A stretch of DNA of 64,000 nt. Origin: Cladopsammia gracilis (taxonomy: Eukaryota; Cnidaria; Anthozoa; Scleractinia; Dendrophylliidae). Positions 1-64,000 of the stretch are shown here, in pieces (positions within the stretch are counted from its first letter, which is position 1; each line of letters begins with the position of its first letter). The notes beneath the pieces were generated by a model. The model was not told the origin of the DNA, ran no database searches, and saw only the letters and a list, made by a program, of their open reading frames with translations. The translations under genes were made by a program, and so were the position numbers. The stretch is taken from positions 2,442,501-2,506,500 of the forward strand of contig JAJGOT010000020.1 in NCBI GenBank assembly GCA_022457155.1, written 5' to 3'.

Positions 1-473
1 ATTGACGTCCACTAAAACTCAACTTTATCCGCGTCTTTTAAAGGAGGTGGGCCGCGTCTTATTGGTAACCTCTGTACTTAAAAGATGAAGCTCCTTCCCG
101 TCCAAGAACAACAAGGATGAGAAATAAAGAAACAGATATCCTCGTACAATTTTTAAGAATACTGAGAAGCAAACAGCGTCTCTTCATATGGTCATAGCAA
201 ACGTTTTTTTTTTTTAACAAATTGGGAGTACAATACTGTAACTTTGTCCTGGTAGTAAGGAAATATGTGATCTAGACATTGGTTTAAATTGCCAATATCG
301 GAAGACTTCAAGTCTTCTCTGTCACGCTTTCTTCGACAGAGTCAGTGTGTATGCTTAAATGGTTCCAGTTATGGCAGTCGCCTCGTAGCTCCTTTAGTCT
401 ACCTACTTGGCTCATATTTAAAAAAAATGTTCTTCCCTTTGCATGGTTATGTGCACGGTTTGCATGATAACAG

Positions 474-548
474 AGGAAGCATGCGAAAACTGTCCTAGCC
501 CATGGACATGTATTCAAGGAGAATGCAGGCCAAATTATGAGTCCCCAG
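474..548 (+). CDS. Gene A exon: truncated EGF-like module
   Basis: Reads EEACENCPSPWTCIQGEC and then RPNYESP, between acceptor cag (471-473) and donor GTATGG. Phase 1 at both ends. It has only four cysteines (CxxC, C, C), so it is a short or degenerate module. It is the earliest exon visible; the exon before it is outside the window. Confidence 0.6.
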
Positions 549-3500
549 GTATGGAGTAATTTATATCTGAATTTAGCCGTGCACATGCAAAGCACTAAAG
601 AGAAAACAAAAATATTTATTTATTTTATTCCCCTTCCACTCCTGCAAATAAATAGAAAAATAATCTCCCAGGTAAGGGGGCTAAAAAGATTAACGTTTAG
701 CATAAACTTGATTTTATGACACAAAGTCTCCAAATAATTTAAAAATTTTCCGAATACTGTCCAAAGGTTGTACGAACGTTTCCGATCATTTCCCGAAATT
801 TTCCGAAGATTACTAAGACCTCCGGAGTTATCCAAAGATTCACGAGGAGGATTCGAAAATGTTCCGAGTAAAGACAAACAACTTTAAACTTTTTAAACAT
901 TTCTTGAGGGCAAACACGGTGGCTAGCATCAAGATATTGACATCTTCACTCTTTATCGCAGTAAGGATAAATTTGAAATCTTTAGGTGCATTGTGGGAGA
1001 AATACTTGTACTTTACTGAAGCAAGTAATGATTTATTGACAAAAGTTTATATAATAATACTCTAAAACGATTTCATTGTTCTTTTATTGCAGAAAAAACG
1101 TTTCAATCGGTTGCTATCTCAAGGTCGGCTTGCGGCCCAATCAACCCTTGTTTATTTGGTGGTCACTGTATACCGGAGGGTGAGGAGTACAGCTGCATAT
1201 GTCCCGAGGGACGAGCGGGATCCCACTGCGAGCGTAAGTAACTAATCTTTGGTAATTGTATGTTAGCTTGGGAAGTCGATAAAACAAATAACGAAAACGA
1301 AAAACAGTTAATATATGATACGATAAAACAGCGTTTTCATTTGGTAGATTTCTTGGAGGAAAGTAGCTGTAATGGATGTCATCACCATGCTGTTTGCATT
1401 TCCAGTAAATGCTCATGCAGACCAGGATATACCGGTGACGGTAAAAAATGTCGACCAAGTAAGTTTAGTTATTATGCTAAAAATGAAAGAATATACCTTT
1501 GGTTTATTTTTTGCTGGCCAGGGGATGATGCAATATTTGTAACGCCGTATTTACTCCCCCCCGGGAAACACATTCCTTCTCGAATTATCAAAACTAAAAT
1601 TAAGGTCTCGGGGTTGGTTGGTATGGAGGGGATGTTTATGCGGACGATCTGGTTAATTTCAGAATATAAAAAACTTGTGTGTGTCTTCTCTCCTCGTCGA
1701 AGCAATAAACTATGCAATAAACGTTTCGGGCATATATTCTTATTTTATTTTCAGTTGGAAAGCATACTCAACAAGAGGCTACCCGTAGCCTATCCTCGTA
1801 CCGGTAAAACCCAATTTTGCTTGCACCGAATCTCAAGTACCGTGGGCTCAAAATTTCTCACAGTGCATGCGTGCGTATTCTCGTACCCAGATTTAACTAA
1901 CGCAATGCATAAAAGTAGATATGAAAACACGGAGGAAAACAAGGAGAAAAACGGAGGGCAATCCTTAACTCGTTGCCGTACGGGCACGAGTAATTATGGC
2001 GCGAAAAAAAACAACAGATAAGGCATGTTGTTCCTGCCGAAACTTTGACAGCCACAAAAATTGTCAAATTTAGGGACTCAGAGAAAATCTTTTCTGAGTT
2101 CCTTATGGTTGATTCACATCTTTGTGATTTTCTAATTTATTATTAACATAATCAAGCAGAAATTTAGAATTGCCTTAACTTGTACTACAATATGATCTCT
2201 TCAAATTTTGTTATAAATTCTATTTTTAGGAACTTCCTTCTGCCACCCAAACCCGTGTTTGAATGGTGGCATGTGCCGCGAGGAGGAAACCGCTGACCCA
2301 AATAAACCAGACTGGTGGTGTGATTGCTCAAAGGGATACAGCGGGAAGCTTTGTAATGGTATGGTTTACTATCTTAGGTTGATTGTTGAAAACAGTATTG
2401 CAACGTTCCGTGACGAGAGGGCCGTTGATTTGCGGTTGCAATAGCCTTTAAGCCTGCAGTTTTGGCGTATTTGGTGCGGGTTAGTGCATTGCATTGCCTT
2501 GCGTTGAGTCAGGCCGATTCGAAAAAAATATGTGGCAGCCGCACTGATTTTCGCGAGTCGACGGGCCCGAGTTGTGAATAAAAATGCTACCTGACATGCC
2601 TACACCCCAGTACATTCGTGGAAAAACGGTAGACGTGGAAGACAAGAATAAAAGATCCGACCTTCCAAGAAAAATAAATTTCTTTTTCAATAGCGGCATG
2701 GATGATTATAAATTAACTTAAGATTCTAGGATTCTAGGGGTGAGCAAACTTGGAATGAAAACTTGGAACTTGGAACTTGGAATGAAAACGAAAAGGAAGT
2801 GGCAAACGCGCTTATTGCGGGTTTGTCATTTAAGTTATTCATTCACCTTCTTCTTGTGCCGTAGAAAAGCTAACAAAAGAAAGTGGCTGCTTCTAAAAAG
2901 TGCTTTCGAGGTGTACACTATTGCCACATGTGAGAAAGAATATAATAATGGGTAGGAGGGATTAATGTGACAAGCGGTAATAGGCCAATTGCAAAATTTT
3001 AACTTGGCACTAGTTCCGAGGCTTAGGGGAATAAAACAAAATAAATTGTCTGGTCATTCATCCCCAAACTTCAATGCCTCAGAGCCTCAGAGCCTCAGAG
3101 CTAAGTAAAAATTTTAATATATCAAAATATGTCTATCATCGCTCGCACCATTACAATATAAAATGTGTCTTTGTCACGATTAAATTGAACTTTCGGGTAG
3201 TTTCTTGGTGTTGAGGATGGTGTGATCACCAAATGACGTAAAACAAAAGGTTCAAAAGACACTGAACAATACCCACACCACAACATAAAAGCTAGCCAAC
3301 AATGGCTTCCGCAACACTAAGAAACACGCAACTTTCGGGTTAGCAGAATGAGACGGTTGAATAGAAAATTCAATATCGAGCGAAAATGCAACAATAATTT
3401 GTCGTCTGATATTAACAAAGGGGTGATTTTAATATTAGGGTCCCCTGGATAGCCAAAATAGAAGGTCTCAATGGGGTGGTGGTTAACGGTTAAAATTTTG

Positions 3501-6500
3501 GCCTGTTTACAGCTAACGGTTAATTTCTTCCCTTTACGGTTAACAGAAATATTAAAAGTTAATTTTCATTGTTTTAAAAAGTTAAAAATTAATTTCTATT
3601 TTAGCAATTTTAAAATTAAACCTGATTGTTGTAAAACGCATTTGAGGTCTTAGAACCATTCTGAGACAAGACACAAACTCACATAACAACGTAACAGTCT
3701 TAACAAGAGATCGCAAATGACAGATCGTGACTAGCATTTATTTTTACGCCTGACAACAAAATTTTGAGCCGTTTTACAGCTAACGGTTAACCCCATTGAG
3801 ACCCTCAAAATAAGAGGTTTAATTATATTTAACAATCTTTTGCAGTATATGATCCATGTTCAGATTTCCAGTGCCATAACGGTGGGAGATGTGAAGTAAA
3901 GCATAATGTCCCACAATGCAAATGCGAAGCACCATATGAAGGAATAAATTGCCTTCGTAAGTCTACTTACTATTATTTTTTAAATTTAATTTATGTAATT
4001 ATATATTAATTATCAATTAATTATATATTGAACGTAACACGAGGAAGAGTGTTTCATCAGGATTTCCAAACACCTGCAAGTGGGTTAAAAAAACGAGCCG
4101 CAGCCGAGTTTTATTTTTAACTTCGAGTTGTTTGGATACCTACTAAAACATTCTCTCGAGTGTTTGATATAGGCCACTTCGAAAAATACCATAATACTCT
4201 TTAAAGTGGAGGTTTGGGTGGTGCTTGATGTAAGCCTGATTTTTCCAATTTCTTTTGTTTTGATCACGAACTGCAACTTCTTGGCAATTCGCATACGGTG
4301 CACATTTGTATGCGAACACACAATGCTACGTCCTAGCGTTCTTACATGTACTCTGAATTCCATTGTGCCATTCTAACAAAGGAGACTTGAATAATTACAC
4401 ACCGGAGAGAGCGGAGTCATAGCTGTCGAAACGATGTCTGTGATTGGCAAACGATACAATTGATATATCACCCTATTCCAGCGAGACAAATCTATTGTTT
4501 GCTTAGCGAATCACAGACATCGTTTGGATAAGTGCAGGACTACCCACTGGAGAGGTGAGCCTGCACATAAAAGATAAGTATGGTATTTTTCGAAGTGGCC
4601 TATAGCATCTCAAACTGATCATTAAATGCAAAGAAAACGAAAGACAGGGTTTCCAAACAACTACCAATCTTATGGTTTTCTTTGTTAAAACTTGATGAAT
4701 AATTAATGATTGAGAAGAATAAGTGCAAAAGATGGTTTTCACTCACGTGACCTTCAGTCCTGTGGGACTCAAATGACAAAGGCCGTGGCGGCCATGTTGG
4801 TGCACATAACAAAAGAAGTTCATTAGAATTATTTTGTAGGTGTGCACCAACATGGCCGCCGTGACTTAACGTGAAAACCACCTATAGTGCCTTAGGGTAT
4901 TAATTCGGTTTGATTAGGCAAGCAAATAAAAAAGAACAGTCAAGCAAATAAATAAGCTTATGCTTGTTGCGTGTACACCGGCCATTAAAGTTACTTGAAT
5001 ATTTTGTCTTTGTAGTTGACAACGCGTGTAAACCAAAAGACGGTGTAAACAGGAACCCTTGTAAAAATGGCGGGAAATGCGAATTCGAAAACGGTGAAAT
5101 AAAGTGCGCTTGTCCAATACCTTATGAAGGCCCAACATGCTCAGGTAAGCTTCACACCGCCTCACGCATATAGCAATGCGCATTAATAATAAACAAACAA
5201 TACTTTCAAGTCAAGAGAACCCCGTCCCCCATGATAATTATTTTCACACATATTAGAGCGTGTTCTATTGGGGACAACCGTTTTGGTTGTTTTGGTTGGT
5301 TGGGTTTTTTCGTGTTCCATTGATATGCGTGTCGTCAGCCGTTTCGTAACAAACAAAATAGCGGCTTTTTTTTATTAGGACATAAGGTGAAATTTCTCCT
5401 TTGTTTACGCTTCAAAGCGAACCCAGGTCTACAGGGTTCTGCCTCTTGGCAGGGTCTAATTCATTAGTGACTGAAGATGAGGGATTTTTGCGGTGGACGG
5501 ATGAAAGCGTCAAATTGTTAATCTCACTGTACTTCAAATTGTTAATCTCACTGTCTTCTACAACTTCGGATACGGCAAGGGCCAGGGCAGCAACTTCACG
5601 GATTCCGGCCGCCATTTTGGCGAAGTTAACCCGCGTTACATAAAGAAAGCAGTGTTTGCAGTCTCGCTCCAATGACCGCACGTTCTCTTTTCCACAGAGA
5701 TCAAATATCATATATCATATAGTTCTCATCATTGCTGGAGGTAATTTGCTTGTACAGCGAAGGGAAACTAGGTGTTGTGTGAGAGACTTTGAAAATCCAA
5801 AAACCCGCCAATTCTAAAGTTACTTGACGTCAAACTGACAAATACCACGCAGTATGGCACCAAATTAATAATAGATCAACCCTCGGACGTGCACGCAAAC
5901 TTATACCCCCACTGTGGTACAAGGGGGCTCTGCTGGGGGTTCGTTGCGTCATCCAAAATGGCCACTTGTCTCCATCTTGGATTTTACTAAAAATTCAAAT
6001 TTATCAGGAAAATGCAGAAATTGCAAATAGATTTTGCTAAAGTTGCAAAATAAGATAAATTTGTACTAAGCTAAGTGTATATCCACATTAAATAAAGTAT
6101 GTTATGTTATGTTATGTTATGTTATGTTATGTTATGTTATGTTATGTTATGTTATGTTATGTTATGTTATGTTATGTTATGTTATGTTATGTTATGTTAT
6201 GTTATGTTATGTTATGTTATGTTATGTTATGTTATGTTATGTTATGTTATGTTATGTTATGTTATGTTATGTTATTTAGCTCCACAGACTGAGGTAACTA
6301 AAGTTGTCGTAAACTTACACCGTCGTGAAATCGCTTATTCGACATCAGATTTAGTAGACGTCTACCTTCTTTCAAATGTGATTGGTTGATTAAAATTGTA
6401 CGCAACCGGTTTTTATTTCTTAGTATATAATAAATTATATAATTTTATATAAAATTGTAATGTTATTTCTTTACCTCCACTATTTTTCTGTAGAAAACAA

Positions 6501-8834
6501 GTGCGATAAATGTGACAAAAAACATGGATTTTGCGATAAGGGAATCTGCAAATGTAAGCCACCGTACACAGGAGACGGAGTTACATGCACAGAGCCGGAA
6601 GAACCACCAGCAAGTAAGTGATGAAAACATTCAACTCAAAAGATTGTTTTCATGTGCGCAAGCAGTTTGCTTTTCTGACTTTAAAGTGCCTATCACCCCT
6701 AGAAAGTTATTTTCAGAATCAACTCTATGTACATTGAATAGTTGAATGGTAAAATATTTCTTGTTTTGAACGTTGCGTTTGTGAGTTATAGAGATTTGAA
6801 TTTACAAAATGCTAATTAGATGACGTCAACACTGGAACCTTTTTTTATACAACTACTTGTTTTCACCTCCAAGTAATATTTTTTACGAATCAATTGACTA
6901 TCTACACCATTTTTTTTTTTAGTGTTTATCAAATTAATTAACCTCAAACTGCAAACTGCGCTCTGTAAATTGGCGTAGAAATAATGGCAAATTCCCGGGT
7001 TGACGTCATCTAATTAGCATTTTGTAAATTCAAATCTCTATAACTCACAAACGCAACGTTCAAAACAAGAAATATTTTACCATTCAACTATTCAATGTAC
7101 ATAGAGTTGATTCTGAAAATAACATTCTAGGGGTGATAGGCACTTTAAGGGCAAAGCCAGATATCTAGCAGAGAATGCCAAATGAAACGACTTGGAAAAA
7201 TTTTGAAGCCTGCAGATCTTTGACAGCCGATTTTTGGAGAAAAGAATATTTGGGCCGCGTTACGCGAAAAGGGCCCGAATGACATATTTACTCGATTTTG
7301 AGTTTTTAGCTTTTTTGCCCACTTCAATCCCTAAATAATATCATGGAAGCGAAAAAAGTCCGGAAATAAAAATTAAAACCGTAAAAATCGCGCCTTGAAT
7401 GCACATACCGAAGGCTTCCGCCATTTTGAGCAGCTGATTTTAAATGCAAATTACTCGAAATCACGTGTCATGTCGTCCGAACCCTTTTCGTGTGACGCGG
7501 CCCATTTAGAAAATTGGCGAAATTTTGTATGCGGCCGGCATTTTGGTGTACCAAAATGGTACATCAACATGGCAACCGAATTTGTGTTTTTTAGATATTC
7601 TTCAAATATCGATAAATTTATTTTAAAATTGTTTCTGTTCAGTTCAAAGATTTAAAAGGCGTCCGATTTGCATCCTCGCTTTAGAAAAGCATACAAGTTT
7701 CGCACAAGGAGACGCTCAGCTGCACCCCCAAAACGTTTTAAATACTGTATATTCAAAATAAAGCAGTGTAATGTATTGACATGAAACATTACTGATATAA
7801 AGTAGCTGTTAAAAGAACATCCGTGTACAATAGGTTGTGTAGATAGAATTTTGATGACGTCAGCTGAAAACAACTTGAAGACTGTCGAACTGTGTACATG
7901 ACTCTCCGGTCCGTGTCTTCTATTTTATGTTGGAACTGACAACTGAAAGCATTCTAGATTGGATCCTCTAATGATTTTTTTATATATATACTTTGGTCCG
8001 TATCACTCTTTAAACGGGTCAGGATCCACTTTTCAATCTGATATGTTTTGTAAACAAGCTTTCAATGTATATTTCAATTTTATTACTCATGCGCGTAGCG
8101 GCATGAGTTATAAAATGGGCTCCGTTTTTCTTATTTTTTTCTTTTATTTTTTTTTGGTGTCACGATTTTGCATGTAAATTTATGCAAGCATAAAACTATT
8201 TTAAATTGTGGTCTTCCGTTTCATAGACTTCCTGTTTAGTGACTTCCGGTTACTCCAACTTCCGGTAAAACAGCGTTACTGAAGTGTCACGACAGCATCT
8301 CCTATAACCCTACTTACATTTACTTACATTACTGATGTTCACGTTAGGTATATATATAAGACTTAGAAGCAGCCTTCATTTACAAAACATTCAATAGTAA
8401 ACGACGATGACTGAACGAAAGGAGTAACTCTTCTCTTCTCGGACATCTTCTTATCATGTTTCTTAGGCATGCGCATGAGTATAGGCTGCTTGCAGTCTTT
8501 TGTTATATTTATATTTTTTTTCAGAAGCGCCTCCGACGTCACCATCAGAACTTGCAAATAGCTGTGATCCAAACAAATGCTTAAATGGAGCGACATGCGT
8601 GGAAGGCAAAAGTACTTTCTTCTGTGTCTGTCCTCCAAACACCAATGGCAGACTGTGTGAGAAAAAAACGACACCAACTACAGGTATGACGATCATGCAT
8701 GGTTTTAATGGTGATTGGTCGTAATAACAGCAAATTACAGCGATTTTATATGATGTTATATTGGAATAAAGACAATTTGCTAATTACAATAAAATTTATA
8801 ATAATAATAATGATAATAATAATAATAATAATAA

Positions 8835-8866
<32 letters not shown>

Positions 8867-10533
8867 TAATAATCATAATCATAATTTTAATCTTTAAAAT
8901 TGCCTATATTACATCTCATCTGGCCGATCGACTGAAACTGCAACACTGTAAATCCTTGGCAACCTAGGTCCTGGGTGCCCTAACATAACTTATGTCTGGT
9001 TATGTTGACTTATGAATGCAACAAAACCTCATCTTACTAAGAAAAATCACCAAAAATTACAAAAGAAAATAACAAAAAAGAAATAAAAATAAAAATAGTG
9101 TTCTCAATGCCTTATTAATGATTATTTGCGTGTCCTTTTTCGATATCAAAGTCAATGTCAAACAATTCCAAATTGATTATTATTACTGCAAGACATCAGT
9201 TTTTAGGGTTGGTTTTTACGTTTCAACTTTTAACTAGATCAATTCGAAATAACAACCGCGACACGCTTAATTTGAATCTGTATGTTGTTGTTATATCTAT
9301 AATCTCAGTCTTTTAATTTTAATTAGCAAAATATATATCGCAGCAGATCTAAAAATGACATAAGTTTCTGTCGGAAACCTGTTTTGAAATCTTAAATATA
9401 AATCGTATTTTTCTTGAAAATTGTATGATTATTCGTGGCTTATCCGAGTCCGTACATTTTATAAAGAGATTTTTTTATTATAAATGAAACATGCTTAGTG
9501 ATATTCAAAAATTAAAAATAACTTGTCTTCGCTCAGTTTTATGTCAGCAACAAGGACTCTCTATTGCGGACGCCAAATTTTGGGTCTTACAGCAGAAACG
9601 TTATAATGCCTTAAATCCAAACGAACTTTTTTTAATCTGATCTTATCATTCAAATATTAGAAATTTTCCACTTTTCATCTTTGTAAATACATTGTATTTT
9701 TTATATCGTGTTTCGTTATTATATCATGCACAGCTCCTCCACCTAAAGCAGTGTGTCATCCCAATCCTTGTCTTAACGGGGGCATATGTAAAGAAACAGG
9801 AGTCAACCAGGACTTTGATTGCATTTGTCCCAACCCCAGGTTCAAAGGAAGGTTTTGTGATGGTAAGTTTTCAAAATGCTTTTTCGAAATGAACGAAATC
9901 CTCGAAGAGGGGATCGTGCAACTGAAAGTTTTGTGATGACACAATCATGAAAAGCGATGTTGCAGTAATTATAGAGCGTTTTCACTGACGTCATATCAAA
10001 ATTCAGAAGCAGTTTTCTATTCTAAAATGTTTCCTACAGCTTTGTAGGATGTATACTTTAGATTTTTTAATTTTTATGACGTCATGTGAAAACGCTCTAT
10101 AGCTATTATAGCTATTTAAGAGCATAGTTTTGCCCAATGCCACCTACGCATTAGTGGTATATGGAGCCTCAATGCCAGAATTAACTACAGTGTAAGCTTT
10201 TCTAGACAGATGCTATAAAAGGCAATACATTTCAGTTAGGTTAAATATTAGAGCTTTTGTGGAAAAACAAGACCGGAAAGCTTTTAAGAAAATTTCCCAA
10301 CTTAGTACCCACCCTCTACGCGAGCAGGTTCCAAAGACTAAGGTCATCAATATTACAACTTACGCACACTTATTAATACAGAACGTTTTAAGAATATTTT
10401 TATTAATAGATTTATCTATAGATATAAACTCAATATGTAATAAGATAAGATTTTTTTCTCCTCTTGGTGTAAAAAATATGTAACATAAGATATGTAGTAT
10501 TTATCTTATGAGAAATAAAGAGATTTATTATTA

Positions 10534-10573
<40 letters not shown>

Positions 10574-12975
10574 GCTAATAGCTATTAGAAAGTGATTTCC
10601 GGTTTTCAGGGATGAGCAAAATGAAGGGTTTTTACAGCGTTGCGTGATATTTATAAATTGTATGACATGTTTTATTTGCAGTGGACATGTGTGCGGAATG
10701 CGATCCTCACGCTCGATGCATTAATGGAAAGTGTTACTGCCGAAGAGGTTACATAGGAGATGGGTATTCCTGCAAGAAAGGTTAACATCTAGTAGTTCAG
10801 AAGTAGAAAATCCCCGTTTCAGAAAACGTTTTCTCTATAGCGAACAGAGAAAATTGAATTGGGATTGGAAATTTTGTTACTCAATTCCGTACTCGCCAAT
10901 GTTTCCCATCCACGCTTCCTAACGGGATCCAGTCATTTATTGAATATTAATGAAAACTGTTAAAAAAGCTGGGCATTTGATTTGTCATAAACAAGCCCAT
11001 CTTGCTTGAATTCGTGGTGCTTTGGAGCAAGGGAAAGAAGGTCGATAAAATAAGGTTGGAAATCATGCCTTTATCCTACCGTCAACATCGCCCTCTTTAA
11101 CTTGGGTAATTTGCCTTAAAATAAATGGCATAATTTTTTTGGCAATGATGTCTGCTTGTTGATATTTTTGGTTGTCTTTTTTTTTTCATTTAGTAAAACG
11201 GAAATGTCCTGAGTATTCCACACTTATCAGTGGCGACATCTGCATTTGTAACCCTGGTTACTACATGAACAACGCTGGGAAACGTACCTGCATTCGTGAG
11301 TAAAACTTAAGTGAAACAATTGTGTATATATTAAGGACCAACAGGGTCATACGAACGTCCACACAGGCTAACTATAACAACGCATATGCGATTCTCCTCT
11401 TAATTGTAGTTTCTGTTAGTAATCTGTGCCTCTCCTGATTATAGATTTGTATAGTTTCAGTGAGTAGTAGACTCCCTTTCAATAACAGTAACAGTTATCA
11501 ACAAGTTCACAAGCATGAAAGGGACAAGGAACAGAAAGGGACCACGCCCATACAGACTAGTTGTTGGACCAGCATCAAGCACCTTTTCCTCTTAAAAATA
11601 CAAGAACCTATTACAAAGCCTAAATTCATAGTGGACACCAAATATATAACAACCTTTTTAGGATAACTTGGAAAAATCTAGATTCTTATTTGTGGGTTTT
11701 TACTGTATTCAAAACACTTTCATTACGATTTTGAAATACTATTATACACCTATTAGAACATTACCAAATTTTATTTTAGTTTATCAGGACGCTTAATGTC
11801 ATCCTGAACTCGTCAAGAATCATTTTTTTAACGAGTTCTTTATGTTAGGCAATAATTATGACTTGTTCAAAGGTATTTGGAAACAGTAAATAAAAGCTTA
11901 ATAATTAGACGTTGGCACAATTTAGACTTCGTTTTACAAAATGTCCGTTTGTTTTTCCTTCATCTCAGCGACTGAGACTTCAGTTCGAGGTCTATCTTCA
12001 TCACAACACGGAAGTAAACTGCAGCTCCCTCTTCCAATGGACAATTCCATAACAAGGAGCGGACAGCAGTGGTCAGGTAACGAACCGAAATATACAGCAA
12101 CTCCAAAATATACATCAAAATGGGCCAATTTATTGGTGTTGCGGAAGCCATTGTTAGTTAGGTATTGTGTTGTGGTGTGGGCATTGTTCATTATCTATTC
12201 AATCTTTTGTCTTACGTCACTTCGTAATCGCAACTTCCGCAACACCAAGAAACTGCCAACGTAAGCCACTCGTTGGGGGTGGGGTTGGTTGTTACTTCCA
12301 GTCCCATGGCTACTGCTTCCTTTTGACGCTTTTTCTATTGCAATATTGTGAAAAACCGCAACTAGTGTGCAAATAATAATGACTTCAATGACAACCATAA
12401 AACAATCGCCTTCATAATAGACAGCTACTAATAGATGCTTTGTTCATTACAAGAAGAGTTTAAGAGTTTTAGTATTGATTTGGTAATTCAAATGTTAACC
12501 CATACCGTTTCACGCCTGACGGTGTTAATATACGAAAGCAATTCAAACATTTCAACCTTGTCGGTTTTGTATATCAGTCTCTCTCACTGAGAAACGCGTC
12601 CCTGGTGCGAGGATGCATGGTCAGATCGAGGTAACTGTGATGTTTTGTTTTCAAACAGAAGACATCATAGTAACAGAATACCGTAACTTGGGCTGCTGGG
12701 CAGACACAACTGAGTGGAGGAATCCATCTAAGCGAGCAATGATGGTGATGGAGGGTTTAGATCCGCTTCTTGCTGCGAATTACCAAGAAAGAAAACAGCC
12801 AATCAGCAAATGCGCAGAAGTAGCCAAGCGGCTGGGATTTCGGGTATTTGCAATTCAAAATGGCGGCCAGTGTTTTGGTGGTGCAGATGAGACTACGTAT
12901 AAAACGTACGGGCCGTCAGAGAAGTGTGCTGATGGTGTAGGTGGACCCTTAGCTAATGATGTGTACAAGCTCTAA
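474..12975 (+). CDS. Gene A: secreted multi-EGF protein, 5' end outside window
   Basis: Spliced gene with 13 visible exons: 474-548, 1093-1233, 1348-1458, 2230-2358, 3846-3956, 5016-5144, 6494-6613, 8525-8683, 9734-9862, 10682-10780, 11194-11295, 11969-12076, 12659-12975. Every junction is GT-AG and phase 1, and the exons join into one frame of about 575 residues ending at TAA 12973-12975. The modules are EGF-like domains of two kinds: the six-cysteine CxPNPCxNGGxC type and a shorter type with CxxC near the start and a GDG before the last cysteine. They are followed by a cysteine-free linker exon and a terminal four-cysteine domain. The first visible exon enters in phase 1, so an upstream exon (start codon and signal peptide) must lie before the window. 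EGF arrays of this kind are extracellular. The terminal domain resembles ones I associate with cnidarian and other invertebrate secreted proteins; a precise function cannot be given. Gene B follows 8 kb downstream in the same orientation. Confidence 0.85.
1093..1233 (+). CDS. Gene A exon: EGF domain
   Basis: Six-cysteine EGF module (ACGPINPCLFGGHC, then CICPEGRAGSHCE) preceded by 12 residues of linker. Acceptor ttgcag, donor GTAAGT, phase 1-1. Confidence 0.85.
1348..1458 (+). CDS. Gene A exon: short EGF-like domain (GDG type)
   Basis: Reads SSCNGCHHHAVC, then CSCRPGYTGDGKKC; the CxxC start and GDG before the last cysteine define the short EGF type. Acceptor ttggtag, donor GTAAGT, phase 1-1. 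A longer open frame runs through this exon into intron on both sides, but the splice sites bound the cysteine module exactly. Confidence 0.85.
1459..2229 (+). other. Gene A intron, nothing recognised
   Basis: An intron of 771 bases between two EGF exons. It is AT-rich, with no conserved frame, cysteine module or repeat that I can see. Confidence 0.5.
2230..2358 (+). CDS. Gene A exon: EGF domain
   Basis: FCHPNPCLNGGMC, a long C3-C4 loop rich in charged residues (EEETADPNKPDWW), then CDCSKGYSGKLCN. Acceptor tatttttag, donor GTATGG, phase 1-1. Confidence 0.85.
2359..3845 (+). other. Gene A intron with one small MITE
   Basis: Holds the short inverted-repeat element at 3199-3329, a short direct repeat of acttggaa units at 2750-2785 and GCCTCAGA units near 3076-3100. 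The rest shows nothing recognisable. Confidence 0.5.
3199..3329. mobile_element. MITE, terminal inverted repeat AGTTTCTTGGTGTTG, copy 1
   Basis: Begins AGTTTCTTGGTGTTGAGGA and ends with the inverse (CCGCAACACTAAGAAAC). It is flanked by the same 11 bases, AACTTTCGGGT, at 3188-3198 and 3330-3340, which look like a target duplication. Two further copies are at 12131-12254 and 27100-27233. Confidence 0.75.
3846..3956 (+). CDS. Gene A exon: EGF domain
   Basis: YDPCSDFQCHNGGRC, then CKCEAPYEGINC. Acceptor ttttgcag, donor GTAAGT, phase 1-1. Confidence 0.87.
4024..4171. mobile_element. Foldback element related to 40331-40473
   Basis: The GAGGAAGAGTGTTTCATCAG arm is answered by a diverged inverse ending TCTCGAGTGTTTGATAT. 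A better preserved copy lies at 40331-40473. Downstream sequence in both places (CTCAAACTGATC.TTAAATGC at 4608 and 40735) also matches, so the palindrome belongs to a longer element of roughly 550-700 bases. Confidence 0.6.
4735..4879. mobile_element. MITE, TTTTCACTCACGTGAC family
   Basis: Starts GGTTTTCACTCACGTGACC and ends with an inverse ACGTGAAAACC. The inner arms GGCGGCCATGTTGGTGCAC and its complement (about 4787-4805, 4842-4860) form a hairpin. A related element begins at 63866. Confidence 0.65.
5016..5144 (+). CDS. Gene A exon: EGF domain
   Basis: Reads VDNACKPKDGVNRNPC, KNGGKC, then CACPIPYEGPTCS. A five-residue insertion lengthens the C1-C2 loop. Acceptor tttgtag, donor GTAAGC, phase 1-1. 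Confidence 0.85.
6098..6276. repeat. Pentanucleotide microsatellite (GTTAT)n
   Basis: An almost uninterrupted run of about 35 GTTAT units in a gene A intron. It gives artificial open frames reading MLCYV over and over, which are not genes. Confidence 0.97.
6494..6613 (+). CDS. Gene A exon: short EGF-like domain (GDG type) plus Pro/Glu tail
   Basis: NKCDKCDKKHGFC, CKCKPPYTGDGVTC, then the acidic-proline tail TEPEEPPA. Acceptor ttctgtag, donor GTAAGT, phase 1-1. It is the second of three modules of the short type in this gene. Confidence 0.85.
6681..7148. mobile_element. MITE with 150-bp terminal inverted repeats
   Basis: The arms at 6681-6830 and 6999-7148 are near-perfect inverse copies, starting TTAAAGTGCCTATCACCCC. 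The spacer is 168 bases. It has no coding capacity. It lies in the intron after the exon ending at 6613. One arm of the same family sits in a gene C intron at 56245-56395. Confidence 0.85.
7149..8524 (+). other. Rest of gene A intron
   Basis: AT-rich intron sequence without recognisable genes. The region near 8080-8180 (ATGAGTTATAAA, then GCATG.AAATTTATGCA) resembles 44115-44215 and is probably a shared old repeat. Confidence 0.45.
8525..8683 (+). CDS. Gene A exon: EGF domain with Ser/Thr/Pro linkers
   Basis: Linker APPTSPSEL, then NSCDPNKCLNGATC and CVCPPNTNGRLCE, then a Lys/Thr-rich tail. Acceptor ttttcag, donor GTATGA, phase 1-1. Confidence 0.85.
8684..9733 (+). other. Gene A intron with (AAT)n tract
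   Basis: Contains an imperfect trinucleotide AAT run at about 8800-8875. Otherwise AT-rich with nothing recognised. Confidence 0.5.
9734..9862 (+). CDS. Gene A exon: EGF domain
   Basis: APPPKAVCHPNPCLNGGIC, then CICPNPRFKGRFCD. Acceptor cacag, donor GTAAGT, phase 1-1. The minus-strand and other-frame open frames here are shadows. Confidence 0.87.
9972..10100. mobile_element. MITE, ATAGAGCGTTTTCAC termini
   Basis: Starts ATAGAGCGTTTTCACTGACG and ends with the inverse GTGAAAACGCTCTAT. It is 129 bases long. The same terminus begins another element at 63866 near the window end. Confidence 0.75.
10129..10575 (+). mobile_element. LINE 3' end relic (reverse transcriptase C-terminus)
   Basis: One frame gives LPNATYALVVYGASMPELTT. 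The next gives RCYKRQ-type and then VEKQDRKAFKKISQLSTHPL, typical of the C-terminal tail of non-LTR retrotransposon ORF2. Frames are broken between the pieces. It ends in a TTA-repeat tail (10528-10575), as many LINEs do. It is a 5'-truncated, dead insertion in a gene A intron. Confidence 0.6.
10682..10780 (+). CDS. Gene A exon: short EGF-like domain (GDG type)
   Basis: VDMCAECDPHARC, CYCRRGYIGDGYSC. Acceptor tttgcag, donor GTTAAC (weak match to consensus), phase 1-1. Confidence 0.83.
11194..11295 (+). CDS. Gene A exon: degenerate EGF-like module
   Basis: VKRKCPEYSTLISGDIC, then CNPGYYMNNAGKRTC. Only four cysteines; the C.CNPGYY half of an EGF domain is kept. Acceptor ttttcatttag after a long pyrimidine tract, donor GTGAGT, phase 1-1. 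Confidence 0.75.
11969..12076 (+). CDS. Gene A exon: cysteine-free Ser/Gln-rich linker
   Basis: Encodes 36 residues without cysteine, rich in Ser, Gln and Leu, between acceptor catctcag and donor GTAACG. Phase 1 at both ends. It probably serves as a spacer between the EGF array and the terminal domain. With no conserved motif it is less certain than the EGF exons. Confidence 0.55.
12131..12254. mobile_element. MITE, TTGGTGTTGCGGA termini, copy 3
   Basis: Lies between ATTGGTGTTGCGGAAGCC and TTCCGCAACACCAAGAAAC, in inverse orientation to the copies at 3199 and 27100. GCCAA occurs just outside both ends. It is in the last gene A intron. Confidence 0.65.
12659..12975 (+). CDS. Gene A terminal exon: GCW four-cysteine domain
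   Basis: Opens after acceptor tttcaaacag and ends at TAA 12973-12975. It reads NLGCWADTTEWRNPSK, later KQPISKCAEVAKRLGFRVFA, IQNGGQCFGGADETTYKTYG and PSEKCADGVGGPLANDVYKL. The pattern GC.D, KCA..A...G...FA.Q.GG.C, YG.S..C..G.GGP.AN.VY recurs, as I recall, at the end of secreted modular proteins of cnidarians and some other invertebrates. I know of no assigned function. An in-frame ATG at 12613 lies in the intron and is not the start. Confidence 0.82.
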
Positions 12976-14105
12976 ATATGTTACGCCGTATTTAGTGACC
13001 TGTTAGCATAAGTAGTAAGTTATTTGAAGTTAAATCCGTCAGTCTTGTTCAAAACAATAGTACTGTTAATACATAAAGGAAATGGTAGTAAAGCCCTTAA
13101 AGCTAAGCCATGGCTTTTGTTGACATTTTTTGCCTTTATCAAGCATAAACCACTATAGATGCGGAACTGTAGAAACGTTTCGTTTATTTATTCGGATATA
13201 TGATGTGAAAGTAAAATAACTGCAAGGTTCTGGAACTTCCAACATATACATTACCACATCTCTTTTCTTAAATTTTCGAGTGCACAAGGCTTCATGATGT
13301 TTCCATTCCCTCAACAGGTATGTTAAAGTAAGTACAAGCTTAAAGCCTTAAAGCTTCTTTAGCGTTTATTCGAATGTGTATTTTTTTTTAAACCCTGGAT
13401 GGGAGTGGTACATTTGTGTAAAAATAATGAAACCAAACAGTCATCCTTTCGTCGTTTTAAAACTTTGGGTGGGAGTGGTATATTTGAGTAAAAACAATAT
13501 AACCAAAGGTCATCATTATTTAATCTTTAATATGTGAATTGTAATTAAAGATTAGTTGATCTACCAAAAAATTCAAAACTATAGCACAGTTAATTTTCGA
13601 TTCAAAAGATAACAGTCATATTGAGTAAAGGTTGGTAAGGCAACTATAGATATACCTGTATGATATATTTTTGATAAAGAATATAAAAATGAGTTATGTG
13701 CATTATCCACATTGTAGTGACAAGGTCGATGAACCTTAAATTTAGCTTGTTTTACGTACATTGCGGATTATTTCATTTGTAGTACTTTTCATGTAGGTGT
13801 GCTAAATATATATTTTGACGTCAGTGATTAAACTACTCGTCAAATTGGTTTGGCGAGGGAATAATATTCATTCTTGTTAAAGTAAACTGCTAGTATATTA
13901 CTGGAGTCGAACGGATGAGTTGTGACATGATGTAATAATTTCTTTCCAAGTTAAACAATACGATGTTTTGTCAAAGAAAACGATTTCAATAACACCGTCA
14001 TTATTTAAGAATCCCTGTAAAAAATAAATTGTCGTTAATAAAGAAAAAATTTAGCTTCATCATTTGAAGAGTGTTAACATGTTTCATGGCACCATTATTT
14101 AAGCA
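12976..14105. other. Gene A 3' flank
   Basis: No gene is seen. AATAAA motifs occur at 14023-14028 and 14037-14042, about 1.05 kb after the stop, and could be polyadenylation signals; none lies closer. Two diverged TGGGAGTGGTA repeats lie near 13400-13480. Confidence 0.35.
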
Positions 14106-14169
14106 GGTTTGCTACGAGCTATGTTGAATCGGGATGAAGGAATGGACCGGGGATCAAAGCCAGAGGGAT

Positions 14170-14385
14170 CGGGAAACAAAAATGAAAGCAAAGATCGAGA
14201 GGTGAACGATCGACTGGGGGAATGGTTAAGTAACAAAACTGAAAGCGCAAGATCGAGAGTTGATATGTACAAGTCGATTGGGGGGGGGGGGGGGGGGGGA
14301 CTGAAAGCGTGAGATCGAGAGTTGACATGTACAGGTCAACTGGAGGATCACAAAACTGAAAGCGTGAGATCGAGGGTTAAGAGGT
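14170..14385. repeat. Short tandem repeat, unit about 60 bases
   Basis: Four imperfect copies of a unit containing ACTGAAAGCGTGAGATCGAG, with a 20-base G run at about 14279-14299 inside one unit. Confidence 0.8.
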
Positions 14386-15428
14386 CATGTAGGCCCCCGG
14401 TGGCTTGTGTGTGATTTTATCATACCCCTGTTACCCCCAAGTTACCCCCAAGTTAGGCAGCTCAGTGTAAAAAAAAAAAATTAGTAGCCAGGACCTTAAG
14501 GAAAGTATGGAATGGTTTTAGTATGCAGTATGGGTCCTTAGCTTTAGTGTCTGAGACATAACTATGAGCGACTAGCGACAAGGTAATATATATATATAGG
14601 CTGAGCCTAACAGCGTCGCACTCTGAACAAGCGTAACTAAATGAGAAATAGAGCACAAACCGCGGTGATAAACATATTGAACTTATTCATTTTTGTTAAC
14701 ATCGCCAGAAATCAGGGACATTGGAGAAGCGAATTTTCGTGCGTCTTACACTGCGATGTCGCTTCATTGGTATACACCGCTGTTCCACCCTACGGGCTCA
14801 AATTCGTTTGGTGCGGCTTCGGTGCGACAAAAAAGGTTGTGTTAAATAAAGGGTATTCAGACCCATATAGAAACCACTGCCCGAAATAATTCGCTCGCAG
14901 TTGAAAACAACAAGACTTTAGCTTTTGAATGAGGGATTTGCAGCAAAATTTGGAGCATTCTGTGCCCAAATATCGCAGTTCGAAGATAGCGAACTTCAAG
15001 ACTTTAGCGTGGACTGTTGGTGGAAATGATTTTTACAGCTCTGAACGATTTTTGAAAGAAAAAAGCAGGGCGAAGGAACCATCGTAGAAAGTGAGAATGC
15101 GATGATCGTCAGTTCAGTCGGTGCTTCTTCTCAGAAGATTGCGGCAAGTTGGCTACCCCCATCACTTTACGAACTATGGTGCCTCGAAATCCCGTTTTGA
15201 GTGAAAATCGGCATTAATGGCTTCTAAAATAGAGAGCATTGTATGAGCGAAGCTTCGGAAATGTGTTTTGTTGAAAAGCAGGGCCAGTAACAATTGTGGG
15301 GAAAATCAAGCTTACAAAAACACTTGAAAAGATGTTCATAAATTTACCCGGAATGCGGCAAATATTCCAGGTAAGCTAAAAGCCAGCCAATTTGATTTTG
15401 TTTTATTTCTGCCATACAAAGCCTTCTA
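14386..15428. other. Intergenic, dispersed repeat pieces
   Basis: The stretch 14590-14700 (TATATAGGCTGAGCCTAA, CACAAACCGCGGTGATAAAC, then GAACTTATTCATTTTTG) recurs inverted in the spacer of the 2.4-kb palindrome at about 17690-17770. No gene is recognised. Confidence 0.5.
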
Positions 15429-15841
15429 GTGTTTGGCGACCATATTGCCACTGAAACTCGCGCACGCGCGGTGAACATGTCCGCTATTTCTGGCGATGAA
15501 CTTGACGTTTCGTATGCTACTACATACAGTTTCAAAAGTGACCGTTACAATGTTAAAAACTATACTTATATAGTAGTAAAAAGGGACTGGAACCGAGATA
15601 AAGTACAAAACTCAACAGTTGATCTATAAAAAGAAACGGCTAATTAATAAAGCATCAGCTTCTCGCTACTGACGTTTACATTAAAAGCTGGCTTCAGTTC
15701 TTGTTTAAACAATGTTTCTTTCCAAATCTCTAAACGTATTAAATCTTGTGTATACAATTTTTACTCTTGTGTCAACCTTAAAATTATTTTTCAAAACACT
15801 CGCCGCATCAAATCTTTCTTTACCGTTCAAGGAGCGCTTAA

Positions 15842-16156
15842 ATCGATCGTTCTCAACAGTCTAAAGCTATTTACAAAGCCAGTTGGGATTGTGAAGAATT
15901 TTACATTGGTAAAACAAAACGACAGCTTCATGATAGAAAAACGGAGCATTTTAAGACCCTGGCTAAGGATGACCGCACATCAGCCATTGCTGACCATGTC
16001 AACACCACTGGACACAACATCAAGTGGGATTATTTTGATATTTTAGCGTCGGGCAAAACTGATTTCCACTGTAAAATCAAAGAAACATTGTTTGTACAAG
16101 AACTGAAGCCAGCTTTTAATGCAAACGTCAGTAGCGAGAAGCTGATGCTTTATTAA
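15842..16156 (+). pseudogene. GIY-YIG endonuclease fragment of a Penelope-like element
   Basis: An open stretch of about 105 codons from just after TAA 15839-15841 to TAA 16154-16156. It reads AIYKASWDCEEFYIGKTKRQ, followed by RKTEHFKTL, SAIADHVNTTGHNIKWDYFD and later FVQELKPAFNAN. The YK..C..FYIGKT.RQL..R..EH and IADH...TGH.I motifs are those of GIY-YIG nucleases of Penelope-like elements. The usual upstream residues (NTRRIKSFF and so on, about 15769-15868) are present in a different frame, so a frameshift lies near 15860. The reverse transcriptase region is gone. It is a decayed C-terminal piece, not a host gene. Confidence 0.75.
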
Positions 16157-16158
16157 TA

Positions 16159-16349
16159 GCCCTTATCGTAGATGAGTACGCCAGGCCAACATATCAGCGG
16201 TTTCTCGCTCCCTTGACCCTATAGTCTCGTTTTGATGTTTACGCTCATCGTCGTCAGAGGTTCTCGTAAACATCAAAACGAAACTATAGGGTCAAGAAAG
16301 CGAGAAACCGCTGATATGTTGGCGTTGCGTACTCATCTACGATAAGGGC
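16159..16349. mobile_element. Hairpin element with 85-base arms
   Basis: The arms 16159-16243 and 16265-16349 are near-perfect inverse copies (outer ends GCCCTTATCGTAGATGAGTA) around a 21-base loop. The element interrupts the right flank of the Penelope-like relic. The left flank shows the uninterrupted sequence (GCTAATTAATAAAGC), so the hairpin inserted later. Confidence 0.8.
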
Positions 16350-16499
16350 CATTAGCTGTTTCTTTTTATAGATCAACTGTTAAGTTTTGTACTTAATCTC
16401 GGTCCCTGTCCCATTTTACTGCTATATAAGTATAGTTTTTAACACCGTAACGATCACTTTTGAAACTGTATGTAGTAGCATACGAAACGTCAAGTTTTA

Positions 16500-18908
16500 G
16501 CGGAGCACTTGCCAGGCCGAAGGCCTGGCTGCGCAGCTCCATACTCATAGAACCTGTGCCGTGATTTTTCATGGTCATGGCCGGCGGAATGTTTCGCGGG
16601 CGGCGTCTGTTACATGTGTGACTGTGTGTCCGAGCGTCGCTCAAGGCTACTAGCTCGCGAGCGCGTATGACGTCGCAAAACATGCGCGAATGACGCCACA
16701 CAACATCCGGGAATGCCGAATGTCACGTCAGCTGTATGCGTACGACGTCATCAACATCCGGGATCTTGGAGGCTTTGTTTTTCGCGCGGCTACACAGCCG
16801 TCAGCTCGGTAAACACTTTAGTTGGATTCAGAGTTGGATTGTTGTGTTTAGCGGAGAATAAAAGTCGTTATTTCCCTGCAGTTTTTCGCGGTTTGCTACT
16901 CAAGACAGAGATACTAGTTAAGGGATACTCAGAAGCCGCTTTAGTGGAAAAAGAAGAGCTTTCAGGAATAAAATCTTGTTTCGAGGAACTTCATATTATC
17001 AATCGGGGAGATGCCTTGTTTTATTACGGTTTCAGAACCTAAGAAGCGGAGTTTTAACGAATTTCCAAGCAGTCCAGTGCTTTAAAGGTAAAATAAATCA
17101 CATTTTTCGATGGGAATTTATGTTGATATCAATTTTTGATTGACTTTTCCTTTGAGTTCTCTTAAGTTTTGGAGACATGTTTATGAAACGTGTTCAAATT
17201 AAGTCGTGTTGTTATCTTGAATTTCATCGAGATCAGCTCTGTCTTGATGCGCTAGAAATAGTACTTTTCTTCTTTTTTTAAACATAAATTAATGGAGATC
17301 GAATAAAATTTTTCGAAAGAAGATTTTGTTGTCCGTTTTTATGTCTTTGTTCACTCATTACATAGATTAAAAAGCGATTTTATGTAAACAAAACAAGACT
17401 TAGATTTTCTGTCTTCACTCGCGTCGCCTTAATGCAAATAAGCTTATGTTTGTGTATTTTTGCAATTTTAATTTCCAAATCAGTTTCTCGGGCAATTTTT
17501 TACAAACAAAAACTGTATTTTTGTGAACTTTTGTACGGTCTAAATGTACTGTGCAGACGGTCGGGTAATACTGTTTTTGAGAATTGCTAAAATTGAAAAT
17601 AGCCCGTTCTTCAATCTTAATTCTTGTACTTCCAACCTTTCACCTTAGTTAAGTTTCACCTTAGTTAAGCTTGTTTAAAGTGCGACGCTGATAGGCTGGG
17701 CCTATCTATATATATTATCAAAAATGAATAAGTTCAATATGTTCATCACCGCGGTTTGTGTTCTATTTCTCATCAAGCTACGATGGCCCAAGAACAAAAG
17801 GCTTTACGATAAAGCTTAACTAAGGTAAAACTTAACTAAGGTGAAAGGTCGGAAGCACAAGAATTAAAATTGACGACCGGGCTATTTTTCAATTTTAGCA
17901 ATTCTCAAAACAGTATTACGCGACCGTCTGCACAGTACATTTAGACCGTACAAAAGTTCACAAAAATACAGTTTTTGTTTGTCAAAAATTGCCCGAGAAA
18001 CTGATTTGGAAATTAAAATTGCAAAAATACATATTTGCATAAGACGACGCCATTGAAGATAGAACAAAAAATCTAAGTGTTGTTTTGCTTACGTAAATTC
18101 GCTTTTCAATCTATGCCATGAATGAACAAACACATAAAAATAGACAACACAATCTTCTTTCGAAAAATTTTGTTCAAATCTCCATTAGTTTATGGTTAAA
18201 AGCAAAACGCGTACTATTTTCGAGCTGCCTTCGATGAAATTTAAGAAATCGAGACAACTGAAGCTAAGCACGTTTTAAAAACAATTCTCCAAAATTATAC
18301 AAGAACACAAAGAAAAAGTCAATCACAGATTGATATCAACCTGAATTCCCATCGAAATATGTAATCTGTTTTACTTTTGAGTCCCTCGCTTGCCTGTTAA
18401 TTGTTTTAAATCTCCGCTTCTTTGGTTCTGAAATTCGTAATAAAAACAAACATCTCCCCGCAGTGAAAAACGTATGAAGTTTCTCGAAGCAAAATTTTAT
18501 CCAAGAAAGCTCTTCTTTTTCCACCAAAGCGGCTTCTGAGTATCCCTTAATTAGTATTCCTGTCTTGAGTAGCAAACCGCGAACAAATGCAGGGAAATAA
18601 CGATTTTACTTCTCCGCTAAACACTGACCAGCGAAAGATCCAAACTATAGCTGAAGTGTTTACCGAGCTGTCGGCTGTGTAGCCGCGCGAAAAACAAAGC
18701 CTCAAAGATCCCGAATGTTGTGTGGCGTCATACGCGCATGTTTTGCGACGTCAGACGCGCCCGCGATCTAGCCCTGCCCAACACGGGCGGCGGGCGGCAC
18801 ACAACACGCCCGCGAAACATTCCGCTAGCCATGACCATGAAAAGTGACGGGCATAGCTTCTATGAGTATGGGGCTTCGCAGCGGGCCTTCGGCCGGCGAG
18901 TGCTCCGC
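16500..18908. repeat. Large near-palindrome, arms about 1.1 kb
   Basis: The arm 16500-17672 (starting GCGGAGCAC) is matched in inverse by 17812-18908 (ending GTGCTCCGC), with small indels. Shared landmarks are TTTCATGGTCATGGC, TTTGTTTTTCGCGCGGCTAC, GGGATACTCAGAAGCCGC and the two-fold CTTAACTAAGGT at the inner edge. The 139-base spacer matches the repeat at 14590-14700 in inverse. Both arms contain an open frame with GYSEAALVEKEELS (16713-17042 + and 18336-18575 -). That peptide is not recognised. Confidence 0.85.
16713..17042 (+). pseudogene. Unrecognised open frame in palindrome arm 1
   Basis: 109 codons. The core LVKGYSEAALVEKEELSGIK is repeated, with substitutions, as LIKGYSEAALVEKEELSWIK on the opposite strand in arm 2 (18336-18575). 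The shared frame may be inherited from one duplicated sequence. The N- and C-terminal parts differ and no family is recognised. It could be an exon carried by a foldback element, or chance. Confidence 0.25.
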
Positions 18909-19202
18909 CATAATCACATATGCAGATCCAGCACCATTCTATGACCGTGGTAGATTCGATCCTACAATATTACAACAAGGCCAACATTGCTTTCTCTCAG
19001 CATTTTGTTAGAAATTCCTAAGGATTGCTGCTTACACTTTGGGGAAGATAAAAGGTAAAACAAGTTGCTTACCAGTTAAAGAAACAACTATTCAGGTCAA
19101 ACGTCCGACATCTAACGGCGACACTTAACCTTCCTGAAAGTTTCATTTTTTTTAATTCTAACTAGTTAAATGGGAATTTTATTAGCAGTACGTTTCTATA
19201 GT

Positions 19203-19332
19203 GTTCCAGGCGTTTAGATTGTGTGGGGAGCAGCGAAAAGCGGCGCGCGGTGCTATAGGGTCGGAGCCTCCCCTCGTTTTTTCTCTTGCGCCCGATTTTT
19301 CTTTCGCGCGCCACAAACTTAACGCCTGGAAC
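19203..19332. mobile_element. Short inverted-repeat element, GTTCCAGGCGTT ends
   Basis: A perfect 12-base inverted repeat at 19203-19214 and 19321-19332 around a GC-richer core. It has no coding capacity. Confidence 0.55.
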
Positions 19333-19781
19333 AGGCAAATAGTTCTGTTGGTTTTTCAATAGTTTACAAAAAAAATTGAAGATCTGTTCAAACTATTAAT
19401 CGCTAGCATACCTAGAGATGAAAGTGTAATCATTCATGTCAAAAAATCACGTTGATCAGTGCGATGTACAGCCAAGTTCGCAAAACATTGTCTTCTTTTA
19501 TATCCAAGTATACCCCAATCAAGGTGGTCCTCCGGGTATCCAGTGTTCAAAAATATGTATGGAGGGTTTAGAAATTTACGATGCTTTTCTTTCTCCCTTT
19601 CAATAGCCATTTTAACAGATGTGTGCTTATTACCCTGGCCTTTGAGTCGAAGCGAGGCTACAGTGGCCTCTGATTTGATAAAAACCTTCCTGGCTTTCAT
19701 AGTCAACTCTTGCGTTGTTACCTATCAAACGCCAGGCCCCTAGGCACACAACTGTAACCACAACCACAGGCTGGTTTCACT

Positions 19782-20005
19782 GTAGCACGACTTGGTTTCA
19801 AACTAATTTAAACATCTTTAAGCTGTTAAAAAAGAAATAAAATAATATATATTCAAACGTTTTATTAATAATGAAATAATTATTTATCAATACAATTCGG
19901 CTGGGCAGCAGCACGACGTTTGAAACCAAGTCGTGTTATTACCGCGTTATTAACGTGTTATTGACCGTGTTATAACCGTGCAGCATGTCGTGCTACACGG
20001 CAGTG
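19782..20005. repeat. Inverted repeat GTAGCACGACTTGGTTTCAA
   Basis: The 22 bases at 19782-19803 are inverted at 19918-19938. CGTGTTAT-type short repeats follow, then a further GTCGTGCTACACGG. Probably a small nonautonomous element. Confidence 0.6.
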
Positions 20006-20944
20006 GTGGTAGGATTTCTTTTCAAGCAGTGTTAAAATCGAATTTAAGGAAATCACTTCCAAGTTTCGGCACCGCAGTAGGACTAGGTTAATTAAAACGG
20101 GGCATTGTTAATTGCTTTTTTAAAAAATGCAAACCATAAACTTGTAGACCCTTTAAACTTAAAAACACCAAAAAGATATAGAGCCCTGCATACCCTTTAA
20201 ATAGGATATTATAAAAACTTATTTCTTGCACAATAACGTTTTGCCTCCTTTACCCCATCATCCTTTCCACCTTCATTGCAAATATTAAACATTCTAAATA
20301 AAACAATGCTACAAAAGGAATGCGCCAATCAAATATAAAAGGGTTTTCTCTCTCCACAGTTAGGTTAGGTTATTACTTTTCTAATATGTTTTTTTTTTTA
20401 TCTAATGTTTTGTTTAGTGTTTGTGTTTGTTTGATAATAATCTTAAAATTAATAAACACATAACACAAGAAAAACACACAAACGTCTTTCATTTCCGTTA
20501 AGCGACCAACATTGAAGGACATTAATATAGTTTGCATCTCGAGCACAACGTATATTTAACTTTCTTCCGATTAATTAGTTGATGTTTTAAAGCATGAAAC
20601 CTATTCTATCGTAGGAAGATACATTTGTGCCAGTAATCACTGAACGTATTTTTTTTACAAACTTTAAAAATACACTTTGTTTCAGCACTCGTTGGAGCAA
20701 GACAATTAAACCAGCATATAGTGTCTTTTAACTATCATTGTCCAATCAGAAGCTGATTTATGAAGCTGTTTAGCAGGTAGAACGTTAATTTGACCTGCGG
20801 TTAATGGAAAGCAAACATGACCCACCGGCAATCGAATTGTTTTCCTGTTACCTATATGTGTCGCTTGCGAGCATGACTGTTTGTATTATTAATTGGATTA
20901 TTGTTTTTTCACTAAAATAGAACAAGAAGATATGTAGTCAAAAT
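20006..20944. promoter_or_regulatory. Upstream region of gene B
   Basis: No gene is seen. A TATA-like AAATATAAAAGGG lies near 20331-20343, 600 bases before the start codon, too far to assign without transcript data. The 100 bases before the ATG show no obvious core promoter. Confidence 0.2.
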
Positions 20945-22844
20945 ATGAAAGTTTTTAGATATTTCGGTCCGCTTCTTCTGTTGTGTCTTTCACAGTTGAC
21001 ATTTGATTCGTCTTGTAAAGCTGAGACACATCTGGAGCACAATAATGTGAAGCGGTCGAGGAAAGAACCTGTTCCAAGCAGCCACGGGGAAAAGAACATT
21101 TTAAGAAAGGATTTAAAACCTAAAAAAGCCGCACACGAGACGACAAAAGATAATGATTCTATAGCCAAAAAGCAAGATGGATCATCATCAGTCAACTTAG
21201 AAAATGAACAGCTCAGCAAGGAGAATAAGATTCATATCAAACACCATTTCCACCTGGTTGCTAAAACTGGTGGTAATTTGACTCATGAAAGAGCAAAAGA
21301 TATGAGAAGTGAAACCATAGGCGAAAAGACAATCCACTCAAAAACGTCAAATCGAAAAAATATTACGGATCACGCAAAATCTAGTGACTTACACTCAAAG
21401 AAGAAAACGGTAGTTAAGAAATATTCTCTGTTTCAGTCGATGAGTCCATTTCAATCAGAAACGGAGTATCCGCCCATTATTGGTGGTGGACAAGATTCAG
21501 CGGTCAACGACGACCAAACAGGAGAAGTTAAAGACCAAGAGTTCTCTCCCGAGGAGCAACAACAGCAACCCATAATGAATGAAGCTAATTCGCCATTGCA
21601 GTATGGTGCGTCTCAAGAGAGTGCAGGATATCAACAGGAAAACAGCCAGTCATCGGTTGCAAGCTTTGCAACCAGCAATGGTGAAGATACTAGTCAGAGT
21701 GAAGGAGGGCAGCCTTCCAGTCTTGAACAAGCCATTCAGATGCAGCAAGCGGGGTATACCCAGCAATCTCAAGAACAAGGGCAGGATACGGAGAGCATTA
21801 GACCAGACAGCCAAGGTGAGGATCTACCAGGACAGGGAAGCCAGATGATTGATGCCGGGCAGCTGCAGTATCAGGGTGAACAGGCTGGTCAAGGACAAGA
21901 ACAAGAACAAGTTCAAGGTGATCAGGAACAAAATACTCAAGAACAGGAACAAGGTGATCAGGAACAAAATGCTCAAGAACAGGAACAAGGTGATCAGGAA
22001 CAAAATGCTCAAGAACAAACTATGGGTCAAACTGGTTTTGAGCAAACAGGATTTCAACAAGAGCAACCGCAGGAACTTGATCAGCAGCAATCGCAAGGCA
22101 TTGATCAGCAGCAGCAGGATCAAACACAGGAATACCAACAACAGGAAGAACAACAACAACAGCCAAGTGAGGAATCACAGGAGTCAGAAGGTGTTCCTTC
22201 CGAATCACAAAGCCTTGCAACTTCGTCAAATTCGTATGGTGGATTGTTGGGTGAAGAAGGTCAACAAACAGCGGAAGAGCAACAAGGACAAGAAACTGCA
22301 AGTTACACAAACGAACAGTCGAATGAAGGTGGAGATAAGACTGGCCCGCCGCCTGGTATTCAATATGCATCTTCTATGGAGGAAGCACTCAAGGAACCAT
22401 CCGTAACACCGCAGGAATCCCAGGAATCCAATAGTGAAGGTGGAGACAGTCAAGGAAACTTCGGTGCCAATGGTGGTACTAGTGTCATCAACATTGGTCC
22501 TGGAACGGATTCCAAAGAGGACAGCAACAATGGTTTTACAGGAGCAGGAACTGTTAGTGCTCCAACTGGGTACCAAACCTCCACTGTTGATGACAACGGT
22601 AATCCTATCCAAACTGGGACTGAGAACAATATAAATGGGTATGCCCCCGTGACTGACCATGTTGCAAATGGCGAGGCAAATGGGTTAGAAGAAAGTCAAC
22701 AGTTGCCAGGTTCTTCGTCTTCTGAAAGTCCGAATGTGTTTAACTTTGCCCAGCAGAAGCCAGATTCTGGGACGAAGGTATCTCCACTTGCAGATGACAT
22801 TTACAAGATTATTAGCATCGCAAACAAAAATGGTCCAACGGCAG
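20945..22844 (+). CDS. Gene B exon 1: signal peptide and Gln/Glu-rich disordered region
   Basis: ATG 20945 opens MKVFRYFGPLLLLCLSQL, a clear signal peptide with a likely cut after about residue 26. Basic KRSRKE (about 35-40) could be a proprotein cleavage site. A His/Lys/Ser stretch follows, then a long Gln/Glu region and a Ser/Gly/Asn region with only one cysteine (in the signal region). A 36-base tandem repeat lies at 21917-22018. The open frame continues to 22864, but the donor G|GTAAGT at 22844/22845 gives the phase 1 needed by the next exons, so the last codons before that stop are intron. Confidence 0.85.
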
Positions 22845-24582
22845 GTAAGTTGTGTTTCAACTGACCGCCAATTAAAAACAACCCTCTGAGTATGTGTTCT
22901 AAGATAACTATGTTTTTAGAGTAACGTGTGCTGTGTTCACATCACAACCGAAACATGTTTACTCTAAACATGTTTCAGTGAAACAGGTTTCATGTAAACA
23001 TGTTTGCAATTTCATTGTTCACATTATTTGTTAATTTCAAAACATGTTTCACCCCTGGTTCTATAATTTACACTGTTTTAAGAAGCAGGCATAAGCTCGC
23101 ATGAAATTTTTATAATTACAGATGAACCATAACAAATAGAGCTCGAACTTAATGTTGAATGATTTTGTGATTTACTCTCACTTGTCAAGCTCTTCGGGAA
23201 CGACGGACAACATTTGGGCTAACGTGTTTCGTCTGGCTTACATCGAAACGACCTCGTGAGATAGTTTCAATCATGCTCAGAGTAAACATATTTCGATCAT
23301 GATTCTTACAATGCGCCGCCTGATGTGAACACTTTTCATAGTGAAACATGTTTCATTCGTGATCAGACTAAACATGCATGTTTCGCCCTGCTGTACAGCA
23401 TAAGTAAGTCAGGATCATTTATGATGGTAATTGAACTGAGTGGAGATCAATTTGGTCTGAAATCATACCAGTGATTTCAGACCAAAATTGCACGACACGA
23501 AGTTCAATTACCACTTTATTACATCCATTTTGAAATCGCACAATTTAAGCTCCCAAATACAGGATTGTAGTGAGTACCAATATTTTATTGATCCAGTAGC
23601 AGGTTTGTAAAAAAGAGGAACCGGAAACACTTTGTATGCAAAACAGGAAGACAGACGTCATGTGTCAAGATGCGATTTAGAGCAAAGATGCGAATTAGAG
23701 CAAAAAATAGTGCGATTTACAGCAAAAATGCGATTTAGAGCGATTCGGGAATAAATCGCACTGTTGAGAGCCAATCACATTGCAAGGATCACCAGTGATT
23801 TCAAAATGGATGTAATAAATCAATAAATGTTTACCCAAAACCATCTTGGATAAGTAGTAAGGTACATTATGTAAAATTCCATAAAGCTCCAATCGTAGCA
23901 TGAGTGGAGTTAGCTTCTCTTTAATAAGAGTACTTCTGAATGTGATACATCACTTACATCAAATACATAGCTCGTATTGTGACCAATCTAATCTTAAAAC
24001 GAAGATCGTAAAGGCCAGGATAAAAAAAGTCAGAGGCATGCGGTTATAAACGCGCGCTCGAGCGCTTACGTGTTTAAATATCCCCAAAAGCTTTGTTTTT
24101 CCCGCGAGTGTGCTTTACATTCAAAAAATAAGTTCGTCGTCGAAGAAATACAAATTTTTGTTCAAAAGAAAACTACTTTTCCAAAAGAATTAGAGGGTGT
24201 GCAAATTTAAGCAAAATTGTTTTCGCAGTTTAAAAACGACTCCTTCGCAAAGTAAAATACCCAGAACATACAGAAGTCCCCGTATTTATCAATAGTCACT
24301 TCTTAAAGCGTTTTCTCCCACCAAGGTTTAGAGAAGAAACTTAAAAATAATGTAACGAACCTTGGTTCGTTTGACGCCCGAAAAGTCGAACAAATCGATC
24401 AAACACTCTCCGTTCGAGCGCATGCGTATTCGTTTTTCATCCCTGTTGACCATAAGACCAAATGCCTTTTCGAGTTATAACTTTTAAGATCGAGAACCCC
24501 AGTCCATCAATATGTTTTAAATTACTATCACGTGTTTTGCTCATGTCACTTACTTACTCGCATACTAACTTACTTATTACTT

Positions 24583-24613
<31 letters not shown>

Positions 24614-27600
24614 CAACCAAATTAATCTGAAACAAAATCTTATGAACTATTAATTAAAAACCAAGCTGAAACTATTACATGGGTTTAACACGTGAAACTG
24701 GTATCTAACAAGAATGGGAATGGTCGCACGCATGACATAATATAGTTTAAAAGATGCTTTAAGCGAGCCAGTTAATTCACTTGAGCTGAACTAACAAATC
24801 TGACTACAGAACAAAATGGCAAATGATATCTGCATTCCAATAATGTAAAAATAGTTATAAGGCATAATTAACTCAGCTTTAATTAATTTACTCTAACTTG
24901 ACTAACAAAGAACAAAACAAAAATATCTCTGCACTCAATTAGTCGACAAATAAATTGAGACTCCATGAAAAACTTAATGTTACACTCAAAGAGTATACAC
25001 AAGCCTAGTATGCGCTCTGTTTTAATGCAAAGTACCCAAACCTTTATCGCAATTAATTAAAGGATAAGTTCAATATATTGTTTTCTATCCGATCCTTTTT
25101 GTGTTCGCGCCAATTACTTTAACTAAAGCGATACGGTTTTGGAGGCCAATGTGTTTCTCCAGTTTTAAGCTTTAAATTGGTATATAGGTTTGGGTACTTT
25201 GTATTGAAACAGAGAGCTTACGGTGCTTTATGTGCGACCCGGTCGAACTTCTTGAGTGCCAGCTTAACCATATGAGTATTTTCAAGAGACATCAAAATTC
25301 GTGAATTGTTTTCTTTTATGCATGCACAGTCAAGGGATGTAATGGATGCCCTCCCCATGCGAGATGCATAGACAAAGTCTGCATTATCAACGATGACCAG
25401 CCGCTGGCCCATATACTCTCCGCTCTCTCTGGTCCGGAACCAGGTATGCATGCACTAACTCGGCTTAAGTGGGAACATCGGTACTCCTTAAAGAGACAGT
25501 GTCTTCGCTGATATGAGTTGTGCACCAACTTTCTCTCCACACTTTTGAAGTGGTCTATTGGCTATGCAAATATCATAAATGCCTCACCAAACTACTGCTA
25601 ACGAAGTGTCAGTTTCTGCGTTTTAGATTAAACTTTAGCACGACCAGTTAACTACACTACTAGTAAACATAACCACGCATAATATAATTAGGTGAAACCA
25701 TTCCACTTATCTTCTTGGAATACTCTTTCTTTTTTAAACCCTTGTACAAGTTAGGTTTTAACAATTTATATCAAGTTGCAAATTAACGTTTGAGCCGAAG
25801 AAATAAATTATGGGAAAATAATAGCGTACACATTTTCATGTGTGCCGGGTAATCATGATAGAAAACGGATTTTATCGATGATGCTTAAACGCATTGATTA
25901 AATGCTGTTTTCGTAAGCTAAACCCGCCACGATTGTTTTATACCAGTAGCACATATTAAGACACAGGGTATACTACTGTAGCATCTAATGCCGGCTAAAG
26001 GACATAAAAATGAAAACCTAGCTGTAATTTCGTGTCCAGCCACACTTTATAAGTTACTAACGTTACCATGCAAACAAGTATTGAAAATAATATGTGTTTA
26101 ATTAACTGAGAGTTTTTGTTTAACCTTGTTCACATCTGAACGAAAACTTATACTGGGTTCACTGAGGAAAGGTGGTCGTGGTTACTGAAAATGGTTGTTT
26201 AAAGCATTGCTCTGATTCAATCGCTAACATAGTTTCATCAAAGCTAGTAAAATGTAATTTTTCAGCCATAAATAAACTTTCCTGTCTGCTTGTGATATAT
26301 CGCTAATTCCAAAATACCATGGTGGCCTCTTATTTCTTTGTAAATCAGTGTTACATAATTATTGGTTCCTCTTCCCTTTTAGATCACGTTTCTGTTTCAG
26401 ATGAACAGTCTCCACCAAATGAATGCAAAGAAGAATGCCACTACAATGCTAAATGTATCAACAGAGAATGCATTTGTAAGAGCGGCTACACTGGTGATGG
26501 GCTCGACTGTCGCCGTAAGTGCTTGATAAACTGTAAAATGGCCGTATTATAGAACAAGGCTATTAAGCGCTTTAATTTAAGACTAATGGCACTGGGCAGT
26601 TTGATGGTTGGCGCGAAGTGAATCAGGGGGGATGGGGGGGGGGGATGAAAATGGCATGGAGACTGACAGAGCCCTAACAGGGCGCCTGCCGTTGGAATAA
26701 ATCATTCAGCACGTTGAGTGTTGTTGAGCCCTGGGTTTTACTCGCAAAGTTTACTTGTTATTTTTTTCATTCGTTCAGAATTGTTTGTTTGCTATACATA
26801 TATGTACATGTACAAGAGAAAAATTAAGATAGTTAGATGTCTAAACGTTTGTTATTTTTCCCTTAATTTACGCAGCCGACACATGTCTACCCGGTTGCAA
26901 GCAACACGGAAAATGCATTAAGGGATTTTGTTTATGCGATCATCATCATTACTTCAATGGATATGAGTGCGCACGTATGTAATTATATTAACTATTTGTT
27001 TGTCACTATTCATTAAAACTTACCCCAAAATGAAGTTCGCATACAGTACGGCATCCGTTTGTTAGTACTAAGGGCACTTGTTCAAGTGGTGATTAATTTG
27101 ATAGTTTCTTGGTGTTGCGGATGGTGTGATCACCAAACGACGTAGAACAAAAGATTCAAAAGACACTGAACAATACCCACATCACAACACAAAAGCTAAC
27201 CAACAATGGCTTCCGCAACACCAAGAAACATCCATTAATTTTCATCCCCAATGTATCCTTGGACCAGACAATTTGCTCCACCTGGCCGCTTACTATCTAG
27301 ATGAATAATCGGGCAAATTTGCAATGATATTTTGCCCTTTCCCCAAACGCATAACGTTTGGAGGAGGGATGTGCTGATAAACCTTACATTGGATCGGGAT
27401 ATAGTACCATTTCATGCAGGGTATGTACTTGGTGTATCCCTTATTATTTTGTATTTAAACACTTAGTTTTTATTTCAGTAGAAAAAGAAGATAAAAACAG
27501 CAGAATAGGTAATCGAACCCGGGCCGTATGATCTGCTCCATGCATACTATCCACTACACCACCGAGGACTAGCTGCCGGAATCTGTAATTTTTAAGAGAT

Positions 27601-30039
27601 ATAAGATAATATGCTGCTAGACCAGACCATATATAAGAACTAACCCTTTCGATACACTGGAAATACTGGAATCAGTGCTTAACCCTAAATACTAAAATCA
27701 GTGCTTCAACCCTAGATACTGTAATCCGACCATAAATTACACTGCAATATATCTAAATACATTACAATAAGGGATACGTGAAGTACCGTACATAATGATC
27801 AGGGATACACCAAGTACCTAGGTCATGCAGGGGGACTATGCAGCTGGTGACTGCGGACATAAGCGCCGGCCCCCATGGATAATAGAAACCGACATGTACA
27901 TGTGCGCGAATATGGACTTAACTGTGCCTAATTTATTCTGCTCTTCCTTTCTTTCTGTTACTTTTTCTTTACAAATGCATGTTAAACAGGGACAAAAGTG
28001 TTTTCCCGCAAAATTTACTTACACTGTAAACTTGAATTTATATTTTCTTTCTTATAGCATACAAGATAACGCATAGAAATTGCCCCATTCAATGCGCTAC
28101 AAGGTGCCATTACAGATGCCCACCAAACTGCTGTAAACATCATCCGGTTCTAAAGATGCATTACGATAGCGGCAATCCCCAGCAAATAAACGACTCACCT
28201 AATGCTCCTCCTTCAAAACCGAAAAACGGTCCCCATCCAACAGAAGTTGTTCTTAAACCCATAGTAGAAGTGGGTGAAGCTATCGCAAACTTTGCGCCAG
28301 ACTTTCAGAAGCGTCCTGGTAATACAGATGCCTCCAATCTGGAAGCTATCACCTTGAAAGATCCTGCTGGTGGATTTTCGGTTTCACAACCGCAAGCGAA
28401 ACCCCTCTTGGGAGAAGAAGGATGCCCTGATCAGTGTAAAACTGAGTGTCGAGACACTTGCCCTGTTAGATGCTGTCTAGGAAAATGTCCTGTTATTTGC
28501 ATGGAACACTGTCACCCATCATGTCCTAAAACCTGCTGCTATCTCCACGGAACAAAGAATCCTTTTCCCATGATAAATCCCAAAGTGCAAGAGACCTTTA
28601 TGAAAACAATGGCAGAGAAATTTTGCCCTAGCGCGTGCAAGACCAAATGTGACTCAAAGTGCCCGCCAATTTGCTGCGAGAGAAACTCTTCTTCAATGGC
28701 TTTAACAGATGCTAATTTTCAACACCTCAAAAGCGAAAGCAAAAATAGCGCCGACTTTTTCGGAAACGCAATGAGCTGGTTCGGGATGATGAACTTTTTA
28801 AATATGATGTACAGTATGTATGGAAATCTTTATAATTCCAAACATAAGAAGTATCCTTTGAAATTTGACGACCATAAAGTTAAAATAATTCATCCTACAA
28901 AACCCAAGAGTATAAGCACAGAAAACCATATAAAATTCAAGGAAGTTGGCATTGCAGAAAAACCAAATGATTGCCCGGGATACTGCAACAAAACATGTTT
29001 ACATGTGTGTCCTCCAAAATGCTGTCACGAAAAACAAAATGATACAGTTTTGGGTAAGGTCGGTACGCCGTTAAAGTGTCTTCCATCATGTTCCTGGTTC
29101 TGCTCGAACAGTTGTCCAGCGCACTGTTGCTCGAACAATAAAAGGCCATTAGTGCTGGAACACCATCCGACGGAGCCAATCAAAATAGCAAAATCCTCCC
29201 CGATTACTCCACCTCAACTTTCACCAGCTAAGCCACCTGCTGCTTGCACGCCTAATTGCCCAGCCTATTGTTACCCGCATTGCTTGGAAAACTGTTGCCG
29301 AAGAGGCGAACTGCTGCCATCCATTAAACCAAAAACAGCGCAACAGAAAGCTAAACAGTCATACAGTAATTTCTTTTCCAAGACACCAGCACCTTCCAAC
29401 CAGAATTGTCCATCAATTTGTCAAAACAACTGTACACCTTCATGTCCAGTGAGATGTTGTACTGGTTCTTTATCGTCACCACTATCACCAAGTTCGACAG
29501 CTATTTCTCAAGCTCAAAGTAATGCACCCCTTTGTCCAGGTAATTGCATTTCGGAATGCTTTCCCGCTTGCACGATTAGTTGCTGCAGTGCTTACCTGAA
29601 CAAACATACCTCAGACGTAAACATTCAAACCAAAAATCCCACAAGAAGACACAAAGAACCAGCCCCAGTAACTCTATCGTTTCCTTTGCCACCACCGATC
29701 GCCTTATGCCATCCCGGTTGTTCGCGATCGTGTTATCCTAATTGCGACGAGACTTGCTGCAGGGTCTCTTCCCAACATGTTACTGGTTTTAAAAGGCCAT
29801 TTCAGGTAGATGCCCCATCAACCTACACTATTAAAGTGCCCTGTCCTACGGAATGCAGGCCATATAACTGTCTGTACTATTGCCATCACGACTGTTGCTT
29901 GCGAGAAAAAGAAACAACTGACTTAAAAGGACGTCAAGCGCCACGTTTGCAGGATAAAATGAAATACTTGAATGGAATGAGGAAGAAAAAAACAATGGCC
30001 TCTAAACTTAAATTTATGAATGTAGCTTCAGATAAATAA
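20945..30039 (+). CDS. Gene B: secreted Gln-rich, EGF and minicollagen-CRD protein
   Basis: Five exons: 20945-22844, 25330-25443, 26401-26514 (or from 26383), 26876-26974, 28058-30039. All junctions are GT-AG and phase 1; the sum is 4209 bases, 1402 residues plus stop. Order: signal peptide (about 1-26), basic stretch KRSRKE, a disordered Lys/Ser region, a Gln/Glu-rich region (about 195-460), a Gly/Ser/Asn region, three short EGF-like modules (about 634-742), then eleven CRDs of pattern C-x3-C-x3-C-x3-C-x3-CC (about 751-1356) and a basic tail. That CRD is the cysteine-rich domain of cnidarian minicollagens, also known from NOWA and cnidoin, where it forms disulfide networks in the nematocyst wall. 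No Gly-X-Y collagen segment is present, so this is not a minicollagen itself. A capsule or matrix cross-linker role is inferred. Confidence 0.85.
21917..22018. repeat. In-frame 36-base tandem repeat
   Basis: Starts at 21917, 21953 and 21989; each unit encodes GDQEQNAQEQEQ with one substitution. It lies inside the Gln-rich part of gene B exon 1. A multiple of three preserves the frame, so copy number could vary between alleles. Confidence 0.9.
22930..23400. repeat. AAACATGTTT-rich repeat block
   Basis: Many copies of the palindrome AAACATGTTT and of GTGAAAC occur here. GTTCACATCA near the left edge and TGATGTGAAC near the right are inverse, which suggests a nonautonomous element with complex ends. 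Confidence 0.55.
23424..23517. repeat. Hairpin in gene B intron 1
   Basis: GGTAATTGAACT and TTTGGTCTGAAATCA are answered by TGATTTCAGACCAAA and AGTTCAATTACC around a six-base loop. Confidence 0.7.
25012..25217. mobile_element. MITE with about 31-base terminal inverted repeats
   Basis: Left end GCGCTCTGTTTTAATGCAAA then GTACCCAAACC; the right end is the inverse with a few mismatches. It ends 112 bases before the acceptor of gene B exon 2. Confidence 0.7.
25330..25443 (+). CDS. Gene B exon 2: half EGF-like module
   Basis: Reads VKGCNGCPPHARCIDKVC, then IINDDQPLAHILSALSGPEP without further cysteine. The first four cysteines match the short EGF type of gene A, while the second half is replaced by a Leu/Ala/Pro stretch. 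Acceptor catgcacag, donor GTATGC, phase 1-1. Confidence 0.75.
26401..26514 (+). CDS. Gene B exon 3: short EGF-like domain
   Basis: DEQSPPNECKEECHYNAKC, CICKSGYTGDGLDC. Acceptor tttcag before 26401, donor GTAAGT. A second acceptor (cttttag) 18 bases upstream would start the exon at 26383 in the same phase and add six residues (DHVSVS). Confidence 0.85.
26876..26974 (+). CDS. Gene B exon 4: short EGF-like domain, His-rich loop
   Basis: ADTCLPGCKQHGKC, CLCDHHHYFNGYEC. DHHHYFNG replaces the GYTGDG loop. Acceptor acgcag, donor GTATGT, phase 1-1. Confidence 0.83.
27100..27233. mobile_element. MITE, AGTTTCTTGGTGTTGCGGA termini, copy 2
   Basis: Same family as 3199-3329. ATTAATTT flanks it at 27092-27099 and 27234-27241, consistent with an eight-base target duplication. 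It is about 88% similar by eye to copy 1 in the readable core. Confidence 0.75.
27507..27573 (-). mobile_element. tRNA-like SINE head
   Basis: On the minus strand it reads AGTCCTCGGTGGTGTAGTGG then ATAGTATGC, ending CCCGGGTTCGATTACC. This gives an A-box-like and a B-box-like element (GGTTCGATTAC) at tRNA spacing, but no clean cloverleaf. It sits between inverted repeats (27425-27441, 27801-27817). Confidence 0.55.
28058..30039 (+). CDS. Gene B exon 5: eleven minicollagen-type CRDs
   Basis: Starts after acceptor ttcttatag at 28058, upstream of the first ATG (28156); the first CRD (28081-28134) would be lost if that ATG were used. It ends at TAA 30037-30039. Ten CRDs have perfect C-x3-C-x3-C-x3-C-x3-CC spacing, for example CPDQCKTECRDTCPVRCC. 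The eleventh has one x4 spacing. Linkers are Pro/Lys/Ser-rich. One (about 28690-28850) is Met/aromatic-rich (WFGMMNFLNMMYSMYGNLYN). The tail is strongly basic. No collagen triplets, CTLD or SCP domain is seen. Confidence 0.9.
28081..29898 (+). repeat. Array of eleven cysteine-rich domains
   Basis: Copies at 28081-28134, 28423-28476, 28486-28539, 28624-28677, 28972-29025, 29077-29130, 29245-29298, 29407-29460, 29533-29586, 29707-29760 and 29842-29898. Copies 2 and 3 are almost adjacent (three residues between). The others are 15-98 residues apart. Outside the cysteines only Pro at position 2 or before the CC is common, which suggests old duplications. Confidence 0.9.
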
Positions 30040-31423
30040 TTATGGGATCGAATTGGGACAGAGCCGTCCATGCAGCGACTAGCTTATGTATTCACCGTTT
30101 CATCTCTCACCGTTTCAACAAGCTGCAAAAGTGCAATATTCATTAGCAAATAGCTTTAAATGAAAGCACTTGTTTAGTGGCTTTGAATTGACGTATTTGT
30201 TTAACTTTATACACACAGGATGTAAATCACATGAAGCGAGGTTTAATCCTAAAGACAAATCATCCGCTTCTCGTATTCTAATTCAGTGGTACTTTTAATA
30301 ATGAGTGATTCGATAAATTATGTATAACACCTGGAGAAAACTAATGCAAAAACGTATAGGTAGCGTTCCTTATATCCAATACGCTTTAAGATTTCGGTAA
30401 TCCAGATTGTTTGGATTTTCATGTTAGCTGGAACAAAAATCCATAAAACAGATCGATCCGTTCCCTTCATCCTCTTCAGGCCCCTCTGCGAAGGGCGTCT
30501 CTTTGTTTGTTTGGTTGTTTATTTGTTTGTTTGCGGGTTTTCAACGACCACGTGCTATTGATATAAAATTAGCCGGATCGCCAAATGGAGCACACAATCT
30601 GAAACAATCTGCAGTCTATGATTTTCGATAGCAGAATCCGGATTTAGATTGGTTAAAAGGAACGCAACCATAAATTACTTACAATCAGTCAAGAATAGTA
30701 TATGAGAGGGATATATTTATCGGTCGCATATGCAATTTTGATCAAAACAAAGAGGTCAATTTGTATTCAAAACTATCGATGTTTTCACCGTGTTATGGAT
30801 TAAAACATGGAAACATTTTGGTCTTTAAATGGTATAAATGTTTCAAGTTATTTCAAAAAATTACTTCAAGCAAAAATAATTAGGCTTTTCTAGACACGTG
30901 GGGTTATTCTACAAAAGAATTTTTTTTTTTTGAAGAGTGTGGCCTGTCTAGTGAAATCCTAACCTATTTCCAGTCCTAAAAACACGATTTTCCCACCCAT
31001 TGTTTGACCTAACCATGTAAATTTTCCCAAATTTGTAAGACAAATTTTCTGAATAATATATTCATTTTCAGGCCGGGATCCTCAATGGATTCCAATTTAG
31101 GTCTTCCCCCTAAATTGATGTCTAATAGCCATATCCATTTGAGTTGTGCAATATGATGGCAAATCAAGAAAATGTATCATAGATGATAATCCTTGCTATA
31201 TTCTTCACCACTATGGGTTTCACAAGGTACATTACATTTATTAAACCTGTGCGGCAAACTCCTATATACTCAAAGTTGACTATTTACTCTTTATAAATGT
31301 TAAAAGATATCAGCTTTGCATGCCATATATAATTATTATAATCATCATAAATATTTGACGACAAAGGAATCATCCCAATGACTTTCTAGCTCACCATTGC
31401 AATTCCCGAAGAAAATATTAAAC

Positions 31424-31455
<32 letters not shown>

Positions 31456-32228
31456 TAATACAGATAGTAAATAGTAAATAATTGTGATAAGTTAAAAGTG
31501 AAGAAGAGTTATTTGCATTGAAAACAGTAAAAATAGTTCAATAAAACAAACCCACCTAGGTCCGTAAGACTACAATATAAATTTAGTACGCGTATTGTAT
31601 CATGTGTGTGTAACACGAGCACGTTTTAAAACCGTTCGATTAATTATTTTCGGGTAATGATTTGACCAGTTTCCAATGCTTATCTATTTTTAGCGATTTC
31701 CAATTTCTATAATAAAGCACGAAAACACAATTCTTAGTGTTATTTTCTGAATATCAAATCGATTATCATTGAGGAGAATGCTGAAATTAAAGATATTTTT
31801 TAGAGAATCAAACCTTTAAAAAATGGCAAAATGCAATTTGTCATCATACGATATTCAGGTGAAGCGCTTATCGCCAAGGAAAGAAAGTCTATGTGAGTTC
31901 TTTCATCTTTCTCGAGATGCATGTGGCCTGCGAACGAAGGTCCTATATAGTCGTCATTGGCATTATTCTCTCAAATCTATGGTTTGCAATTGTCGGCTCA
32001 GTAAGCAACGTGGGATGTTGGAAGAATCCGAGAGGAGATTGTTAACGTCACCCAATTCGCATTTTCGATCCACTGCTCGTAATCATTAGCTTTGCCCTGC
32101 TTTGGAAGAGTCCATCAGCTAAGCAGGCTTAACCCAAATCAGCAGCGGTTTTTAATTGAGTATCGAAAGTAATTTCGCAATAATTATTGTTTGGTTTTGA
32201 ATAGCCACGCTTTATAGTTGGCTGAATA
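30040..32228. other. Gene B 3' flank, nothing recognised
   Basis: An AAT run lies at about 31423-31450. AATAAA at 31540-31545 is a distant polyadenylation candidate. The rest is AT-rich without genes. The open frame at 31823-32089 has no recognisable features. Confidence 0.4.
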
Positions 32229-32573
32229 AGCACTATAATTTACACACAGAGTTAATTCTCTGATTCCTTACTTGCATCACCAGTGCTACGTGGCTCAACA
32301 TTTATTTGTACCCTTCACATTCTCATTGCCACGAATTACCACCTTATTACCCACGATCTGCTCCCGTACGGCCTCGTGGCTCAAGCGGTAGAGCGACGGA
32401 AGATCTAATCCGGAGGTCGTGGGTTCGAATCCCACCGAGGTCAAAGATTTCTTTCTTTCCTTCGTGTGGTCCCTCATTTCCTTACTAGGGCTAACGCTCA
32501 GTACAGGGAAATTTATGGGTTTACCTTAGCACTATAATTTACACACAGAGTTAATTCTCTGATTCCTTACTTG
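32229..32573. repeat. 46-base direct repeats flanking a tRNA-like insert
   Basis: 32229-32274 and 32528-32573 are identical (start AGCACTATAATTTACACACA, end CCTTACTTG). The 253 bases between contain the tRNA-like sequence at 32370-32442 and a pyrimidine-rich tail. Confidence 0.9.
32370..32442 (+). tRNA. tRNA-like sequence, probably a SINE head
   Basis: 73 bases. The acceptor stem GGCCTCG/CGAGGTC pairs fully (one G-T). The D stem GCTC/GAGC and the T arm GTGGG-TTCGAAT-CCCAC are perfect. The anticodon arm is poor: the best fold leaves an eight-base loop AGATCTAA, so no sound anticodon can be read. A TTTCTTTCTTTCC tract follows. The structure fits a tRNA-derived SINE better than a working tRNA gene. 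Confidence 0.5.
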
Positions 32574-34007
32574 AAATATCTTGCGCCAACTTTGTCAACC
32601 AATCAGGGATAAAATCGAAACCAATCTTGACTTGCTTGCAAGATTACAGTTTTCCCGCGCTTGGCGCCGGCTGCATGAAATTGCGTCGAATTCTGATTAT
32701 TTCTGCCAAATTTCAGCTTAATTGATTAAAAGGAGCGCGTGAACGAACGAGATTTAGGCTCAGTGGTGAACCCGGCTTCTTTCTTTAAATTTCTTAGAGG
32801 TTTGTTTTTTTTAAATTTACAAAGAGATCAGACGACGATCGAATAGTATCCCATGATGCATTTTTCCAGGCGCATCACGCAATATCGCAGTTATGGTGGA
32901 TTCCTGTGCGAAATAACACCGTTTTCACGGCGGCTTTTTTCTTGTTTCTGTTCCAGTAAAAGGTAAGAAAACTGTATAATTTTGTTATTTGACATGATCT
33001 CTTTGATTTGTAATGGTTCAAGAGCGCAGCTTCCGTTAAAAAACCTTTGTTTTGATTGTTCTACGGAGCCTTCGCGTCACAAAGTGTTCAGTGACCCGCA
33101 ACTAGGTTATGAATATTCACAATTTTTTGGATTGTGTGTTGATGTCTTCCAAATATGGGCTTCACGCTACTAAAATGAAGTACTGATTATTGTACAGACA
33201 AAGAAGTACCGAGAAGTACCCGCATTTTTAAGACTTTTTGAGCGACCAAAGATGACTGAAATTTTGTATATTCGATCACATTTCAATGCCACGCGTGTGA
33301 ATGTGTGTTGTTATAAAAGGTGACAGGCCTAGCACAAATCCTGCTCGTCGCTAAAAGCGTTTTAGCCCAGCTTTAGAATAATTGCACCCCAAGTACGTGT
33401 CTGAGAGATTTTTCCATTCAGATCAAAATAAAGATATAACAGGCCTGTTGTTCTAAATGTTGTTCTTTTTTATCTTAGGACAAAAGCTCTTGCTGCGATA
33501 TTGACATGTACAGGAGGAATTTACGTTTTCCAGAGCCGTTTAGAATATTTAGTTACGCCGTTATTTCAGTGTTTGCTAGCTCTTAGCGTAACAATAGAGT
33601 TTCTTTGGCTCAATTTGAAAGAGTTGCAAGATCAGTAGTAGTCGCTTAATAGGAATTATTCGATTACTTAGATCAGTTCATTTCTCAGTACGTGATTTAA
33701 TGTGAGAGCTGTCAACTGTCACGGGGACGACAGCTCTTCTTCGTTCATCCATCCGATCGTTTCCACAAAACTGACATGTACTTCTCTACAGATTAGCAAA
33801 ACACACGGAAAACCGTGTTGCCACCGTGTTGCCATGGCAACGCCTTAAAAGCTCAATAAAAAATATCAAAATATATAGCTTGTTGCTTAATCGTATGCCT
33901 CACCAATTTTGGGCGCCCAGACGTTAGTGGTTTTAAAATGACAATGAATGACGCATAGGTACTGTCTGTGAAACTGTTTTCAGCCAAATTAAGTGTAATG
34001 GCAATTA
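32574..34007. other. Intergenic, nothing recognised
   Basis: There is a small hairpin near 33704-33738 (GAGAGCTGTC and GACAGCTCTT). Otherwise no genes or repeats were identified. Confidence 0.4.
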
Positions 34008-34240
34008 TATGTGAACCCTTTCATTTACCACAGTTAAACATTGAGTAGTGCCATGTAGTTCTAACGTTTTAGTCTGTGGCTAAAACCCTTCGTTAAAACC
34101 ACTCAAATGAAAGCTCTCTAGCAGTATTTTCCAGTGGTATCTTTTTCAGTATTTTACAAGTGTTGTAAATTGCTAATTTATCTTAAATTTTGAATTTGAT
34201 TTTGGTTAATTTCATTCACAAATCCACCCCGATGACAGCC
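34008..34240. mobile_element. Diverged copy of the TTAACCCTTT MITE
   Basis: GTGAACCCTTTCATTTACCA, then ATGTAGTTCTAACGTTTTAG and CTCTAGCAGTATTTTCC parallel the better copies at 36484 and 39718, with many changes. Confidence 0.45.
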
Positions 34241-34623
34241 AGTGTCAAAAGAACCCAACCAACCTGTAACCGCGTTTGGTTGAGTTTGCTTGTGTACCCG
34301 CTATGCAAGACTTGCTATCTACCATGGAAACGTCTGTAAAAGATTATTTTAGTACTTGGAAATATCATAATGTCAAGATGTAGTCAATATAGTCAATATT
34401 TAGTCAATATTTAGTTTTATAAAAGGGGACAACTGATGCTAATTCTGTTCTGGGTGTTTATTGTAAATATTTTTACCCCGAAGAAAAAAATTATTAGTTC
34501 TTGTAAGGTTGTTTTAACTCTGGCATAAATATTTCACGGTGTAAAATCTTAAAGTTTGGTATTAATTCAAGCCGGCCGAGCAGTGCTTTCCCTGTGACCT
34601 ATAAACTGTGACCGTTCAAATGA

Positions 34624-34815
34624 GGCCCCGTCCACACGTATCCGGATATTTTTGAATCCACAACTTTTTTGTTGCGGATTGGCCTTCCATCCACACGTAT
34701 CCGGCGAATTCGGGCAAATACGATTCAAATACGCTACGTGTGGACGCGAATATTTTCTTATCCGCAACAAAAAAGTTGCGGATTCAAAAATATCCGGATA
34801 CGTGTGGACGGGGCC
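34624..34815. mobile_element. MITE with 56-base terminal inverted repeats
   Basis: The arms 34624-34679 and 34760-34815 (start GGCCCCGTCCACACGTATCC) differ at about one position. TGA flanks both ends as a three-base target duplication. The core is short and not coding. The high arm identity suggests recent activity. Confidence 0.88.
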
Positions 34816-35480
34816 TGAGTGCTCTCGAAAAGTATTTTGCATGGTTTTTTTTTTTATATTTTTCCAACGAAATTTTGGTATAACTGCAACTTTTATTTTG
34901 AGCGTGCTTAGACGCAAAGTAAATTCAAAACCTTGGAAGGATGCTCTTCTTCAAATTATACATATATGTACGTCTTATCTATCGCGACTGAAAATACATG
35001 TATGTCTTGCTTCTTAATAGATAAATTATTTGTTTACTATATCACTATTTGTCCTATTTGCATTGAGGTTTTCAAAACAAATCTGCCGCAACAGTTAAAT
35101 GTTCTTTAGATAGCCTTTGCTTGCTTATTTTGAAATAACAAATTAAATACAAAAGATCTCTTGATTTTGTTTTATATGATATTATTCAAGTAGTATTCAA
35201 CGCGCAAATCGCTTCTTTACAACAATCCACTGCTTTCCGTCTTTTCACTTACGCTTTATGCACCTAACTGAAGAAAGGTCGGGGAAAAAATAAAGGATAC
35301 GACACAATTAAATTATGGGACCAAGGCAAATAAGCCTTGCTAACATCCATTTATTATAGTATTCAAGACGGGACGATTTATTTCATAGCTTGTTGAAATA
35401 ATGTGCAATCATCTGAGAACATAATATATTTTTTCCATTTTCAAGAAAACTATCCGGTCATATCTTTCACGGTTTATACC

Positions 35481-35523
<43 letters not shown>

Positions 35524-36483
35524 CTTTCACCTGACAACGTTTTTTCGATGAGGTGTATACACTTGAATACTGCAACCTTTCTATACTTAAAGCGAATACG
35601 CACACATATCCCGTGATTTTATGTTTTCAGCTCATTTGGAATCTGAATTTGGAATTAGATTGGAATTGGAACTTAAGGGAGCAGATAATCCAAGCTTGGT
35701 CATTTGGATAGGAGGAACAGTGTAGCGCCACCCTAGCACCAACCCTTCAATTGTCAATATTGCCACCTTGCTATTACAGCATCGGTTTATTGACCGAACT
35801 AGACCTCATGCTGCCATTTCCACATCTAAAAACTACGGCCAACCAACACTGCATGACCCGTTGGCGGTTATATTAATAGCGTTCTACTGTTTGTATTTAG
35901 CCAATTGCGTCAAAATTAACATTATATAATTCTTAAAAGCATTTAAAGAATGTACAATCATATATTTTTTTAATGAAAAACTAAATATTTTTGAATGACC
36001 AGTGTATTCAATACACTAGCTAAAATGTTAGTTAACTGGTCGGATGGCTCTTCACTCGGATATTTCACTTCTATTTCGGCCCTATGTGCCACTTTAGCTC
36101 AGTTAGGATGATGATGATGATGATGATGATGATTATGATGATTTCCTTAAAATAATTACAATCTCCCATGATATAAGGTTTTGATAATGAGTCTCACAAA
36201 CTTGCATGTTTTTGTTAGCGTTTCTGACCTTAACCATGCACATATTGTAGTAGTGCACTGCGTTTATTTAAATTATCATAGCGTGTGAACATAGACAAAT
36301 GATTGAGTACAGTTGTGGTGCTTCTAACGTAAATTGCGGCGCCTGCGATGTCGTCTTTGTAGTTCTCCAAGGTTCATCACCAGAGTTTAGATAATAACAA
36401 AGCGACCAGAAGGACAGTTCTGCAACTTTCCAGTCCTTGCCAGTGTTTTGTGTACCTAGCCTTTACAGGTCGGCGAGAAAAAG
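34816..36483. other. Intergenic with simple repeats
   Basis: AAT run at about 35483-35521 and GAT run at about 36108-36141. No gene is seen. Confidence 0.45.
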
Positions 36484-36713
36484 CCCCTTTCACCCTGTCA
36501 CTTCCAGTGTCAATTATGGAGACATGTAGTGTAGTTCTAACTTTCGAGTCTGTCGACGAAATCCTGTGATGTGACCATTCAAATGAAACCTCTTCAGCAG
36601 TACTTTTGCATGGCACCATTTTTTTTTTAATATTTTACATAATGAAATTTGGATTTTTTTCTTGAATTATGATTTTTGGTACTGTTGGTAGTTAAAGTGT
36701 TAAGTTATTTCTA
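36484..36713. mobile_element. TTAACCCTTT-type MITE
   Basis: Same family as 39718-40107: CCAGTGTCAATTATGGAGAC, ATGTGACCATTCAAATGAAA, and an end near AGTTAAAGTGTTAA. Confidence 0.65.
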
Positions 36714-38019
36714 CTCGCGTGGGAAAGAAAGAATGTTTTACTTCCTTGCAAAATCTTCATGCACTCTTTGGGAACAGATTTAAACTACTATCCCTGTTTA
36801 TATATCTGGCATTGGACGCTATAAAATTAGGTTGTAAAGCGAGTTGCGAGCTAGCTTAGTTATCAAATTTTGTGTTTTCCGGCCATTTTCCAGATGAATG
36901 TCACTATAACAACAAAAGCCATTTTGAAAGGGTGGGCTTCCTATCCCCCTGTCATTTTGTTTAATTTTTATTGATGCGTACTGAGGAAGAGAATTGAGGA
37001 AGCATACTAAGGAGGCGACCTTAAAATTAAAAGCCGTAGTACTTTTATGTGTAGATTTTACCGATTGTTTACCCAATACAAGTGCCCCATGTATTCCACG
37101 GACGAATAAGTTTTTGATAGTCTATTGAGCAAGCAAAACATCCGTGAAATTGCAATATGCAAATCATTAAAGAGCTTTAAATAAAACGTTAAATTTGGAA
37201 ATCGCTTGTGCTAATTGCATCGACAGCAATCCTTGTTTAACTTGCCCAAGAAATGTCAAGTATTTACAAACTAAGTCCGCTGCCTGATTTTTCTCTGTAA
37301 ATAGAACGTACATCCTCATCTAAATTCCAGCAATACTTCAATTGTTCCAGTCTGTGAGCACTGTTTGCTCAAAATAGATACATAGTTACGCTCGAAGGAG
37401 AATATAATGTCAAGCGGAACAAATTCATAGTCAAACGGATGTTTTCAAGAAATAACTAAGTACTCCACACCAATAACTGAGAGATAGAAAATTTAAATAC
37501 AAAAATAAAGGTCGATTTCTACACAAAACCGCAAAGAAGACCTGACATATTACGACACATTTGACCAATTGGAAAACCCCAAGTTAGTAACATGACACGG
37601 TTAAGATGAATCACAATAAGCGGGCTTCACCGATCCACAGCAGGTTAAAGAGCAGGTAGTGTCAAAGTTTATAGAAAAGATTAAAACGCTAAATGTTAAA
37701 ATATAGCTGTTTTCACTTCCGTTTGAAGAAAAACTCTTTAAATGATACTAGCAAATTATTATTTTCTATTTCGTACTGTGAAAACTCTTCAGATCTCTAA
37801 CGTTTTACGTCATCCGCGAAGCATCTATTAGGAGATGATGTAACCGAAAACCGGTTAATTTATTATTACTGGAAACTGAGATTTGTAACGAAGTGAATAT
37901 CCAGGTCGTGCTATTTTCTTGGTCTGGAAAAAAACCAGCTTAGATTTGAGGTTTTACGATACCAGAATGGGTTAAACCAGCCAGGGAAAGTAATGTGTAT
38001 TTGGCTATGATCGTCGACA
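36714..38019. promoter_or_regulatory. Upstream region of gene C
   Basis: AT-rich, no gene seen. No clear TATA box could be fixed near the start codon. An out-of-frame ATG lies at about 38007, 13 bases before the chosen start. Confidence 0.2.
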
Positions 38020-38713
38020 ATGTTCTTAGGGTTGGTCCGTCTGTTCCTTGTAATTGTTTTTATAATTACTATTCAACAAGTCATCGCACACGACGCTAAA
38101 CAAAAACATGGAGGAGGACGAAACGCTACGAAAACAACGAACATTGTCCGGAAGAATCGGACTGTACATGAAAACAACAAGTTCAGTAAGAATGCAAAAC
38201 AATTAACAAGTAACCCCGTGGTCAAAACAAGGAAGAACCGCGGAATTCCACTGGCTGCTCTAGCAGGACTTAACCGTGCCGCTCTCGGCCTCAACCCTGT
38301 TGTAGTGCCTTATGGAACAAGGCTTACTTCGCTCGGTTATCAACAAGCTCCGGCTTTGCAGCAACTTCCACAATATCGTGGCTTGGTTCCTGCGACGGGT
38401 GGATTAATTCAAAACGCAGCAGCCCTAAGACTGCCATACGGTCTTCAGCTTGCTAGACTACTACCTGCTTTAAGTCTGTATCGAAATCGATTGCAACTGC
38501 CCGTAAATGGAGCAGGGGGCATGGCAACGGACGTTCACGTTTTTAAGAGACCTAACAGATTAAAATACGACTCCATTCCAATTAAGCCAAACCTCGAACC
38601 ACAGGAGATAATAGGAAATGGACTGAACCTACCAGCCCTTCTCCAGTTAAACAATGCGGAGCAGGGCATGAGTGACATGTCGGACGATGGTGAAGCTGAC
38701 CTGGATGAATTAG
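38020..38713 (+). CDS. Gene C exon 1: signal peptide and low-complexity linker
   Basis: [20 protein letters not shown] is a strong signal peptide (cut about residue 23). Two N-glycosylation sequons follow (NAT, NRT), then a Leu/Ala/Pro/Gly/Tyr-rich segment ([16 protein letters not shown] and similar) and an acidic end ([14 protein letters not shown]). There is no cysteine after the signal. The open frame continues to 38745, but the donor G|GTGAGT at 38713/38714 gives the phase 1 of the EGF exons. The layout parallels gene B exon 1. Confidence 0.78.
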
Positions 38714-41700
38714 GTGAGTCTTTGGAATTGTTTGTTTCTAATTAAAATTTGCCGAAATCGAAGAAGTCAAGTTAAGTACTGGAGGTTCCCTAGGTAACAA
38801 AAAGAAAATCGAGTGATTCGATTTGCGTTGGCGTTCTATGAAAGATCAAAGATGGTCGGTCATGGGAAATGATAACAATTCATCAAACACAGTATCTTAA
38901 GACTTAGTACAGTTTTTTAAAATTTCAGTTTCGTGACTTACTTCAGTTAATCAATGAAATTGCAATTGATAAGTTTTGTTTCAGCTTTTGAAATGGCATT
39001 TTTCAAAAAAGAAAATCATTAATTACAATAGTTTTGCTAAGGTTGAGGAAAGAATGGATCCTTCCGTAACACCTCTTTAAATCGTTGTCCTTTGAATCAT
39101 GAACATCAGTTACTTGTGTTGTATTGCGATGTTATCAATACTTTGGCTCCAAAAAATGGAAAAAAAATGGAAATAGGCCACTTTTATTCATATTTACAAC
39201 ACATTAGGAAGGTGTATTGCTTTCCAATTGTCATGACGATATTCAACTTGTGTCATTTTAAATGGTATAGTCAGATTGTGAACATACCGTGACCAACCGA
39301 TTACTGGCGATTCAACTGTCATGTACTGGTTATGTAACTTAACACGGAAGACTCTAAACATTAAGTAATATTACTTCGTCAGGACATTTTATCTTCTTAA
39401 TGGAACTTGCTTTCAAAACAAATTCCCGATAAACTTAAAGAGTATAAACGTATCCTTGATTTCAACTTGATTTTAATTTTGAAATATTACACGACATAAA
39501 TACAGCACCTGAAAAACTGATCCGCCCACCGTTAAGGGTGACTAGCTTTTTAAAAAAATTCTTATAACCTTAAAGGATATAAACGTATCCTAGATTTTTA
39601 CTTGATTTTAACATCAATACAGCACCTGCAAAAGTGATCCGCCCTCCGTTTAGGATGACTGCTCTTTATTCGATGTACCTGTTTTAAGAACATAAAGCGA
39701 TTTCCATGGTAACAGAATTAACCCTTTCACTCCCAGAGTCAATTATGAAGACATGTAGTGTAGTTATAACTTTAGAGTCTGACGATGAAATCCTATGATG
39801 TGACCATTCAAATGAAACCTCTTCAGCAGTACTCTTGCATGGTACCATTTGCTCTAACTTTTGAGTCTGTTGATGAAATCCTATGGTGTGACCATTCAAA
39901 TGAAACCTCTTCGGCAGTACTCTTGCATGGTACCATTAGTTCTAACTTTTGAGTCTGTTGATGAAATCCTATGGTGTGACCATTCAAATGAAACCTCTTC
40001 GGCAGTACTTTTGCATGATACCATTTGTTTTTCAATATTCTACAAAATGAGATTTGGGATTTTCCTTGAATTTTATTGTTTGGCACTCTTGGGAGTTAAA
40101 GGGTTAAATGCTACATAGATAAATGGACACAGGGTTTAGTTTCTTGGCGCTACGTGGTTGAAAAACTAAAATTCCGTTTCATCAACATACTGAGTTGAAC
40201 TAAACTGGAATCGAACAGAGATAAAAATCCTGGCGATTGAAGCGCTATTCCTTTGTCAGACCGAATGTGGCTAAGGACTAGCACTTTTAAAAAACGTCAG
40301 CTTTTGAATCTTTTAACGGTGGTTAAGTAATATATCAAACACGAGGAACAGTGTTTCATCAGATTTCCAAACACCGAGAAGTGGATTGGAAAAACGAGGC
40401 GCAGCCGAGTTTTTTTAAACCACTTCAAGGTGTTTGGAAATCTGATGAAACACTGTTTCGAGTGTTTGATATACAATCACCGACAAAAGTCTTTGGGACA
40501 CTTCAATAAAACCACCCTCCTAAATATTTCTTCAAGAATCATAAAACATTTCGGCCACAGGGTTTATAAAAAGGATCCCCTCCCCCCTCGGACAATGTTG
40601 TTTGGAGGAAACCAGTTTTAAGCGCCGAAATCAACATTGTCATGGGGGGAGGAGGGGGATTTAGCAAGAATTTCACTTTACGGTTAAGAAAACGTAAGAG
40701 TGTCCCAAAAATATTGTCGAAGATTGTAGCTTCTCAAACTGATCGTTAAATGCGGAGAAAACGAAGGAATAAAATCGCCAAAATCTATGCAAATTAAGAA
40801 ACGATTTCAAAACCTCCTTCACGGTAGTGATTTCCTTTGTGTTCTCGTCATGAATTATTAATGAGTTTGAGAATTTAATTTCTCATCTGAGTTGATTAAA
40901 CCAAACGTTCTAGATAGATAAATGACAGCATACCCACTCTCCAACCCTGACTGAAACTACAATTCTACTATCCTGTGCTGGATAAGAGTCTATGATGTGG
41001 GATCTTCATTCATAATTTTGACAATTTAGCTGAATAATTTGCTAGTGCCCATTTTTACAGCTCAGAGACGCACATCATTTGAATGGTCATACTTTGGGGT
41101 TTTATTCACAGACGCAAAAGTTTAAACACCTTCTATATATAGTCCAGTCAATTCACGAGATTTTGATGGTTATCATCAAAAAAAAATTTTTACACCCATT
41201 TATTTAAGGGTGGTCCACTTAGCAACATACTAAAAATCTCCCAAAACTTGTCAAAATAAGGCTTTTAAAATTGTTAGCTTTTACCACAGGACACCCAGGT
41301 TGAGAAAAATCACAAACATTGTTTTTCGTGTTTTTCTTTTTAAAAGGCCAAGATAAGGTAAATCATACTCACAGAGTTATTCTTGAAATAAAGAAAATGA
41401 ACATTGCTTCTTTGGTTAACTAATAATTATAACAGTACGCCCATCAAGTTTTGAGCTTTTTGCACAGGTCACCTATGTAAAAGTAATATACTCTCTGAGA
41501 ATACAGAATTTGTGTTTTCCTTTGTTGAGCTTGAAGTCCTGTTATGCAGACTAACTAATAAACTAACATTAAACAATCGAATGGTTTTTACTAAGTTGTT
41601 CATCGGCTTAATACTACAGGTGTATTTAACTCAATCTGCTCACAGATTCAGTATCATCAGACTGAAGTTGACGCCGGAAGACACAAAGTTTTAGAGTTGT

Positions 41701-44700
41701 AAATATAAGATAATATCAAAAGGATATCCGAACTCTACTCATGACAAGTATCTTATTGAGTCGTGCCTTGGCTCTTAGCCAAGGCGACCGACTCTATAAA
41801 ATGGCCTGTGAAAATTGAAAGTTGAGATTTTTCAAGTGGTTTATAGCCTGAGGCAAAGTGTTACTGACGTCATACAGTGTATCAAATGGTTTATAGCCTG
41901 AGGCGAAGTGTTAGTGACATCATATCAGTTAATAAGCAACTTCAAGCTCACGAATGATTGGATTGATTTACAACATAAGAAAAAGGAAAATGACGAAACG
42001 AAATATATTAAGTAAAAGGAACTTACGTTATTGCTGGGTTTGGCGAGAGTTCCATTCGATAACGATTTCGTTTTCTTTCTTTTCGAGCAACAGATAAATG
42101 GTCATAAATGGAAGTAGTTAAAGTTGACCTTTCATACACGAGTGATTGCGAAGACTGATTAAAGGTTTCAAATGACGTACAGTGTAGTAACGTTCGTGGC
42201 GGATCACCTGGTGTGACCGGAAAAGCGACTGTACATGTACAACAAATCATAACAATATATTGAATAAATTCTCGTACCTTAGGGCACTTACAAGACCCTT
42301 AAAGCTTCTTAAGCACGACTTCACTACTCGAACAGTTGTTGTTCTTGTTTTATATCTGATTGCAGGGGCCCACAGGATAACTCAGTTTGAAAACACAAAA
42401 TACATTTACAGGCGATATACATATCCAATTTCTGTGTGCACAAAAACTATATTTCCACTTGTTATTGGAAAAATTTAGATTAAAACTTTATTTCCAACAC
42501 TTTTACGTCAATTTGTTTTAACAGTAGAGGTTCCCTTTAACGCTCTTACATTATAATAATCTCTGTCCTCTGGGTCTCCCTGTTTTTGCGAACGTTTTTA
42601 TTCTTTAGCATTGCAGCAACGTTCGAAACTGTATTGTGAGTATAACACTTTTGGACGTACCATATACCCTCTGAAATTACGAAGCGGAGCACCTCCCTTC
42701 GGGCTGTAGAAAAATGTCTAGGCTAAATAGGGTTAACCCTTTCGGCCTGGGGGGGGGGGGACCGCGCTAACTTTCAACATTCATAACTTCCTTAATATGT
42801 ATGCAAACGCCATCAAACTTCGTGACTTTTCCTAAAATTTATCTGGCAACAATTTCATATGACAATTTTTTGATCACGTGACTTTATGTTTCCATGGCAA
42901 CAAGATTTTGACAGCATGTTTTTTGAAAATTGCATATTTATACCTTTGAATGAAGAAAAACAATGTTTATTGGTGTAACTTTTATATTTTTACGTCATTT
43001 AGCGTTTATTTATTGGTTTTGATTAATTTTGGGTGAATTTGGACGGTTTTTAAGAGGTTTTGAAAAAATTCAGAAATCCAAGATGGCGGATCCAAGATGG
43101 CGGCTGCATAACTAATTACCTAATAACTACGTCATATGACGTCATCGTTCCATTATGCGGACCGCAAAGGAGACAGTTTTGGGCGTACTATGTACCCTCT
43201 AGGTTTCATTGTCATAGCCTTAATGTTCTTGAAGTTACGAAGGGGGGCCACAATGTGCCCTTCCCAGGCTCAGAAACTCAAAAAAAGCCCAGGCCGAATA
43301 GGGTTAATAGATAAATGTTTTTTTTTTTCTCAGCCGTCATTCTTCTCCAGTAAATTTTGATTTGTGTGTAGCCTAACTGGTCGATTTGCCTGGATATTTT
43401 TTATTCCAGTGATTCATTTTTTTACGAAATCACTTCGGAAAAGTGAGGAAAAGATCTCCAGATTCTTTCTCTTTCTTCGTGAGATGTGTGTTTGTATATT
43501 GTGTGGGCGGCACGATGGTTTAGTGGTTAGCGCGTCGGACTTTCAACCTGAAGGTCGGTGGTTTGAAGCCTGGTCTCTGCCGTCGTGTTGTTTCTTTAGA
43601 CAAGAAACTTTACTCCACAATGTCTCTCTCCACCCAGGTGTATAAATGGGTACCGGCGATAAAATGCTAGGGGTAACCCTGCGATGGACTAGCATCCCTT
43701 CCAGGGGGGAGTAGCAATATTCCTAGTTGCTTCATGCTAACAGAAACCGGGTTAAGCTCCGGCCGCGTGGGCCATTCGTGGCTCGAGTGCGACTTTACCT
43801 TTTTACTATATTGCTAATTGTATATTGCAAATTTTGTCCAACAATTATTGGATGCTATTACTGGAATGATATTCCAATATCCATACGCAAACAGCAAACT
43901 AAACAACAGTTCAAAAGAGCCTTTTACCAATACTATTTTGCTCAGTATTAATCACTGTCTCACCAATCTTGTAACAGCTAATGTTACTTCTATGTTTCTA
44001 TTCCTTTCTTAGTGGTGTGTTTTCTCTTTTTCTTAAAAACAATTTTAATTTAGCTATGAGGCATATCATTAGTTTACCTATATCTTGCTATTCTCCATTT
44101 GTTTTCTTATCTTGTTACTCGTGGCGAAGCACACGAGTTATAAATCCGGCGTTGACTTTTCTTGTTTTTTTTTTTTCGTGTCACATTAGCGCATGCAAAT
44201 TTATGCACGCATATTTAAGTCTATATAGACGACTATATGGCTTTCGGCCATGAAATACATACCGTAAAATCTCTCCGTTCGTGTACTCGAGAAGCAAGAT
44301 AAAGAACTACTGCGTACAACTGCACACTTTCAAGACAATTCAAGGCGTTCATGGATGGATAGGACCGTTTGATATTGTGTTCGCCGCTTATTCCTGTGGG
44401 ATTTTTGCTCTGGCAAGTTCTGTGTTTTATATATTAAACTTGCCATTTGCTTAGCGATCGAGCTCAGGGTCGAGCTTAAGTGTCAGCTACTGAATCTAGT
44501 GAATGCAGTGTAGTCTTACTTTTAAACCCGTGTATACGTGAAAGCATGATGAACAGGTTATCTGCAAGGGTGTTTAAATAAAATTCATTCTCTCACTCAC
44601 TCACTCACTCACTCGCTCCTTCCATCAGCTGTAAACTTAGTGAGCAAATGCTTTGTTACGAACACGCTTCGTAACAGGAATTCAACGTGAATCCAACGAT

Positions 44701-47700
44701 AACAATAATTAATTTGATGTAAACGAATATAGACAACAATAAGCTTACAGATGTTTCGCATTTGGAGTTTTTAGTGCAACATTAAAATCGATCTAAAAGG
44801 ATTTTGCAACCTAAACACGCGTTCTGATGCGTATCTAGTTTAAAATAATAAAATTTAGTAGGTAGGTGGTAAGCTCTTGGACAGCGCAGTGATTGCGTTT
44901 GTGGCTTAGTCCCGGACGGCCCGAGTTCGAATCTCCATGAAGTCCTCTTTTTTTTTTCTTTTTTTTTTCTTTTTTCGAACTGGACATTATGAAAGTGATG
45001 TACTTTTTTTTTTTCGTTCGTCAAAAATCCTTACGTTTAATATAAAAAATATATATATATATATATATATCGAACTGTGTCAGTGTGAAAACGTATTAAA
45101 GCTTACGGCAATATTGCGTTACGCGTTACGCGTTATGCGTTAGCATTTCTTCTTCTCGGGTTGGCTCTTAGGAGCCTTTGATTATATATAATTTTAAGCT
45201 TATGTTTCTCTGTAAAAGCACTCAAATCACTTGGGAATCAATGCTGCAATGAGTTAAAGGCGCCACGAGTTCAAGCTGTGTACAGCTTCTTGTTAACTTC
45301 ATAAAACGTATGTAAAAATAAAAATGGAGTAAATAAGAGAAAAAAGTATATTGCTGAACAATAAACATCGTTCCTTTCCAAGGGAATCATGATATAACAA
45401 TTGAAGAATAGTGGGTATCTCATCATCTTCAGCTAGTTGTCAAACAGTTTCTCTATAGCCAGAAACTAAAACTGAAATTTAAAACATGTACAGGCGGGGA
45501 ATATAATGAAAATAAGTGCAGTCAAAGTGGACGTTTCTCGGCTTATTCTAATAATAATTATTTTTTTAGGCGGTGTTTGCTTACCAAACCCTTGTCACAA
45601 TGGAGGATCTTGTGTCAATCTCGGAGAAACCTTTGAATGTATTTGCAAAAAAGGTTACACTGGAAAAAACTGTAAAGGTAGGTATTCTTTAGAATTACCA
45701 TATGCTGTTAGCCAAATATAGCCGTCTGTGTTACGGATAACACAAAGATAAACCATAGTGTACACTGCAAACGGCAGACGTCATGACTGCTGTTTGCCGA
45801 GAATATATTAATCATTTTTATTGTTTTATTTTCACTACATACATTTACAAAGGCGATCTTTAAATATGTATATTACGGTTATCGTGTAATAAGTCATATA
45901 ACTGACAGTTTAAGAAGAGAATAGATTAAGCATGGAAAAACGCAATGCTAACTAAAACGAAAATTCTAACTTAAGCCACTTGGCCGTCTGTCGTAGGAAG
46001 GCCGCCCTGACCACCATTGTCTATTGCGGGGATGGGGGGGGGGGGGGGGGAAGGAAGAAATGTTGTGCTTAATCTCTCTGACCTCTAATACAAATGTTTT
46101 TGTTCTCCTTATGGTGCATTGACTTTTAAGCCAGACTCCCTTTGCTTGCTCACAGCCGGGCTCTCTCTCTCTCTGTGCTTCAGCACCCTCATTAGTTCGA
46201 GGAATTGAGTACGAATGCGACTTTTGAGTTTCAAATCAGTCACGTTCCCTTATCCCTCATTCCTTTCTTCCTCGTTCTTGCTAACCAATAGAATCGTATC
46301 CTATTTTCTACGCAGGCTAGATGTGTCACTTACCGTAATGATTCGATTTAGCGCCTGGGGCGCTTATTTACTTTTGGCAGCTTTAGAGGGCGCCCTTATC
46401 AGAGAGGGGGGTGCATATTTCTTTTTTGACAAAAACATGCGAGCGTGAAAAAGCATAGCGTAGCGTAGTCAGAACAACAGTAACAATGGTTCGCATAGTC
46501 AGAATATAATTCGCTATTATACCTCAATGTCTCTTCAAAGAGATCTTGCGTTTGAAGGAGTTGTGCTCTCACACTGAAATAACTGTCGAGGCACTTAGAA
46601 TTACACATTTGTAATTCGGTACGATATTGCCAATTAAGGGAAGCTAAATGACAGCGGTTGATCTTGTGATGCCTTGTTCAATGAATCACTTATTATTAGA
46701 ATAACGGGCGCTAAAAAGAACAATTAATTTGGGGTGGGAGCGCGTATTAGAAAGGGGGCGCTTATTAACCCTTTAACTCCCAAGAGTGTCAAAACTCAAA
46801 ATTCAAGAACAATCTCGAATTTCATTTTGTAAAATATTGAAAAACAAATGATACCATGCAAACGAACTGCTGGAGAGGTTTCATTTGAATGGTCACATCA
46901 TAGGATTTTGTCCACAGAATCAAAAGTTAGAGCTACACTACATGTCTCCGTAATTGACTCTGGGAATGAAAGGGTTAACAAAACGACACTCAAAGGGGGG
47001 CGCTTATTGGAAGAAGGGCGCTAAATCGAATCGTTACGGTAATTATCTGTAGCAAGTGCAAACTAAGTATAAAGCATATGCACTCGTCCTCAATCTCAGG
47101 GTGCTTACCAGACACGAACCATCCGGTTGAAAGCTTGATCCATAAACATGACCTAAGAGCAGAATGAAAAAATACAAAGTGTACCGAAATCAACAGGGTA
47201 AACTAAAACGATCGGTAGCCCATTATAGAGAGGTTCAGCATCGCAGTTACGTGAAACAGCGAACTCGAGCTTGCCTTTTGAACTTTGCCGTGTAATACGT
47301 GCAAAGCTTCACGTGAACTCACTAAAAAGATTAAACGCAAGAAAACGACCTTCAAGTGTACAACTAAAGAATGGATTTCCGGTTAAAACGTGTGAAAATG
47401 TCAATGCTTTTGTCATTATTTACCAGCACCTCTTGATGGTTACCACATAACTGGAAACGTTTTGTGTTGTCTTTCATGGTTCTAACTATCGGAATTTGTC
47501 TATACCGAATCTTTTTTCTCTTAGTTGCAGATACAGCTTTGAGTTTCTTTAAATGAAAAATGTGTGGCCCAAATAATATAACCGATCGGAAACCAATCAA
47601 ATAAAATTTGCTATCTTTGACGCCGTTCGCATTTGTTAACTTTGACGAAGAGTTTTGGTAATATTTGTCTTGATCTAGCCGTCACCTAAACGTTTGATCA

Positions 47701-50520
47701 CCTCGAGAAAAGAAAATCGTAACCAACACCGGTTAAAGTAAAAATCATTTCTATTTGCAAGTGCATTTTGACGCTGACTGACTTTAAAAATAAATCATTT
47801 TTTCAGCAACTTGAGCTAATTGTGAAGTATTATTTTGAATCTAATTCAAAAAGCATAGGTAAAATTGAACAGTGTCATGAATACAACGAGAGGTTTGCTG
47901 ATTACGTGTATGGCCATATTGTGCGCTTTGACATTCAATTGACAAAGTTATGACATGTCAAGTCAATGGTTTTTCTCTTTTGGTCTTATTTCCTTTTCCT
48001 GTTTTATCCAATTCGATACTGTTTAAATTTTCGATTTAGCAAGTCGATTTCCCATTAAGAGTATTGTCTTTGCAGGTGTATCTGTCTGTTATGACCTTTG
48101 AATCACTTTGATGTAGAAACAATTTCCTACAGGCTTTCAATCGCGGTTTTAAGACACTTCAACAATAAGGAGTCCTTAAAGCAATTTCGCTTCAATTGGA
48201 AACAATACGTTGACTGCAATTAGTCAATTTGCTTGTTAACCTAGAAGAGCGAACGAAAGGATAAGGGGGTTGATTTGGTGATCAAGTTTTTTGAAGCAAA
48301 ATAAACAGCGAACAATTGGATTATATGCTTGAAAACTTTATGAAGTCACGCGGTCCATGGCTGCTCCAATTACATCGACAGAACTCGTGAACTTTAAGTT
48401 CACAGCACACCGATCTTGAATACCCCACCTGCTTCAAACCTCCCCTGTGTAGATTCTCAATTAATCGGCGGGTTGTTGACCTGTTTCATAAGACAAAAAG
48501 GCCGTTCTTAGGTCCTGATGTAATCAGAGAACATTAGTGAGCAAGCATGTGGGATGTCCAGTGTTTAGCAATCCGTATCCGAACATCTCGCCATCCTTAG
48601 CGAGTTACTGCATGCTTCATGGATTTTTGTTGTTGTGTTGAACGAGAACCTATGTAGCGAATTCAATGTTTTTCGTGAGCGTTCTCCTGCTTACGAAAGT
48701 ATTGTTTGTGGCCGCTGAAGTATCTTTGATGTTTTCTTCTTCCCACGATGACTCAGAGAGGAACCCGTGCTTACCCAATCCATGCCACAATGAAGGCCAG
48801 TGTACAGTTTCAGGTTCAAGTTTCGAGTGCTCGTGTTCTATTGGGTGGAAAGGTGAAAGATGTGAAGGTATGTATTAACATGAACGAAACTTTACAATAT
48901 CGATATCTTAAAAAAAAAAGGTTTGTAATAATTTTTTTCTAAGTCATTTTAACATTTACTTTACCACAAGCCTTTCAGTCGAAAAGAACAGGCAAAATCG
49001 CATCGAACGACAATGGTCAATCGATCTTGAAAAAGTGCCCTTGCCAAGACGAGAATCCATTCTCTTGTTGAACCTCATTTTAGGAATCAAGTAGGCCGCT
49101 CTGGAATCACGGTACCCAGCGGGCACTGAATAATGCTCCATTGTTTCTTTTAATGTTTTGACTTGTCAGTCAACGATCGGTCATCTTGCTTTTGTCTATA
49201 TGGACACCTGGTTGGTTTGAGTGTCTGGCGGGTAGTTCTAAGTCAAAAAAAGGTGACCATAATTAAACAATATAAGTCTTTCAGAATTTTTCATGAGACT
49301 AAATCCACAAACTCGCGAACGTAGTTTTTGTGATCTTGCAGATATATTTGACGTGAAATGTGTCTGGCGGTATTCGAAGTCCGTGTTGCATTTTGTTGCA
49401 AATGAAATATGACAGATTCGAACGAGTAAACCCGTCCGATTCAGTCCTAAATCAGTTAGTATAATGGAGTAAAAAAAGCCTTTACAAAGTAATTAAGAAG
49501 ATACGAGGCTTTAAAATGCTTTGGAAACTTTCACACGATTTGTAGCAACGTAACACAATAATGGCAACTTATATGCACTGTCAAAATGTGTCAATATAAC
49601 TGTCATGGTGAAGGCGACATTTTAATTATGTAATTATTACTGTTTTATTCGCCGGCTGCCCTCAAAAGCTCATAAAATAAACAATTTTAGCTTTTCTTTA
49701 CCATTCACTTCACTCTATGGGTAAGATTAAAAACAGTATAAAAACAATGAAATTTCGCTTCAGGAATGTATATTAGCCTTTGTATTTCAAGAGGTGACCG
49801 CTTAGGGGATATTTTAAAAAACGTTCGCGCGAAATTAAAATCTAACATTTGCTACAATTAGTATAGATAATGAGTCACCCATGTCAGAAAAAAGTCTCAG
49901 TTATATTAAAGTGCGTGGAAAAGTACCCCGGTTTGGATGAATCGGCCCTTATTACCCCGATATAGCGTCAATGACTGTTTAACGATTTTGCAAGTAAACT
50001 TAATGCTTTAAAAGTGCATTTCCAAACCCCTCATAGCTACAATATCAACAGAGTTCGATGCCGCCTGGTTAATTTTTGTGAGGAAATCGGTAAAAAAAAA
50101 TGATCAATTTAAAAATAGGGTCGCTTACCATCCAAAGAAGGTAATAATTTGTTGCAATTTCCTTCTTGGAGCACTACATGATGAGGCGTGAGAATGTATC
50201 ACGAATTGCGTGAGCAGAAAGGATGCGCATTAGCAATTAGTTTTCATATTCACAGTTCACTCAACAAGCCTCAGGTATCATGGTAAAAATACTAAAACAT
50301 GCAATTAAAACGTGTTTGATTTTATTGCCATAGAGCCCAACAGATGTCATCCCAATCCTTGTACAAACGGAGGCCTGTGTACAGAGTTAGAATTTGATTA
50401 TGAATGCACATGTCCACATGGATTCCGTGGCAAAAGTTGTGAAGGTAAAGGTGCATTTGAATAAGCCTCTGGCTCGGATATGGAGGGCAACCTCATCCGC
50501 GCTTTGACATTAATAAATTA

Positions 50521-50551
<31 letters not shown>

Positions 50552-50552
50552 C

Positions 50553-50591
<39 letters not shown>

Positions 50592-53500
50592 CATTGATTC
50601 ATTGATTCATTGATTCATTGATTCATTGATTCATTGATTCATTGATTCATTGATTCATTGATTCATTGATTCATTGAGTCATTGAGTCATTGAGTCATTG
50701 ATTCATTGATTCATTGATTCATTGATTCATTGATTCATTGATTCATTGATTCATTGATTCATTGATTCATTGTTTCATTGATTCATTGATTCATTGATTC
50801 ATTGATTCATTGATTCATTGATTCATTGATTGACTGATCGATTGGTTTAAGTTTAGTCTCGCTTCCATAGAGTGGTTATCAATTGAGTGATAACCAAAGC
50901 AATTACTCTGGCCATTCACAACAGACGCAGTCCTTTCAACGAACCAATCGGAACTCCAAGCAAATACATGTAGCCGGAGTCTAGTGCGGAAAAACACTTG
51001 CAAGCTAGTCACCACTGGTTGGTAGATAAAGTGGCGCGAGATTTTTTAGCCAATCACAAGGTACAGCAATGCAAAACCAAAGCAATGATAAAATTACGTT
51101 CGATACTCAATTGAAAACCGCTCTATGACCATCAAAGATCGCGAAATAAATCGCTGGGAAGACTGTCATCGTCGGGGACCCACCCCCTTGACAATATAGA
51201 GGGTGGGTGTGGAGATCACACTATATACAAGTTGCTGTAGAACTTTCACTGTCGTGAAATCAGAGCCACTCGTATCTTCTCAGGATACCTAAATCTAACA
51301 AGCTTGATAAGCATCATCTGTTCCCGAATTTTAAAACGAAAATTAAGGCCCGGTTCAAACGTCGAACTTCACATGTTCCGAATCTAATGTAAATGAGCAA
51401 GAACAATAGGCACATGTGAAGTTCGACGTTTGAACCGGGCCTAAGATCGCAAACGGTCACCAACAATCATCAATTAACCTTTTACGCTATGAACACAGTC
51501 TTTTATTGATCATCCGATGACAATCAAGTAGATACCGGTCATTTAGAGCTAAAATATAGAAATAACCTTATTTCGAGGCCATTGTGGCTATACAACCTAA
51601 CCTCTCCAGTTAAACCAGAAATTCCAAGATCTCTCCCTCCCACATCGCTAAAATTTTGCGGTGCAACCTCCACCGAGCTTCGCGAGGTTCCGCCAGACAC
51701 ATATTTCTAGTTAATACTAGGTGTATGACATTATTTATCTTTACAGATTCACATGGAATTTATATACGTACAGACCTGTTCTAATCTATACCTATTAAAC
51801 ACACTGACTTAATCTATTACAGAGAAAAGATCGAGTTGTTCCCCAAATCCGTGTCTCAACGAAGGGCGGTGCATTGAAACGTCATCCGGAAGTCACGATT
51901 GCATATGTAAACCTGGATTCTCTGGACCAATATGCTCAGGTACTATTGCATGCTTCACTATGGGCCGAATTTTAAAAACCTCATTACATCTTATAGAATC
52001 AATGAAAAATAAGCCACCCTAACATATTTAATTTTAACAAACTATAATTTAAAACTGAAAGGAGCAACTTTTAAAGTTGTTACCTGAAAACGAGCAATTC
52101 TAAAGACAAAGTTTGGCAGTCGCTTAGAATTTATTTGACGGGATTTTATAGAGCTGGAACATTAAGGAAGATGGCTGGCTATAAGGATTCTTGTACAGAT
52201 TTGACTAAGAATCCATTCAAACGATATTTCATAATTTATGTGGTCACTTAAGGCTGATTCTTCTTCTGGCATTGCTCCATATCAATCCATATCAATCAAT
52301 CAAACTTTATTTAAAAACAGAATAAAAAAACCTGTTTTTATTTAAAAACAGGTTTATTTAAAAACATTACGTCTTATGTGTTAAGAAGGTCTTGTCGGCC
52401 CAAACGTTGGTATCTGTTGCGTTGATGGCAGCGTCACTGGAATTTTGACCTGTGCACCATGACTATAACACCAAACTAATCAACCAATTCTTAAAAGAGG
52501 AACAAATCATGGTCTGTCCAAGTCCATTTTGAAAACGAAAATGTAAGAAATTGACAAAGGTTTGGCTAACCTTTTTTCAAGTTGCAATTCCTTCAGCCCT
52601 AGTGCGTCACTTATGTCCAGAAATGCACGTAACTCGAACCTTGGGCACTTCATATTACACACAATTATTTGTAATTTCCAAATGACTTCATGTTTGACAG
52701 AATTGCTTGTGTTTAGGTGAGAATTAGGTCTAGGGGACACTTCATGATGTCTATCATAAAGAGCATGAATCTCATAAGCGTGCATTTCTGGACATACCTC
52801 TAGTGCGTCCATGACAAAACACACTCAAGGACAGTTTTGCTATACTACATGTAGGGTCGGGATTTATCACAATACTAGACCATCATTTTGGGGTTTCTGT
52901 TAATACAAAAGATTTCTTGGTTTTTTAAATGACACCAAATCCCGGTGACACTCTTCCTTTAACCTTTATCATGCGACATCCACATCAGAAAACAATCCCT
53001 TAAACCGACGTTTTCTTAAATATAAACATGGTTACCCTGTACGTGACAAGATTATTTACAAAAGTCAGCTGCATAGAGTCACCTGTGCAGCAATACCCTA
53101 CAACCTATATATCAAATTAAAGCTTAATAAATTATTTTCCCTCTATGCTAATGACAACATTCTTTGTGTACAGTTTTTCAAAATATTGTGATCTTCCAAT
53201 AAAATTTTGTTTTTTAAAAAAACTGGGTTAAACCTACATATCAACAAAAATTACTTATAAATTTCTTCCCAAAATACATCAGGATTATCAGGATTATCAT
53301 ATTATCAGGATGATAATTAGAGTTACTTCCATCAGTGTACCAATCCCGAAATATTCCGGGAATACTCCGGGATCCGTCCACGCGGACAGACACGCGTGTC
53401 CGGAAATTTCCGTGAGCCTTTGGCACATGTTGAGTTGATTAACGTTTTCCTTCATTCGAAGAGATGTAAATGCTGATGTTGTCACCCTTATCCCTTTGTC

Positions 53501-56500
53501 ACAGCAAATCATTAGATTTTTTACAGTGACCAGTTTACCTTATTGACCCTGGTGATACCAGATTTTGATGTTTCACTTACCCACAGATCTAGACGAAATA
53601 CCAGAGTTTCGCTCAACAGCTAAACTTCCGAACATCATAAACAATCGTTAATCTATGATATGGGTTAAATGTTGTCGGGCCAAAGACGGCTGAAATAAAT
53701 GAGGAATGAATAAATGCGTTATAAGGTCGCGTCTAAATAAAGGTTACCTACCCTACCTACCTATGACTAACGGAGGACTATTGCAAAGAGCTTGGTGGTT
53801 TGGTTCACAAGATTGTGAAGTCGATGGTAACATTGTGAATGTTATTTCTTTGCACGCCTTTCTTTATAGTAACGCAGAACAAGTGTTTACAAAATCCCTG
53901 TCAAAATGGCGGTTCGTGCATTGAATCAGCGGGCGGAGCAGGATTTGAATGCAGGTGTTCAATCGGATACAAAGGAATATACTGCGAAGGTCAGAAAAAC
54001 AAACTCTTCTATTATTTTAATCGTTGTTCATCTTATAATTATTGTTGTTGTTATTATTGTTTTATTATTGTTGTTACTACTGCCGTTGTTTTCTCAATAA
54101 TCACTGCCCGGCTTTTTTGTCAACCAGAAAATAAACGCCATAAAACACCCCCTACCCCTCAGCGTACAGTCGAGTTTTTATTTCAGAGGTTGTGTGTTGT
54201 CATTTACTGTTAAAACCCAAGTAATGTTTTTACTGCGATCACACAGGTTAGACTAGTTGTGTTGGGGAACAGGTGTGGTGTAGTGGTGAGAGCACTCGCA
54301 TCCCACTAATGTGGCCCGGGTTCCGGTAATTGAACGGTTTTCAGTCGACCAAATCATCTTTCAAATGTGTAAAAAAAGAAAACGAGAATAAACTGACAGT
54401 TTAGGATTTTTCCCCAATAGAAAGAAGTCCTTGCCAGTCGGACACCTGTCAAAATGGAGGAACTTGCTTTGAAACGGAAAGTGGATTCAAGTGTTTGTGT
54501 CAAATGGGATTCGAAGGAAAGACGTGTTCAGGTAACAATCGGCATCACCAGTAATTCAGTTCTAAAAGAGGCAATTGTCATTTGTTTTGAGCTTTTAGTG
54601 TTTAGTGTTTAGTGTTTATTTTTTGTCATGAAAATGCTTGTTAGTATGCTTGTTGTTTTGGTATTTCGTAAAGGAAACTATAATTCGAGATTTTGGCACC
54701 TTTAGGCTCTTAAGGGACAATGTCAGTTATTTTTAGTATTTAGTCATCAGTGTTAAGTCGTGAAAATACTTGTTAGTATGCTTTGTTAATTCTTATAGGA
54801 AATCATACTACGATATTCTCGCACCTTTTGAGGGTTCTTTTAAACTTTCCAACCGGCATCCGTAGCTCTTTTATATAGAAGTCTCCCGATTGAAAATGGC
54901 GTGCGTTTTCAGCTCTTTGCCAACATAGATTAGGACGGACGCTGAAGTATTTTGTTTTTTTGGCAGTACGACACAGCTGTCAACCGAACGTTTGCAAGAA
55001 TGGCGCCAAGTGTATTGAGCATGACAGTGGATTTAAGTGTATCTGCCCATCAGGATACAAAGGCTCTTACTGCGATGGTAAGTTGAGTTCGCCTTTACAG
55101 ACACCTCTCTGTTGATGCCTCTATTAAAAGAAGGCATAGAAATGGTCCCTTACTTCATTCCGTTTCAATACTTTGTTAGTTAGATAGAAGCACGGCTATC
55201 TAAAAGGAACAGACGGAGTGCGAAACGGTACTAGCATGTCCGCATGTACAAGGCCTTTTGTTTAGTAAAGGTATTGTTATAAATTTGATGACGGAAATCT
55301 GTGCTGAGAACATATTTTTTGTTAACTTTAGAAAAGGACCATTGTCGGCCTAACCCTTGTCAACACGGAGGAGATTGTGTAGAAACTGAAAACGGCTTCA
55401 AGTGTCATTGCCAGGCGCAATATCAGGGCTTACGTTGTGAAGGTAAGTGTGTCAAAAACATTATTCATGTTGCTATTAGTCAACCAGAACGTCCCATTCT
55501 GCTGGTCAGGTGGATGCGTTTAGAAACCCAATGAAACACGGAAATAACATGTGTTTCAACAAATTTCAAACACATGTGTACCAAAAGGTTTCTTAATCTG
55601 CATATTCATCATCCAGGTATTGTTAAATTTAAGAACAAATTGAATCCTATGGTGGACCAGAAGAAAAAAGCAACAATTGGAAAGCGATGAAAGATGAGAT
55701 ATAAAAGGAAATTAAACAGCAACTGAAGGATTTGCAATTAGAGCCATAAAATATTTTTCGACATTGATGGGATACGAACCCATAATCTTGCGGCGATTCC
55801 GGTGCAATGTTCGCGCTATCTATTTCCATATACACGATACCATATTCATCATTTCAATGATATAATGAACTCGCAATCTACTAAGTTCCATCTGGCCATC
55901 TGGTTTGCATCGGAATCGCAAACTGGTCATGGGTTCGAATCCTCTCGAGGCCTCACAAAATTTTCAGGCTCTCATTGTAACTACATGAGTTGCTGTTAAA
56001 CTGCGGTGAATTTATTTTCATATACGCATTACTAAATTAAATTAAATTTGATAACGATCACGTTTATATGTATGTGCCCTCTTTCATCCACATTCTTAAC
56101 TTTATTTCTCTCTGTTTTCAGATTTGAACATGTGTGTTCCCAACCCCTGCAAGAACGGAGGCCAGTGTTTGGGATATGAGGGAGGCTACAAATGCATGTG
56201 TCCTCCTGGATACAAAGGCACCAATTGTGATGGTAAGTTCGTTTTTAAAGTGCCTATCACCCCTAGAAAGTTTTATTTTCAGAATCAACTCTATGTACAT
56301 TGAATAGTTGAATGGTAAAATATTTCTTGTTTTGAACGTCGTGTTAGTGAATTATAGAGATTTGAATTTACAAGATGCAAATAGTATGCTAATTCCATCA
56401 CTCAGCTGTAAACTGAGGAAGAGTTCAACAGTTCAATAGCTAATTAGCAATTGCATGGATACGTCTCCTACGTTAGTAGTATAGTAGGGATGTTTTAACC

Positions 56501-59500
56501 CATTTTTAACTCGTGAATACGCTAAGCGTTAAACGAGTTATAGCAGACGGAAACAAATATACTAATTTTCACTCCTTCCATCACTCAGCTGTAAACTGAG
56601 GAAGAGTTCAACAGTTCAATAGCTAATTAGCAATTGTATGGATAAGTCTGATACGTTAGTAGTATAGTAGGGATGTTTTAACCCACTTTTTAACTCGTGA
56701 ATACGCTAAGCGTTAAACGAGTTATAGCAGACGGGGACAAATATGCAAACTTTCACTCCTTCCATCACTCAGCTGTAAACATTTCTTGGTAATTTCTTTG
56801 ACTAGTGCATAACGCTTTCGCATATATTTTGTCTGTTACAAACGCGGTAATAGGTAATAGATAATTCGACGCAGAGGGTGGTAGGGGTACGGTGGAGCAA
56901 AAAGCGTAGGAGAGGGGAGCCACCTTCTACAGCATAATAAATCACCGCTCCATAGCTTTTATGTGGACGGTCATCAACAGAATTTCAAAATTTAAAATAT
57001 CTTATTATTATTATTTTAGATAAGAACCCGTGTGACCCTAATCCTTGTCACAATAGAGCAACGTGTCTTCAAGTAGGCGATCATTTCAAATGTTCTTGTC
57101 GGAGAGGATATACAGGAGAACAATGCAAAAGTAAGAACACAAATGAATATAATTAGTACGTAACAAGATGGTGTTCAATAATTCTAACATTGAGCAACAG
57201 GAGACTTGTAACTACTATTCCTGTGTCATTTATCCAACCTTATCATTTTAGTGGTTGACAGCTGCCTATCAAATCCGTGTCAACATGGTGGGAGCTGTAA
57301 GGCGGAAGAAGGAGGATTTGTTTGTACTTGCCCTGCTAAATACAGAGGAACATTCTGCAATGGTAAGTAAACGACGATCTTCTTCTTATTTATATTCTTT
57401 AACTCCCAAGAGTGCCAAAAGTCAAATTTCAGGAAAAATCTCAAATTTTAATTTGCGAATTAAGTATTGAAAAACAAATGGTAACTTCCAAAAGTACTGC
57501 CAAAGAAGTTTCATTTGAAGGGTCACACCATAGGATTTCGCCTACACACCCAAACGTTAGAACTACACTATCTGTTTTCATAATAGATTCTGGAGAGTAA
57601 AAGGTTTAATCAATTAGATTTCGATGCAACAATCACCTAGCATGTGAAGACAAAAACGCATGATCACTCTGATTAAGTACGGACGGTAGTAGATTGTTAT
57701 TAAGGTTCTACGCACTATTGCGTTTGAGAAGGAAGCAACCTTTTACTCGACATCTACACTTTAGACAGCTTGTTAGGCAGCTAGTTTCTTTCATCACGAG
57801 TTTCCTTGCCGTTGATTACTTTTCATTATGGACATCAAGAACGTTTCTGATAACACTTCCCTCATCCTTCCTACCAATGCATGGGAATGGCCGTAGAATG
57901 TTCTTCTTTTCTTTCTAACTTGCTTTTACTGTGCTGCAACAGAGAGAGAGCCATGTCACCCGAACCCATGCCGAAACGGAGGAAAATGTCTTACCACTTC
58001 CGAGGGATTCGTTTGCAGATGTGCAACAGGATATCGAGGAGAGACTTGCACAGGTTCGTCAAGTCCCGGATCAACGTTATAACTTTGTTTTTTTAGCATT
58101 TGTTGGTTTAAAAATGTTAGAACGTTTAGCATTCCATGTTAGATGATGTTTAACCAACATTTTGTTCGGTTCGACAATGTTTGAACGTTTAGCTAGCTTT
58201 CCAAAGTAACAACCCTAGAAACAGGCAAGATTTCATGTTTCAGCAACCCGTCAAACAAATGTTGGGCAACAACATTGGGACGTTTAGCCGGGCTTCCTAC
58301 AATGCCATCCAACAAATTTTGGTCAACAATGTTCGAACGTTTAGCTGAGGGTTTAATTCATATCATTTTCCCTTGGTTAAAATAATCGGTACCAGCTGTG
58401 GCCGCACGTCTTTAAGAGAGGTGTCCGCCTTATAGAGAGTTTACCTACCGACAATTAAGTGACATTCGGCCGGGCAGCTACTAATTTGGTCTCTGCTTTG
58501 AAATAGTTGACTGTACACCACAAATCACATCAAGAAACGTTTAGAGAAAAACGTTCAAAATTATACGTGGACATAATTATGAAATACCGTTTAATATACA
58601 GCTTGTAGACAACATATGTATTTAAAAGCTGTGTTGGTTGTCAAACAAAACTACTGAATCAAGGAGACGAGTTCCTTATGAGCAGAGACTTTTTTATGTA
58701 CGGAATATTTACCATTTATAGGACAGTAATGTACCATAATTGTGGTACTGTTGGCTAAAGAGGTGAAGTCATGTAATGAGAATACAACAACACATACATT
58801 TCCCCAAGAAGAAATAATCTAAGAGAACAGATCCCCCAAACATGGGCCTCTTCCAATAAAAATTACTTTACATCATATAGTCCACTATAAGGAGAACCCC
58901 CCCAAGAGAAAATAATCTAAGAGAACAGATCCTCCATACATGGGCCTCTTCCAATGAAAATTACTTTACATCATATAGTCCACTATAAGGAGAACCCCCC
59001 CAAGAGAACATAATCTAAGAGAACAGATCCTCCATACATGGGCCTCTTCCAATGAAAATTACTTTACATCATATAGTCCACTATAGGGAGACCCCCTTCC
59101 ACAAGAGAACATAATCTAAGACAACAGATCCCCCAAACATGGACCTCTTCCAATGAAAATTATTTTTAATCTATTACTAGTTCCGTGTCAAACTTTGCGG
59201 GGTGGCGTGGTTATTTTAAGGGCCTGTTCACATGGAAGTGGGGTACCCCGGGTGCCTGGGGTACCCCGGCTTGGTGGGGTTCCCAGCGTCTCCATATATT
59301 CTTTGTTGTTTATCTGGTTGCGTTCACATGCGTGGTGGGGTACCCCACTCAGCCGGGCAACCCGTCTCCTCGGGGCGGGTTGCCCGCCTGAGTGGGGTAG
59401 ATTTTTTCCATGTGAACACTATACCCCGGGGTACCGGGGTGAGGTTCATACGGACATTCGACAATTTAGCCCGCCAAAAACAAGCGGGAAAACAAAATGG

Positions 59501-62500
59501 CGTCCACTCGTTATCAACCTGGTGAGCTTTTTCGCAAACAACGCCTCCAAAATATACTCGACAGCTCAAATTTTGAGGAAAATAGTCAGGATATTGGTAG
59601 TTTAAGCGAGACAGTAGCATCTCAGCCCGATCAGGCCCTGATTCCATTGGAATTGGATGCCCCAAGGCAAAATACGAAGTCGAACCCGAAGGGAAAGCGA
59701 AAACCTTCAGATGGTTTGCAACACAAATCTACAAAGGCGAAAGTGGCTAAAAGGAGTCCTGTAAACCAAAGAAAGGTTATGGTTTGGTCCCCAGATCGGA
59801 TAGACTTCAAACGCACCCTACCCCAGGTCCCCGGGGTCATCAAACGCATATGAAACAAACATTTTATCGACCCGGCTACCTGAGGTACCCCAGGCACCCG
59901 GGGTACCCCACTCTGAATGACGTCATGGGGTACCCCACTTTGAATGACGTCATGTAAGTTTAGAGTTAGCGGGTTTGTTGATTTTCATAGCAGCCTTTCA
60001 CACAACACGCGATTTTCCTTCACTTCAGAAGCAAAATACCTCAAACAATGATGAGAGTTCTATGATATATGATATATGATATATGATATCTATATACGTA
60101 CTAGAGAGCGTGTGGTTTGGGCGCAAGCTCTTAAGGCTGGTTCTAATATAATTGTCCCGGTCGGCCTGGTCCGAGTCGTTTCAAAAGTTTTTTTACAAAC
60201 GACTCAGTCGATCGCGACGACTCAAGCAATTTTTGGGATCATGGCTCATGTACGACGACCTGACTGACGTCATAAAACCTAATACAATACAACCTAATAC
60301 AATACAATACAACCTAACACTACCTAACACAATACATCACAATACAGTCGTCGTACACGAGCTATGACCCCAATTTTGGTTCTCATATGATCGTTCCGGT
60401 CGTCCCGAACGTCAATAGCGCGGTCGTAAACTGGGTCTGACAACATGCTTTAGGCACGAGAATAGTAAAAAGGGGGGGGGGGCTGTTAAAGCAGAGTTAA
60501 ACTCCGAAGTTGTCGCCATTTTGGAACTGGTAGAGCTATGAATACTAGGAAATAATAGTGCATTCTGGGGTAGATTTGGCTCGCTTCGATCGCCCCAGTT
60601 GTCCCGGTCGCCTGAGAGTAGTTTTCATATGATCGTCCCCAATTTTTCTCTATCGTCTCTGTCGTCCGGATAGAACACAGTTCTATCCAAGCGATCGCGA
60701 TCGTCCCAGTCGTCCGGTTCGGTTGCGATCGTCCCGGGTCGTCTCAGAAGTGTTCTCATATCATCGTCCCGGTCGTCCGTGCACTTTTTGAAACGACTCG
60801 GACGACCGGGACGACCGGGACGACCGGGAAGATTATATGATAACCAGCCTTCAGATCATTTTCTCATGATGTCCCTTTGTACAAGGACACGGATATTTAT
60901 AATTCGCTCGTATTTTGTTATTTTTGTACAGAGGAAGATGAATGTGAACCAAACCCCTGTCAGAACGGAGGTCGATGTATGGCGCACTATTTTGGCGGAG
61001 GATTTGATTGTGAATGTCCGCTGGGATTCAGAGGGACTTCTTGTCAGGGTAGGTTTGGGATTCTTTGTAAAGGATCTTAGAACCTTGCTAATGTAGAGTG
61101 TTCAGTATTACAACAATTCAGTGTGGCTACGCGTCAAATAAATAGGGTTTTGTTCTGACAAAAATCTACTTCACAATTAGATTATGAGCTCGAGATCTCT
61201 ATCGCGTGATAGTTGATGAGGACGAAGCCCAAATCAACCATCACGCATAGAAATCAAGAGCGAATAATCTAATTGTTTTAGTATAAATCTACTAGACGTT
61301 TAAAACTTAACAACAAGACAGGCTCGCGTTTTTATAGAATAATGATCTAAATAGGTCATGCCACGCGCGGATAATCGGCTACTCACTCTGCTCACTTTCT
61401 TCAACAGGATAAATACTGAGTAGCGTCGCCAATAAGAGAACAGCATTCGTAATGGAACGCTAGCAGATGTATACTAACATTTCATACAAATGAGAACACT
61501 TTGATCGAGCTCGAATTTGTCCGCAAGTAGGCACAATCGTGTCTAAATAAAGGTTCTAAATTACATTACATTACATTACATTACATTAAATTACATTACA
61601 TTAGTTTATCGCCTTTTGGCCACCGAACTTGAGTAGTCGCAAATCAACGCAAGTCAAGCGGCCAATTACAAGTATGACCGCGCGGGACTTGGCCGACCAA
61701 ACTTGCGTGCTCTTGCGACGCCGTTTGGCCACACCCGTCGCAGCGTTTAATAACTGATCCCTCGGGAAAAGGTGAATTTTGTTTCCCGAGATTGGAGGGA
61801 AACAAAATTAACTGTTTCCCGAGGGATCAGTTATTAAACGCTGCGACGTGTGTGGCCAAACGGAGTGTTTTGTTATATAGCAACGCAACGCTGTTTGAAA
61901 AACGTACCGAACACTCGAGGTAATCAATCATAATCAAGCCACCTTTTGTCACGGTCTGATCACGTGCGCTAGTGGGCAACAGTGCACTATTACCCTCTGA
62001 CGTCAACAATGTTGCCCACTTTCGCAAATCAGTGTTGCCCACTCACGGACGTTTGGCGAGAAACAGTTTGTTTGTTGGATGTCATGTGACCATGAAATCA
62101 ACCAATGAACGCGCATGTGGTATTGAGAAAAACTCCAACTATATAACAATAGACAGGAAAGCACTTGAAGGGATAGATGAGAGGGCCCAAGACTCCTTAT
62201 TGTGACTTATATAACATAATGTCGACCTTAGAATTTTATTTTCAATAAATTTTTGAGTGTAAAAAAGAAAATCTAAAATCCCCACTCAGGATTGAACCTG
62301 TGATCTCAACTAGGCTTAGGCTTACATAGCGTACCGTACCACTGTACCACCTAGCTTCTCGGGTTGCTTAGTCCTAAATTTAACTATATAAATTACTACC
62401 CCTTACTGTAACTGAAAGCTAACCAGTTACTCCGTTATATAAGTCTCAATAAGGTGTCCCATTTTCCTGTTGGGCCCTCTCATCTATCCCTTCAAGTGTC

Positions 62501-63125
62501 CTCCCAATAGACAAGCACACTACACCATCCCCTCGGTATGACCAATACCTTACGCATGTGCACAGCCATATCACCTGGTAGTGGCAGCCATGAACAGCTG
62601 TTTCGTCGTAATGAGGACTCATTTTATGCTTGGTTCTACAGTTTTATAACTACTATAAAACAATTTGCGTTGTTTTGCGTTTCCGTTTGGGTAGATAGGG
62701 CTTCATACAGCGAACTTCTAAAGGGTAAGATGAGTACTTCATTTCTTTTTATAGACAAAGACCCCTGCAGGCCCGATCCCTGTGGCCATGGAGGATTCTG
62801 TACAGAAATAGGTGGTGGCTTCGCCTGCAACTGCACACTGGGATTTAAAGGATCTACATGTCAAGGTAAAAAAAAACTCAGCCAAAACACAACGTTAACG
62901 AAGAAACCCAACCAACTGTTCCGAAATATCAACATTTTATGGCTAGTAACTGCAGAACTTCCTTCTTTTCAAATGTATGTTTATTGATTCTGTTTTTCCC
63001 GATTTTAGAAATCGATCAGTGTCACCCTAACCCGTGTGCTCATGGGGGATATTGCCGTGAGGTGGTAGGAGGGACTGGGTTCGCTTGCCAGTGCATCCCG
63101 GGATACAAAGGAGCACGTTGTACTG
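38020..63125 (+). CDS. Gene C: secreted protein with at least 15 EGF domains, 3' end outside window
   Basis: Exons 38020-38713, 45570-45677, 48757-48867, 50334-50444, 51823-51939, 53870-53989, 54421-54531, 54967-55077, 55332-55442, 56122-56232, 57020-57130, 57252-57362, 57943-58053, 60932-61048, 62755-62865, 63009-63125. All junctions are phase 1, giving about 794 residues so far. Exon 1 has a signal peptide and a linker; each later exon is one complete EGF domain of the CxPNPCxNGGxC type with a GY.G..C end, 36-40 residues. The last exon ends in a good donor (GTAAGT), so the gene continues. EGF arrays like this occur in fibropellin, Notch and matrix proteins; no other domain is visible to choose between them. 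Joining exon 1 to the array across a 6.9-kb intron is inferred from phase and order, and a separate start at 48666 is possible. Confidence 0.75.
39718..40107. mobile_element. TTAACCCTTT MITE with internal triplication
   Basis: Ends TTAACCCTTTCACTCCCAGA and the inverse TTGGGAGTTAAAGGGTTAA. Inside, a unit of 87-89 bases (start GAAATCCTATG.TGTGACC) occurs at 39787, 39874 and 39963. Other copies are at 34008, 36484, 46765 and 57394. Confidence 0.85.
40331..40473. mobile_element. Foldback element, TATATCAAACAC ends
   Basis: The arms TATCAAACACGAGGAACAGT, continuing GTTTCATCAGATTTCCAAAC, are inverted at the right around a GAGGCGCAGCCGAG core. Related to 4024-4171. Confidence 0.85.
42733..43307. 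mobile_element. Inverted-repeat element, TTAACCCTNTTCGGCCTGGG ends
   Basis: Left TTAACCCTTTCGGCCTGGG, right CCCAGGCCGAATAGGGTTAA. It is 575 bases with no convincing coding region. The first nine bases are shared with the 39718 family, but the interiors differ. Confidence 0.7.
43508..43806 (+). mobile_element. tRNA-derived SINE
   Basis: The head, 43508-43580, resembles a tRNA (TGGTTTAGTGGTTAGCGCG as A box, GGTTTGAAGCC as B box). The body has CCACCCAGGTGTATAAATGG, GGTAACCCTGCGATGGACTA and GCTTCATGCTAACAGAAACC, a text I recall as common in marine invertebrate SINEs. It ends near GACTTTACCTTTT. Confidence 0.7.
43810..43970 (+). mobile_element. LINE 3' end fragment
   Basis: The frame ending at 43951 reads [20 protein letters not shown] then [12 protein letters not shown] and stop. 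This matches the W..IP..IR....F K..L tail typical of non-LTR retrotransposon ORF2. It is only about 40 codons, directly after the SINE; the two may have integrated together. Confidence 0.45.
44863..44940 (+). mobile_element. tRNA-like sequence with T-rich tail
   Basis: GGTGGTAAGCTC starts it and CCCGAGTTCGAATCTCC is a B-box-like end. A TTTTTTTTTCTTTT tail follows. No clean cloverleaf; likely a SINE remnant. Confidence 0.35.
45570..45677 (+). CDS. Gene C exon: EGF domain 1
   Basis: [26 protein letters not shown]. Acceptor tttttttag, donor GTAGGT, phase 1-1. An in-frame ATG at 45506 gives a hydrophobic leader only because the pyrimidine tract is translated. Confidence 0.87.
46330..47042. mobile_element. 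Inverted-repeat element, TTACCGTAATGATTCGATTT ends
   Basis: The left end TTACCGTAATGATTCGATTT, continuing AGCGCC, is inverted at the right (GGCGCTAAATCGAATCGTTA, CGGTAA). The interior repeats GGGCGCTTATT. A TTAACCCTTT MITE (46765-46978) sits inside. Confidence 0.75.
46765..46978. mobile_element. TTAACCCTTT MITE nested in another element
   Basis: Inverse orientation to 39718-40107: starts TTAACCCTTTAACTCCCAAG and ends TGGGAATGAAAGGGTTAA. A single unit without the triplication. Confidence 0.8.
48666..48756 (+). CDS. Possible alternative first exon part with signal peptide
   Basis: ATG 48666 starts [20 protein letters not shown], in frame with the EGF exon at 48757-48867 without any splice. 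It looks like a signal peptide (cut after VAA). If used, a shorter gene C isoform, or a separate gene, would begin here. The alternative is the acceptor gactcag at 48755-48756. Intronic pyrimidine tracts often read as hydrophobic leaders, so caution is needed. Confidence 0.35.
48757..48867 (+). CDS. Gene C exon: EGF domain 2
   Basis: [28 protein letters not shown]. Acceptor gactcag, donor GTATGT, phase 1-1. Confidence 0.85.
48868..50333 (+). other. Gene C intron, nothing recognised
   Basis: 1.5 kb of AT-rich intron; no exon or clear repeat was seen. Confidence 0.45.
50334..50444 (+). CDS. Gene C exon: EGF domain 3
   Basis: [29 protein letters not shown]. Acceptor gccatag, donor GTAAAG, phase 1-1. 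Confidence 0.87.
50517..50834. repeat. ATTGATTG / ATTGATTC octanucleotide tract
   Basis: About 315 bases of four-base ATTG-type units, turning into eight-base ATTGATTC units with a short ATTGAGTC variant block in the middle. It starts 73 bases after EGF exon 3. Confidence 0.95.
51347..51441. mobile_element. 95-base MITE with perfect 30-base inverted repeats
   Basis: Arms 51347-51376 and 51412-51441 (start GGCCCGGTTCAAACGTCGAA) are identical in inverse. TAA on both sides (51344-51346, 51442-51444) is the likely target duplication, as in PIF/Harbinger-type elements. Confidence 0.9.
51823..51939 (+). CDS. Gene C exon: EGF domain 4
   Basis: [30 protein letters not shown]. Acceptor ctattacag, donor GTACTA (weak), phase 1-1. 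Confidence 0.86.
51940..53869 (+). other. Gene C intron
   Basis: 1.9 kb. There is a TTTAAAAACAGGTTT hairpin near 52310-52365. Text such as GTCTAAATAAAGG near 53729 recurs at 61543 and suggests retroelement tails. A possible acceptor and short frame at 53587-53651 is discussed as a finding. Confidence 0.45.
53870..53989 (+). CDS. Gene C exon: EGF domain 5
   Basis: [17 protein letters not shown], a Gly/Ala-rich loop (ESAGGAGFE), then [13 protein letters not shown]. Acceptor tttatag, donor GTCAGA (weak), phase 1-1. Confidence 0.85.
54271..54339 (+). mobile_element. tRNA-like remnant
   Basis: GTGTGGTGTAGTGGTGAGAG resembles a tRNA A box, and CCCGGGTTCCGG a damaged B box. It ends 82 bases before the next EGF exon. 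Weak. Confidence 0.3.
54421..54531 (+). CDS. Gene C exon: EGF domain 6
   Basis: [29 protein letters not shown]. Acceptor ccaatag, donor GTAACA, phase 1-1. Confidence 0.87.
54967..55077 (+). CDS. Gene C exon: EGF domain 7
   Basis: [29 protein letters not shown]. Acceptor ttggcag, donor GTAAGT, phase 1-1. Confidence 0.88.
55332..55442 (+). CDS. Gene C exon: EGF domain 8
   Basis: [29 protein letters not shown]. Acceptor aactttag, donor GTAAGT, phase 1-1. Confidence 0.88.
55763..55835 (-). mobile_element. tRNA-like remnant, minus strand
   Basis: On the minus strand, ATGGGTTCGTATCCCAT is a good T arm and B box, with a weak A box about 45 bases before. The remainder does not fold well. A second tRNA-like piece on the plus strand follows at 55886. 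Confidence 0.4.
55886..55952 (+). mobile_element. tRNA-like remnant, plus strand
   Basis: Ends GGTCATGGGTTCGAATCCTC then TCGAGGCC; the B box GGTTCGAATCC is perfect but the 5' half is poor. Probably a SINE fragment. Confidence 0.4.
56122..56232 (+). CDS. Gene C exon: EGF domain 9
   Basis: [29 protein letters not shown]. Acceptor gttttcag, donor GTAAGT, phase 1-1. Confidence 0.88.
56245..56395. mobile_element. Single arm of the TTAAAGTGCC MITE
   Basis: Matches the left arm of 6681-7148 closely (TTAAAGTGCCTATCACCCCT, CTATGTACATTGAATAGTTG). It begins 13 bases after EGF exon 9. The other arm is not present. Confidence 0.8.
56396..56780. repeat. Tandem repeat, unit about 183 bases
   Basis: CCATCACTCAGCTGTAAAC recurs at about 56396, 56578 and 56762. 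The units contain GTGAATACGCTAAGCGTTAA. Two full copies and a partial third. Confidence 0.85.
57020..57130 (+). CDS. Gene C exon: EGF domain 10
   Basis: [29 protein letters not shown]. Acceptor attttag, donor GTAAGA, phase 1-1. Confidence 0.88.
57252..57362 (+). CDS. Gene C exon: EGF domain 11
   Basis: [29 protein letters not shown]. Acceptor cattttag, donor GTAAGT, phase 1-1. Only 121 bases separate it from the preceding exon. Confidence 0.88.
57394..57609. mobile_element. TTAACCCTTT-type MITE, inverse copy
   Basis: CTTTAACTCCCAAGAGTGCC starts it and it ends near GGAGAGTAAAAGGTTTAA. The terminal bases are decayed. Confidence 0.65.
57943..58053 (+). CDS. Gene C exon: EGF domain 12
   Basis: [29 protein letters not shown]. 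Acceptor gcaacag followed by an AG run, so nearby AGs could give alternative starts. Donor GTTCGT (weak), phase 1-1. Confidence 0.83.
58803..59165. repeat. Tandem repeat, unit about 98 bases, four copies
   Basis: Units contain ATAATCTAAGAGAACAGATC and ACATCATATAGTCCACTATA. Copies 2 and 3 are nearly identical; 1 and 4 are more diverged. Confidence 0.9.
59219..59965. mobile_element. GTACCCC-rich element with a short ORF
   Basis: AGTGGGGTACCCCGGGTGCC near the left end is inverted near 59890-59920. TGTTCACATGGAA at 59225 and TTCCATGTGAACA at 59406 form a second inverted pair. It is much GC-richer than its surroundings, a sign of insertion. Confidence 0.6.
59497..59853 (+). CDS. Hypothetical 118-residue ORF in a mobile element
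   Basis: [20 protein letters not shown] opens it; the middle is Lys/Arg/Ser-rich ([21 protein letters not shown]). A favourable start context (ACAAAATGG) is present. The last dozen codons run into the GTACCCC repeat. I do not recognise the family. It could be an accessory protein of a DNA transposon or a captured first exon. No signal peptide or cysteine. Confidence 0.35.
   Translation: MASTRYQPGELFRKQRLQNILDSSNFEENSQDIGSLSETVASQPDQALIPLELDAPRQNTKSNPKGKRKPSDGLQHKSTKAKVAKRSPVNQRKVMVWSPDRIDFKRTLPQVPGVIKRI
60133..60851. mobile_element. Inverted-repeat element with GGTCGTCCCG iterations
   Basis: The left end AAGGCTGGTTCTAATATAAT is inverted at the right (ATTATATGATAACCAGCCTT). GTCCCGGTCGTCC-like units are repeated at both ends and in the middle. 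Also holds CCTAATACAATACAA short repeats (60285-60345). It ends 80 bases before the next EGF exon. Confidence 0.7.
60932..61048 (+). CDS. Gene C exon: EGF domain 13
   Basis: [16 protein letters not shown], a longer loop ([10 protein letters not shown]), then [16 protein letters not shown]...: the acidic start hints at calcium binding, but the Asn/Tyr positions are not convincing. Acceptor ttgtacag, donor GTAGGT, phase 1-1. Confidence 0.88.
61721..61862. repeat. Hairpin, CCGTTTGGCCACAC ends
   Basis: The left arm, with GTCGCAGCGTTTAATAACTG and ATCCCTCGGGAAA, is inverted at the right. Near-perfect arms of about 50 bases. Confidence 0.8.
62162..62498. mobile_element. Inverted-repeat element carrying a tRNA-like core
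   Basis: 62162-62189 and 62471-62498 are perfect 28-base inverse copies (CACTTGAAGGGATAGATGAG and on). Weaker similarity continues inward (TTATATAAC). The core has a tRNA-like sequence on the minus strand at 62283-62362. Confidence 0.75.
62283..62362 (-). mobile_element. tRNA-like sequence inside the inverted repeat
   Basis: On the minus strand AGCTAGGTGGTACAGTGGTA resembles an A box region and ACAGGTTCAATCCTGAGTG a T arm with B box. The middle is too long for a normal tRNA. Confidence 0.45.
62755..62865 (+). CDS. Gene C exon: EGF domain 14
   Basis: [32 protein letters not shown] is a possible N-glycosylation sequon. Acceptor tttatag, donor GTAAAA, phase 1-1. Confidence 0.88.
63009..63125 (+). 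CDS. Gene C exon: EGF domain 15, last visible
   Basis: [26 protein letters not shown] loop, [13 protein letters not shown]. Acceptor gattttag, donor GTAAGT, phase 1. The next exon is outside the window. Only 143 bases separate it from the previous exon. Confidence 0.88.
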
Positions 63126-64000
63126 GTAAGTCAAGTGAAGTGAAGTGAAGTAGTGAAAGGAAGATAAAGAGAACTGAAGTGAAGTGAATATAACGAAGTA
63201 TAATTAGGTGAACAATGCAGTTTGCTCACGCTCTCCAGTTTTCTTTGCAATGGCGTCTGGTAGCGAGCGAAAACATTGAGAAAACGGTTTATCATAAATA
63301 ACTATCTTAAAATTTTATTAGAACAATAAGCAAAAGCAAAAGAAAAAATATATTTATCGACTGAATTGTTTTGCAAATTTATGATACGAACATTTTTAAG
63401 GCTGGTTTATAGCCATCGTTGTTGCCATAGCAACCTCACATACGTCAATCAAACTACCAAAATAGAATTATGTGAACTTTTACTTGAATCTTGCTAATTG
63501 TGGACATTCAGGGACGAATACTTTAAAAATTATAGAAAATATGTTACACTGTGACGGCCACCTTAAGAAGATAAATGTTGTGTAATGTAACATAAATATT
63601 ATCAACGTTAAAACACTACGCTCTTCCCAAGTTAAACAAGTATCACAATGGCAGTCTTTTCCTTATTTGGGAAAAATGGGAATAAAAAAGCGATTTACAA
63701 TAACAGTCCACTTATAAGCTGCACAACTTTGTGCGTTGGGTGTCTTTATCAATGCTCTTGCAGTCGCAATTACTCTCATCTCTATGATAGCAACCTAAGC
63801 CGGACAAATTGTGTGTTTATAAGCGCCATCTTGAGCTCAGGATCGATCTAACACTCACAATGTATATAGAGCGTTTTCACTCACGTGACCAGCGGTCATA
63901 TTGGTTTACCGAAACAAAAGAAAATATTTGCATAAAAATAGAGTTCAATTCCGGGAGGATTGGTTTGGTACACCAATATGGCCGCCGTTTCTTTGTTTTG
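63126..64000 (+). other. Gene C intron at the window end
   Basis: Short GTGAA repeats lie after the exon (63133-63185). A TTTTCACTCACGTGAC-type MITE begins at 63866 and runs off the window. No exon was seen. Confidence 0.5.
63866..64000. mobile_element. MITE, ATAGAGCGTTTTCAC terminus, cut by window end
   Basis: Starts ATAGAGCGTTTTCACTCACG. The later ACCAATATGGCCGCCG is partly inverse to the earlier GGTCATATTGGTT. It shares ends with 9972-10100 and 4735-4879. Confidence 0.7.

Follow-up and report, generated by a model that had tools for sequence, protein, structure and literature searches.

A predicted five-exon gene of Cladopsammia gracilis combining a Gln-rich leader, EGF-like modules and eleven minicollagen-type cysteine-rich domains

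Gene B, its second copy and its relatives

The window, a stretch of 64,000 nucleotides, spans positions 2442501-2506500 of contig C409 in the 878-Mb genome (G000) of Cladopsammia gracilis. Splicing of the genomic sequence at gene B, the gene under study, joins five exons into a frame of 1,408 codons plus a stop, without internal stop, across four introns that are all GT-AG and all of phase 1 (Table 1). The five-exon join had been claimed in the original prediction, and the splice borders, the shared phase and the open frame of 1,408 amino acids support it, as do the intact splice sites of a second copy.

Table 1. Features of gene B, with positions counted from the first letter of the window (CRD, cysteine-rich domain).
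Feature	Position	Strand	Description
Exon 1	20945..22844	+	ORF, ATG, donor gtaagt; signal peptide by inspection; most of the leader
Exon 2	25330..25443	+	Four-cysteine half EGF at 25338-25382, then conserved IINDDQPLAxILxALSGPE
Exon 3	26383..26514	+	Six-cysteine EGF-like module at 26424-26510; same in the C343 copy
Exon 4	26876..26974	+	Six-cysteine EGF-like module at 26884-26970; same in the C343 copy
Exon 5	28058..30039	+	Array of eleven CRDs, basic linkers, stop codon
CRD1	28081..28134	+	Motif scan
CRD2	28423..28476	+	Motif scan
CRD3	28486..28539	+	Motif scan; Ile4/Pro14, C-CRD-like
CRD4	28624..28677	+	Motif scan
Met/aromatic segment	28750..28833	+	aa 980-1007; best-conserved stretch outside the CRDs (row comparison)
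CRD5	28972..29025	+	Motif scan
CRD6	29077..29130	+	Motif scan
CRD7	29245..29298	+	Motif scan
CRD8	29407..29460	+	Motif scan; Ile4/Pro14, C-CRD-like
CRD9	29533..29586	+	Motif scan
CRD10	29707..29760	+	Motif scan
CRD11	29842..29898	+	Motif scan; spacing C-x3-C-x4-C-x3-C-x3-CC

The second copy lies whole on contig C343, with all exons and splice sites intact; an alignment of 12.7 kb shows 97.3% identity to the C409 copy. Exons 3 and 4 are identical between the two, followed by exon 5 (99.75%), exon 1 (98.8%) and exon 2 (97.4%). Coding differences comprise 13 synonymous nucleotide changes and 17 changes in altered codons; of the 16 residues that differ, 14 belong to the leader and 2 to the linkers of the CRD array. 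Because a linked gene, gene Z, is found on both contigs at a near-equal spacing of about 111 kb, the C343 copy is most likely the other haplotype.

Three protein-database searches returned 7, 26 and 29 matches, a yield confined to relatives that share exact five-residue words. The named relatives come from Stylophora pistillata (P0002, P0003 and P0026), Montipora capricornis (P0005), Actinia tenebrosa (P0006) and Nematostella vectensis (P0007), and they are annotated as uncharacterized or misnamed proteins; the orthologs (LOC111347648 in Stylophora, LOC116613828 in Nematostella) sit in public databases without characterisation. The Nematostella protein, at 1,348 amino acids, has a hydrophobic start, a basic segment and a Gln-rich segment, together with EGF modules and a set of eight CRDs, of which five are strict and three variant. 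Leaving out rows that are cut short or begin inside an exon, whole arrays hold eleven CRDs in nine rows including gene B, and eight in Actinia, Nematostella, P0015, P0020 and P0027; Stylophora P0002 has nine intact CRDs and two more that each carry Trp for one Cys. The same pattern, two of eleven CRDs with a Cys-to-Trp change, occurs in P0003, and one gene Z CRD on C409 has a like change. A tree of 23 rows separates four rows, Actinia and Nematostella among them, from nineteen coral-type rows with support of 100/100 and places P0008 beside gene B. All named orthologs come from hexacorals, but their sequences do not prove gene B to be restricted to this group.

Do the five exons belong to one gene? 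Exon 5 could instead be part of a gene other than that of the Gln-rich exon, for instance the upstream EGF gene, and in an older Stylophora model, P0003, EGF modules resembling those of that upstream gene are indeed joined to exons 3 and 5, with exons 1, 2 and 4 skipped. However, the order Gln-rich, half EGF, EGF, EGF, CRD recurs, P0003 aside, in all four join-spanning relatives from four species (P0002, P0005, P0006 and P0007), which are predicted models rather than transcripts and of which P0007 has its first two joins taken from the alignment, the regular expression not having caught them. Phases and splice sites also fit in both the C409 and the C343 copies. An artefact of the gene model is thus very improbable. 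The fusion in P0003, a row listed with a contig as long as that of P0002, is itself probably a model error, and its sequence suggests that Stylophora has the same gene order.

Modules of the predicted protein

A motif scan of exon 5 found ten strict C-x3-C-x3-C-x3-C-x3-CC motifs and one C-x3-C-x4-C-x3-C-x3-CC variant, in agreement with the eleven domains, ten of them perfectly spaced, that had been predicted. All 66 cysteines of the exon lie within these eleven motifs, and the scan of both strands of the window found none outside exon 5. When the residues of exon 5 were shuffled, at least one strict motif arose in 10 of 20,000 trials (mean, 0.0005).

A PDB search with a profile built from the eleven CRDs gave 11 sequences at E ≤ 10, among them 8 NOWA or minicollagen CRDs. 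The three matches with E < 0.01 were all NOWA (best, 4.5e-4), and this first rank of the NOWA CRDs bears out the predicted identity of the domain. Minicollagen chains scored E values of 0.26 to 3.6, behind the unrelated peptide nigellin (E = 0.13), and a single-sequence PDB search with the CRD region of gene B was weak (E = 0.19). The register of CRD residues was set against the NOWA chains of the profile search and against mutant names. In this register, CRD3 and CRD8 are of the C type under the rule of V/I at position 4 and P at position 14, a type that in minicollagens is described as forming several links, where the N type forms one (PMC4863159). CRD8 is of the C type in 11 of 17 coral-type rows, within a set of 21 rows that also holds four of anemone type.

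Pfam put a name to neither exon 1 nor exon 5 and showed no collagen, lectin or SCP match there at E ≤ 1, consistent with the earlier statement that the protein lacks these parts; no Gly-X-Y collagen repeat is visible in the protein sequence either. For the EGF part, Pfam gave matches to EGF_TEN (E = 9.6e-11), EGF_3 (1.3e-4) and EGF_2 (6.9e-4), none of which reaches its curated cut-off. Three EGF-like modules had been predicted: two have six cysteines that fit EGF spacing, but the first is a four-cysteine half, in gene B as well as in all three aligned orthologs.

The N-terminus of gene B is a hydrophobic start that can be aligned with that of Nematostella P0007. The leader after it, of Q/S/E/G composition, had been described as 600 residues of Gln/Glu-rich sequence. 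This description holds for its acidic Gln-rich part (aa 160-636; 477 aa, net charge -71), whose final residues are encoded by exon 2, but the 134 residues before it (aa 26-159) are basic (+12). The CRD array is again basic (+35). Measured in six of the 33 rows, covering gene B and five orthologs, the basic N-terminal segment carries +12 to +24 in all four rows possessing one, the Gln-rich segment -48 to -71 in all six, and the CRD array +10 to +44 in the four complete arrays. This basic/acidic-Gln/basic plan recurs wherever the pieces are present, except in the truncated Montipora array (-3).

An acidic, low-complexity, secreted protein of a stony coral might belong to the skeletal organic matrix, and EGF proteins are found in coral skeletal proteomes (PMC7115838). 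The same exon order, however, is shared by Actinia and Nematostella, anemones without a skeleton, and this conservation argues against a dedicated skeletal role and weakens an alternative that the original prediction had raised. None of the three ortholog identifiers, the Stylophora one included, occurs in any open-licence paper searched, and the Stylophora identifier is absent among the six LOC11134xxxx identifiers listed from the skeletal tables in the main text of the proteome paper (PMC7115838). A skeletal matrix protein is therefore highly doubtful.

Conservation was compared over 26 of the 33 rows, after dropping one fused model (P0003), four incomplete ones (P0005, P0022, P0025 and P0026) and two members of a second family (P0031 and P0032). 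In the other 25 rows, mean identity to gene B is 89% at CRD cysteines, 54% at the remaining CRD residues and 39% in the linkers, and CRD11 has the highest mean identity among the CRDs. Outside the CRDs conservation peaks at about 0.9 over aa 985-1000 (NAMSWFGMMNFLNMMY), the core of a Met/aromatic segment that occurs in some form in 26 of 26 rows. Among the dropped rows it is present in P0003 and P0022 and absent from P0031 and P0032; P0005, P0025 and P0026 do not span this region. A search of the genome found the segment only in the two copies of gene B, and a comparison with PDB gave no match. It may serve as an assembly or contact segment.

An EGF gene cluster and other CRD genes

Gene B is one of five genes between 2358 and 2506 kb of C409 that each consist of one long first exon followed by EGF motifs. 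The first exons share a hydrophobic start, a basic stretch and a low-complexity stretch, although the portion of gene B taken as its first third for this comparison is neutral, the basic stretch being the 134-residue segment given above. Genes Y, A and C have EGF motifs and no CRD motif in the stretches scanned. Gene Z (C409:2358042-2390848, minus strand, loci L007 and L015-L019), a predicted gene whose exons were joined by their strand, order and phase, has 18 EGF hits by regular expression and a terminal exon with eleven CRDs, which hold 66 cysteines on C343; the C409 copy has 65, with Trp in place of one Cys in a single CRD. Its leader runs from a hydrophobic start through a basic segment into Pro/Met-rich repeats of the PMHEMGP type, and the genome search did not find the Met/aromatic segment in it. 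Since gene Z also unites EGF modules and CRDs, the combination is not an isolated oddity. The cluster and gene Z, like the charge pattern and the Met/aromatic segment, were absent from the original prediction.

The two other cluster genes in the window flank gene B. Upstream, gene A (window 482-12972) has an EGF module at 10690-10773 (CAECDPHARCINGKC) resembling the four-cysteine module of gene B. The EGF exons of gene A are followed by a WSC-like stretch (12544-12972), just under the Pfam cut-off, which is a candidate part of the gene. Downstream, gene C (window 38020-63121) has a hydrophobic start, a first exon that is basic and then Leu/Gly-rich, and 15 EGF regex hits, and it runs towards or past the window end.

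CRDs occur in further settings. P0031 (10 strict CRDs and 1 variant) and P0032 (8 CRDs), which come from other sources, form a second CRD-array family; P0031 is much closer to gene Z than to gene B, and P0032 was grouped with it by eye. Three CRD genes stand in a row on contig C714 (1040710-1041336, 1074151-1074630 and 1116489-1116842; loci L039, L032, L040, L048 and L050), two of them adjoined by polyproline stretches and by modules that look fibronectin-II-like by eye, and judged by eye they make up a third CRD architecture in the genome. An ORF at C1414:266755-267519 (L008) encodes six near-identical tandem CRDs and a seventh, with linkers of the QQQVPAPVAQ type and a polyproline stretch.

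Exon shuffling classically involves exons of phase 1, and the cluster suggests a route by which such shuffling could recruit capsule proteins from matrix genes. Because three of the five cluster genes have EGF motifs without CRDs, an origin in the extracellular matrix is equally visible. Gene B could then be an EGF matrix gene that captured a CRD exon, its product an extracellular-matrix or secreted gland or mucus protein whose CRDs polymerise a matrix outside the cnidocyst, such as mesoglea, cuticle or mucus. The long first exons shared across the cluster speak for this, and a mesoglea collagen with a CRD is mentioned as unpublished (PMC4863159). Against it, NvNCol-7, a Nematostella CRD collagen, is reported to be expressed exclusively in cnidocyte lineages (PMC12549020) and may be the very collagen mentioned earlier. 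No CRD protein is shown outside cnidocysts in the parts of the literature covered. We regard a matrix or gland role as rather unlikely.

Proposed role and comparison with known CRD proteins

The CRD proteins described so far, in the parts of the papers covered, are cnidocyst components that polymerise through CRD disulfides (PMC4863159, PMC4321713, PMC6910907, PMC10014300), and it is by disulfide exchange that CRDs harden the capsules, which hold about 150 bar (PMC4863159). From this kinship we propose that gene B encodes a secreted structural cnidocyst protein, a multivalent cross-linker of the capsule or thread through CRD disulfides with a flexible acidic leader, at a probability of roughly 0.6. 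The original interpretation is thus supported in part: the identity of the CRDs and the single-gene join stand, and a cross-linker of the capsule or tubule would still be the best reading. Against this role, the covered parts of a paper on the Nematostella matrisome mention no protein like gene B.

A putative signal peptide would take the protein into the secretory pathway, from which it would be deposited in the growing capsule or its tubule or thread. Its basic N-terminal segment might be removed as a propeptide; gene B has KR at aa 36-37, but a propeptide signature ending in Lys-Arg is not clearly seen, because inspection of Stylophora P0026 shows no KR at that place. The eleven CRDs could form inter-chain disulfides with each other, with minicollagens and with NOWA, making the protein a cross-linker of high valency. 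The acidic Gln-rich segment may act as a flexible, elastomer-like spacer, as in cnidoin, while further contacts may be made through the Met/aromatic segment and the EGF modules. A lumenal nematocyst protein of Nematostella, NEP-19, is reported to have two EGF domains (PMC3627010).

Where in the cnidome might such a protein act? Spirocysts, which to our knowledge are limited to hexacorals, are a candidate, though as a guess only. One paper calls spirocysts anthozoan-specific (PMC3145756), and another ascribes a restricted distribution to their cells (PMC9935875). A broader and more speculative idea, unlikely as a whole, is that a cnidocyst scaffold of a distinct class arose in hexacorals when a CRD-array exon was shuffled into the EGF matrix gene cluster; genes B and Z would then be elastomer-EGF-polyCRD cross-linkers of the spirocyst or thread, and the Met/aromatic segment a previously unknown assembly motif.

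If the cross-linker reading is true, gene B would supply a missing node of high valency in models of capsule and thread assembly, which rest mainly on Hydra. Eleven CRDs in a conserved anthozoan protein exceed the eight of NOWA, a number itself called unusually many (PMC10014300). With a full-length Nematostella ortholog (P0007) and transgenic tools for this species (PMC6161364), tests of expression and loss of function would be direct. The module is known, but its architecture and the number of CRDs are new to the literature searched: among the matches listed, no description of the gene B order was found in the main texts of open-licence papers, and the original claim that no protein with this order had been described is not contradicted by the parts covered.

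The closest relative in design within the genome is gene Z, which shares with gene B the hydrophobic start, the basic segment, a repetitive leader, EGF exons and a terminal exon of eleven CRDs; it differs in its Pro/Met-rich repeats, its 18 EGF regex hits and the Met/aromatic segment, which was not found in it. Among known proteins, NOWA is the best PDB profile match and likewise ends in an array of minicollagen-type CRDs, eight against the eleven of gene B. NOWA carries an SCP domain. It also has a C-type lectin domain before its CRDs (PMC10014300), whereas in gene B a Gln-rich leader and EGF modules precede the array, with no lectin or SCP match. Cnidoin of Hydra resembles gene B in combining a low-complexity, Gln-rich region with CRDs, a signal peptide and a long N-terminal segment, of which 90 aa are described as a putative propeptide (PMC4321713). 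Its silk-like domain is a Gly-Gln-rich elastomer set between CRDs at both ends of a mature protein of 403 aa, while the leader of gene B is Gln/Glu-rich, EGF modules are present, and all CRDs are C-terminal with none before the leader. Minicollagens, in which polyproline and CRDs flank a Gly-X-Y collagen repeat, and CPP-1 share with gene B the CX3CX3CX3CX3CC domain (for CPP-1, PMC6910907), but gene B is without a collagen repeat or a long polyproline block and carries an array of eleven CRDs in place of terminal ones.
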